Shown piece after piece: positions 1-64,000 of a DNA stretch of 64,000 nucleotides. Made by a program: the position numbers and the translations under genes. The notes beneath the pieces were generated by a model, which did not search any database, was not told the origin of the DNA, and was given only the letters and a program-made list of their open reading frames with translations. Within the stretch, counting starts at the first letter, position 1. Every line of letters begins with the position of its first letter. The stretch comes from Arctopsyche grandis (lineage: Eukaryota; Arthropoda; Insecta; Trichoptera; Hydropsychidae), in the NCBI RefSeq assembly GCF_051622035.1, contig NC_135358.1, positions 9,961,001-10,025,000 of the forward strand. The letters run 5' to 3'.

Positions 1-1076
1 TATATAAGTAATGAGATATAACGTCGTAGAACGAAACACTTGCTTAGGAGTGAAAGGAAACTCTGCAATTGTTGGCTAAGTAAAAGTCGTTTGCCATTTG
101 GATTTTGAAGTGAAAATATTAAAGACCTTTTATGCTCTCGATGGTAATCCTGTTCACTACTTTCTGATAGGAATGTTTAATTCACTGTCAATCATTAACT
201 TATCCAACGGCTATATTTTTCCCTTATTTAAAAAAAATCCACTTTTCAATTATTCTCTCACACCCATTTTAATGTTAGGAATCATGAATGCTATAAAATA
301 ATGTGATACAATAATTGGAACAATCACTTCAGTTGACCTAATTTACATATACAATTGCCCTCAACAACTTTTCCTTTCATTCATAAATATTACTAATTAA
401 TTCTTATAATTACTATTTAGTGTGTTTAGTTTGACTTGAAATATAATTCGGACTCACAAATTGATACGACTTTTATATGCATATGTTTTTTTTAGCATAA
501 TCAGTTGACCTTCTCTACAATTTACTTTTCGATTTAACATGTGTTCTGACGTCATGTGTCAACTGCGGAACAGAATCAGTATTTTATTCAGGAAGGTCAA
601 ATTAGTATAACAATACCATAAATTGTTAAGTGTAGAAACAAGATGATTTTAAAACTCAAATATTAAGCTAATGTTTATTACAAAAAAAATTACATACATA
701 GGTCTAATTATAACACAGCTATATACAGTTCAGTTCTCATGAAAGTGAATGTGAAATAACCAGTATGTTGTAAGATTTCTGCAGCTTAACTTAACATTTC
801 ATATCTACATAAAGCATGCACTAACTATTGATATAAATTATTAAATAAAACAAATATTTTTACTTTATAATTTGTATAACGTTTTTTTCTTTTTCTTTAT
901 CAATCCAGCAATCTTAATCATATAAACACATCAACTTCATTATCAGAAAACGTTTGCGTTCATGCTATTTTACATCTAAGCTGTTCAAAAAATAAAGAAC
1001 TCAAATAAAATTATTTGAATGTAACTAATAATAATTTGTTATTAGCTAAAAAAAGAAAATTGCTGTAAACTTTTAG
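1..1076. other. AT-rich non-coding stretch upstream of the first SUGCT exon
   Basis: No coding exon is recognised here. The short open frames lack any familiar motif. Because the exon starting at 1077 opens in mid-codon after a good acceptor (cttttag), this stretch is inferred to be intron of the SUGCT gene, whose 5' exons lie outside the window. Confidence 0.5.
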
Positions 1077-2105
1077 GAATATCCATCATACATGACCTGG
1101 CAAAGAAATGCGACATTTTGGTCGAAAATTTCGTACCTGGAAAATTAGATGAATTGGGACTCGGATACGAAAAGTTGAAGAAAATTGCACCACATCTTAT
1201 TTACTGTTCTATTACCGGATTCGGTCCCGACGGGCCGTATTCCAAAAAGCCAGGGTATTACGCACTGTTAAAATAATTAAAATATTAAAATTATACTCAC
1301 GTGTTGAAATAAAATATTGTTCAGGTACGACGTAATAGCTGCCGGTTATGGAGGATTGCTGAGTATTACGGGCGACGAAGGCGGTGGACCAGTTAAACCA
1401 GGCGTCGCTATGACCGATATAGCTACGGGGCTACACGCTTACGGTTCTATCATGGCCGCTATGCTTTTGAGACAGCGGACTGGTAGGGGTCAGAAAATTG
1501 ATTGCAATCTCTTGTCCACGCAAGTCGGTAGTTTGATCAATTTGGGATCCAATTATCTCAACGCCGGGGAGATACCGGGAAGATTAGGAACAGCACACGC
1601 CAGCATCGTTCCGTATCAAGCGTTTCACACAAAAGACGGTTACATTATCATCGGTACAGGATCTGATGAACAGTTTCGAGCATTGTGTAGTATTCTAAAC
1701 ATCAAACATGTATCCTACGATGAAAAGTTCTCGTCTAATAAAATGAGAGTCAAAAATCGTAAAGAACTTCTATCGTTATTGGAGAGTATTTTCTCTACTA
1801 AAACCACTGATGATTGGTTGAAATCGTTGAAGGGTAGTCCGTTTCCTCACGGCCCAGTAAACGAATTCGATAAAGTATTCGAGGATGAACATATCCGTAG
1901 TATAAATCTCGTCGAAGAACTAGATCATCCGACAGCTGGGAAAATTAAGGTTGTCGGGCCACCGACAAAGTTCAGCGATGGTGGTAATAGAATTAGAATG
2001 AGACCTCCATTACTAGGAGAACACACGGATGAAACACTAATCGATGTTTTAGGCTATGATAAAGATAAAGTATCATCACTTAGAGCCGATGGTATAGTTT
2101 GTTGA
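1077..2105 (+). CDS. SUGCT: Succinate-hydroxymethylglutarate (glutarate) CoA-transferase, 3' part
   Basis: Two exons, 1077-1254 and 1325-2105 (stop TGA), are joined by a short GT-AG intron in phase 2. They encode the C-terminal three quarters of a class III (CaiB/BaiF, formyl-CoA transferase type) CoA-transferase. The first exon reads ILVENFVPGKLDELGLGYE and ITGFGPDGPYSKKPG, the typical N-lobe signature. The second opens YDVIAAGYGGLLSITG and contains GVAMTDIATGLHAYG, where the Asp matches the catalytic aspartate that forms the acyl anhydride in this family. The best family match I recall is human SUGCT (C7orf10), a mitochondrial enzyme that moves CoA from succinyl- or HMG-CoA to glutarate in lysine/tryptophan breakdown. 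The first exon opens in mid-codon, so the start and the mitochondrial leader lie upstream, outside the window. A polyadenylation signal AATAAA is near 2366. Other family III members cannot be fully excluded. Confidence 0.9.
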
Positions 2106-2864
2106 GATTAAAAGTGATATTTTTAAAGCAAACACCATTTTTTTTTTTTAATATTTGGTACACATGTGATTATTATTAAACACGTACTCGGTAATATAAA
2201 TTTCAAGATAAGTGTGCGATTCAACAAGTCTGTTTACAATTGTAATACGTTATCAAATTACGCACATAAATAATATACCATATTATGTTTGATTTGTCGT
2301 GATAAATTGATAAGTAACTTTTGTTCTTTTTTTTTTAAGCAGAGGTTTAGTTCTGTTATGATTTAAATAAATTATATTTGTTCTACATATATTTGTGTTT
2401 TTATTTTTTAATTTTAAATATAAAACAAAGACTGTTTTTGTGTGTAATTCGTTTTTCATTGGCTGTCGTTAAATATTCATTTTTTTTTCGATTCACATAA
2501 ATTTAATAAACAAACAAATTAATGTTATGAATGCCAAGCGAAGCTTATTTGTAACCACTATTTATGATATACATACATAGATTTAAATGACACAACTCAA
2601 AACCTATGGAAAAAAATTAGACATCCATCCTTTTAATCAATACTCATTTTACTATAACCACAGCGTAGTACAGAGCATCTCAACCCAAGTGACGCGATAG
2701 TTTTTTTGCCGCGGGTTCCACTTCTAACGCGTGCTAGTGATTATGTTACAATGTTAGCTAACGTTTTGTCACCTATGTATGTACGTACTAGCTAGCGACT
2801 GCCGATGAAGTACATGTGTATGTCTGTAGCTGACAAAACTCTACGAGTCGTAAACAATGTGTGC
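2106..2864. other. SUGCT 3' UTR and intergenic sequence
   Basis: Holds the SUGCT 3' UTR with AATAAA near 2366, then AT-rich sequence with a few atacatacat runs. No exon or RNA gene is seen. Confidence 0.5.
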
Positions 2865-3215
2865 CGCGAATATCAAGAGGTTGCATGGCTCTGGCGTAGT
2901 GCACCGATAAAGCTATCGCATACTAGTAGGTTGTGGGTTCAAGTCCCGGCCAAATACGCTGCTGCCGAGGTCTTGTGGTTATTAAAGAAACATATCGACC
3001 GTCTTCTGTTAGAATTTTAGATTTTTCTAGTTTTTAATTATTGTGATGAATCCAATAAATCGGTATCCCCTCCCTCAGTTACTTGCAAATTCGAGTTATT
3101 AACATCTCGAATTTGTTGAATCTTATAAATGCTACCCACATAATGTATTTCTCTCAAATTTGCTGATTGTCAATAGATGTCTCTATGATATTGTTGCATA
3201 GAGGGTGGATTCAGG
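2865..3215 (+). repeat. tRNA-derived SINE, copy 1
   Basis: An RNA polymerase III B box, ggttcaagtcc, lies at 2936-2946, with an A-box-like tggctctggcg upstream near 2886. The downstream body (near 3060-3205: ctcgaatttgttgaatc ... aatagatgtctc) matches the body of the SINE at 9570-9998 (ctcgaatttcgc ... atagatgtctc). This is an older, diverged copy. The 71-residue open frame across it is not a gene. Confidence 0.65.
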
Positions 3216-3757
3216 ATGCAAATTAAAGGCCAGAGTCGCTTCTAGAGGTCCACACTGAACCACCGCTAACTCCAGAATAATCTGATCTACCGTGTGTACC
3301 ACCTTATAAAGGACAAGTTACACAGCACAGCTTCCCCGATCCATTAATGTATCAATCGTCTAGGCACTTAAAGGTCTATTCTGGCGAGTCTATTGTTTAC
3401 GCACGCACTCGCCCAGGTCTGTGAGAACTCCAGTGTATCCTTTGTTGGGGCACTTACTGAGTCCCGTTAGCCTAATGCGGGGTCTGTATTGTTTTCCCAC
3501 TAATGCACTCAGACAGTGGATACTCTATCATGTTTCCACGTTACAATATTATATTATATTCTATGTACTGTTATGTTTGAAAAATTGTTAGTACTTATGA
3601 ACAAAACTTAATCTAACCATATGTGTCATCTTGGGGTGATTCTTGTCATGGTACATATAATGTATGTAAAAATAAAAGACATCTTTTGACAGTTTTATAA
3701 TAAATAATATCACAATGTTATTAAAAAAAATTGAATAATGTGAACTTTCATTTTCAG
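3216..3757. other. Stretch without recognised exon
   Basis: Mixed-composition sequence between the SINE and the first visible PPP1R11 exon. The 5' exon of PPP1R11 may be here or further left, but I could not identify it. Confidence 0.4.
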
Positions 3758-4105
3758 GATACACAACCCTCTACAATTGCAGTTTTAACGTTGAGGAAAC
3801 CTCGTGTGGCTAAGAAAGTCGAGTGGTCAAACGACACTGTTGATAATGAAAATATGAATAAGAAGAAATCAAAGTGTAAGTATATCCCGCATAAAAATCA
3901 ATTCAATCAAATAATACCTTGCTTTACATATGTATTTTAATTATTTAAAATTGTAGGTTGTTGCATATATAAAAAGAAAAAAGAATTTGGTGAATCAGAT
4001 TCAGAGGATTCCGGTGACGAATGTGATAATTGTTTTGGCCATGTCGAAAGGAGAAAAAAGCAACCTAAGCCACCCGGTTCTCCCGATAACCAAGATCCGA
4101 CTTAA
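3758..4105 (+). CDS. PPP1R11: PPP1R11 (protein phosphatase 1 inhibitor-3), 3' exons
   Basis: Two exons: 3758-3875 after acceptor ttttcag, and 3957-4105 ending TAA. The first gives VLTLRKPRVAKKVEWSNDTV followed by DNENMNKKKSK. The second gives CCCIYKKKKEFGESDSEDSG, then DECDNCFGHVERRKKQPKPP. These are the hallmark features of PPP1R11/inhibitor-3: the KVEW motif (the PP1-docking type), the invariant triple cysteine CCCIY, the FGES acidic patch and a second Cys/His cluster. In vertebrates the protein inhibits PP1 and acts as an E3 ubiquitin ligase on TLR2. The exon junction falls inside the first cysteine of the CCC motif (phase 1). The visible part is about 88 residues of a usual 110-130, so only a short N-terminal exon is missing upstream; I could not find it. 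Confidence 0.92.
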
Positions 4106-4518
4106 TTTTTTTCTAAATATTCTATTTGAAAATGTAATTATTCCTTTTGTAAATTATGTGTATTTTATTAAATTATATAAAAAAAGTACTGATAAAATTG
4201 TTAACCTCCTGGAGATGGCTAAGTAAGATGTGAACGAGTGGAATTTTAAAATTCATTATGGTAAATATATTGTGTTTATATAATTCAAACTATTTATAAG
4301 AATGTTGTTTTTATGAAAAAAAAACCTTCATTGTTCCTCTCTTTTGTAAATATCAAATGTATTGTCTACGAAATAAATATACAAAATCCAACACATTAAA
4401 AAATTTAATGTTAACATTAATTTAATACAATTATTAATAAATATGTATAATAAGATTCATTTAACAGATAATACGCAACCATTTGCTATATTTTTTTAGA
4501 TTTGATATGTGTATAACA

Positions 4519-7500
4519 TCAATTTCGCAAGGTATGAAAAGCAATTCCTTCAGTTTGACCCCTACCGCCTATTCTCAGTCTTTTTGTATATGAACGGGAA
4601 TGCCACACCTGTAAGCATTTGACACATTATAATTTTTAAACAATCGACTCTGCAAAACACTATACAAATAAAACATTACCCTTATAGAATAGTCATCACA
4701 GACGGTGACGCACATGTGTGGATTGGTAGGGTTGAATGCGATTGCATTAACACAATCAGAATGCGGTAAAAGTGTAAGGCAGATTCCGTAATGTCTGTCC
4801 CATATATAAGCAGCACCTTCAGCACCACTGGAAAATACAAAAAATTTGATAAAAACATAATTTATACAATGGAAGAGTTGAGGATTTTGTAATACAAATG
4901 GATATTGGAAGGTTTGCTTATTAATCATTTATTACCTAGCTACATATTTATCAGAGACGTCTAGGAATATGAAAAAGCATCCAGAGTGTGATGTATAATC
5001 TTGTTGAGCTCTGAGCATTCTCCCGACGATTGTAAGTTTAGTCAGATCTATAACGTGAATATCAATGTGTGAAGCCAACGGAGGAGGCGCTAGCGGATTA
5101 TTAATTATATAGTCAGGAGGCCATGGACGACTGTTTACATAAAGATATCTGAAATATAAAATATTTTATAATACAGATTAAAATTGAAATAAACAAAATC
5201 GTCATTCTCCCCGCCTTACTTATTATCGGGAGACAGGGCCATGCCTATGATGTGGCCGCGCATGTCTATCACTTTGTCCGGCACGTCGAACATGTCTTTG
5301 ACGGCTTCAAAGTCTTCCCAATTTGGATGATCGCCTTCTTGACGTTCCCTCTCCCTGGCAAGTTCTCGCTTGCGAGCCGCGATACGTTCTTTTATCGATG
5401 GTCCGGGAGATAGTCGACGGGGAAATTCGATCTTGTCGATTTTTTTAAAACCTATACGATGCGGTGTATAAGTGTCGGCACCAATGGTGAATATAAGTAA
5501 CTTATTTTTTAAATCTTCATCTTGACTAGATCCACTCCAACTGCCCGAGTCGGTTTCGCTGGAACCCTATTTAATGGGATTTTTTTTTATTTAGTATGAG
5601 ATTGAGAAATGGTAGTTGACACTACTATAGTTTTGTTTGATTTTATTGTAGCATACAGTCTACATCAATGTTTTTACCAATTGTAAAACAAGTTAATGAA
5701 CTTTGGCCTTTGAAATGTTGATTTACAACTTTTATCATTGACTGATTCCAGGGTTGTGGAGTCGGTTAAAAATTTTCGACTCGGACTTTACTTTATGATT
5801 CGACTCCGACTCCGACTCGAACGATTTTAGTAAAATTAACTTTTATTGCCAACGAATAAAATTATTAGTAATGAAAATAATAGCGATTTTCAAAATATAA
5901 AGGAATTAAAAAAAGTCACTAAAAATTGACATGTAACCCAATTTATTGAATTATTGGTATTGAAATAAGTATAAATAAAAAGTAAGTGCATTCATTGTCT
6001 ACGTGTATGAATTTCATACATAAAACAAATCAATTCAATGAACAAAAGTATGAGATGGAGGAAACAATCGGTTTTGGCCAAAACACATCAAATATGATTA
6101 GTTAAACGATTTTATTTATAATGCAATTTAAATTCATGATTTTTAGAAGGAAATTATTAAATTTCAATTTATTAATGGATTTACTTCAATAAAAGTGGAG
6201 AAAAGGGGAAGAAAAATCGAACAAGAGTAAACTGCTACTTCCGGTTGACAGATGCTCACCAAATTGTATATATAAAATGATATTAAGCTTAACCTTCTAG
6301 ATATGAAATTTCAGTCCAATAAACCAAAAGATTTCTGAATAAAACATAAAAAACCTTGATTCTCTGAGTAAAAGTACTACTTCCGGTTGAGGTAAAAATA
6401 TTAGGGTATGAAATTTATATTTCTATTACATGTAAAAAAATTTCAATCTGGATTCAAAAACTTAAAAAAAAGAGGACACCTATAAGGGAAGGTACCACTT
6501 TCGGTCAACTTAAAAATTAATTAAAAATGAACGTCTTATCGATAATAATTTCAGTAACTGATAATAAGTTTCAGCTCGATAGGACGAACAGTATTCAAAA
6601 AATACACAGACATTTTTCTAGATAGTGAAAACGTGATCAGTGATCGATTCTGAGTTCGAATCAGTCAAAATCTCGAGTTCGAATTTTCGCATGATCACAA
6701 AACTTCATCTATTGTTACTACGTACATACATAGACAAAGTAAAAAATAATAAAAAAATTCAGTTAGTTGATTTTTTATGACTCCGACTCCAACTCTGCTT
6801 GAAATGCTCCAGCTCCACAGTCCCGATTAATTCTAAATGACTAATGAAACCGGTGGCCGAATCAAGTACATACCTCTTCTTCAGATTCATTTACTATAGC
6901 TGGTGATGTGTATTCCTTATCATAAAATATTGTCATTTGACTGTTAGTTCTTGGTCTAAAAATATCCTCATTTGGAAGATGTATAACATCTTCTTTATTA
7001 ATATCATCATTATTCCATTTGCAATCGCCAACCAATAAAGATCTTAAAAATGACACATAAATACATTCAGTGGCAAAAATTTATATAATCAGTAAACGTC
7101 AAACAAAGAACATACCTAACAGTACTAGCATTTGGATTGTAGAATCTATATAGTTGTGACAGTATTGGAGTATGTTCAGACTCGGGCTCTTGGGACGCTT
7201 TATTTATCCACAGGAAAGTGGCACTCGTCAAATGTCCGAGCCAGTGCAATTCACCAGACAGCAAATGGCTTTCGCTAATCCAACATCCGAATATATCATA
7301 CGGTTTATTTACAACTCTACACTGTAGCAGAAATTCATCTATAAAAAAATCAATCGATTCTTATATTGTGTTACAATCTAAAAACGATCAAGTGGACATC
7401 AAGAAACGTCAGATCACACACACACACACACACACACAGACGATATGTTTTGTTAATTGATCACAGCTGTGGTATTAAATTATCAACATGAATTGTTGGC

Positions 7501-10500
7501 TGTTATAATTGTGTATTATGTAAGGAGGATTTCAATTTTATCAAGCTCATACAAACTTTGTAAAGTGAACACTGCGATTTCACCGGAAGTGCTTAGGTTG
7601 GACCCAAAATGAACTCCGCTAACGAGCAACAAAGTATCGGACGAATTGAATTGCGTAAATTGGGTATACTTCCAACTGAACTCCTTCATATCATGTTGAT
7701 ATTTTAATGTACATGGATACGATGAGTTCCACACCTGAATAACATTACGATCATACAATTCACAAATAACATTACCAGCTTCGAGAGGACAAAACTTTAC
7801 TGTAAATGAATATGTTTTTTATATTTCATAGAGGTGTTTGAATATTGCACTCTCCACACTCGTAATTCGTGTAGTCTATTACCATGACTGTTCCGTCTTT
7901 GGATGTGGTTGCGAACATTGTTCCGTTGTGTGCAAACGACACGTGCAAAACTTGATTAGAGTGAGCGTCTATGCACTGGGTCAAGATTATTGGTATATCG
8001 CGCGATAGGCGCTTGTATTCTTCCAGCCATCCTCCAGATCCTGTAAAACAATTTGATTACTTTAAATTAAATTTGTGATTTTTTTTTTGAGGATACGGAC
8101 GTTTTTAAATTATGCACATTTTTATGAACACATTATTGCACAATTTCATGTATGTACATATATGTTACAGTCCCAGTGTTCACTCCGGTTCGTTCATGAA
8201 AATACTAGTTTATTCATACACGAACTGTTACATTGGTTTTCGTCAGGCCCGGCCCGAGTATATATGGCGTCTCTAGGCAGATTGGTTTAAATTTTTAAAC
8301 AATCAATTTCATAAAAGTTCTTGAAATTTTATGTTGAAGAAAAATATATTAAGACAAAAACAAAAAAAAATATTTAAAATTTTATTCAAAATAGGCGCTT
8401 TTTATGTATAAAAAAATAAAATACGGATAACTTTGTATAAATTCGGTAATGAAGACATTAATTTATATTCAACAATGAATTGAAGAATTTTATAGAGTGA
8501 CATTTCTTCTATCGTATATGATTGGTTAAGATATTTAATTTCGTGAAGCAAATCCATCCCTGATATATATGTATATATACTTACATATGTTACAGCGGTA
8601 TTTTATATAAAATACAATTCCAAATTACCATTTGTACTGACGAGAGTTTGCTGTTTTACAAGTTTATTTGTGAGTCGTTGATATTTGACAGTCAACTTCT
8701 TGCGTTCCTCGTAAATTATAATATTTTACAATCAGTATTGTGACTTCGAGTAAACAAATTAAGTTGAATATAGAATGTTTGGGTCTACCTCACGGGACCG
8801 AAAGTGAAAAGGTCGAAAAAGCAAATATCGGAAGGCAAAGATCGAAAAATCTTAAGTCGAAAGATCAAAAAAAAGGGGTGCATGGTAAACGGTACTACGT
8901 ACATATATTATATATAATATATATCAGTGGCATGCGGTGAAATTATCTCTCTTTTTGTGATACAGCCTTGTTTAATGTGCGCGCGCAGGATACGGGAGGA
9001 AAAGCCTGTTCCTCTTGTTCCTGTTGTATCCTGCTCGCGCAAATTAAGTGAGGATGTACGACGGGGGGAGAGAGACTTTAACCGCACGCCACTGATATGT
9101 ATACTAACCGTTTTTCATATGTATGCATGATAAACGAATATTTTTAACTTTTTCACGGTCACCCAGAATGTTTTATAAGTTTAAAGAAAGCCAAATTATT
9201 TTTACAATTTAATAATCGAAAAAAGAAAAATGGGGGCGTCTCGTAGCGCCCCCTGTCTATGGCGCCCTAGGCATATGCCTAGTCTGCTGCCCCTTTGAGC
9301 CGGCCCTGATTTTAGTTTAAGTGCTAACAGTCAAAAGCTTAAGCGTACATACACAGAAACGATTGAGAATATTTAAACCTACTATGTCTAATACCTTGTG
9401 CTTTGTTATTTTGTGTACACTATAGGGATATAGCACAGCTTGTACTATCCTAAATGAAGGTCGATGATCTCATCTATTACCCCATAAAACAAAAATCATA
9501 TTCGTTTTCCTGTAAGAGCATATAGAGCCGACCTTGCCTGAAATATCTTCGTTCACACAAGGGCAAAGACACAATTCGATTCGCTCCACATAACCAGCGG
9601 AATAGACTGGTGGTTAGCATATAATGCTTTGAACCTAATGGTCACGGGTTCAAATCCCACTGGTTTCTGCTGGCCAGACCTTGAATATGTGACTCTAGTT
9701 CGATCGTTTTCTATCAGAGTTTGCTGTTTTATCTGATTTTCATTGAAACTGTTCAAACAAATCGGCAACCTTACCCATTTTCTCGCAAAATCTTGAGTTT
9801 TCAACAACTCGAATTTCGCTAAATTGTGTAAAATGCTACAAATTTACAAATTTGACCATAGATGTCTCTTTGAATGTTAATTGATTTGTTTGCTTTGTAT
9901 AATGCTGATAATGCCTGTATCAAATGTTCAATGTTTCTGGCCAGGAAGTCGCATTGGGGTTACCTGTTAGGCCTTCCTAGTATAAATAAAAATAAATAAA
10001 TAAACAACCTCGAGTGTATGAACATACTAGTATGTTCATAAACGAAATGTACACTTGAAATGCAACAAATATAACTATTTGGATAATTTTCATAACTGTT
10101 TTCCTTACAATTTTATAGTTTAACGAATGACTTGCAAAGCTCTGGTAACTTTCAGTTTATTTTTTTAGTGTTCTGTATTTTCACCGAGACAATTTATTGC
10201 CGAATATGAAAGATTAAAAACAAATTTAATTAGTGTATCGTCAGTTGAACGGCATCAGTATTTCGAACGTTTGAAATTGTGCTCACGTAACGATGAAATA
10301 CACTAAAAATCTAGAACAAAACTTGATAAGAGACGTTAGTCCTATTTCGGGAACTGTTTTGATAATTTGCTATGAAAGGTTACCTCATAAGAAGTGTGAT
10401 AAATATTGTACAAGAGTAAAAAATGAGTAAGTGATTGTATACCGATTGGAGGCGAATGTGGAGTGTGGCCGAGATGGAAATCCCTGGTGAGGAGGTGCCG

Positions 10501-10644
10501 CCACAGGAGCTGGTCTGTAGCAAGTCTGTGCCAGGAACGACAGGTGCTTCCTGCAGCCAGCACGTCGTGGGCATCCAGCCAGGACATCCATCGCAACACC
10601 ACAGGCTCAGGTGCATCCGCCCATCCAGCTGGTGAGTGGCTCAT
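4519..10644 (-). CDS. FBXW5: F-box/WD repeat protein 5
   Basis: Nine exons on the minus strand: 10443-10644, 7883-8040, 7557-7734, 7116-7338, 6874-7042, 5220-5566, 4936-5148, 4680-4827, 4519-4608. They sum to 1728 nt (575 aa), close to human FBXW5 (566 aa). The F-box is at residues 12-55 (WLDAHDVLAAGSTCRSWHRL, DQLLWR). WD repeats begin at about residue 83 (HSNQVLHVSFAHNGTMFATT, SKDGTVMVW), followed by the family-specific SWKYTQFTQFN, SGEIAVF, NKPYDIFGCW and NASTVR. A hydrophilic linker precedes MRGHIIGMALSPDNKYLYVN, and the last WD repeats contain SGAEGAAYIWDRHYGICLTL. FBXW5 is the substrate receptor of SCF and CUL4-DDB1 ubiquitin ligases (SASS6, EPS8 and TSC2 are known vertebrate substrates). 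The start ATG at 10644 is chosen because it puts the F-box at the human distance. Intron 1 is 2.4 kb and holds nested transposons and a SINE; intron 5 holds a hAT-like element. The gene lies head-to-head with TPGS2. Confidence 0.95.
5749..6825. mobile_element. hAT-like non-autonomous DNA transposon in FBXW5 intron 5
   Basis: The left end is cagggttgtggagtcgg and the right end is the near-inverse (agctccacagtcccg), both lined with 'actccgactcc' type repeats. The flanking octamers actgattc and attaattc agree at 6 of 8 bases, as expected for an old hAT 8-bp duplication. The left interior (gacatgtaac, gaaataagtataaataaa) recurs in the element at 60354-61182. No transposase frame is seen. Confidence 0.65.
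6600..6745 (-). repeat. Dispersed block R1 (minus copy)
   Basis: Contains gtgatcagtgatcgattc, tcagtcaaaatctcgag and gatcacaaaacttcatc in order. The same block, in plus orientation, is at 11125-11225, 41895-42003 and inside every unit of the satellite at 22696-24565. Here it sits inside the hAT-like element. Confidence 0.7.
8781..9100. mobile_element. Mutator-like MITE, copy 1 (3' end replaced)
   Basis: Begins gggtctacctcacgggaccg and follows copies 2 and 3 (14537-14921, 19064-19414) through aaatatcggaaggcaaagat and on to the gcgcgcgcag region. It lacks the matching right inverted repeat and ends instead at a different terminal motif (see 8925-9094). Nested in the hAT element. Confidence 0.7.
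8925..9094. mobile_element. Possible inner TIR element (CAGTGGC ends)
   Basis: The 170-bp segment starts CAGTGGCATGCGGT and ends with the inverse of CAGTGGCGTGCGGT (13 of 14 matched), flanked by atat on both sides. In the other two MITE copies the left boundary is present but the right one is not, so the larger MITE seems to have captured part of this smaller element. Confidence 0.5.
9570..9998 (+). repeat. tRNA-derived SINE, copy 2 (near full length)
   Basis: The head has an exact B box (gggttcaaatcccac, near 9646). The core is ctagttcgatcgttttc and atcagagtttgctg, then atctgattttcattgaaac. The tail runs ggccttcctagtataaat into an aaataaataaataaa run ending near 9998. Head, core and tail are shared with the SINE at 36963-37410. 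Lies in FBXW5 intron 1. Confidence 0.8.
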
Positions 10645-11124
10645 CGCGCCCCCCCAACCCCTCAGCCCTCAACCCCCACCCCCCAGCTCTTGCTCCTGAT
10701 CCCGCAACACCAAAACCATCACTAAACGGGGTTGTCATATACAAAAAGTTCAAAATCGCACTTTCATCAATCAAAATCAACAACTAAAAGAGCTTTTAAA
10801 AAGGCGTTCATCGATCTAAACAAAATAAAAAAAACCACTACTTGCATTTTTTAACAAATGAGACAGTGAATATTTCAAAATGAATTAAGAATCGCATGTA
10901 AAATAATTCTGAATGACGTAAAGATTTGGCCATGCCGGGATGATTTTAGCGCATGGCCACACTATCGCTGACATTTATCCAAGCAGCGATTTTTAAAGCC
11001 ATGTATGATCGTTTATTATTAAATAATAATTTATAATGTTATGCGAATTTATAAGCATTAAAAAGATGTAAATACAAAAAAATATGAGATTGAAAATTGC
11101 TTTATTACTTTATCTATGTGTGTA

Positions 11125-11225
11125 GTAACAACAGATGAAGTTTTGCGATCATGTGAAAATTCGAATTCGAAATTTTAACTGATTCGATCCAGAATCGATC
11201 ACTGATCCGTTTTCATAATCTAGTA
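11125..11225 (+). repeat. Dispersed block R1 (plus copy)
   Basis: Reads acagatgaagttttgcgatc, then aactgattcgatccagaatc, then gatcactgatc, matching the satellite unit and the blocks at 6600-6745 and 41895-42003. Confidence 0.7.
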
Positions 11226-11442
11226 AAAATGTTTGTTTGCGTTAGTATGTGTCTGTGTATTTTGAAGATTATTGGAACACTGTTAATTATATCAAACTGA
11301 GACCTAGTATCAGTTACTGAAATGTTTATCGTTGACATATATATCGGTGACCTGAAGTGGTAGCTCACCGTGTAGGTCTCCTCTTTTTTTCCTAAATCAT
11401 TCAACGGATTGGGCTGAAACTTCATACATTCTAAAAATTGTG

Positions 11443-11630
11443 ATCGCGCGCACGACAATCGTTGCCACAAAAATCGTGAATACAGAATATCTAGCACTAG
11501 AGTTTTCGTTAGTACAATATTTCAATGATTAATGGAGTTTTTGGGTGCCAGATGTTCCGTGATCGAGATTTTAGTGACGTGCGAGAAAACGCTTTTTGCG
11601 GAATAATCACCCAACCTCTAAAAATATTGC
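11443..11630. repeat. Dispersed repeat R2, copy 1
   Basis: About 185 bp, from gatcgcgcgcacgacaatcg through gatcgagattttagtgacgt to tttttgcggaataatcacc. A second copy at 19480-19675 has the same blocks in the same order with scattered differences. The family is not recognised. Confidence 0.75.
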
Positions 11631-11780
11631 ATTTATTTCCAATAAAATTTTTATTACCGAATTTTTCCATTCAAATAAGAGATGCTTTATAATAGAAAGA
11701 ATGTTAGAATTGAGTTGATTTTTTTGGAAGGTATTTACCAAAACTCTGTTACTAGGAAACTGTTATTGATTGTTGGCAAA

Positions 11781-12836
11781 ATGAGCTTTTGTGTGGATGT
11801 CATATCAGAAGACTCTTTCTACGAGAATTTGGTATTAGGAGTAACAAAGTCATTAGGTAAATTATTTTTTACAAAAATTTTAAAATTTCAAATTTATTCA
11901 AAACATTTAAAGTTAACAATTATTCAGAGTCAAATCAGAGAGTTGCTAATGTTATTGTGGAACGTCGACTGCCCGTAGATAGGGTAGCTCTTTCGTCATG
12001 GGAACAACGTCACTCTGTATCACTACCTGATGATATAAGACAGTTTTATTTATCAACGGATGGCTTTAGATTAAAGTGGAGTTTTCAATATTCAAGTTAG
12101 TATTGGAAGAAATATCAGAGGGTAATTTATAATACGGTTAAAGTCTGTTTTATATAATTTAGATGAAGAGTCACTGCCTGTTGGAAAAATCAATATCAAT
12201 TCTTTAAGCGATTTAACTCTTTTACAAAACTCAAAAGAATTACTCGATAATTTGCCGAATAATCAAATTAATGCAACCGACAAATCGTCTCAAATAGGGA
12301 TTAAAAGTAAAATATTTGAATTGGACGAATATAAAGGAAGTGGAAAGGTATTATGTACATTTAGTATGAAAGTAATTTGATATGTTGTTTTATAAACCTT
12401 ATAATTCTGTACATATATATATAATATTTACATCGTAGGTTTGTTTAATTCACTCTGAAAATGCATGGTCAATTTGGCTGCTTGATATTGAAGGAGGATG
12501 GACATGGTTGGCTGATACATTTGTGTATTATTTTCGAATGGCTTTAGTTCACCAAGGTCTACCAGGATGGCAAGCAATGTTTTCAAAGATCGGTTTAGCA
12601 CCATGGGCAGAGGTAGTATCATTATATTTAAAGTAGATATGAATAAATAATTTAAGCAATGTTAGAATTTTTAGCAACTTGTTTTACTGATGGCACCACA
12701 TTTGCTGATGGAAAAAGGAGAAAAAAACAGTCGACTTGTGGGATCTACAAACAACGACGCTCCTCTAAATCACATTGACCCTAGTATTTTTAAGGTGCCA
12801 GTGAAACATTCAACACGTGTAACAAATACAAAATAA
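11781..12836 (+). CDS. TPGS2: Tubulin polyglutamylase complex subunit 2
   Basis: Five exons: 11781-11856, 11928-12095, 12163-12347, 12439-12612, 12675-12836 (TAA). They total 765 nt (254 aa); human TPGS2 is about 300 aa, the difference being its low-complexity tail. Diagnostic matches to TPGS2 (C18orf10) are LSSWEQRHSVSLPDDIRQFY, STDGFRLKWSF, VGKININSLSDLTLLQ, the IFELDEYKGSGKVCLIH block, then WLADTFVYYFRMALVHQGLP and LDPS-like HIDPSIF near the C-terminus. TPGS2 is a non-catalytic subunit of the TTLL1 polyglutamylase complex, which adds glutamate chains to tubulin in cilia, flagella and neurons. Another in-frame ATG at 11682 would add 33 residues; I prefer 11781 because the human N-terminus before the LVLGVTKSL-like helix is short. 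Its 3' end faces varicose. Confidence 0.93.
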
Positions 12837-13771
12837 TGGATTTATGTATTCTTCATTTATTTGTCAACATAAACATTTTTATAATCAATCATTTTGTATC
12901 AAAGCATGTATAATAAATTTAGCCCTTGATGCAATATAAAGTTTTGCTACTTTTTTTAATGATTTTTTTATGCATTTACAAAACATGGTAATATTTTTTC
13001 ATTTAAAAAAAATTGCACTGTTTTAAATGTAAAGTTTAACATACATTTTAGACGAATATTCAAAAAGCTGGTAAAATGAAATTCATTATATCACATAATA
13101 ACAAGCAATATAAAAACGTTAATATGATTAAAATGTGTATAAATATTTATATCATTATTTTCATTTAAACATTTAAATATCAACAAACTTTAAATGGCAA
13201 AAGACACAAGTCTTTATATAATGAACTAATAAAAAGATAAAACTGTAGATATTATAAAATAATTATACTTAATTAACATATAGCAGATCTTTAAATGGAC
13301 GGAATAAGACAATAAAAACTAATATCTAAATATTTCGAGTAACTAACAGACTTCAAACTTAACACAAAAATCTAATTAGATATAGAAAATTAATTGCGAA
13401 ACAATTTATTTCTACGGTAGTAATAATCCCCCGAGTAATGATTAAAACAAATACAGCAAATAATTGCAAGAGCAACTAAAATAAATTTTGAACACAGGAT
13501 GGATAATAATAAATCTACAAAAGATTATGCTCCTCGTATTCAATACTAATTATATTATAATATATGGAATGATGGCCCATTTAAAACATATTAAATATTT
13601 TACGTTATTATTTTTCTTCAAAAGGAATAACATTGTACATATGTATAAAAAAAGAAAATGTAGATTCATAATACAATATTGGTATAATGTGTAACGGTGA
13701 AAAAATACACAAAACAGTCTTGTCAAAATATAATAATTATACTAAATTTCGATTTAGTACCAACAATTTAT
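12837..13771. other. Convergent 3' UTR interval between TPGS2 and varicose
   Basis: AT-rich sequence between two converging stop codons. It should hold both 3' UTRs; AATAAA-type signals for TPGS2 occur near 12910. No further exon or RNA gene is seen. Confidence 0.5.
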
Positions 13772-16700
13772 TTAATAGACCCAATTGACTGGAACCCATT
13801 GATGATCAGTGGACAGCGAATCCAAGGCTTCTACTACTCTACGAAAGGTAGCATCAAAATCTTGATTCACAATAACAAGGTCTATGTATTTTTCATATGT
13901 ACGTTGTAAGCAAGCACTTTCTTCTAAAGTAGTTCTCACATCATCGTCCTGAAATCAAATCAAAATTTTGTTAAAAAAAATTTAAATAACACAAAAATTA
14001 AAAATTAAATTGAATACTTAGAATATTTAAATCAAAATGTACCTCGTAAAGTGACGCAAGTGATTCCAAAGTACGGGCTCTGCGAGAACTGAATCGTATA
14101 GAACTTTGTCTGTCAAACTGGTAAAACAAAGAAAACATGCCAAAATAAAAATTAAAAACATGCCATGAAAAACAAAATTTAAACACAGAGAAAAAAAAAT
14201 TAAGGTAATCATAAAAAATGTATGGAAATTAAATGACACAATTTACATGCTTTTAATTTTAGCTAAATGAAATACAATTATGTTTTAATTTTTATAAAAT
14301 GAGTCTAATAAAAAATGATGATTAAATTGCGTATTACACACAGCAGATCGGTTCTTATTTTTTTTTTTTTTTGCATATTTTTATAGAATCGATTTACCGT
14401 GTTATAGGGGGGTTACAAAAAGGCACAAAATGCAATTTCCAAAATCTCGAAATGTAAATGAATTAATTTCAAAGTAAATATAATCTAGTTGATTTACACA
14501 ATTTACATAGCATACATATAAATCTATATTATATTTTGGTCTCCCTCACGGGACCGAAAGTGAAACGCCCGAAAACGCAAATATCGGAAGGCAAAGATCG
14601 AAAATCGAAAGATCTTAAGTCGAAAGATCAAAAAAAAGGGTGCATGGTACTATGTATATATAATATATATGAGTGGAATGCGGTGAAATTATCTCTCTTT
14701 TTGTCATACAGCCTTGTTTAATGTGCGCGCGCAGAATACGGAAGGAAAAGCCTGTTCCTCTTGTTCCTGTTGTATCCTGCTCGCGCAAATTAAGTGAGTA
14801 TTTACGACGAGGGGAGGGACCTTTTTTTTGTTTTTCGACTTAAGATCTTTCGATTTTCGATCTTTGCCTTCCGATATTTGCGTTTTCGGGCGTTTCACTT
14901 TCGGTCCCGTGAGGTAGACCCATTATAATTATATTACAGCTAAATTCAAACATAAGAAATTAATAATTAATAATTTAATACAAAAAAATACTCAACAGCA
15001 CATGCAGTTGAAGTAAAATATATTTAAATATACCTGTAGATTTCGGCTAGATGAATAATTGAGATTCTTCAACTGTTCCATACCGGGTGCCGCTACGAAA
15101 ACGACATACGGAAGGAATGTAGGCGAATTGTACAACAATTTTAAAAATGCCGGAGAACAATCCAATATGCACATTTTACCTAAATAAAAAATCTAATTTA
15201 AAATTGACACATTACAATTGACTTACTTAGTTACTAATTAAAAAAAAAACCATACCACTTTCAATAACTGCTCGAATTGCATCAAAATGAGTACCATACA
15301 GGTGTCCGTTATGTTCGCCATATTCTAAGAATTCGCCAATTTTGATCTCCCTTTCCATATCTTCACGTTGTCTGAACCAATACGTGTGACCGTCAACTTC
15401 CAAAGGTCTCATAGGTCGTGAAGTATCTACGAAAATAGATAACGTCATGGAAAAACATAACACATAAGTACAAAACGAATCAAAGTGTTGAAATATGTCT
15501 TACGAGGAATTATCGATCCGAATTTGGAAGGATCACTATTGATCAGTCGCTTTTTGAGCGTACGGCGGCCAACACCTTCACAACCAATAAGAACCAGAGT
15601 TTTTCTATTGAAAGGAGGCATGCGGGTTACTTCTTCGTATAGAACCAAATCAGCACCATCGAAATCACTGGCACTTCGAGATTCATAAACAAACTTTCGC
15701 TTCTTTTTAGATATCTAAAATAAAACAAGGCGAATTAAAATTGTTCTAAATTTTGCAATATTTAAGATATATGTAGGCGTCAAAATAAACTTACCCAAGT
15801 ACCACAAATGCCAATTTTATGAACGAAATCAGCTTCCGGTGGTACGAACGCCTTACGACGTTCTTCCAATTCAGGCGATGGCACCAAACCGACAACATCA
15901 GGTGTATCTAACTTACAAGCTTGCCACCAATTAGGATCTTTTCTATCAGTTATCTAAATTAAAAATAGTTGAAATCAATATCGATATATACATATAATTC
16001 ATATATGTCATAGTATTATCATTTACCTGTAAAATATCGCCTCGGTTGAAAGGCAAACCAATTTGCCTACATGGTAATAGTGAATCACCCGATGGATTGT
16101 ATTCAAACAAAGTTCTCATATAGCACTGTAATACAAAAATAAATTAGCATTATCGCACTCATAGAATTATTTTTATATTATACACAGTTATTTGTATATA
16201 TTAGTCATTGCATTGCTATGCAGATAAAGATACGTCTTATAGTTATTATACCAATCGACAGGTAATTGAAGAGTTACAACGCCCACACAGCGTTACAATT
16301 GAAAACTCATCTTATTATATGAACGTAATTTATATCCGATTATTATAGTTACCGTCAATTTATTGATTTGATTAGGCGTTGGGTGGATGTGATTGTTTGG
16401 TCCGACTTTCAATGTTATATGGTCTCCGGCACGAGCGCATTCCGCTTTCAGTTGTTCCGGAGAACTGATGGGAAATCCGTTGACTTCCAATACGACGTCA
16501 CCGGGACCCAGAAGACCTTGTTGAGCCACAGCTCCGCCAGCCAGCACCCTGGCGACCACCAATTGCCCATGCTCATCTTCGCTCACCTGAAACATTCCAC
16601 ATGAATCATAACGGTTAATAGATTGCGCAATAATATAATGTCACCTCATAGTTTGGTACAATTGAGTAATTGAAAAACAGACCTAGTGACCCTTCTACCC

Positions 16701-19700
16701 ACAATCAATTAAATGTTGACGCACTGCGTAACGCAATGCATGCAAAATTTTGATAATTTTATAACCGCTAAATTTGGCAACTATCTCACGGTATAATATT
16801 CTGGAAAAGTTGTTTTTTTTTTCAATTTTCACCCAACTGTAACGCCAAGCTATTTGGCTAGTATTTATTAAAATAAATGCTTATAAATAATGAACGAAAC
16901 TTATTGATATTATTTAAAACCTAAGCCAGTTTGGTGGTTGCGTTAATGTTAAACATCAAGAGGTTCTAGAGTACGAGCCTTGGGTTGACATTGATTGAAA
17001 ATAATCTATTGCGAGTATTTCTATAGTACTGCTTGTCAGACTTGGATATTTGCGACTCCAAGTAGATCGTTTCCTATCAGAGTTTGCAAATTTATCTGAT
17101 TTAATTGTTGAAACGGTTCCTCAGCAAAAATAGGCGAAAATCATCATACCTGCTATTTGTCACCACTATTTGAATATGATTTCAAATTTATATATGTGCA
17201 AGTTCAATACCATAGGTGTCGCTCAATGGCAACCCGTAAAGGCATAGAGATCGCTAGGGGTTCTGAGATATCTCCCTCCCCCCCTCTTATTACACTTAAA
17301 ATATTTTCCAATTATAAGAGATATTTTTTATATTAAGTATATGTATACTGTGCATACAATTTTGATAGTACTAAATCAGAAGCGTTAATAAAAATATGAA
17401 GGATATACATAAAAAAAGAATATACTATGTTAGATCAGAATAAACTTCGCAACGATACATAGTTCATATCGCTAAAATGCAATACGTATTTTTTAAAACA
17501 GGAAAAATTTGAATAAACCACTTTGTATTAAAAAAATCTGTTTTTGAAGGTCACGAGCATGAGAAGATGGAAGCTAGAATGTTCGATTGAAAACTGATTT
17601 AGACTACTGAATGGAGATGACAGCCATGCTTAGTGCATTTTCGGAAATGCGTACGTGCGCGCATTGACTTTTGTTATAGTCTGCTATATTTTGAGAAAAC
17701 ATTCAAAGTAAAACGTAATTTGCACACCAAATTCAAGGCAACCCGGCAATGATTGTTCTAGTTATAGCCAATAAGTGTAAATATAGAGATTCTCGTAAAT
17801 GTTGTTTTTAGTAAAATAATGAACGCTTTCTTATTCAAAAAGTGATTCAACTTTCATGATGTCGTATTGGATTATTATAGAAAAAATATAATAAATCCTC
17901 AAAAATACTGGGGCCCTGTCCAGGTAAGCAATTCCCCCACGTGTGCGTAAAACCTTTAGTTAAGTTCTAAATACTAATAGAAATAATGTGATAAATTTAA
18001 TAGAAAGTTTGAAGTGTATGTATATTAGAAAATTTCTATATCTCATGAATCATGATAAATGACGAATGATCACACCCACTATGATTGCAAATTTTAAAAA
18101 TAAACAGTGTTGAGTTTGTAAACAAATAACAGTATCTACGACTATGTATTACATAAATGGTAATTAAAGAATATTCCGCTGTAAAAATAAATAGTTTGTT
18201 CTATTCGATTCTATCTAGTGTCTAATTGGAATTCTTACAGTGAGACCGAGAGGTTGGTCTGGTTGTTTTCTGATTCCGACAATCTTCACGGCGTCTTTGG
18301 CCGGCATTTCGCCGTCGTCTCCAACGAACACTGAATTGTCAATAGTGTCTTCAGGAGAGCCACCGCTTGGCAGACGCGTCACCCAAATCGCACCGATCTT
18401 GTCGTGCGTGTCTATCAAAGCCTGGAAAGAGAGAAACTGTTGAGCACATATTGGGTTAAGTGTGCGAGAGGGACGGCAGTATGATGCTTACTCTGAAATG
18501 CGGTTTGGAGAGTAGGATGGCGAGTTCAGCTTGTTCTATGGTGCGTATGTTGGTGCCGCGATACTCGCTCAGCTTCTTTATCAGCTGCAGATTGTTGAGG
18601 CAGTGCGGTCTGACGAGTTTCGGAGCGTCGGTGGGGTCGTGGGCCTCCTGCGAGTTGTATTTGACAGCCAATGACACTTTGTACCAAACAGTTTATAACC
18701 AACGGCCAACACAACAGACGCCAACGGCGCGAGTGACGCAAAGCACCACGCCCCCTAACTGGCGCGCCCGGAACTTAACAATACTGTACACAGCCATATA
18801 CTGGCCGTGTCCCAATTTTTATCTTTTGTCAAAATGAGGTTTTCATGATATAAATCAATCGTTTATATTAATCATACAAAATTTTGTTCATAAAATTTTC
18901 ATAAAAAGTCTATAATCACATATAAAACCGAGAGAAATCTAATGGGCAATAAAATGAATAGTCATTTATTAATTAGATAACTGTACCGATTATATTATGC
19001 AAGCCCACTCATATGGAAAAGGGATTTAATAATTTGGCTGATAGACATTAATATGTTGTACTCGGGTCTACCTCACGGGACCGAAAGTGAAACGCCCGGA
19101 AACGTAAATATCGCAGATAAAAAAGAGGGTCTTTCCCCATGTCGTACATACTCACTTAATTTGCGCGAGCAGGATACAACAGGAACAAGAAGAACATTCT
19201 TTTCCTCCCGTATTCTGCGCGCGCACATTAAACAAGGCTGTATGACAAAAAGAGAGATAATTTCACCGCATGCCACTCATATATATTATATATACATAGT
19301 ACCATGCACCCTTTTTTTTTTGATCTTTCAACTTAAGATCTTTCGATTTTCGATCTTTGCCTTCCGATATTTGCGTTTTCGGGCGTTTTACTTTCGGTCC
19401 CGTGAGGTAGACCCGTTGTACTCATAGATTAAATTAAAAACTTTATATATGACTACGGGTAAACGGATTATTGCGCAAGTTGCGATCGCACGCACGACAA
19501 TCGTTGCAACAAAAAACGCGAATATGGAATATCTGGCACTCGAGATATCATTAGTACAATATTTCGCGTGTGTAGTAGCTTTCAATTGATGGAGTTTTTG
19601 GGTCCCAGATGATCCGTGATCGAGATTTTAGTGACGTGCGCGAGATCGCTTTTTGCGGAATAATCACCGAACCATGAGTACTACACTCACAGTTCAGCTG

Positions 19701-22239
19701 TTATATTATATTTTAGTCCAATTGTAGGCTTTTGTATTTACTATCACCATGGTTTCGAAGTTATCATTTTAATTGCCCAAATATATCTACATTTTACACC
19801 AGGTGAGTTATTGGGGTAGGTAATATAATTTTAAGTTGGTACTAAGATGAAAATATACATACATATATTTAAATATTCTAGCTTTAAAAATACCGTATTA
19901 ATAAAAGCATATATTCTTTTGGTTTTCCCGAAAGAAAGTCAATCCATGGAATATAATTTCGCTACAAACTAACTAACCAAAAATTAGAATATTAGGCATG
20001 AATCATCCATTTCGAACGTTTAAATTTTTTTTTGATTTTATCGATATAAATCTTCCTCAAAAAATTTACGTGGCAATATAAAAAAAGAACGTGGTTCTTA
20101 TTGGTAAGCTAAATGTTCTATTTCAATTTTGATTATTGGAAAACTAAATGAAATGGGATATCATATGAAATATTATTAAAAATAAGAAGTTTCTAAGAAC
20201 TCAATTTCATTGTTTATTAATTATAGAGCGATTTTATAATTGTCTTAATTAAGAACAAAGAGATTGAGTAATCTTAAGAGTATTTACCTTTACTCTGTGA
20301 TGTTTCGGGCTGTCTAATAAACCTCGTAAAAATATTTCTTCTGTATTATTTAGATTTATGACTTCTTTTACTATTTCCGGTTCTTCTTTTATTTCTGTAA
20401 AAAATAAATTGGTAAATAACAACAGCGAACATATTTCGTTTTACGTAATCTGATATTATACCGTCCCAACTGGAAAAATATGTAATATATGTATGTATAT
20501 GCATACATATGTATGTAGGTACAAGCGTATTCTAACGAAATCGGAAACTTCATCAAATACTTTCAGCACAAAACAAACAAAACTAATCGAAATCATTTTG
20601 TTATTTTACGATTCACGAATTGATACAGACATAATGTATTTATTGTATGCGATAAAACGAATCGTTTCTTTTTAACGACGAGCATTATGATCGAGAGTAA
20701 AATTTCGTCCCCATGATTGACTTTCTCCACGAACACGTGTAAAACATTAAACAAACACGAAATATGAAAAAAATTCGCATTCACCACCCACCCTTTCTCC
20801 TCCCACGCGAAACGTGAGCCGACACTTTGAATTACGACTACAAACAACGAGTGTTTTGAATGAGTTGTTATTGTCATGCAATGAAAACCGTCAACGAGAA
20901 AACCAGAACACGACCCAAATCAAATATTGTATTTTACTAGGCACGTTCCCCGTAACTCGATCGGTGCTTGCTGACAAATAGAGTGGCATTCGGCAAATAA
21001 TCCCAGATTCAATAATGAAAATACCAAAATAGAACGTTAACATATGTGAAAATGTCAGACCATTTGAACTTCATCCACTCAATACGTTCGTATGAACCCA
21101 TAAGTGAGCTACATACATACATACATATGTATGTCGATAGTCGAAACTTAAATTAGTCGCTTTACGATTTTACGCAGTATGTAAACACGAAAGGGTATTA
21201 AATCAAATCTGATCCGGAATCTAACCGTAGTATTTTGCTAAGCAAATACAATAAAACATTTACGATGCGACTAAGTCGAGTGTGAGTGAGTAAACGTGCT
21301 CGGCAAATACCACGTTTGCTCTGCGTCAATCAAACCACTAATGAAAAAAAATATTACCGAAGCGTAAACAAGGGTTGAAATATATTACAAGATTGACGAT
21401 GACTAGACGCAGTATAATAATAAAATTTATGATAAATTTTCACACCTATAGATTTATTTTTGGAAAATGAGCAACGATCTTTTGATACGCCTACCTTTGC
21501 ACGTGTACGTACATATATTATTATTCCCTTTATATTCTTCCGAGCTCATTATTTTTAGTCACGTTGCAAGCACGTGATTTCGCTCAAAATTAAAAATATT
21601 GATCGGTGACCTTTGAACTATAAAAAGAAGGAAAAATTCACTTCGTATTAATACGAAAACGAAAAATAGAACGTTGACATTTTAATTGGCTTAAGTTGAT
21701 CGTATGAAAAGATCACAGAAATAACGTTAAAAATATATATAGAGGATATAAATAAAGAGAGTTGTTTGGATATATTTATTTTTAATGCATGCGTTTCATT
21801 CCGATCTTCTTCAGCTCTTATTTTTGTATTATTTTTGAACTTGGCCAGCGATGTTACGAACAACACACATCGCGTGTCGTTTGTCCCCTGCATTGTATTC
21901 GACTTTGCATTTTCCTAACACGCACACAATGCGAAAAAGCTCACTGATGAATAATATGAAAATGGGCAATAAATACAACGGGGGGCAATTCTCCATTGTT
22001 TGATCAATACTTTTTGAACAGATTTGAAAAATCTTCGGACGAAATTTTGTTCGGGAAATTTTCAAATTTCCCTCCACTTTTACGAAGTTTTTTTTTAATG
22101 GATGAGTTGAGGGGGGTTTCAGGGATCGTGTGATAAATTCTGGAATGTACTAACCGTCTCCACGGCGACGTGCCGACGTCACGAAGTCCCGGAAGCCGCG
22201 GCTATCATTTGTGAACCTGCCCCTCCTGCGACTGATCAT
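13772..22239 (-). CDS. vari: Varicose/MPP2-MPP6 type MAGUK scaffold
   Basis: Twelve exons: 22155-22239 (tentative), 20288-20394, 18492-18647, 18239-18421, 16353-16586, 16027-16125, 15795-15953, 15504-15714, 15256-15426, 15034-15179, 14043-14117, 13772-13948; 1803 nt, 600 aa. L27 region, residues 40-120 (TEEIFLRGLLDSPKHHR, ELAILLSKPHF). PDZ, about 160-245 (DQPLGLT, VVARVLAGGAVAQQGLLGPG, DVVLEVNG). SH3, about 258-320 (FEYNPSGDSLLPCRQIGLPF, DPNWWQA). Basic HOOK, ISKKKRKF. Guanylate-kinase-like domain, about 375-590 (TLVLIGCEGVGRRTLKKRL, VDGHTYWF, FLPYVVFVAAPGMEQL). C-terminus HQWVPVNWVY, the MPP2/6 ending. The P-loop has GVGRR rather than GKS/T, so it is non-catalytic, as in other MAGUKs. In Drosophila varicose builds septate junctions. 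The first exon rests on an open frame whose phase (1) fits exon 2; evidence for its start codon is weak. Confidence 0.93.
14537..14921. mobile_element. Mutator-like MITE, copy 2
   Basis: 385 bp with nearly perfect inverted arms of about 90 bp. The left arm runs tggtctccctcacgggaccg ... aaatatcggaaggcaaag ... gatcttaagtcg, and the right arm is its inverse, ending cgtgaggtagaccc. The flanking nonamers attatattt and attataatt match at 8 of 9. Long arms and a 9-bp duplication point to the MULE class. Sits in a varicose intron. Confidence 0.8.
16920..17240 (+). repeat. tRNA-derived SINE, copy 3
   Basis: The core gactccaagtagatcgtttc, then ctatcagagtttgc and atttaattgttgaaacggtt, is at 17050-17120. 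The body runs to taggtgtcgctcaatgg near 17230. The tRNA-like head is decayed. Lies in a varicose intron. Confidence 0.65.
19064..19414. mobile_element. Mutator-like MITE, copy 3, with exact 9-bp duplication
   Basis: 351 bp, from gggtctacctcacgggaccg to cccgtgaggtagaccc, flanked on both sides by gttgtactc (19055-19063 and 19415-19423). The internal part is inverted relative to copy 2, and the left arm is shortened by an internal loss. It lies in the 1.6-kb varicose intron before the 18492-18647 exon. Confidence 0.88.
19480..19675. repeat. Dispersed repeat R2, copy 2
   Basis: Matches 11443-11630: gatcgcacgcacgacaatcg, tttttgggtcccagatgatc, gatcgagattttagtgacgt, tttttgcggaataatcacc. Confidence 0.75.
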
Positions 22240-22600
22240 TTGTCCCGAGAGTTGTTTTCCGGCGGCGGTTGATGATTTTCCGGAAAATGTGCCGATCGAG
22301 TGTGCTGAGGGGTGTCCAATGGGTAGAAAGTCAGTGACACATGTTACGTGGCACGCGACGAGGGGGCGTGTGGCACGCGGCGAGACGTCGGTGTCCCGGG
22401 TGGGAGTGGGCGTCGCGACGCTCGCTTACCGACGTTTCGAGTTGCCATATCGGAAAATTACGAGAAAAGCTCTGCGCGGAGCTTTCGCGCACAACTTTTC
22501 CGCGAAAGCTCCGCGTCGATTCCGCGAAGCTCTCGCGTCATGGCCGCTTATTTTTCGTGGAATGTGATGCGTGTTTGCCAATTTGATGTTGCTCAGACAC
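22140..22600 (-). promoter_or_regulatory. CpG-rich region, probable varicose promoter and first exon
   Basis: A CpG-rich island in otherwise AT-rich DNA. It has a CRE-like gacgtcac and an ETS-like ccggaag near 22175-22195, and a 15-bp inverted repeat cgcggagctttcgcg / cgcgaaagctccgcg around an 11-base loop near 22475-22515. The position, just upstream of the tentative varicose start, fits a promoter. The open frames on the plus strand are composition artefacts. Confidence 0.5.
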
Positions 22601-22695
22601 ACTAAAATAATACCTGATGTGTTGAAAAGTAAAATATCAGAGTTGGTATTGTGCAAAAAGTATATTATTCATTTAATATTTTTTTAATTTATCTA

Positions 22696-24565
22696 TATAC
22701 GTATTAACAATAGATGAAGTTTTGTGATCATGCAAAACTTCGAACTCGAGATTTTGACTGATTCGAACTCGGAATCGATCACTGATCAAAAAAGATGCGG
22801 TGCAAACGATCGACAAGCGCCAGACAGACTTAACCACAGATTAACGATACGTGTACCTTATGCGTGCGCACTGCTCGCACTTACACTAAGCAAAATCTAC
22901 TATGATAAACACAAACAAACAATAAATCTATTTGTTATAGTCCAAGTGTTACTCTGGTTCGTTCATGAACATACCACTTTGTTCATACACGTATATACGT
23001 ATTAACAATAGATGAAGTTTTGTGATCATGCAAAACATCGAACTCGAGATTTTGACTGATTCGAACTCGGAATCGATCACTGATCACGTTTTCATGATCT
23101 AGAAAAAAAAATATGCGGTGCAAACGATCGGCAAGCGCCAGACAGACTTAACCACAGATTAACGATACGTGTACCTTATGCGTGCGCACTGCTCGCACTT
23201 ACACTAAGCAAAATCTACTATGATAAACACAAACAAACAATAAATCTATTTGTTATAGTCCAAGTGTTACTCTGGTTCGTTCATGAACATACCACTTTGT
23301 TCATACACGTATATACGTATTAACAATAGATGAAGTTTTGTGATCATGCAAAACATCGAACTCGAGATTTTGACTGATTCGAACTCGGAATCGATCACTG
23401 ATCATGTTTTCATGATCTAGAAAAAAACGATGCGGTGCAAACGATCGACAAGCGCCAGACAGACTGAACCACAGATTAACGATACGTGTACCTTATGCGT
23501 GCGCACTGCTCGCACTTACACTAAGCAAAATCTACTATGATAAACACAAACAAACAATAAATCTATTTGTTACAGTCCAAGTGTTACTCTGGTTCGTTCA
23601 TGAACATACCACTTTTTTCATACACGTATATACGTATTAACAATAGATGAAGTTTTGTGATCATGCAAAACTTCGAACTCGAGATTTTGACTGATTCGAA
23701 CTCGGAATCGATCACTGATCACGTTTTCATGATCTAGAAAAAAACGGTGCGGTGCAAACGATCGACAAGCGCCAGACAGACTTAACCACAGATTAACGAT
23801 ACGTGTACCTTATGCGTGCGCACTATTCGCACTTACACTAAGCAAAATCTACTATGATAAACACAAACAAACAATAAATCTATTTGTTACAGTCCAAGTG
23901 TTACTCTGGTTCGTTCATGAACATACCACTTTGTTCATACACGTATATACGTATTAACAATAGATGAAGTTTTGTGATCAAGCGAAACTTCGAACTCGAG
24001 ATTTTGACTGATTCGAATTCGGAATCGATCACTGATCACGTTTTCATGATCTAGAAAAAAAAAGATGCGGTGCAAACGATCGACAAGCGCCAGACAGACT
24101 TAGCCACAGATTAACGATACGTGTACCTTATGCGTGCGCACTGCTCGCACTTACACTAAGCAAAATCTACTATGATAAACACAAACAAACAATAAATCTA
24201 TTTGTTATAGTCCAAGTGTTACTCTGGTTCGTTCATGGACATACCACTTTGTTCATACACGTATATACGTATTAACAATAGATGAAGTTTTGTGATCAAG
24301 CGAAACTTCGAACTCGAGATTTTGACTGATTCGAATTCGGAATCGATCACTGATCACGTTTTCATGATCTAGAAAAAAACGATGCGGTGCAAACGATCCA
24401 AAACGAAGACTTAGCCAAAGATTAACGATACGTGTACCTTATGCGTGCGCACTGCTCCCACTTACACTAAGCAAAATCTACTATGATAAACACAAACAAA
24501 CAATAAATCTATTTGTTACAGTCCAAGTCCAAGAACATACTAGTTTGTTCATACACGTATTATTG
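22696..24565 (+). repeat. Satellite of about 317 bp, six tandem units
   Basis: The block gtattaacaatagatgaag recurs at about 22701, 22999, 23317, 23634, 23951 and 24269, giving spacings of 298, 318, 317, 317 and 318. Units are nearly identical; the first lacks about 20 bp after its R1 block and the last is degraded at its end. Each unit holds, in order, R1 (gatgaagttttgtgatc ... gatcactgatc), a gatgcggtgcaaacgatcg block that is also the left arm of the fold-back element at 25985, and a gttatagtccaagtgttac ... gttcatgaacatacc block also seen at 8165, 10020, 25910, 55645 and 56010. Confidence 0.95.
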
Positions 24566-24862
24566 GTTTTAGTTTAAGTATTAACGGTCAAAAAAAGACT
24601 TCCATCGGGTATCGCATGAAACTTTTAATTGCTAAAGTTTTTGAGCTGTTAAATCATTTAAGATGTCAAAATGTGAAATAGGAAATCCTATGGAAACCAA
24701 ATCACAGCCTTGCTATAAATCCTGTTTCCGCTGATTTTTAAAATATTACCACCCAGGGTTCACATACATATGTATATTAGAGGATAAAGAATGGAGGATG
24801 GGACAAGCGATTGTGAATACTTAATGTTATAATATATATAAAAACGGACTGTCGCTAAATAT

Positions 24863-25010
24863 ATTTGTATATTTGTATATTTGTATATTTGTATATTTGT
24901 ATATTTGTATATTTGTATATTTGTATATTTGTATATTTGTATATTTGTATATTTGTATATTTGTATATTTGTATATTTGTATATTTGTATATTTGTATAT
25001 TTGTATATAT
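24863..25010. repeat. 8-bp microsatellite (tatatttg)n
   Basis: About 18 uninterrupted copies of tatatttg. The two overlapping reading frames of repeated YICIFV are translation artefacts. Confidence 0.97.
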
Positions 25011-25034
25011 GTGACGGACGATCAACCGTCAACC

Positions 25035-25340
25035 AGCATTTTTTTCATATTTTTCATATTTTTCAGTTTTTTCATATTTTTCAGTTTTTTTCAGGTTTTT
25101 TCAGTTTTTTTAATTTTTTTCATAATTTTCATTTTTTTCATAATTTTCATTTTTTTCATTTTTTCAGTTTTTTAATTTTTTTCATTTTTTCAGTTTTTTA
25201 ATTTTTTTCATTTTTTCATTTTTTTAATTTTTTTCATTTTTTCAGTTTTTTCATTTTTTTCATTTTTTTCATTTTTTCAGTTTTTTCAGTTTTTTCATTT
25301 TTTTCATTTTTTTCATTTTTTCAGTTTTTTCATTTTTTTC
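25035..25340 (+). repeat. T-rich tract of ttttttcatt/ttttttcagt units
   Basis: About 300 bp of imperfect 9-12 base units made of T runs broken by cat or cag. It abuts the octamer microsatellite on the left and the GC-rich minisatellite on the right. Confidence 0.9.
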
Positions 25341-25690
25341 ATTGCCGGGGGCGCTGGCGGCGCCGAAGGCGTCAGCGGCGCTGGGGGCGAAGCCCCCGGG
25401 GTGCCGAAGGCATCGGGGCGCTGGGGGCGCCGGAGGCGTCGGCGGCGCTGGGGGCGAAGCCCCCGGGATGCCGAAGGCATCGGGGACGCTGGGGGCGAAG
25501 CCCCCGGGGTGCCGAAGGCATCGGGGGGGCTGGGGGCGCCGGAGGCGTCGGCGGCGCTGGGGGCGAAGCCCCCGGGGTGCCGAAGGCATCGGGGGTGCTG
25601 GGGGCGTCGGCGGCGCTGGGGCCGAAGGCCCCGGAGCGACGGAGGCATCGGGGGCAAAGGCGTCAGGAGGTCGGCGATGCACAAAACGTA
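25341..25690. repeat. GC-rich minisatellite of hairpin units
   Basis: Repeats of gggggcgaagcccccggg, tgccgaaggcatcgggg and ggcgccggaggcgtcggcgg, starting at about 25384, 25449, 25490 and 25558. Each unit contains GCGAAGC or GCCGAAGGC, self-complementary around a GAA loop. All six frames are open over long stretches because the composition lacks A and T; the Pro/Ala- and Gly-rich frames are not taken as genes. Confidence 0.9.
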
Positions 25691-25984
25691 ATTCGTAATT
25701 CGTAATCACTTCGTAATTCGTGCATCAATTTCTTTCCGAAACCAGTCGATTCAATATCTTTAACTTTATTTTTATTCGAGTTTCAATTCCTTTTCGAAAC
25801 CACCCGTTGAAATCAACGGGTCCAACACTAGTACTTAATAGTTTCTGCATTAACAAACTAGTTCGTTTGTTGATTTGTTCTTTTGTGTAAAAAAATAACT
25901 GGCCTGATTGGTTAATGTATGAACAAACTAGTATGTTCATGAACGAACGAAATTTACATTTGAATCGTAACATACACAGGTATA

Positions 25985-26365
25985 CATACGATGCGGTGCA
26001 AACGGTCGACAAGCGCCAGACAGACTGAACCACAGATTAACGTCACGTGTACCTTATGCGTGCTCACTGCTCGCACTTTCACTAAGCGAAATCTACCCGA
26101 AGTCCCAACATACCTACCCTGTATACGTTCTGTGCTTCTGATACTTTAGTTCCAAATTTTGCCTTATTAAACTCGCCAGAAAGATCCAAACTCAATTTTA
26201 ATAATTACCATTTTAATAATTGCATATGTGCACATCGAAATGTTACTCGTCATCTGTGCAATCTATCATTCGTGAAGTCGAGAATTGCGTTTAAAGCAGC
26301 CATCCAGTTAATATGTGGTTCAGTCTGTCTGGTGCTTGTCGATCGTTTGCACCAAACCCAGAAAA
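25985..26365. mobile_element. Fold-back element, family F1, copy 1
   Basis: The left arm is gatgcggtgcaaacggtcg, then gccagacagactgaacc. The right arm is its inverse (ggttcagtctgtctggtgc, cgtttgcaccaaaccc). The interior (gcaatctatcattcgtgaag, gttactcgtcatctgtgc) matches the element at 62631-63019. No protein frame. Confidence 0.8.
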
Positions 26366-26559
26366 AAAGTGTGTGTGTAATTTTGGGGATTTTTGAACAT
26401 CGTTAGTTCTAGCAAACTAAAACTTAGTATTGGTTACTAAAATTCTTATCGACACGACATACATTTTTTTCGACCTCTTAAACATGTGTGCTCTTCACGA
26501 AAAAATTCAAGTATAATTCTTGTATTAATTAATGTGATCAAAATAAAAAAAATACTAAT

Positions 26560-27115
26560 TTTAATAAAAAAAATAAGTGGGATTTTTTCCTCTTAAAAAA
26601 GTAAAAAATGTTGTGAACACGATTCTTTCCACACCCCTGAACGTAGCAAGTTGTAAATTTATATTTGTATTCTTTATGTACCCACTAACGTAACAGGTTT
26701 TGGTCAGAATTCCTAAACCGGAAGTTGTATTTTTTTAAAACAATATTTCATTATTTTATTTTGTCCTTTTAAATTATTTTTATTTTCTTGATATTTAATG
26801 CGTATAATAACTATAGTGATTTTAAGTCAAAAAAAAAAAAAGTTTGAACAAAATCCGACATCCTGAGGTAGAACTGTTTATTTTGTCATTTTGTTATTTT
26901 GTCATTTGAAGTAGAACTTATGTCATTTTGACATCCTGAAGTAGAATTTTTGTAAGCTTTCCTACATTTGCGCTCAATTTGTATCGAAAATACTTTCATA
27001 ACCGTTACGTGTGAACGTGTATGTATGTTTAATTATTGAATTTTGTTTTGTGACCTTCTTATATTCCTCAAATGCATAGACAAAGTCATGGGTTGGTCAT
27101 ATCCGAATTTTTTTT
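26560..27115 (+). repeat. Fragment related to the hAT-like element at 50725-51760
   Basis: Blocks shared in order with 50990-51330: gtgggattttttcc, acgattctttccac, aggttttggtc, ttcctacatttg, gtgtgaacgtgtatgtatg, cttatattcctcaaa and ggttggtca. No terminal repeats are seen here, so it is a partial copy. Confidence 0.7.
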
Positions 27116-27139
27116 TTACCATGGTGCCCATTCAGTGGT

Positions 27140-27410
27140 GGCTCATCCACAGCATGGCTCGGTGGTTATGTTGATACTAAAGCACTGAGAGGTCGCCGGG
27201 TTCAATCCCGTGAGCTGACCTCGATTATAATCTATGTAAATGCTGCTGGTCAGACTTGGATATTTGTGACTCCAAGTCGATCGTTTCGTATCAGAGTTTG
27301 ACAATTTATCTGATTTCATTGTTGAAGTGGTTCCTCCATGAAATTCCTCCTGCAAAAACCATCCTATGTCACCGTCATTTGAATGACATAGATGTCTCGC
27401 TAATTTTTAT
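27140..27410 (+). repeat. tRNA-derived SINE, copy 4
   Basis: The head includes tggctcggtggttatg and B box gccgggttcaatcccgtg near 27195-27212. The core is gactccaagtcgatcgtttc, atcagagtttgac and tctgatttcattgttgaag. Body to agatgtctcgctaa near 27400. Confidence 0.85.
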
Positions 27411-28289
27411 ATATTGTATGTATATACATAGGTAGTATTTGTAATATGCTTATTTGTCTGTATTTTTATTATACTTACACGTATGTCACAGTGACGCATT
27501 AGATCATTCGTAATGTCACTGTGGCAAAAATATGTAAAAAACAAAATGGTAAATATGCATGATATTCTTGTCGTCCATACGGGCTGCGGCCTGCAGCCCT
27601 CATAGTATGTATGTATGTATATATGCATGTTATTTTTGTTTGCAATTGGTCAACGATTCATCTCTGTGCCCCCCCCCCCCCCTATTGGGAATTTTCACGA
27701 GCCAGCTCGTTTTTAGCTCGTATATGCATGTTCAGCTCAATGTATGCATGTACCTTCTCTATGAATCCGTTTTAAAAAATATATATTTGTGGTTTAAAAA
27801 TATACGAGTAATTATGTAATTATTTGCGAGTACAATATATTTTATCTAATCTAAAGAAAATATGAAGAGTGGCCTGTACTAAGTTGATGATGATAACTAT
27901 ATAGATGATATCAATTTTGAAGTGAAAAGATTGGAAACCTTTGCTATATTTTCATATTTATTTTCTGGGAACACTTTACCCTGCGATCAATTTTCCAAGT
28001 GAGCAATATTTTATGTACTATTTTCAATTTTATTTTACTTGGATATTCTTACGATAATTTTTTCGTCCTTTTCCTTTTTTATCAAAAGAATAAATAAGGC
28101 GTGTGCAAAATGGAAAAGAAGCACATTTTAAGTATACTGTAGAGACGTCAACTGGTCCATATAAAGATTTAAAACGCTCACCGCTCTGGTTCTCAAACAA
28201 AATAAAATAATATTCAATTGATATCGAAAAAAATTACTGTTGCTTATATATATTTACTATGGTGCCGTTACAGGTTTCCCCAAAGTTAT
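27411..28289. other. Intergenic, no gene seen
   Basis: AT-rich with atgtatgtat microsatellite, a run of about 14 C near 27668, and no open frame with recognisable motifs. Confidence 0.5.
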
Positions 28290-28480
28290 ACATACATACA
28301 TATGTACCATAGAGGTGCCAAATACAGTGTAGGTGACCAATTTGGTGAGGAACCGTTTCATTAATAAAATCAGATAAATTGGAAAACTCTGATCGAGGAA
28401 ACGATCGACCTGGAGTCATATATAATACATACATACAAATGTATAAACAAGGTCTAGCCAGCAACACCGACTCAGGGCTC
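28290..28480 (-). repeat. tRNA-derived SINE, copy 5 (truncated)
   Basis: Inverse of the SINE core: gaggaaccgtttcat, aatcagataaattgg, cgatcgacctggagtca, and the gctggctagacc junction near 28455. The head is missing. Confidence 0.75.
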
Positions 28481-28623
28481 TTACTCAGGTTTTTCAATAT
28501 AATAAAAATTAAAAGAAAGGGAGGCAATGAGTATTCGAGGAAATCTGACAATAAAATGTAAAAAAGATGCTTTGGTGAAAATGTAAAAAGACAAATGGTT
28601 ACATATAATATGTGGTTCGGTGA

Positions 28624-28972
28624 TTACATCCCAAATGTGAATCACTACCAGGATCGCTCGCGCGGGTCTCCTGTCGCATAGGAAAATTTCCGTACAGAAA
28701 ACTACCCAAATATTGCTTTTTTTTTGAGCAATATTTGGGGCAGTTTCCTGTACGGCAATTTTCCTGTGCGACGAATTTTCGTCCGATAGGAGATCCGCGC
28801 GAGCGATTTTCGTAAATGATGCTTCTATATATTCAATCGCTTGAAGACCAGTGAAATAAATTCCTAATAAGACTGTTAGTAAGAGACTTTTGAAAGCATT
28901 AGAAAAATTGTTTTGCGCGAGCGATTTTCGTAGCGGCGATTATCCTGGTAGCGATTCACATTTGGGATGTAA
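28624..28972. mobile_element. Fold-back MITE, family F2
   Basis: The ends are ttacatcccaaatgtgaatc and its inverse (gattcacatttgggatgtaa), continuing inward to accaggat / atcctggt. The interior is itself palindromic: gatcgctcgcgcgg ... aaatattgc, then t-run, gagcaatattt ... ccgcgcgagcgat. The right side carries a partial third repeat of the gcgcgagcgattttcg block. About 350 bp. Confidence 0.75.
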
Positions 28973-29542
28973 CCCGTTTACCATACTATGTGAGTATATT
29001 TATATATTTAATTGAATTAGTTTATTTTCAATATTGCCGATAACAATCAACTTAAGCATAATTTTAATATATTATAATACATACATATATGAGTAGATTT
29101 TTGCGATCGACTGAATAGGTATATGTATGTACATACATAATTATGTTATATAAGCATTCAATCGAATCAGAGAGGTTTGTAGATATTTATTGAATTATAC
29201 TCGTTAATGTTCAACAACAAGTCAACATTGGAAAGTGGAGAACGAGAATAACTTGTTTTCAATCTAACAATTACTGATAACGACTCGGCTGTGGCGCGTC
29301 ATTTAGTTCCAATCGCATCTTCACAGTGGAATAACGTCAACAAAAACAGCGGACTACATAAATAAAATACAGTTAACCTATCAGTAACTCAACATCAATT
29401 TATAGTGAGTTTTAGTTAGATCAAAATCATTTCAATATCTTATCTACTTCTTGACTGCGTAAATCCACTGACTTATCTATGTACTGCACTATGTAAATCT
29501 AATAAATTTTGTATATACATTACAGAAACGCTCCATTATACC
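28973..29542 (+). promoter_or_regulatory. Urate oxidase upstream region with a likely 5' UTR intron
   Basis: A donor (ttata/gtgagt near 29403) and an acceptor (tatacattacag ending 29524) bracket a short intron just before the ATG context, suggesting a non-coding first exon ending near 29403. Two ttatct (GATA-type) sites lie inside it. No TATA box is convincing. This is inference from splice motifs only. Confidence 0.4.
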
Positions 29543-30826
29543 ATGTCGGAACAATTTCAACTCGTCGACTATAACTATGGTAAGAGTTCAGTGAAATTGT
29601 TGCACTTCAAGAAAGATGGAGCTCGCCACAGCATCAGAGAATTAGAGGTTCATACTAGTCTAAAACTAAATAGCATAAAAGACTATTTACACGGTGATAA
29701 TGGAGACATTGTTGCCACGGACACACAGAAGAACACTGTGTACGTGCTCGCCAAGAAGCATGGCGTCAGAACACCAGAGGAGTTTGGAATGCTATTATGC
29801 AGACACTTCTTGGTAACGTACCCACATGTGTTAGATGTCAATGTCAAGGTGGAAGTGTATCCATGGGAGAGATATGTGAAAAATGGAAAATCGCATAATC
29901 ACGCATTTATCTTCTCACCCACAGCCCTGAGGACTGCTTATGTTTCGCAAAGTCAACAAGGTAATTATGCAATGACAGATATGTATTATAAATGTTAAAT
30001 GTTTTTTTGCTCATGGTATCAACAAAACGAACGAAAACTGCTAAAAACATGGTGCATATGTTAGTTTTCCAACGCGTAAACGAGCTCCCATTGACAATGA
30101 TTTGTTGTTAAGGTTGATTAGATACAAATGACCTTCACTCGGGTCAGTGGTTTCTAAACAATATTAATAATATAACTTATATGTATGTATTTACATAAGT
30201 ATATTTTGCAAATTTATTATCAATGTCACGTAGTCACAATGTTTTTCACAATATATTAATTATATATATTACAATAAGAGTGTAAAGCTCGCTGATGTAT
30301 ATATTGTCTAGTATGAGTATGCATCGTCAAAATTATCTAGTAATAGTGTACACGGAAGACACAATTTTACCCTAACCTAAAATCCTAGGTAGCATGGATG
30401 TAGTTGTAAAATTTATATAGTAGATTGAATCTTGTTAATTATTGTCTATTTAGTATCAATCCAACAATAAATTGGTTATTTGAATACAATCGGTTCTATT
30501 CTTGAGTATAAAATTCAATGAAAGAGAAACGTCGAAACCAGCTTATCTGTCAAACTTTGATCAGCTGTCTTTGATCAGATAATTTACTGGTGCACATCGG
30601 CAAGTCCATGAATTTGCTAGCCAGTTTATACATTATCTAGTATAAACTATATCTGTATAAAGAGTATCTGTGAAATTTCAGCGTCGTAGCTTAAGCTAAA
30701 AATCAAAGCCGGTGTACTTACTAGACAATGTATACATCTGCAAGACCCGATGCTTTTACTGTAGTATATATATACATGTATATGTATATATATATACTAC
30801 AGTATATATATATACATATACATGTA

Positions 30827-30906
<80 letters not shown>

Positions 30907-32087
30907 ATGTATATATATGTATATACTACATTAATTTTATTATATCAATATAACAATATATATACATACATACTCATATTTGCCGTTGTCCGTCTTTACG
31001 ATTGTTCAATTGAACGTTCACTAGATTTTTACGATAATAAATTTGCACCAAACTTAAAATCCGGGTTTAATAACTATCAATGTATTTTTGTATTCAGAAA
31101 TTTTAAATATATGTACATATGTACTGATATGTATTATAAATGTTAAAAAATCTGTTGAAATGCCATTGGGCAAAATATTAATGTTGAATAATAAAATGTG
31201 AATCAAAATTAACTTTATACCTTTATTATTTTATTAAAAGTTTGACAAAATAATTTTAATTTTTCAACTTAATTACATATGTACATATAATATATTGACA
31301 AAGTAGGATAAGATGAATTCCAAATTATGAAATTAAATTATTTTTATACTTATGTACATACATACATAGTAGTTACGTGACAGAAAAATCTGTTGATAAT
31401 ATCAAATTTCTTGTTATCTTAGTACAAAGATGAGGTCAAATTAAATTATATAACATCTACTAAAACCAGACCAAATTAAATTTGCTTTCTGTAATTAATT
31501 TAATTTCTGTTTAATTTACAGGTGTACCTAAAGTCAAGGCAAGTCTGACCAATCTTCGCGTGTTGAAAACGACTCAATCGTCATTCGTGAAATTCGTAAG
31601 AGACGACTACACCACTCTGCCTGATGCTGAAGATCGCATCTTTAGCACCATCGTAGAATCCAACTGGGAATACAATACGATCTCCGGTGTCGATTTCGAT
31701 AGATGTTGGGAAATCGTTAAGGATTCCATTTTGGAAAAATTTGCTGGTTCGCCAGACAGAGGTGTACCATCGCCTTCGGTTCAGAACACGCTGTATTTGG
31801 CTGAAAAAATGGTTTTGGAAAATGTTAAACAAGTAATGTATTCTTCCTTACTTTTCATTTTGTGCTTTTATTATTTTGAAAATTGTATGAATTTTTTATT
31901 ATTATTCCAGATATCTAACATTGAAATGATTATGCCCAACAAGCACTACTTCGGTATTGATTTTGGTAAATTTCCCACTCAACTAACCAATGGTGCATCC
32001 AACGAAGAAGTTTTACAACCTGTGGATAAACCGTCTGGATTGATCCGAGCACGTTTGAGCCGACAAGATACGATGAGCAAGTTATAA
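29543..32087 (+). CDS. Uox: Urate oxidase (uricase)
   Basis: Three exons: 29543-29960, 31522-31832, 31911-32087 (TAA); 906 nt, 301 aa, the same size as mammalian uricase (303 aa). It oxidises urate to 5-hydroxyisourate with O2 in peroxisomes, the first step of urate breakdown. Matches include [10 protein letters not shown] (Lys14, equivalent to the catalytic lysine), [20 protein letters not shown] (Thr59-Asp60, the oxygen-side pair), [32 protein letters not shown] and [19 protein letters not shown]. The last exon has [11 protein letters not shown], where His255 matches the active-site histidine. The protein ends SKL, a canonical type 1 peroxisomal targeting signal. All visible active-site residues are intact, so the gene looks functional. 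Intron 1 (1.56 kb) carries a TA microsatellite and a 22-bp direct repeat pair. AATAAA is near 32358. Confidence 0.97.
29977..31146. repeat. Pair of 22-bp direct repeats flanking 1.1 kb of Uox intron 1
   Basis: The sequence gatatgtattataaatgtta(aa) occurs near 29980 and again near 31125. The enclosed segment holds the TA microsatellite but no recognised transposon ends. Confidence 0.6.
30760..30940. repeat. TA microsatellite with tacatgta interruptions
   Basis: About 70 bp of pure (ta)n between imperfect inverted flanks (actacagtatatatatac / tatatatatactacagta). The long Tyr/Ile open frames here are artefacts. Confidence 0.95.
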
Positions 32088-33472
32088 ACTATAATATGTA
32101 GTTGCAAGTTATGAATTATTATTATAAACACAAAATACACTCCAAGTTTGTTATTAGCTGTTGTACAAAATTTTTGTATTTAAGTAAAAATATATATTTT
32201 AATATTTTTCAATAGTTTTTGGTAATTCTACATATTATATACATATGTACGTGAAGATGCGTGAAGTACCGATGTATATGTATTTATACAAAAAAATGAC
32301 TTTTTACGATTTGTATATTATATTGTATATTTTTAAAGGAGTTTCTTATAATTGAAAAATAAAACAAAATTGATTAAATTTTTTAAATTATTTATTCCTA
32401 CAACACAATGTCTTATTACATTTTTAAGAGAACAAACTATTTAAATACAAAAATATTTAAATTGAGCACTACATATGTATGTAGTTTAATATTAAAAGTA
32501 AACTTAAATTCAGGTTTTAAATTTGGGCTTTTTTCTATTCTTCAACATATTAATATCATTCTATTGAAAAAAATCACAATAAAATGTTTAAAAAATTAAC
32601 CATCACAAACTATATGTGTGTGTAAATATGCATGTTCATATATATGTATGTATAAATATACATATAATATAATGAGCATATTTATTATATAATAAAGTTT
32701 TATATATACAATGTACATACATTAATATTTATTACATTAAATCACAATAAGCGCCTTCTTCATATTACATACATATGTTTACATAACTTCTATATTAAAC
32801 ACATACTCCACAATATAAAACAACATATAAATTTTGTATATTTTAAGTAGAAAAATAAGTTTTACCGATTTAAAACTATACGCCGAACAATTCCTATGCA
32901 TACATATATTTATTTACCTACAATAATTTTGGCAAACGAAGTACACACTTACACACTTACTAAAAAATTAAATACTATACTATTTATATTGTAATAAACA
33001 TACAAATTAGATATATTAATTTTTAAGTATATGCACATAGTATGTAGTCGTCTCTCTACATATGTATGTTATAATATTTTAACATAGTACCAAACTTGCA
33101 ATAAACATTTACTGTTCTGTGGCATTGTGAGAGTAAATACATACATAGTATACGCGAATATATCCCAAAAATGATAAATATTCTAACAAATTTTTACGAT
33201 GCGCCGGAAGCGAAGTTATATTTTAGCCACGAATGCATGTACATAAATATAAAATTAAAAATTAAAAAAAGCAACAAAGACACGTGTTGCTTAATCCGGC
33301 TAAGATCTGCTGGCTACCGTTTGGGGATGCGTAACGACCCGTTTTTACGGTCTGGATCGTTTTGGTTCAAGAGCGACCACTATATGAAATAGGTACATTT
33401 TACGACTATATCAAACTCGAAATGCTTCTCCGATAATAAAGTGCTGGTGATACGTACATCTAGCCGAGGTGC
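32088..33472. other. Intergenic between Uox and the unrecognised gene
   Basis: Very AT-rich, with many atacatacat/atgtatgtat runs. Contains the Uox 3' UTR (AATAAA near 32358) and presumably the 3' UTR of the convergent minus-strand gene ending at 33473. No exon seen. Confidence 0.5.
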
Positions 33473-36400
33473 TTATCTCTCGGAGTCGGCGTCCCTGTAA
33501 ATCCCGATAATACGATCGGCCATCTGGTACAGTTCTTCCACAGTCTGAAATCAAGAACGTCTAGGATCAGAAGTAACATTACGTGGGTGGATTTTATGGA
33601 AGATCAGGATGTTATCAATGTTTTTTTTTAATATGATACTATTGGCATTCGTATTTTGCTACTGGAAAGATTTGGCCATGTGAGTGTATGTAGAGGCGTT
33701 GTTGAAATCTACTTCGCTCCATCTAAAAATATCGATTTGCGGTAATATTGCTCACCGACAAAGTGAAATGAAATTTATAATCAAAGTGCACACTCATTGG
33801 TTGAAAATTCACGGTATCGTTATTATTATATTAGAGTTATATATTTTACGCGAAAGTTTCATTCATATGAAACACGCGATGTTTCAGCGAATTCAATTTC
33901 GCAAAAACTCTTTCCGGACTAGCCAATTAAATATATGATAAATGTGTCTGGAAAATTATTTTTTAATTTCATTTATTTTTTAATAAGAGTTACATACAAT
34001 ATACGTAAACCAATAAGACCTATTTTGATGTAAAACATGACATTTTGCGTCAAAACAGGTAATTTTAGACTCGTAATATTTCATTAAATTCGAGAATTAT
34101 TTAGGTGTTTTTTGTGTTAAAATTGAAGGTTTATACTCAAGGAAACTCTCAATGACTATTATTTCAAAATGATTACGGGAACATGTAAAAAATGTAAATT
34201 TTCTGAAAATAAAGTTTTCCCCATACAAACATCCATTCCGAGCGCGGCGCGTTTTGTATGTGGACTTTTGAGCGAAACGGCGACTTTGAATTCTAGTTAA
34301 ATATATGAAATAGATAAATATTAACTGTTTATTTTTTTAAATACTTTCTATTAAATAATTCGATTTATAAACACTTTTAAAATCGAATCTATTCTCAAAT
34401 AAGAGATAGATATATGAAAAACCTACTATTTCGAAATTTTTGTCGAGATAAATCGATTGGTTGCAGGCACAGGGCATTGTTTAAAATCAATAAAAATTTT
34501 TGTTTAAAGTTTTCGACAACTTCCATCGATGATAAATCAAAATTCGCGTCTTTCGCTCCCGCCTTATATTCATATCTAAACACTTCTAATCAGAAACGCA
34601 ACCAAGATTTTATCTGGGAAAACTTCTATTACTTTTCTATTTCTTAATTGGTTTTGAGGGGGGGTGCAGGGCCCTCTCTGGGTGTGTTTCAATCAATCAA
34701 ATCTTACATATCTCGTTTTGATTCAAATTTCAAATTATCTTCTGAATGTGACAGCGCTTTTTTCTCGCAAAAAATTTTGATCACTCAAAAATAAATAAAA
34801 GTCTTACTAATGTGTATGTATGCACCTTTATATAAAAGGAAAATTTGTAATATATTCTGAAGTTGGAGATAAATTTGTGACTACTTTTGAAGTTTAATAT
34901 CGTGTTTAAACTTTAAATTTCTTAATCTTACCGTCTGAGTATTAAATGAGCATTTGATAGAAAGCATGTTACAAACGAGTCGCCGGCTTTCAATTTATAA
35001 TAATAGGTATATAGTATGTAATATAATACATAGTAATACGAGGTCCATATACATAGTATGTACATATTATATGTGGACCTTGGAAGCGTGTTTCGATATG
35101 AGGTAGTTTCATATACAATTTAAGTACCTTTTAAATATATAAATATTCTCGTCTAATAATATGTTAATCTATAGTTATGCGGTCATTCAGTAGCCAAATC
35201 AAACAACTTGAATATATTGACATCGAAATATTAAATTGAGTAACAATATTGAGATTAATTCAAAATGTAGAGTTATTCTGATATGTATATGTAATGAATC
35301 ACCTTCAGATATATTTTTGACGTATGTATATGAAAAGCTCATGGCTTTTACGGTTTACGATCGAATATCAAAGGTAAAGATTAATTTTTATATGTACATA
35401 TGTATGTATTAATAATAAAATCAAAGTTACCATTAATTCTCTCAGTTCCTTCACGCTCTCGTCTTCGTATTTATAAGCTGTCGTCGCTTGTGGAGTGAAA
35501 CGTTTTGTTTCAGTAGATTTTAATGCTTCATCTTTATCGTCATTCGTCTGATCTGGATATTCAAATATTTCATCATTATTTCTGCACAAATTGCTCTCCT
35601 CAGAGTCTATAGATGTCCCCGGTTCGCTTTGAGTCCCCTTGCGGCGTGATCTTCTACCTTTCTTGTGATAACCGTCAGCTTTCGACTAAGAAAATGATCA
35701 AGTTAAATACAATACAATGATGAATTGAATCAATTGATGATTTTTATACCTTTTTCAGCTTTTGTACTTCTTTGTCGACGACCCTCCAAAAGACAAACAC
35801 TGGATGCTCGCGTAATTCCGGTGGGCAATCTTTCATAGGAGTTTTTCCGCTCAGCAGAAGTTTCTTGAGTCTTTCCATCTCATCAGACTGAAAAAAAAGT
35901 TATTTTTAGATTGAATCGATAGATTTAATTGAAAATTCAAAGATCATCTTTTTTGAAATGTTGACAAGCTCGTGTTGCTATGTCTGAAACGAGTTGGACT
36001 GTAAATTAGTGAACCGTCGTGATCTTGTTCTACGATAATATCAGCCGCAGACAACATTTTATAAATAACGACACTTCACCCTGGGCAAAGAACGTCCCAT
36101 AAAGATGTCTACTTCGTTATCAGATTAGCAAGCGAAGAAACCCTTATTGTTTATTGCGCTATCGCAAGTTTGTTCAATTGCGAATTGTTTTGTACGGCGC
36201 GCAAATGACACGGTCAAGGTTACAATGCTTTTACCCCACGTACATACTCGGAATTGAACCTGTAATTTCAACGAAATAAATTTATTCCTTTGCCAAATCG
36301 AATATGTAAATGTATACTCTATAAGATGAATATTACGTTTGAAAAAAAATACATTAAGGTAGGCATTGCGGTATCGTATATTACGTCACATCACTATTGC

Positions 36401-39400
36401 GCAATTTGTATGGAAAATTGTCAAATTTATATATTTTATTCGATATGTGACATTTATGGGTTTTGCGGTTTTGAAGGTAAGGTCGCTTGTATTGGTTTTT
36501 GTTCATCTTTCAAAATTTATATACATTTGTATGTTTTATATGTATTATAATTATACGTATTTTTATGTAACCAGTTGCTCTATGTATAGAAGTTCCATCG
36601 TAGAAATCATGAAAAGTTTACATTTGGAGTTGATTGAATTTAAGATATGTAGATACGGTTTGGAGAGATGATGTTAAAATAGCAACCAAAATGGTACAGA
36701 AGAGAATGATTAGATACGACATAGAATATATATGGAATACATTAGACATATATACATACATTTTGGCTAGGAAATATCTTTTATCAGTAATGAAATATTT
36801 ATAATGATCATACACTCAAATTTACCAATAATTTTGATCATTTTAAGTTGTATTTAATAGCTATAGTTGTGCCCGTTAATTCTTCTGACAACTGTAATAT
36901 TTATCTTTTGAAATCTCCATATACATAGCGGTACATATGTACATCTCTTTCATTTTTATATAGCCAGCAGGATAGCTCGGTCGTTAAGCTTCTGCTTGGC
37001 ACCGAGAGGCGCCGGGTTCGATCCCATGAGCTGACCTTGATTGAAAAGTATTTTTCTGAGTACATCTGTAGCGCTGCTGGTCAGACTTGGATATTTGTGA
37101 CTCCAGGTCGATCGTTTCCTATCAGAGTTTGCCAATTTTCTCTGATTTCATTGTTGAAACGGTTACCGTTTAAACATTGGCTAAAAATCTTTCCTACTTA
37201 CCATGTCACCACTATTTGATTAATCTACAATAAAATTTATGTACAATTCATAGGTGTCTCGTTAATTTGCGAGTTTTTCAGTGTCTCGTAATTCAACGAC
37301 TTGCATAAAAATGCTGCATTGTAATTGGCCAGGAAGGCGCATTGGGGTTTACCTGTAAGGCCTTCCTGGTATATACATATGTATGTAAAAAATAAAAAAT
37401 AAAATAAAATAAATATTATCAACATGATTCACAGCCATTCACCACCCACTTCAACACGCTTCCATTTGTGTAATTTCATGTTTTGAGCAACTGTCATCCT
37501 TCTCATTCAACACGTTTTTCTGATTTCAACCACCCATTTCTCCGTAGCCTTCTTGCACTCTTTTACATTCTCTCGGGTACCATTCGAGCACTTCTTTACT
37601 CTCACCATTACACCAACCACCTTTTTCATACTTCTAACCCACAAATTCCGTTTATCTCTCCTCGTTATGCTAAGCATACAGCTTTCCAAATTTCTATATT
37701 ATATTATATCAAATGAGTGAATTTTCAGTGATATTTTAGTACTGGCTTTGAAAAATAATTGAAATTGAAAAGCTATTGAAGGAGTCGAAATCAATTCTTT
37801 AATCAAATCTAGAAATTTTTACACGAAAATGGGTTTGTCATTGTAAATTTGATAGCTTAAAATACACACGAGGTATTTAATATTAATTTTTACACTGGCT
37901 TAATTGGTAAACCTTTGAATTTATAAGAATTCATGGTTCAAAAATATATTCTATTTCTTGATAGTGGACAGAATTAGTAAGTTGTTACTTTTATATTTAC
38001 TGGAAATATTTGAATGATCAACTGTTTAATCCATGTGTGGATTTTTGGCCGAATGGACACTTGGCCGACAGACACTTGGCTGAATGGACATTCGGCTGAC
38101 AGACGTTGGGCCGAACGGACATTTCATTAAAATTTTATACTTTTGATAAATTTAAGCAATTGAAAATTTCATTCGGCCAAATGTCCGATCAGCCAAATGT
38201 TCATCAGCCTATTGACCGTTTGACCGTCAAGTATTCTATCGGCCAATAGTCCGTCAACCATTAAAACTACAATAAATGAATAATAGAAATGAAGTACTTT
38301 TTCAAAAACCATTTACTACGTAGTAGACAATGAAAATAACAGTCATTGCGAAACTTCCACGCTAAAAATTGAGTACGCATTAAAAAGAAAACATGGAACC
38401 ATTTGATCTTTTCGTTAGTGTATTTTTTCACATATGTATTTTCATAGTATATTTTCACTATTTGCCAACCCATAAGTGCGCTAAATTACGATCGAGCAAA
38501 CGTGCCCTTATTATGTCAATTACTCGGGGCACACTAAACAGACCCCTCGCATACCCACATTCAATAAGTGCCACGACCAAAAAAAAATCAATATAGTCGT
38601 CTGAGCGAGATTTTCACCAATTTTTGCCATTACATATCAATAAAAAGTCGCATCGAGAGAATGACACGCGTTATTACAGACACGTAACGACCGTGACCCT
38701 TTCATCCCCCACCCGATATGACTCCAATAAATAAACGGCTCACGCAGTCGACTCCTCGTTATTGTGTGTCGCGAAACGAATACTTGCGAACTGTCGAGAC
38801 GAAACAAAACAAACGAAAAACTCACATAATAATGTCGACGAATGAATACGTCGTTTTGCGTTATTGACGATGTCGTTGTCGAAATTCTGGTGAACTCGCC
38901 GACCGGGGATGAGGGCGCCGTACCAAAAACCGATGTATTTTATTGTTTTGATTTCCCGATAACGGACTGAGTTTTCGGTATGTGTGTTTCAAGGCTTCAC
39001 AGCCGTTTCATTGTCATATTTGAGGTCGAATAATTTAACAAAAAAAAGGGCAGAAAGGTGACATGCGACCCGACAACCGACACACTTGCTCACAATTAGT
39101 GTCACAACAATGACACCATTTTCTTTCGCGAAAATTGATTGTCGAGCTTTGACCTAAAAAAATATACACACATACATATACATAAGTCGAAAGGGTTGGT
39201 TTGTTATACAAATGAGATAGTCGTGTTAACACGCTTGGTTTCCATACATACATATGTACATGCAAATATACATACATACTTACACACACCCGTCTAATAT
39301 ATGACATCAAATTCAATGTGCGAAAAACCCACGTCGGGCAATGTTCAAAAGCTAGTTTTAGGACTTAGTAGCGATGAACACGCAAAACTGTGTGTGGTAA

Positions 39401-42400
39401 AAGATTTATTATTTGTCTTTTTTGCTATTCGATTTACGGCGAAATCGTACGATGTTTCGAACGTCGTGTTTAATGTAGGCTTTTAATAAATGATCCGTTG
39501 GGTCATAGACTTACTGTTGGGTTGAATTCGAATACACGTGTTAGTTGTATTATTTATTGACTTTATAATGTATAATTTTTCACTGTTTTTCAAAATTTTG
39601 ACCTTCCAACAAGGTGTCTATTCCCTTCTGGTCTAAACACAGTTTCCCTAAATACAACTTGTTTTAGAACGTCGACTTTAAATAGTCTTTAGTTTGAAAT
39701 GTATGTATAAAATGTATCATTAACGTTAAAAATTGTAAATAGGTTTATGAACTTTTTTCCTTTTATGCTGTACACCTTTATTAAAATAAAATAATACATA
39801 ATAATATATATGTATGAATACATATAGTAACGAACAATAATAAGTGGTAACATGATCAGTAGATCAGTAACTATTATAATAGACGTAATATGTATTGTGA
39901 ACATGATTTATTATCATTAAAAAGCATTTCAAAATCAAAAAATCTAAATATTTTTGAGGTAATATGAATATAACATGATTTGAATTTTCTAGAAGCCTAA
40001 TCCATTACATTTGCAACAGCTGTGATAGTTTCTGAAATTTCCCGGGAAAAACTTCCCGGAAACTCGAATTTTTCACCACATCGATTCTGATATTTTGGAA
40101 TTTGAATTTTATATCTTAAGAGGGCTGTACACCCGAAACCTTAATTTTGTTGCCGTTCCTTTCTTCGATATATATATTGAGTGAATGCGACAATATATAT
40201 CAATATATATATTGAGTGAATGCGACAGATGCGCTTCGACCAGATAATACGTATTTTAAATCGACAAAATCGAGGTTTTGTATTCTCCTATTTTCTCCTC
40301 CAAAACTGGACCAATTTTAACAAAAAAATTCATCATCGGTATGAGAAAGATATTTTCTGTGCAACCATGCGCGTATTTTTTTTTAAATCGACCGTTAAAT
40401 AAGCACGCTGGACTCTTTTCGTGGGTGTAAAAAAGAGGCGATTTTATAGATGTTTGGCGGCTCCTAGCTCCAAAAAAAATAACTAATCAAAAAAAAAAAA
40501 AAAACGATAGATGCATCCTAATGGTGGATATCCATAGCATATTAAAAAATAATTCCTCTAGTACTATAATTGAGGATGGCAGAAGTGTAATACGTTTGTA
40601 TGGACAAGGCGCTGGTGTCCAGCCCTCTTAATAAGAGTATTAACATAATCTAAATAAATTGCATTTAATATTATTGTATTTGATACTCGATAAGATTATG
40701 TATTACTTATTCTCAAGCATAAATCTGGCGAATGTTGATAATTTTACTATAAATCTCGGGAATTGAAAAACACTCCCTAATTAATTTATATAATGCACAT
40801 ATCTAGAGACGTGGACTCTGAAAACCAAGATGATCAGCCGCATTGAAGCTTTTGAGATGTGGGTCTATAGGCTTATGCTGAAGATTCCGTGGACCAAAAA
40901 GATATCAAACGAAGCTGTCCTCGGCATGATGGGGAGAGGCAGGGAACTTGTTTCTGTCATCAAGCGGAGAAAGATGGAGTACCTCGGACACATGATACGG
41001 GGTCCAAAATACGAATTTCTCCGTTTGATAACCATGGGAAAAATAGAAGGAGAAAAATGGATTGGCAGGAAAAAGTTATCTTGGCTTCGAAACATGCGCA
41101 TGTGGACCGATATGAGCGCCGAAGAGCTGTTCCGAGCCGCTGAAGACCGATGCGGATATATTCAAATAATCGACGAGGTGGTCGCCAACGTCCGGATGCG
41201 GACAAGGCATTAACAAGAAGAAGAAGACATTACATAATTTATAATACGAGTTTTTATACAACTCGATAAACGTTAGGACTTTCTTGAAATTTTGACCTTT
41301 ATAAAATGTTATGCAAACATTTTAAAGCTTCGAAGTTCGAATATTTGGTAACCCTAGTACGTTTGTACAATATGTAGGGGAAAAAAATCACGTAAAGTTC
41401 ATTCACCAGATAATCTGATACGCGTGATTTATATAATACAAAACACAATATAAATGAATTAATATACGATCAAAATATATCAACGTTTTATAGCGCATCC
41501 CTGGAGTGCTCATAGCATGCGAGGAGGGTCGTAGTAATTGGACGGCAAACATTTGGGATTCGATACATGCTTAAGAGCAAGTTATCCCCCTTATGGGACA
41601 TATTACCTATGTATTTACTACATACATACATATGTATATATCACACTCGCAGACAAATACATACGAAATAATTAATTTATAACGAAAAAATTGAATAAAA
41701 TACCGAAAATGGTGAAATGAAAGTTGATATTTTATTATATGTATGTGAGGATGTACATTTAAAAATTCGTTGTCTTCGTTATCTTGAATTTTTTCTTTAG
41801 TGAACATCATTGGAATTAGCAATAGTTTTATTTACTACGGTCATTTTCAAACAAACTTTCAATATTTTTACTTTATCTATGTATGTAGTAACAATAGTAA
41901 CAAGTAGTAACAAGTTTTGTGATCATGCGAAAATTCGAACTCGAGATTTTGACTGATTCGAACTTAGAATCGATTACTGATCACGATCTTTTCATGATCT
42001 AGTTTTATATGCCTCTTCTATGTTTTAACGAAATACTGCGGACTGACTATAAATCGCCCGGTCAATTAATTATGATGAGGACCGTAGAGACCAAACCCGG
42101 ACCTTTAGAAAATTATTATTCTGGACCTTATAGAGTGGAGGGAGGGGGGGGGGGGGAGGGGACTTATTCGGAAATAAAATATTCATATTTTCGACTTTTT
42201 TAATCTATATTTTTCGCATGATGCCATTACAGGTTGCCCCTGAGCGATACATTTGTTAATACATAAATTTTTGAAATCATATTCAAATAGTGGGGACATA
42301 GTGGTAGGATGGTTTTTGCCAAATTTATGAGGAACCGTTTCAACAGTGAAATCAGATAAACTGGCAGACTCTGGTAGGAAACGATCAATTTGGAGTCACA

Positions 42401-45400
42401 AATATCCAAATCTGACCAGAAACACTGCAGAAATACTTCGAATCATACGCTGTTTGATTCTTTCATCCCTTTTATTCCAGGGTTCGAGTCTGGAATAAAG
42501 CCCATACCCATACTACGCTACCTACATACATACATACATACATTACCCATACTATGTTAATCATACATTTAAATCATTTGAATATCAAAATAAACAATAT
42601 CTATGTAAATACCTTTAAGTTACGCTGCAGATAATTTTTTTTATAAGAAAGCACATTTTTTGATAGCATAAAAAGTCTAAAATTATATAATTTCAATGTT
42701 TAATTTTTTTTGAATTCTTTTATTTCTTTTCTAAGGAATTTTATCCCCCCCCTCTCTCATTAACAAAATATCACGTTTTTTAATTACCAAAGCGGTTCTA
42801 ATCAATCGTTACTAAATATGATCCACTGAATTTGAATATGATAATTATTTTTGTTTTTTGTCTTCTTGTTAATACGATATGAGCGTTTAAGAAAATCCGC
42901 AATTTTTACAGATTTTTGGGTATTGCAGTTTATAACTCAATATCCAGTTTTTCTTTGCTAAAAGTGAGTATTGGAATCAATAGTTGTATAATTTTTCTAT
43001 TTATTGTGATTTTTTGTTGCTTCAAAATACGTATAATTAATTATCTAGAGAATTTTTAAGTCAAACATATTTTTTTTATACATTTTCTTTGTTGCTTAGT
43101 AGACAGCGTTACTCTTGCTCCATCCAACGATGAAATAATCTCCGATTTATAACGATTTTAAAAGCGAAAATTATTGGTGTCGTGTTTACCGCTAACATGT
43201 ACGCACAAAAACACATATGTATGTAGTTCTACGTCAAAAATAAAAATAGCGGAATCTCACCTGTCTGGCGGCGATACGTTTCTGCAACGCTTCTTCGGCG
43301 AGGAGTTGGACGTGGTCGCGCAACCGTTGCATGTGGTCTCGGTCGGTCAGTGGCTGTTGCAGTTCACGTGCACCGCCACCTAACCTGCAGCACGAAAATG
43401 ATGCACTTGAGCGCGAATCGGGCACGACGACGAGCACGACGAGCCAGCCGTTCGGCTCCGCGGGCCCTTTCTTTATACACAAACAATTGGTTGGGCGGAA
43501 AGGTCGCGCAGGACCGTACCGGTGTAAGCAACCGCCGTTTGTCAAGCGATTGACTACGACAGGGGTGTTTAACCAATTTATCGAAATTTTCGTGAACATC
43601 ATCATTACTGGATGATTGTATGGAATTGTGGAGAAAATTGGAGAAAATGGACATATTCATTCGAAAGATATACATATGTATTATAGATAAATTTGATATA
43701 ATTGAATTTTTTATTATTTTATATTATTTTCATTTTGACATTATTTATTTATAAATTATGAAAAAAGTATCAATATGCGCTGCTAATATGTTGAGAAGAT
43801 TAAGAGGGCTGTACACCCGAAACCTTAATTTTGCTACCGTTCCTTTCTTCGATATATATATTGAGTGTATGTACATATATATTGAGTGAATGCGATAATA
43901 TATATCAATATATATATTGAGTGAATGCGACAGTTGCGCTTCGACCAGATAAAACGTGTTTTAAATTGACAAAATCGAGGTTTCGTATTCTACTATTTTC
44001 TCCTCCAAAACTGGACCAATTTTTAAAAAAAAATCATCATCGGTATGAGAAAGATATTTTCTGTGCATCTATCGGCGTATTTTTTTTAAAATCGACCGTT
44101 AAATAACCACGCTAGACTCTTTTCGTGGGTGTAAAAAAGAGGTGGTTTTATAGATGTTTGGTGGCTCCTAGCTCCTATAAAAAATAATTAATCAAAAAAA
44201 TAAAACGATGGATGCACCCTAATGGTGGATATCCATAGCATATTAAAAAAATAATTTCTCTAGTGCCATAATTGAGCTAGGGAGAAGTATAGTACGTTTG
44301 TATGGACAAGGCGCTGCTGTCCAGCCCTCTTAAGGGTGAAAACACACAGAGTGGTATGGGATGTCATGTGTCTTTGGCTTCCTGCTGTGCACTTGCATAA
44401 TTAATATGTTCGGGAGGTCGCACGTGTTTGCATATCCATCTGCAACCGACTTTTTTTCCAATATGGTTTTCACCGTTATTGATAATTGCCAAGCAAGGAT
44501 AAAATATCACCGAAAATACTCCAGGGGGTGATTTTTGGGACTGTATACCATTTATATGGGCTAGGGGTGCTACGTTTATGTCACATGTTTAAAAGTGCAT
44601 ATCTAAAAAAACACGTCCCACATCCTACTCTGTGTGTTTTCGCCCTAAGGGCGGCACATGAACGGCACATCGTGTGCTCGGGTAGCCGCTGTGGGGGTTC
44701 TCCTACATTTCTTCAAATATGGGATACACCGATATCGATTACTGTCAAGCAAGGATAAATACAAGGATACAATTTTACCGAAAACAGTCCATTTGGGGTG
44801 GAGCGTGCTGGGTGTTCCATGAATATGTGCCCATTTTTTTCGCATGTTAAAAATTATCTAAAAAAAACCACGTGCCACGTACATCGTTGTGTTTTTTCGC
44901 CCTAATAGAGGCGAGTTCATAATATCGGTTGTGTCTTTTACAGGTAAGAAAAGTCTATAATATATGCATACATATGAATGTACATATAAGCCCACTTTAA
45001 AGTTCAATGAAGTCGACTAATAAAGCCCTCGACATGAAACCACCCCCCCCCCCTCTTAAAGAATGCAGTCTGAGAGACCCTTTCATCGGAGAACAAGATG
45101 GTTGTCCAGCAATATAGTACTAGAACAATTACTGATCTATTTAAAAAAACCACAATTTACCTACCAGTATCAAACAATAACAGCCCTTAAAAAATAAATA
45201 AAAAGGAGAAGAAAATATGTTATGAGCACGCGTAACATATGTACATACATATATGTGTCTGTTTATATAAAATTGAATTAATTAAACTTTTTCAAATATT
45301 ATAAATATTTCCTCTTAAGGGCACGGTTTCAAATGATAAGCGAAGTCTGCAAATTCCGATGAATTCGTCGATGAAATTCACCAGACAATCAAGTACGTAT

Positions 45401-45774
45401 GTATGTATGTACATATATGTTCTTATTAGAAGCACAATTATTTTTTATTTTTAATCACTCTTTTTTTTTTGGTGACTACATTAAATTTTTCCCTGTGCCC
45501 GAATTTTCCCTTGGCGCCCATGCTTGTATATGTAGGTATATATAATACATACATATATGTATACAACTTATCTAAATCACAAAGAGGATTCACAAAAGAT
45601 AATTTAAAGAATTATTTTTTAATTAATACAATATTTTTAGTTTTGAACCATTGTGGCATAACAGGAAGAACCTAATGCGCCACAATGGCCTACATTTAAG
45701 ATATAAAAACAAGTAAAATTAGTAAAAAGCAGAAAACATGGTAAAATAAAATAATAATAAAAAAGTATAAAAAA

Positions 45775-45855
<81 letters not shown>

Positions 45856-47127
45856 TAGCCAAGTATTTTCAGCTAGTGTAGCAAGCTTTTGCTTCTGTGA
45901 TAAATTTTATATTTCGCAGATTTTGGGCAATTGTTTCGTGAGTCGAGGAGATGAAATCCGGACAAATAAATTATCTGAGGATTCTAATAGGAAACTATCC
46001 AAAATTTGTTTCAGATCGGTGATACGATTTAGAACAACTACATAAATGAAAATGAACAAATAAACAGTGTTTCTAATTTATATTCGTAAATTTTTGTATA
46101 CATATACTGTCTCATTCTAATCAAAAATTGCGGTTAAAATTAAAACTATGTACGAACATAAAATTGGATACATAGTTAATAATAAAATCTTAACTACTAC
46201 ATACATATGTATGTAGTATATTAAAAAATTGCATTGAGAGTATACGAATTCAAAACCAATAGTAATTTTTCAGAATATATAGAATATATAGATTTACCAT
46301 TCACGAAAGTATAATTACATATACGAAAAACGAACCCTTCCTTTTGGACATTTCAAAATTTACATACATACATACATAAATACATTTGTACATATATTCA
46401 TATATTGATACGATATTATCTTGTGACTATTTTTATTTTTTTATGGAATATGGCGTCGGAAAAATCAACATAATATGAACAGAAAATGATGGATTAACAT
46501 TTAGCGTGCAATAATACAAGTGAAAGTATAATTAAATTGAACCATATAATAAGCACTATAGATATTGGCCGTATCTCAAATATGTAATGTTTCCATTTTC
46601 ATGATGTATGGGACATGTAGTCGTAAATAATCCAGAGAGAATTATAGTCATATACAATATATAAATAATTTTCATTTATACACGTTAAAAATTTGGTTTC
46701 ACATACATATTAAATAAAACGTCGTAATATAATAATAGCAGATGAAAATTTTAGCAGTTGTAATTTCATTACACTGAAATTTATGAAGGAAAGTTACAAA
46801 TTAAAGGATTAAATTGAATCATAGATTTACTTAATAGCTGTGCCGAGCAATTAGCAAACTAGCAAATCTACGTTAGGTATTTACGGCGTTTAATATGCTT
46901 TTAGCTACATATGTACATACATAAGGTACGAAATATCTCATTTCATTTACATATGTACATTATATATACATACATTAAACATAATATCTAAACATACGTA
47001 TGTACATATTATGCATTCTAATAATGAAAATTTCATATTAAATTATGTACTTTGCTTCTATATTTAGTATGAACTTACATAAGATTTAAATACGTATATT
47101 ATATATATATGATATTATTATAGTCAA

Positions 47128-47222
<95 letters not shown>

Positions 47223-48764
47223 GTTTGATAGCTCTGGCGATCGTTTGGTGTAGTAAAAGTTTGGCTTGAGACACACCTGTCACCACCCCGTTTGCCACCC
47301 CTAAGACACATGTGCTGCATCGTTTGAATTTCCGTGACTCACCCTTGTTCGCCCATGCCTTTGCCAAAACCGTGAAAGATTAACTTTTCGGGTGGTTCAA
47401 CCAGGATATTCTTCGTACAATAAATAACGATGTGTTTTTCGTCGTTAACGGCGAAACGTTGCATGTCAATGGCTACACACGTCACGAATTAATGCTTTGA
47501 CGGTTCGGCGAACCGTGAAATCCAAAACCCCTTCGACTTAATTGGTATTTCCAAGTGTTTAAAAATCGCTTAACGGTCACGTTTATATTCGCCGAATTTT
47601 GAACACGTGAAATATTATATACGGTTCGCGAATGATTGATCCATGCACAAATCACTCAATTCTTTAACATGGACTTCGGTATTCCGCTATGGAAATTGTT
47701 GGAAAACTTTTTCAATATTTCAAACGAACTTTTCCCCCCAAAACTCTAATAAATGTAATGAAAATGAACTTTTCATAATAAAATACACTTAATTTGGAAT
47801 GTCATAGTTGTAATTCAGCGATGGCGTCACGGAATGGTAGTAATTTAATAAAGAAGTCACGTAAATATTTTAATTTAGATTATATTATAAATATTTCAGT
47901 ATCGCTGGTACAATATATTAATATTTTAGATTAATTGTCAGACTTTCAATCAACAAAGAGAACGCAAGATGGATACGTTTCAGAAGTTTTTCTTCTACCT
48001 TTGTTGGCTCTAATGTCACTCCATTTTACCAATGTCAGAATTAGATTGCTTCGTAAATAAAGCAATATTTGTAATAAATTATAATGCAATTTATCTATGA
48101 AATATACTTATAATTGTAATATTAATTTGAACTCTCTGAATTGTATTATTGAACTCGTGCGAAAATTGAAAGACAAATTGTCAAGAATTTCCTTAATTAT
48201 TCACGTAACTTTTTTTGTATTATTTCCGTTCAATTTATTTGGAAATTATCAATAGTAAGATGACTTGGAGAAATTAAAAAAAATAGGTCACATTCAAAGC
48301 AAGTTGAAAAAGAAACTAGTTGAAAGCAATTTATTGAGACTGAAATAAAATAGGATGTAACCATTGTTAGAGAAATGGGTTAGTCTTTTATCATTTTAGC
48401 GTCGATTGTATTCTATGTATTTCGTGGAAAAACATCGCGCAGTAAATATGATTCATTTAAAAATCAATCAAGTATTGATTATTAAAATCTTAATAAACCG
48501 AGAAGTAAATAAATACCTGAGATCTAGCGAACCTTCCGAAAGCAGCCTTTCTACGGGATTAGAATCTAAACAAATAGACCAATGTTTTTTTCCATTTCTT
48601 TTCAATTTTCCAATTTTTGCAGCCGTCAAACTTTTCTGCAGCTGTTTCTTCAATTCATTCTCGTCATAGGCGTCGTTGTTTTTATCTCTCCATTCTCTAC
48701 CGACCAAAAGATCGATCGTAGTCCAAAATCCCGAATCGGAAGCAGTTGAATGAAGACGCTCCAT
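33473..48764 (-). CDS. Unrecognised 278-residue hydrophilic protein, five exons over 15 kb
   Basis: Exons 48517-48764, 43261-43384, 35750-35887, 35431-35685 and 33473-33544 total 837 nt and join with matching phases (2, 0, 0, 0), ending TAA. The protein starts MERLHSTASDSGFWTTIDLL, continues with Lys-rich helices (ENELKKQLQKSL, KIGKLKRNGKKHWSICLD), a basic/Gln helix (HMQRLRDHVQLLAEEALQKR), then DEMERLKKLLLSGKTPMKDC and PELREHPVFVFWRVVDKEV, a Lys/Arg patch KKGRRSRRK, an acidic Ser/Asp-rich linker, and a C-terminal helix TVEELYQMADRIIGIYRDAD. There is no signal peptide, membrane segment or enzyme motif. Good splice sites and consistent phase argue for a real gene; I do not recognise the family. 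A coiled-coil adaptor is possible but unproven. Introns 1 and 2 (5.1 and 7.4 kb) hold most of the mobile elements of this region. Confidence 0.75.
36963..37410 (+). repeat. tRNA-derived SINE, copy 6 (best-preserved, full length)
   Basis: The head is gccagcaggatagctcggtc (A box tagctcggtcg) with B box gccgggttcgatccc near 37010. The core is gactccaggtcgatcgtttc, tatcagagtttgcc and gatttcattgttgaaacgg. The 3' part is gcattggggtttacctg, then taaggccttcctggta, ending in (aaaat)n/(aaaataa)n. Lies in intron 2 of the unrecognised gene. Confidence 0.9.
38036..38265. repeat. Inverted array of a 15-17 base 'ggccgaatggacactt' motif
   Basis: The left half is direct near-repeats of ggccgaatggacacttgg with variation (ggctgaatggacattc, gggccgaacggacatt). 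After about 50 bp of AT-rich spacer the right half carries the inverse (ttcggccaaatgtccg, atcggccaatagtccg). Not a gene; a foldable minisatellite or element of unknown type. Confidence 0.85.
39700..39990 (+). repeat. Dispersed repeat R3, copy 1
   Basis: Shares with 53785-54000, in order: ttgtaaataggttt, ttccttttatgctgta, gatcagtagatcagtaac, attgtgaacatgattt and attaaaaagcattt. Family unknown. Confidence 0.7.
40120..40627. mobile_element. TTAA-flanked (piggyBac-like) MITE, copy 1
   Basis: The ends gagggctgtacacc and its inverse ggtgtccagccctc are flanked exactly by TTAA on both sides (40116-40119, 40628-40631). The interior has two copies of atatatattgagtgaatgcg. TTAA target use is the signature of piggyBac. 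No transposase frame. A second copy is at 43804-44329. Confidence 0.85.
40806..41229 (+). mobile_element. 3' end of an RTE-type LINE
   Basis: An open frame from 40806 to stop 41213 encodes the C-terminal end of the reverse transcriptase ORF of a non-LTR retrotransposon. It has ETWTLKTKMISRIEAFEMWV, then YRLMLKIPWTKKISNEAVL, the RRKMEYLGHMIRGPKYEFLR block and GKIEGEKWIGRKKLSWLRNM. The stop is followed by a short (aag)n tail, as RTE-like LINEs often have. The 5' part, including endonuclease and catalytic RT motifs, is absent, which is the usual 5' truncation. It lies antisense in intron 2 of the unrecognised gene. Confidence 0.88.
41870..42005 (+). repeat. Dispersed block R1 (plus copy)
   Basis: Reads gttttgtgatcatgcgaaaa, aactcgagattttgactgat, tcgattactgatcacg, then catgatctag, as in the satellite unit. 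Confidence 0.75.
42228..42440 (-). repeat. tRNA-derived SINE, copy 7 (head missing)
   Basis: Inverse of the SINE: the left edge reads ccattacaggttgcccctga, then tcaaatagtggggacatag, gaggaaccgtttcaac, aatcagataaactggc, gatcaatttggagtcac, and aaatatccaaatctgacc. Confidence 0.8.
43804..44329. mobile_element. TTAA-flanked (piggyBac-like) MITE, copy 2
   Basis: Same family as 40120-40627, with TTAA at 43800-43803 and 44330-44333. It carries an extra partial copy of the ttgagtg(a/t)atg motif on the left, and is otherwise collinear and roughly 90% alike by eye. Confidence 0.85.
44334..44646. mobile_element. Second TTAA-type inverted-repeat element, unit A
   Basis: Starts gggtgaaaacacacagagtg and ends with the inverse (actctgtgtgttttcgccc). 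The left TTAA is the right TTAA of the preceding MITE; the right flank is ctaa. The interior has ccaagcaaggataaaata. Confidence 0.7.
44650..44906. mobile_element. Second TTAA-type inverted-repeat element, unit B
   Basis: Begins gggcggcacatgaacgg and ends gttgtgttttttcgcccta. It shares the interior tcaagcaaggataaata and attttaccgaaaacagtcca with unit A. Directly abuts unit A, sharing the ctaa junction. More diverged. Confidence 0.6.
45779..45851. repeat. (at)n microsatellite
   Basis: About 36 uninterrupted AT dinucleotides. Confidence 0.98.
47130..47219. repeat. (ta)n microsatellite
   Basis: About 44 uninterrupted TA dinucleotides. The 93-residue minus frame running through it is an artefact. 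Confidence 0.98.
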
Positions 48765-50439
48765 AATTACAAAATTTAGAATGAAATAACACCACTCGAT
48801 TTAATTATGCGAATGAAAAGTCAACCCTTTTCAATTTTAGAGGAAATTTTCAATGATTTAGCGCTCGTTTCGAGTGGCAAACCGTTCGTAAACATGGTTG
48901 ATTGTGTTTTACGGCACTTATAAAAGTACGACGCCTTTTATTCGACGTCGCGGCGCCTATCGGTGCATTGACATGACACCATTTTTCATATGACCATCAG
49001 ACGATTAAATAATTTCGGTACTAGTGTGTATTTTGACTACAAACTTCGTCAAGTAATACAAACATATATTTCGCATAGAAATAGTATGATTAAGGCAAAT
49101 TTATTTATGAAATGTGATTGAATTATACATTGAATTCAAAGAAACATTGCCGAAGGAATTCCTTATAATAGAAATAAAGTACTTACGTACTAGCAGAACT
49201 TGAATCATAATGTAAACAAATCAGAGTAGTTTTAATTAACTTTCCCTTTATAATTCATTCGTATGTTGTATTTCTTTGACCGTTTCTTCAATGGGATTTC
49301 TTTCTGTAATCAACATGCGGATTATTTTTCATTCACTCGATTAATTCACTCCGATTCAATCTATTCATTGATATTTTCAATTCCATCTACTAATTTCATC
49401 TACATAAATATTAAAGATAATGTAATATAATGAATACTCATTGTAATAAATACATATAGCATAATCGAGGTAAAGGTAATCCAGTTCACATGAAATTCAA
49501 ATATGAATCGGCTTGAATACCGATTTAATTTGCACTTGTTATTCATTATTAATTGACAACAAGTACAATTTCAATCTGAATTTCTGAATAGATTATAATA
49601 ATTTATATACTCATTAAAAATATCTGTATATTGAGCGTTTATTTTTAGGATTTGATGATTTTAATATTGGACATCAGAAAATTCAATATATGTACGTACA
49701 TACATACATAAATTGAAACAATCAAATATTTTTCCTGTTGAGTTTTAGCTTCTCTTCAGAATAAATAAAAAGATAAATATTATTATTAGCATTGTTGTCC
49801 GTTCTTCACTTTCCGAATATATGTAAATGCAATACTTGGCAATACTAAATGGTTAAATTTTGTGATAATAGTGTACTATATACATATATGTATATATGTA
49901 GGTAGATAAAAATGAATGGTCAGTAAACCAGTAAGTATTTTTTGACGAACCGGCAATAGTCAAGCAGTCGGTGACGGATAATATAACTAACTGATCATTT
50001 TTTTACTGACCGAATAAATACAGGTAATAAATGTTATGGATTTTCATACTATTATTATTTTATTACAATAAAACATATTCATTAAGATTAAACGTATAGC
50101 AGCAACTTTTAAGAAGATGATTAAATTCAGTGTTTTAACTATCAAATATTCTACAAAAAAAATAAATCATTATTTTTATTTTTATACACGCATAAATACA
50201 TACTTTCGTCACCTTTGAAAACGCATCGCGTATTTATATGAATTGTAAATCGGTTTTTCCTATTATTTAATTACACAAGTATACACCCATTTTATGTTTT
50301 TTTTTTATTTTACACGACATATATGGTCAAACATTGTACATATGTAAGTATTGCAAAGTATTATTCAAGGCCAATTACAAACATCGATTAAACAATCATA
50401 GACATACCTGTGATCGAATTTGCAGCATTTTATAAATTA
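48765..50439. other. Upstream of the unrecognised gene; no gene seen
   Basis: Immediately above the start at 48764 is a moderately CpG-bearing stretch (48890-48970, with acgacgcc and cgacgtcgcggcgc), a candidate promoter. The rest is AT-rich without recognisable exons. Confidence 0.4.
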
Positions 50440-50625
50440 GCGAATTTGAGATGCTGTAAGCTCAAATTTTGCTAGAAATAGAACAGGATTTAGAGAAATA
50501 GAACCGTTTCAATGAAATCAGATAAATCGACAAACTCTGCTAGGAAACAATCGACTTTGGGGTCGCATATCCAAAGCCTGGGCCAGGGATTTAACCCGTG
50601 ACAACACAATTGACAGCATTACATG
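50440..50625 (-). repeat. tRNA-derived SINE, copy 8
   Basis: Inverse core: agaaccgtttcaatg, aaatcagataaatcg, aaactctgctaggaaac, gactttggggtcgcat. The decayed head with ttaacccgtgac is near 50590. Confidence 0.75.
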
Positions 50626-50724
50626 CTAACAACTGATATATGCTGCTGGTTTAATGCTTATGTTGTATACACTAAAATAAAAAAAATAACAAGAAAAATA
50701 GATAATAATCACTGGATCATAAGT

Positions 50725-51760
50725 AAGGCTTCCAATCCCGGGATCCCGGGATCCCGGTGTTTTCTATTACCGTGAATCCCGGTGCTGAAACTAGTCTGAA
50801 TACCGGGATTACGGTGCTGAATAAATTTCTTTAAAAATATTATTTTTACAAAAATAATAAGGAAAAATCATAAAACAACATTATATAATAAACAATAGCG
50901 GGATGAGCAATGGCAATCGTAGTCCATTTGTTTTCTCTGACCCGTTTTGACGCCGCCTTGCGAAAAATACTACATACAATAAACCAGAGGTGGGATTTTT
51001 TCTTTTATAAAAGTTAAAAATGTTGTGACAACGATTCTTTCCACGCCCTGAACATATTTAGCTGAATATTTATATTTGTATTATTTTTATACTAACAGAG
51101 TTGATAAGGTTTTGGTCGGATTTCGTAAGCCGGAAGTAGAACTTTAGTCTTGCGTTAGTTTTCCTACATTTGTGTTCAATTTGTATTGAAAACGCTTATA
51201 GCCGGTATGTGTGAACGTGTATGTATGTATGTACATACATATGTTCGATTATCGAATTTTGTTTTTTATCCTTCTTATATTCCTCAAATACATAGATAAA
51301 GTCGTAGGTTGGTCACATCCAAATTTTTTACACAAAGTAAATGTAATTTGAGTTTTTTTTATATTAGGTGGATTGTTTCGATGAATAATTACTAGACGGT
51401 ACAAACTATTTGTAAAAAACGAATCAATGAATCAAAGCGATGTTTTTTACTTTGTTTAATTACATTTTCGGGTGTGTTTTATTTAATCTTAGAAATTTAT
51501 GGGTACGAACCGAAAATTTTAAGAATGTAGCAAACTCTCAAAATTAGTACGCCAATATGGGAGTATTTTTGCGTGAAACATCGGGAGATTTTGCAAAATG
51601 CAATTGAACGTTTTTGAAATATGAAAACATGCAATTGAATTTTTTTTCTTATACATACATACATTCGAAATCCCGGTGCTAACACCGGGATCCCGGACTC
51701 GGAAATTCCCAGCACCGCAATCCCGGTGCTGAAGTAACATTCCGGGATTGGAAGCACTAA
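50725..51760. mobile_element. hAT-like non-autonomous element with exact 8-bp duplication
   Basis: The ends are aaggcttccaatcccggg and the inverse of ttagtgcttccaatcccgg, bounded by tcataagt at both 50717-50724 and 51761-51768. Subterminal zones are packed with atcccggtgct and its variants. 1036 bp, no transposase frame. The interior shares blocks with 26560-27115. Confidence 0.88.
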
Positions 51761-54538
51761 TCATAAGTTATTAGAATAGACCTAAGGTGAACGTAATAGT
51801 TACTGCAAATCCTTTAACCTCCATAATATATATTTTTTGTGAATGAATGCTATTTGCCGTTTTAAATTGACTGCAAGTTAAAAGCACGGTATTTGAACTA
51901 CACCTAGATAAGACAAACTGCGTGATAGCAGCCAATATTGCATATCGTTCGTTTCGCCTGCTCACTGAGCCATGGTCACCCTAATTCTGGAAGGTGTGAT
52001 TATATTAGCCGAGGTGCAAGTCATGGCAACCCTTTGGAAGTAAACAGCACGCGAATCAAGGGTGTGGGGTTCGAGGTCAGCCCACTCCAAAGCACTGCAG
52101 CACAATAATTAACTTCATCCGATGTTCAACGGATTGTTTTATTGCTCTGTTGTCCCAAATAAGGTTCCACTTATCATTCAACCATCAAGCTCATATCTAC
52201 ATAGTTGAACCGAAGAAATGTGTATTCAACGTACATTCATACATACATTGTAGGTACACGACAGAATTTTGCCATCCAAGTTCAAGTTGCTAGCATATAT
52301 TGTTTATGTACATATATATCATATTTATTATCAGGTAGTACACGAGGGAATTTCCGATCTACCCTGTGAATGGAAGGTCGACCGCACCTTCGCGGTGAAT
52401 CGATCATCAGCTCTTTTCATCGGGTATGATAGGTGGTATATCTCGGTATCATCTCACCTGTCAAATTCGAGGCTTCGATACTCATATTCCTTGAACTGAG
52501 TTTGAAAATAGATTCGACTACATCAAAGGCGATAGGTTGTGATTTGCAATTAAAATAATCGTATGAATAAAACAGTCGATGATTAACGTAGGTAGGCATT
52601 TCCTTAAATGGTGCAATCAATTGTAATGATTTAGATTGATATTTCATACGTGTAAATGTGCTATGTACTATTTTTTATCGCTTCGAAAATTGTCAATAGC
52701 AACACGTTGATATTTAAAGTTTGTTTATTCATTTTAGTGAAAATAAAAAGCATTGTTTCAGAACGGCTTTGTGTTGATTTATGACGTAGTAGGATGAAGT
52801 TGAAGCAAGTGATATTAATAAAAAATATTTTTTCACTGACCGCACCTTTCAAGTACCGCAAGGTCGGTAACTCTCTGTAATGGTGATTAAGCTGATCAAC
52901 GGAATGCTAGAAATCTTTTTTACCTATATATATTTTAACTATATGACATTTGAAATTTCCATTTTGAATTTTGACTTGTGTGTATTTATGTTGAAAGAAT
53001 CGGAAAACTGCCGGAAAATATCCTCACATACACATATACATACATACATACATGGTTGAATTAGAGAATGAAAGTTATTGCAATGGTTATCAATATATTA
53101 AAACGCATATTATTATCCAGCACTGCTCGGCACAGCACTGCACGGAAAATACTACTTCTATTCATACTACTCAGCAACGCCCGTTTTCGGCACGTTCGTA
53201 CATGTTTTGGACGGGTGCAGGGCAGAAACGGCTTATTTACAAATACATAAATTAAAGAGGATTTTATCAAAATAAAGAAAGATCGAAAACAATTTATAAA
53301 ATAATAACACTCAATATCACGTATGCAAAATATATACGCATCGGTCGTTTTCGTAGTTTTTAGCCACGGAGATGTCGCTTTCGACAAAAAAAATGTACGA
53401 ATTTGAAAAAATCGATACTATCGGTATTTCTTTTTTTAATACCGGTATTATCAAAAGCTTATTTTCGCTCAAATACCAATAATACCGGAATCAATACTTT
53501 TGGTATTGCAATCCTTAATCATAACCAAATATATATTAGGATTACATTTTAGACATACATACATACATATACACCATATATGTAGGAGTTTTTAGACGAA
53601 TAATATAAAACAACATTTTGGGTACTTACCCCTTTTTCGTCTTGATTAATTTAATGTAATAAAATAAACAAACATTTTCAAACATGTAATAAAATAAACA
53701 AAGTATTTTTTTAAAACAACTGAATTAATATTTTAAATTTAAATACACATGTGTACGAATAACATTCAAATGCATGTATGTTATATACATATAAGGATTG
53801 TAAATAGGTTTTTGAGCTCTTTTTCCTATTATGCTGTAGATTAACATTAGAATAATATAATACTATGATTATTAACCAAATTAAATTAAAATGTAGAATA
53901 GAAAATGATCAGTAGATCAGTAGCTATTAAAATAGATATAAGATTTATTGTGAACATAATTTCGTAATAATAAAAAGCATTTAAAAAAAATATACATATA
54001 TTATCCAATTTTAAATATGTAAAATTTATTGTGACTTCTAGACGCACTGTAGTAACAGTATAATCATCTACTTTGTTTATTCAAAAACAATAACGATGTT
54101 TATGAAATGTCGTCAAGGAAAACCGTAGTAAATTTACTACATGTTGTATATAAAAATTGCGGTATTTTTTTCAAAAAACCTACGTATATTATACCTATGT
54201 ACATATAATATATAAATGTATTCCGTTTATTTTATTTGTAATTGAATTTTTTATACTTAGATTGTGCGCTATTTATTCAGTTAAAAATACATAAAACAAA
54301 AACAGATACATTTTTCGGAGAATTCTTGCAGAAGTTGTATATTTTAAAAGGGGAAAATTGATTAAAAGAAGAATGAGAATATACGATACTCGTTTGAAAA
54401 ATACGTTTTAAATTAAAATCAACACATTTTATAAAAATTGACGACGTTTTACCAAAGAAAATTAATTACAAGCAAGCTCGATGAGTTTTATCTTATTCTT
54501 TGTGTCAAAGAACTAGATCAGTCCATTCCGGATCAATT
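51761..54538. other. Intergenic; decayed repeats only
   Basis: No gene recognised. The 53400-53515 segment (aataccggtattatc ... ggtattgcaatcctta) looks like one end of another transposon; its partner end was not found. R3 copy 2 lies at 53785-54000. Confidence 0.45.
53785..54000 (+). repeat. Dispersed repeat R3, copy 2
   Basis: Matches 39700-39990: attgtaaataggttttt, ttcctattatgctgtag, gatcagtagatcagtag, attgtgaacataattt, aaaaagcattt. Confidence 0.7.
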
Positions 54539-54548
54539 AGTATATAAG
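54539..54548 (+). promoter_or_regulatory. TATA box of the cuticle-like gene
   Basis: The sequence agtatataagga lies about 80 bp upstream of the ATG, a normal distance for a TATA-driven insect cuticular gene with a short 5' UTR. Confidence 0.7.
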
Positions 54549-54622
54549 GAAGGATCGGTTTCAAGCATGACATAAACCTCCCGAGATCGACTCGAGAAGT
54601 AATCCACCCAACGAGTTCCAAT

Positions 54623-55055
54623 ATGAAGGTTCGTATTACATAACTTTCCATAAAACTTCACTATAGTTATTTTGATTTGCATCATACAATTTATCTCGAT
54701 TTTTAGTTTCTTCTTGTAGTGTTGAGTCTAGTGGCCATGAGCCAAGCAGCCACTTATGTCGATACTGGCTTCAAATCTTTTCCATTCGCATATCCAGCCT
54801 TCGGATTTTCCGCCCCATTAGCTTACTTCACTCAACCTCAAGTGGTCGCTCCAATCGTACAACCCGGGTAAGAATTTTTTTCAAATTTAGTCAGTGTCAA
54901 TAAATAGTAAATCACAAAAAGAGCTGACAGTAAAACCATTCCATTACAGGTATGTAGCTGCTACTCGTGGATCCCTTCACATAGCACCCCTGCCTGACAA
55001 TACTCCTTATGCCAGCCACCACTTGAACTTGGCTCCGGCACCTGGAACTATCTAA
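54623..55055 (+). CDS. Small secreted cuticle-like protein
   Basis: Three exons: 54623-54628 (ATG AAG only), 54707-54867 and 54950-55055 (TAA); 273 nt, 90 aa. The tiny first exon coding Met-Lys, split just before the signal peptide, is typical of insect cuticular protein genes. The signal peptide is MKFLLVVLSLVAMSQA, with likely cleavage before ATYVDTGF. The mature part is rich in Ala, Pro, Phe and Tyr (FPFAYPAFGFSAPLAYF, QVVAPIVQPGYVAA) and ends with SLHIAPLPDNTPYASHHLNL. There is no Rebers-Riddiford chitin-binding motif, so it best fits the low-complexity cuticular or structural class, secreted by epidermis. TATA box at 54539; AATAAA near 55147. Another secreted Ala/Pro-rich protein cannot be excluded. 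Confidence 0.8.
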
Positions 55056-55224
55056 ATTTCTTCTAGTATCACTCTCTAATTTTTTTCTTGTATTGTGTAT
55101 ATTTGATTCTGATTAAAATACTGTATTAAAAATTATCAGCCAACAATGAAATAAATTGAAATCAAACAACTTTTTTCCGAAAAATTTTTGTATTAAAATT
55201 ACAAACATAATAAATTTCAGAATA

Positions 55225-58200
55225 TTATTTAACATTTGGTTTGGTGATGTTTTGAATGCTTTCTCCGGAAGTTGTCAAAATATCACTTTTGAAAAGTTGT
55301 GATGGTGGCGTATTGGATTTACTTAATACCGATTCATAAAATGTAATTTTCTTTTCATTTTTAGTTGCTTTTACATCTAGTTCGCTATTTTCTGATATAC
55401 TATGAGATGTAGATTTCCCCGGAATATTTTCTGTAATAGTAGAATTATCCTCCAATGAGGAACGAAATTCACTACCTACAACTTTTCGCCATTCTAGAAA
55501 TATTCTAGGATTACTTGGACCCCAGTTTTCCGCCGGCTTAATCGCATTTTTCAAACGCTGCAAGAAATTTCCTTAATTATATATGTTACAGATAAAGTAT
55601 GTATACAATTCGTGATTTATGCATTTATTAATGTACAATATGTTACAGTCTAAGTGTAAATTTCGTTTGTTCATAAACAAATTTATTTATATATGAACCA
55701 ATCTGACCAGTGAACGCAAAATAACAAATTGAAAAACAAACTGTATAGTTTTTTCATGCACGAACTATTAAGCATAAGTTTTAAGTATTCTCGATCGTTC
55801 GTCCCACCTACATATACATATGTACATATGCTTACTCTGGGTTGCAATATTTTAATAAACGGGAATTATAGCTACGTCGTAATATGATTTCCATAGGATT
55901 TCCATTTTTCCATTCCTTTTGTTAGCTCAAAAGTTTCATGCGACATCTGGCGAGTCTATTTGAAGATAGCTTTTGATTTTTAACACTTAAATTAAAATCA
56001 ATAGTTCGTGTATGAACCAACTAGCATGTTAATGAACGAGCCAGAGTGAACACTTGGACTGCACATTGTACATGTAGGTACATGAGATAAGTTTCTCAGT
56101 ATACACGGGAAAATGTATAGAAATACATATTTACTAATCACTAGTGCTCTCATAGGGTTGCCAGGCGTGGACGAAACTACCGACAATCCATCGTGAGCTT
56201 TAACTAAAACGTATAGCTAATTTATACGTATGTACATATATTGAGTAGAGAGAGTATATATTGACGAGAACAGCGTATTTTTTAAATTCGAAACAGAGAA
56301 TTAGTAAGAAAATGTATATGTATATAAATAACTGAACTGTTTTACCTGAAGTAGAGATCCTTTTTCTTTGAATATTGTATATATCATAAATAGTGGAATA
56401 AATATGATTGACATTCCACTAATACACCAACCTAATATGATTGTCCACTTTGGATATAATTCCCCTTTATATTTTAATTCCTCATTCCATACTATTGTCG
56501 CAATAAATAAAAACTGAAATTTTATTATAAATGTGTGAATACAAAAAATTTGATATAAACATAGAATTATTCGATAACTCACAATAAGAACTGTAGGAAT
56601 CATATATTTCCAACAGAATGGCCATATCCAGTGTATCTTTTGTCCACGCATGAATTCTATATCAATTACGAATTTTTTGGTGCCATATATCCATCCGACA
56701 ATTAGAACTTCTATGAAACAAATTACAATAACAGGTACATTAGCCGCGTATGAATCCATCAATTGAATACAATACATCCCACCCTTAAAATGAAAAAAAA
56801 AATGTACAGATAAAAATTTTAAAAAATTGCAATATATATATTATGCACCTATAAATAGGTACGTATTATTTACATATACTAACATTAGTGGTTAAAATAA
56901 CCCCTACAAAGAATGTAATAAGGCAAGCGTACAAGGCTGTTTTTGATTTATTTGTTAAGTGATCCGGATATGCATCGCATACTGCGGATACAATTGTTTC
57001 GAGTTGAACAAACTAAAACAATTACTTAAAATCAAAAAATGTGTAGCCTAATATGACATAAATTTTACGAATATGCTCAAATATGCTTAACTCGAAAGAG
57101 TTTTACGTAGCTTCTTGAAAACTTAAAAAGTTATGATGAATGGTAAGAGAATGTAGGAAAAGGAATCGGATGTGATCATTGGACAGATGAATTAAATAAA
57201 ATTAATTTATTGAATACAACATGAATAGTGAAAGGTTGACTGAACCGATTTATATTATACAGGGTGGTCGACAAGAAACGGAAATTTTTGTAATGAGTAA
57301 TACTTGGCGTCCGAAGAAAGTAGGAACCTGTGGTGATAATCCTTTAGCTTCATTCTCTATGCTATTTAATATTCATGCCAGTAATTTTGAATATAACCAT
57401 AATTTCGAAGACGAGGAATCAACAGAGAAAATGTATGGTTCCAGCAAAATCAGACAAGAGGTCTACATATGTACTGACCATACAGCCAGAACTTCACTGG
57501 CTGTAGTTCGAGCGTTGTTCCCTATTGGCTAATTTCACCTGACCTTTCCACGTGTGATTTTTATATGTGAAGTAATCTTAAAGCACACAGCACACGTGCA
57601 CGAAGGAAAGCCATTCACACTGGAAGAAGCGAATATCACAATAAAAAATCAAACTGAACAAATGGAAACATTTGAAAGAGTGGAGGCGAATTTCCGAAAA
57701 TGGCTCCAAACGTGTGTTCGTAAAAATGGTCATCATATGATGAATACAATTTTTTGTGAATAATATAAATAAATGAATGGAATACGGTTTAATTTATAAC
57801 TATCCGGTTCTTATGAACCAACCTGTATAATTTAATTTATTTGTACTAACGACGGTGTCAATTCCAATGAAGAACAACATTAAAAAGAAAAGGATTCCCC
57901 ATAAGTGCTTCAATGGCAACAATGTTATAGCAGCTGGATATGTGATGAACACTAGAGCTGGTCCTGCTTCTATGACTTCTTCAACAGAAACACCTGTTCT
58001 CTCAGACATGAATCCAATGACAGAAAATACAGCGAAGCCTGCGAAGATACCAGCCGCAAAATTTAACGTCGACAAAACTAAAGTTTCACTGAAATTTTTA
58101 CAAATAAATTAGAAGTAACATCAAATATTCAAAACAAATCAGTGCAAAGCTTACATCAGGTTATTGTGCGAGAATTTGTTATAACTAGCCATATTGACTA

Positions 58201-59542
58201 TGCCACCCCAACCTGGCCCAAGCATGAAAAATGTTTGCACGGAAGCATCAGACCAAACCTGTGAAAAATCATCAAATTATAATATTATATTATATTTTTT
58301 TATCTTTTTAGTGAAAGTATTAACCTTTAGATTTTTCAGTCTATTCCAATCGGGGTAAATGAAAAATTTGATACCTTCAATGGCACCAGGTAATGTTACA
58401 CCCCTACAGAGCAAAACGATCAGAACGAACATAGGAAATGTGCACGTAAAATATGATGCTTTTCCTACTGAGTTAACACCTTTAGATACACAAATGTAAA
58501 TGATGAACCATGAAACTATATTAGCCAATATAATCGGGCAGACAATTTCACCCAACTCTCCTATGCTGTCTGATATCTTTAACACTTCATGACTTGAAAA
58601 ACAAAATAAAAAAAATAAAATGTGTATCGTTATATTATAACTTATTCACGTGAATTTGGGCTTTTTTCTTAGATAAAAGAGAGTGAGTCGTATGCTACGT
58701 TTACATTTAAAGGTGACGGTCAATTCAAATAAACTGCCTTTAGCTGAGAAGAAAGCTCAAAATAAATACATAATTTAGATATATTGTATATACTGAAAAT
58801 ATTCATCGACTGCTATTGTAACATTCGTATTATTTTTAATTAAACCTGGTATATCGATGTTGGGATCATTTATCTGCAAATACATACAGTTCAATACTAG
58901 AATATGCATATTTTAAACGAATAAAGTATATAGGGCAAAATTTCCATCGCAATTCTTACATCAACACAATCGGGTGTGTTCCAGAAATGGTTACACGATG
59001 ACCATGATAGTTCTTTCTTCATAGAGTGAGCGATGAATATTAAGGGATATGTCAAAATCATACCATAATAGGCATTGCAAAGCGTATTCATGATTATCAT
59101 TGCATAGCCAGCTCCTGAAAATTTGCAGTATGTTATTTTATTGCATGATGTTTTACACCACTTTTAGTACTTGTAATTTTCACCTCGAAAAAACGGTGAC
59201 ATTCTAAACATTGTGATACAACCCGTATTGGAAAATTGGCCGATGTTCGCCTCCATATAATATAGGGGAATTCCGCAAAAAAACATCGTCAGAGTATATG
59301 GAATTAAAAATGCACCTGTAATTAAAATATACATGTACATATGTAGATGTAAAGGGTCTGAAATTTTGACTAGTAAGTAAGTGTAAGTCTTTTTAGAAAT
59401 CATATTGTATACGACCTCCTCCATTTCTGTAGCATAAGTATGGAAATCGCCAAATATTTCCAATCCCTATGGCGTATCCTAGAGCTGAAAGTATAGATTC
59501 AGTTTTTGAACGCCAAAATCCTCTAGGATTATCACCTTCAGT
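55225..59542 (-). CDS. SLC6 family sodium-coupled transporter A
   Basis: Eleven exons: 59416-59542, 59184-59315, 58960-59114, 58794-58873, 58325-58592, 58155-58258, 57851-58088, 56884-57012, 56583-56783, 56346-56513, 55225-55557 (TAA); 1935 nt, 644 residues. Hallmarks: TM1 [20 protein letters not shown] with the sodium/substrate-binding [10 protein letters not shown], then [29 protein letters not shown], the glycosylatable loop (NNT, NVT), [68 protein letters not shown] and [14 protein letters not shown]. It should import an amino acid or related solute with Na+ and Cl-; the substrate cannot be read from sequence. The true start lies above 59542; a 9-nt exon ATGAGGAGG at 59734-59742 before gtgaga is possible but unproven. 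The cytosolic C-tail is long (111 codons, Ser/Lys-rich). Tandem copy of transporter B. Confidence 0.9.
57256..57829. mobile_element. Degraded TIR transposon in an SLC6-A intron
   Basis: The ends ttatacagggtggtcgac and the inverse of ttatacaggttggttcat are flanked by TA. On the plus strand a frame near 57650-57760 ends [18 protein letters not shown], resembling the C-terminal end of insect transposases of the mariner/DUF4817 kind. Upstream frames are broken. Class assignment is tentative. Confidence 0.6.
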
Positions 59543-59946
59543 CTGAATTAATTAGAAACATTCCACGGGTTATTCATCTATTTATTTGATAAATGTAATA
59601 TTGATTATTTATAGTGTTTTTTTCTTACAAAGAATACAGATGCACGTAGTCCATAGACCTGAAATAAAATTCACCATGACGTAAATGACAATGTGTTCTG
59701 GATTACTGTCTTTCTTATTTTTATTTATCTCACCCTCCTCATCTTAGCGTATTATTTATCTTTCGATATGATTTTCTGTGTGTTATATTTATATTATTAC
59801 TATGATATAAAAACAATATGAAAAAACAAACAAGTGACAATTTAATTTTTTTTATTCAAATATTAAACAAAGCTCTGTTTATTTGAATTAATTATAACAA
59901 ATCAATTAATTTTATCATATTTTCACTAATCGGTCGTTATCAATCT

Positions 59947-62552
59947 TCAATCAGCAGATTTTATATCCATTGGCAGGAGTTTGTTAATTAAATTTCTCCA
60001 TTCATTTGCATTATGTTGATCAATTGGACACCAATCTTTTGTTGGTTTTATTGAATCAGTGATGCGCTATAAAGTAAAATAAACAGTAAAATGCTCCAAA
60101 AATATGAAATAATACCAATTAAAACACTTACCTTCGATATGGGACCATTTTTCTTGAAAATAAGCAGATAAAGCATATAAATTGGAATGCACAATAACGA
60201 CAAAGCACACATTCCCCAACCTACGACTATACTCCATCCAGGATACGCCACATCTTTGTAAGTTATTTCTTTATTCCAAATTATTGTCGTTACGAAAATA
60301 AACTGAAATCAGAAATATAATATTATAAAGGCAACAAAAAACTTTGATTGTTACAGGGGCTGTGGAGTCACATCACTAACAACTGACATGTAACCTAATT
60401 TACTGAATGTATTGGTAATGAAATAAGTATAAATAAAAATAAGTAAGTACATTCATTGTGTATGTGTGTAAATTTCATACACAAAAAAATCAATTTAATT
60501 TCAAAAAATGAGAGCAAAAATAAGAATAAAAAAGTATAAGACGGAGGAAACAATCGGTTTTGGCCACAGGACATCAAAATACATATGTACACGCGATTGA
60601 ACGATTTTATTTATAACGTAATTTAAATTCATAAATTCATTAATAAAGAAGTTATTAAATTTCAATTTATAAATTAATTTATTTCAATTAAATTGAAACC
60701 TATCTAAAACCAACTCCAAAACAAAGTTTTGGATTTGTTTTTATAATTAAATAGTACAAAAATAATTTTTTTAAACTATTTGTTTTTCACCTGTCATTAT
60801 TTATTATTTCATTTTTTTTAAACGTCAAGGTTGTTTTATTTATGTTATTTGGTATTTTTGTATTTGATTACTCCATATTTAAATATTCATTCATCGCCAA
60901 AAACACAGTTGTTTCATGTTCATCATAATCTAAGATAGTTTCTTCCATTGTGGAATCATCAATACAAGAAGGATACATTCGCTTCGTAATAGTTTCATGC
61001 TAGGATATACATACATTCGCCTTTATTAAACCATACAATGACCATTTTGATTGAAAATTTTCCCGGGATTCATGATAAGTATTCACGGGACACGAGACAT
61101 CGAAAATTCCGTTAGTTCCCGGGAATTTTTGTCCCGGGACGACCCGGGCGGAAACCCTAGCTACGACTTCGACTCAGCCCTGGATTTTTAAAATATATAT
61201 GAAGATTTGATACAACTCACCGTTAAGGTTATAGGGTTGACGTACTTCCAAAGGACTGGCCAAATCCAATGTATCTTTTTCCCGTTCATAAATTCTGTAT
61301 CACGTACAAAATTCTCACAGCCATAAATCCATCCGACAATTAGTACTTCTATTAAGCATATCATAATTACAGGAATGGAAGCTGCATACCAATCCATCAA
61401 TTGTAAGACATACATGCCTCCCTTAAAAAGAAGTAAAAAATGTACGCGCAAAAAGTATTCTAAAAGCATTGTAAGTTAGATTTACGTAGTTGCTTACGTT
61501 TGTAGTGCAAATCATTGACGTAAGGAAAAATAAAACACATGAAAAGAATGCCAATAATGATTTTCTTTTTCGGAGTGATGGATACTCATCAGCTATTCCT
61601 GACAGAATTACTTCTAATTGCACAAACTAGAACAAAACTTATTTTGGATCAAAAATACATAAATTCAGAAAATAGATAATTAAGATTAATGGTTAAACAC
61701 ACTAACACAGCTGTCTATTCCTAGTAAGAACAACATTGCGAAGAATATGACGGACCAGAAATTCGGCCAAGGAAGCATCGTTATAGCAGCAGGATATGTG
61801 ACAAACGCCAGAGAAGGTCCTCCTGTAGCCACCGTAGCAACTGGAAGTCCTGTTCTTTCAGCCATAAAACCGACAACCGAAAACACCACAAATCCAGCAA
61901 ATATACTCGTACTGCAGTTGACTATGGGTACCAATATAGAGTCACTAAAATTAGACGTTTTGAAAAAAGAAAATTTGTTTATGGTTAACAAATAGAGTTA
62001 ATTTCAATCAAATTAGGTAATGCTAATCAAGAGATTGAAAAACTAACGAGAGATTGTTATTTTTGAATTTGTTGAAACTGGACATATTGACGATTCCACC
62101 CCAACCAGGTCCAAGGGAGTAGAATATTTGTATAGCTGCATCGGCCCACACCTGAATTGAACGTTTAGTGAAATGTATGTACATAGTAGATGTTGGATAT
62201 TGTTAGCATTTCGTGCTATCTGGTATTAGAAGTTTTAAAAATTCTCATATGCGATTTCGATATCGTAGATGTATAGAGGTATACCTTGAGATTTGTTAAC
62301 TGGTTCCATTGTGGGTATATGTAAAATTTGATTCCGTCGATAGCACCGGGTAGCGTGATCCCCCTACAGAACAACACGAAAAGTATGACAAATGGAAAAG
62401 TGGCCGTGAAGTATACGACTTTCCCCACAGACTTCACTCCCTTTATGATGCAACAAAACACGATAGCCCAGGAAAAGGCGTTGCCCCAAAAGACAGGCCA
62501 TACTACCGATCCGATTTCGCTAATATCGCTCGATATCTCCAAGATTTTGTTG
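59947..62552 (-). CDS. SLC6 family sodium-coupled transporter B, 3' exons
   Basis: Eight exons: 62285-62552, 62048-62151, 61707-61944, 61498-61626, 61221-61421, 60132-60302, 59947-60066 (TGA) make up the visible seven plus any upstream ones beyond the window. The first five have exactly the same lengths as those of transporter A (268, 104, 238, 129, 201), with the same phases. Motifs: [119 protein letters not shown] and [18 protein letters not shown]. The C-tail is short (40 codons, ending [10 protein letters not shown]). The part from about TM4 onward is present; the first exons (TM1-3) are not found below 64000 and presumably lie outside. The intron at 60303-61220 is enlarged by a hAT-like element. 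Seven exons are listed because only seven are seen. Confidence 0.9.
60354..61182. mobile_element. hAT-like non-autonomous element, same family as 5749-6825
   Basis: The ends caggggctgtggagtc and the inverse gactcagccctg are flanked by gattgtta (60346-60353) and gattttta (61183-61190), 7 of 8 matched. The interior gacatgtaacctaattta and aaataagtataaataaa match the 5749 copy. A zone at 61060-61160 with cccgggaatttttgtcccgg and gacccgggcggaaaccctag looks like the end of another transposon inserted within it. Confidence 0.8.
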
Positions 62553-62630
62553 CTGAAATAACAAAAAATATATATTTTTTAGATTTTCGTATGTATATGA
62601 GATTTTTCATATTTAAAGCGTTCTTATAAA

Positions 62631-63019
62631 GGGATGCGGTGCATCCGCTCTAAAATCGCCAGACAGATTAACGGACGGCCGCTTTAAATGCAATTCTCGC
62701 CTTCTCGAATGATAGATTGCACATCAGATGACGGGTAACCTTTCGATGTGCACAAAATAAATTATTAAAATGGTAATTATAAAAATTGAGTTGGATCTTT
62801 CAGGCGAGTTTAATAAGGCAAGATTCGATAAGATAACTCGCCTGAAAGATCCAACTCAATTTTAATAATTACATCTTGCACATCAATGCACATCGAAAGG
62901 TTACCCGTCATCTGATGTGCAATCTATCATTCGAGAAAACGAGAATTACGTTTAAAGCTGCCGTTCTGTTAATCTGTCGTTCGTTCATCTGGCGATTTTA
63001 GAGCGGATGCACCAAACCC
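62631..63019. mobile_element. Fold-back element, family F1, copy 2 (full hairpin)
   Basis: The left end is gggatgcggtgcatccgctc, then taaaatcgccagacagatta. The right end is the inverse (ggcgattttagagcggatgc, accaaaccc). Inner arms also pair (gagttggatctttcaggcga with its inverse), so nearly the whole 389 bp folds on itself around a small loop. The flanking octamers cttataaa and tttataaa match at 7 of 8. Confidence 0.88.
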
Positions 63020-63049
63020 TTTATAAAGTATTGTATATTAATTGATTTG

Positions 63050-63110
63050 TATTTTGTTTTGTACAATGCTTGTGGTTCTATCCGGTTTCGCTCGGTATTT
63101 GTAATATAAA
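63050..63110 (+). repeat. Dispersed 'ccgg(c/t)ttcgctcggta' motif, copy 1
   Basis: Reads tgtggttctatccggtttcgctcggtatttg. A second copy at 63640-63700 reads ttggtgctacccggcttcgctcggtaaatg. This motif is common in arthropod repeats; the family is unassigned. Confidence 0.55.
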
Positions 63111-63278
63111 CCCAGAGAAAATTTATAATAATAGAAGTGGCTGTAGGCGTTATATTGTTGTCAAGTGAGGATTGTCCACAGACATTCGTAAATAATTTTA
63201 GCATCAGTCGTATTTGATACTTGGTGCTCGACGTATGTCCGATAGAAAACTTCTCTGTTTGTTTATATTACTCGCAAG

Positions 63279-63355
63279 ATGGGCAAGTGCATCGTTAAAA
63301 ATTGCACAATGCATTCAAAAACACACACTAAACAACATGGGATTCATTTTTATAA
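63279..63355 (+). CDS. First exon of a THAP-type zinc-finger protein (partial)
   Basis: Starts ATG and runs 77 nt to a donor (tataa/gtaaat). It encodes MGKCIVKNCTMHSKTHTKQH followed by GIHFYK. The C-x4-C spacing, the basic middle and the G-[IV]-x-F-[YH]-K ending are the N-terminal third of a THAP DNA-binding zinc finger (C2CH). The next exon, with the conserved Trp and the C/H pair, was not found and may lie beyond 64000. It could belong to a host THAP gene or to a P-element-like transposase. It sits on the strand opposite the SLC6 pair. Confidence 0.55.
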
Positions 63356-63639
63356 GTAAATTGATCTGATTGTATTCCGTGCGTTGTAGCGTAGTTATGG
63401 AGACGTACCGCGTAATATTGACAGAATTTATTTATTCGTAAATGCCCTTCTATTATTATAAAATTTCTCTGTATAAGCAGCTTAAACAAGGCTAATAGTA
63501 ATAGTAAACATTCATTTGTTTTTTTATTAAATTTATTTGAACATTTAATGACAGTCAGTCAGAAACGAATTTGACGACAGTCAATCACAATCGAATTACA
63601 CACACACAAGGAACGGTCTTTTTTTATGTGCATATGTAT

Positions 63640-63700
63640 GTACAATACTATTGGTGCTACCCGGCTTCGCTCGGTAAATGGAAATGCAGTCTAGTAGTGA
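63640..63700 (+). repeat. Dispersed 'ccggcttcgctcggta' motif, copy 2
   Basis: See 63050-63110. It lies between two further stretches, around 63500-63600 and 63730-63830, that resemble each other (tttttattaaatttatttga; agaaacgaatt). Confidence 0.55.
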
Positions 63701-64000
63701 AAATACCGTCGAACCATGAAAAAAAATCTTCATTTATTTTTTTATTAAATTTATTTGAATCGAAAAAAAAAATATTATTTAATGACCGACCATCACAAGC
63801 AGCCAATCAGAAACGAATTACAAACATCGTTTCGGTTTTTTATACATAAGAATATGGTACATATGAGACGCTATGTTTAAAAGTGGCAGAAGTCCAATTT
63901 TCAGTTCAAAAAACAATATTTCTTTGACTTAATTCACAAATTGTTATCACTTCTATTAATTAGATATGTCCAGAATCTCGACAAAGCAGAATAAACGTAT

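Follow-up and report, generated by a model that had tools for sequence, protein, structure and literature searches.

A six-unit tandem array probably amplified across nested transposon insertions

A 317-bp unit made of pieces of three dispersed repeats, R1, the fold-back element F1, and the inverted-repeat element E3, occurs in tandem in the 64-kb stretch of DNA analysed here (the window). We consider it likely that this array arose when 317 bp spanning nested transposon insertions were amplified in tandem and in place. The first-pass annotation had proposed that nested insertions were amplified as one unit, and this proposal is supported by the junctions between F1 and R1, by a 9-bp duplication, by two copies of R1 that lack F1, and by the continuity of unit 6 with E3.

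The array and its component repeats

TRF detected a period of 317 bp with 5.5 copies and 97% matches (22788-24528), the only such array within the 64-kb window. Cutting at CGTATTAAC yielded six units of 298, 318, 317, 317, 318, and 303 bp, in agreement with the earlier description of six units that each contain R1, the F1 left arm, and a third block. The order R1 piece, F1 arm, 30-bp linker, and E3 end was observed in all six units, which lie head to tail with high pairwise identity (92.6-99.0%), as do the tandem units of satellite DNA. With gap columns left out, units 1-5 were 96.5-99.0% identical to each other and 92.6-94.6% identical to unit 6, which carries substitutions of its own in addition to gaps of 15 and 6 bp. 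Unit 1 is short by about 20 bp at the joint between R1 and F1. Six copies at one locus do not establish satellite scale. No function is claimed for the array, which is most plausibly neutral DNA and would represent a satellite-like array in its earliest stage.

Table 1. Positions of the array, of its component repeats, and of related elements in the window.
Feature	Position	Strand	Remarks
Tandem array, six units	22700..24571	+	Unit starts: 22700, 22998, 23316, 23633, 23950, 24268
R1 5' part, unit 1	22679..22788	+	Left end enters R1 upstream sequence TTTATCTAT, common to dispersed R1
F1 left arm, unit 1	22794..22900	+	Recurs in every unit
Linker from F1 arm to E3, unit 1	22901..22930	+	30 bp, edges by eye
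E3 terminal repeat, unit 1	22931..22997	+	Ends in the E3/R1 unit junction
Left AGAAAAAAA copy, R1 to F1	23736..23744	+	Read in unit 4
E3, one part	24512..24824	-	Continuous with unit 6
About 1 kb inside E3	24825..25822	.	Mostly tandem repeats: (TATATTTG)n, T-rich, and GC-rich; not present in the 55.6-kb E3
E3, other part	25823..25975	-	With the other terminal repeat
F1 with second left arm and only right end	25985..26359	+	Inverted arms 25995-26041, 26307-26353
Right AGAAAAAAA copy	26360..26368	+	Target-site duplication (9 bp) from F1 insertion into R1
R1 3' part	26369..26468	+	Right of F1
Dispersed R1 without F1	6471..6745	-	Empty site
Dispersed R1 without F1	11096..11384	+	Empty site
Dispersed R1, 5' part only	41866..42003	+	
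E3, both ends present	55630..56073	+	About 440 bp; no array
E3 interrupted by other insertions	8151..10079	-	Strand relative to the 55.6-kb copy
F1-like fold-back element	62632..63020	+	Flanked by TTATAAAG at 62624-62631 and 63021-63028

Single blocks of the unit were used as queries against the window from which positions 22600-26600 had been removed. The R1 block matched 6722-6617 (minus strand), 11122-11223, and 41910-42002 (E 1e-15 to 1e-24), thereby recovering the three separate R1 sites previously placed at 6600, 11125, and 41895. The E3 block matched 56061-56008 (minus strand) and 8167-8221 (E about 1e-6 each) and, weakly, 10057-10014 (minus strand; E 0.013). The F1 block gave weak matches at 62634-62674 (E 0.014) and 63014-62948 (E 0.0024), and a 34-bp query containing the linker had no match elsewhere in the window outside 22600-26600. 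When the background was resampled 20 times with an order-1 Markov model, none of the four blocks produced a match at E 0.05. BLAST recovered the same dispersed sites, including 10079-10014 and 55638-55679. Within the right flank of the array (24600-26600), the F1 block matched 25991-26096 (E 4e-28) and 26354-26278 (E 1e-11), and the E3 block matched 25963-25916 (E 1.5e-6). The F1 copy reported at 25985 is thus present, as is its relative reported near 62631, the latter by a weak match (E 0.0024 at best). Since R1, F1, and E3 were each found separately, the unit is a composite monomer to which two or more distinct transposable elements contribute.

R1 measures about 300 bp elsewhere; the copies at 6 and 11 kb align over 335 columns (71%), and the piece present in the unit is 107 bp long. 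R1 is presumed from its dispersal to be a transposon. F1 has inverted arms of 47 bp (94%) at 25995 and 26307, as expected for a fold-back element, and its relative at 62.6 kb is nearly palindromic, with arms of 78, 38, and 35 bp. Target-site duplications in the range of 8-10 bp were found for both, AGAAAAAAA on the two sides of F1 and, by eye, TTATAAAG at 62.6 kb, the lengths being uncertain since both sequences are A/T-rich; AGAAAAAAA, which is A-rich, has been lost from unit 1. No transposase was found among the 10 reading frames of the window that were examined. Another fold-back-like family is present at 8769-9073, 14521-14935, and 19049-19413, with copies 85-86% identical; at 14.5 kb the element aligns to its reverse complement with 70% identity.

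The third block had been reported at 8165, 10020, 55645, and 56010. Matches do occur at these four sites; the notion of four independent blocks was discarded, as the sites are the two ends of each of two E3 elements (8165 with 10020, and 55645 with 56010). In the former element, a short piece of the E3 body (9307-9339, E 6e-6) lies in the right order with other sequence between. The segment 8143-8229 matches the right end of the 55.6-kb E3 (80%, E 1e-16), and 8145-8225 matches its left end in the opposite orientation (73%, E 1.5e-8). The E3 copy at the array has a 29-nt end pair, 93% complementary, at 24527 and 25916. In the 55.6-kb copy, the sole pair detected by the inverted-repeat search is internal, indicating that the ends of this copy have diverged. 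E3 is short and bounded by terminal inverted repeats, as are MITEs. Inspection of three copies by eye revealed no consistent target-site duplication for E3; TA target sites, as used by Tc1/mariner-like elements, were considered as a possibility.

The window contains other repeats and genes. A dispersed repeat at 9667-9754, 17029-17119, 27243-27321, 28339-28424, 42332-42419, and 50501-50593 includes a stretch that resembles, by eye, tRNA promoter boxes (TGGTTAGC...GGTTCAAATCC) and is perhaps a tRNA-derived SINE. No tRNA gene was found in the window. Two sequences of about 530 bp, 40116-40631 and 43800-44333, are repeated in direct orientation with 88% identity. Uricase exons lie to the right of the array (29420-32087), and exons of a sodium:neurotransmitter symporter, which look tandemly duplicated, are present at 56301-62578. 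Pfam families were assigned to seven of the 10 reading frames, one of them (WD40) below the curated cut-off, and serve as gene context only.

The insertion nest at the edges of the array

The left edge of R1 in unit 1, at about 22679, leads into the R1 upstream sequence common to the copies at 6, 11, and 41 kb. At the opposite edge, unit 6 runs on into E3, to position 25975. One match pairs 24527-24824 with 56037-55781 (65%, 298 columns, E 2e-21), and a second pairs 25824-25974 with 55782-55639 (72%, E 2.5e-19). These two parts are colinear with the 55.6-kb E3 and are separated by about 1 kb consisting mostly of simple tandem repeats, (TATATTTG)19 among them, together with a ACCCGTTGATTTCAACGGGT hairpin. 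This intervening stretch could reflect a further insertion or the expansion of a repeat. Unit 6 is continuous with the body of E3, and E3 thus adjoins F1.

To the right of the F1 end (26359), the second copy of AGAAAAAAA is followed by the 3' part of R1. This part was identified by a match between 26390-26468 and 6601-6523 (77%, E 1.4e-11) and by the R1 profile, which matched 26343-26465 (E 6e-13) although that stretch was absent from the profile. Alignment of both flanks with the R1 copies lacking F1 (6 and 11 kb) reconstitutes one R1 copy plus a 9-bp duplication around F1. The presence of AGAAAAAAA and of the R1 3' part beyond the right end of F1 therefore indicates that F1 lies inside one R1 copy. 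The nesting of F1 in R1 is established by its junctions; E3 would in turn have inserted into F1. The second F1 left arm (25985), located to the right of E3, is not predicted by a simple insertion of E3 into F1. Its left flank differs from that of the arm present in the array, indicating that the array's F1 arm is the partner of the F1 right end. The second arm could result from insertion of one F1 into another, one of the two right ends then being lost, or from an arm duplication such as occurs in fold-back elements.

An arm duplication is also what might be expected if a single modular fold-back element, comparable to Tetris or Galileo, contained the array as an internal domain of tandem repeats and carried it along when moving. 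F1 does combine inverted arms with an 8-9 bp duplication, and Tetris arms hold tandem repeats of about 220 bp that also occur in longer arrays (PMC4079207). We nevertheless regard this origin as improbable: only about one third of the unit is F1, both R1 and E3 are found on their own at other sites, and no array accompanies the F1-like element at 62.6 kb. Moreover, R1 resumes on the far side of F1, which identifies R1 as a target rather than as cargo.

A dispersed single-copy R1-F1-E3 ancestor, which the first-pass annotation had suggested seeking, was not found in the window. Such an ancestor would instead be represented by the two edges of the array itself.

Unit junctions and expansion of the array

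All five junctions between units are identical (CATACACGTATATACGTATTAAC), E3 continuing up to CGTAT and R1 starting from TATATACG, with a 3-bp overlap (TAT). The identity of the five junctions, including the overlap, points to one founding event, although an overlap of 3 bp is short and could be due to chance. In units 2-6 the R1 alignments overrun the junction by about 20 bp because the E3 end that they enter loosely resembles the R1 upstream sequence; the exact joining point was accordingly set with units 1 and 6 as references. An 8-bp match common to R1 and E3, ACGTATTA, was rejected as the joining point since, by eye, both stretches are retained at the junction and the overlap is confined to TAT.

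Substitutions shared among the units were compared with the dispersed copies. Of the 87 R1 columns that were uniform across the units, three differed from a state on which all dispersed copies with a base at that position agreed, as predicted for one founder. The four other E3 ends compared have the same state as unit 6 at two E3 positions where units 1-5 have changed. Units 5 and 6 agree with each other at positions in R1 and F1. Conflicting signals come from other positions: one F1 state is retained in unit 3 only, although polarity in F1 is weak as only one outgroup is available, and numerous changes are private to unit 6. These conflicts could stem from conversion. Unit 6 is not simply ancestral, as its own substitutions and gaps contradict that reading.

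These observations are best explained by the following sequence of events. The fold-back element F1 would have entered R1, generating the 9-bp duplication AGAAAAAAA, and E3 would have landed beside F1, most likely inside it. A repair or replication error may then have joined E3 subterminal sequence to R1 via TAT, thereby duplicating the stretch formed by the R1 5' part, the F1 left arm, the linker, and the E3 end. Unequal exchange or conversion would have raised the copy number to six, presumably recently. The generation of duplications from transposons via repair at short matches has been proposed (PMC9659126, PMC12628747).

Identical junctions would likewise be obtained if the copies had been made on a circle, by rolling-circle replication or as extrachromosomal DNA, and then re-inserted. 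The array, however, passes at each edge into the source element expected there, so that re-insertion would have been needed exactly at the source, and we give this scheme a similarly small chance. Much less credible still is the reverse direction, in which the satellite came first and an array containing all three blocks released the copies of R1, F1, and E3 as fragments. This origin was rejected: the dispersed R1 and E3 copies exceed the unit, and their additional sequence is common to each other or to the flanks of the locus. Furthermore, no match with two adjoining blocks was found in the window outside 22600-26600, and E3 and F1 possess inverted ends of their own. The direction from transposon debris to array put forward on first pass is therefore retained. 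Finally, short arrays can be misassembled, but an artefact in copy number or order is very hard to reconcile with units that have their own substitutions and with edges that differ as expected.

Relation to composite satellites and other known systems

Local amplification across nested insertions is a route already proposed in print, and the locus is a worked example of that route rather than a new kind of array. The locus shows the insertion nest together with the point of joining and some of the direction of change, making the proposed route testable at one locus and datable in relatives. Our literature search, which covered few subscription papers and is no proof of absence, retrieved in the text available no locus in which the source nest and the array were read together. 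Three exact patterns had no match each in a collection of viral contigs that may omit the window's own records. It is a tentative and rather doubtful suggestion that the locus is a rare stage-by-stage record of the birth of a composite satellite in a gene-bearing region, with the source nest, the founding junction, and the first copies preserved side by side, and that the 317-bp unit may have gone on to larger arrays elsewhere in the genome.

According to a 2025 review (PMC12628747), nests of old insertions may become tandem and give rise to patchwork monomers; this scenario is proposed, and the origin of satellites with such monomers is called an open question. The array resembles the 'TE graveyard' composite satellite DNA of that review, in which the monomer consists of short pieces of several transposable elements from a tandemised insertion nest. 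In contrast to those satellites, which are assignable to no single element and are located in heterochromatin, the source nest is present here at the array edges, in a gene-bearing window.

Xenopus miDNA4 also associates tandem repeats with a MITE, short matches being invoked for changes in copy number (PMC12628747, PMC9659126). The miDNA4 repeats are located inside one MITE, whereas E3 contributes only its end to the unit. As in Tetris TIR-220, a fold-back element producing 8-10 bp duplications supplies tandem-repeat material; the Tetris repeats are internal to the arms of one element, whereas the unit described here spans three repeats and crosses element ends (PMC4079207). The maize CRM1TR and CRM4TR arrays are proposed to have started by illegitimate recombination in transposon sequence, for which the authors suggest nested insertions (PMC3648361). 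Their unit derives from one retrotransposon family and short direct repeats were undetected at the joint, whereas the present unit combines three repeats and displays a 3-bp overlap.
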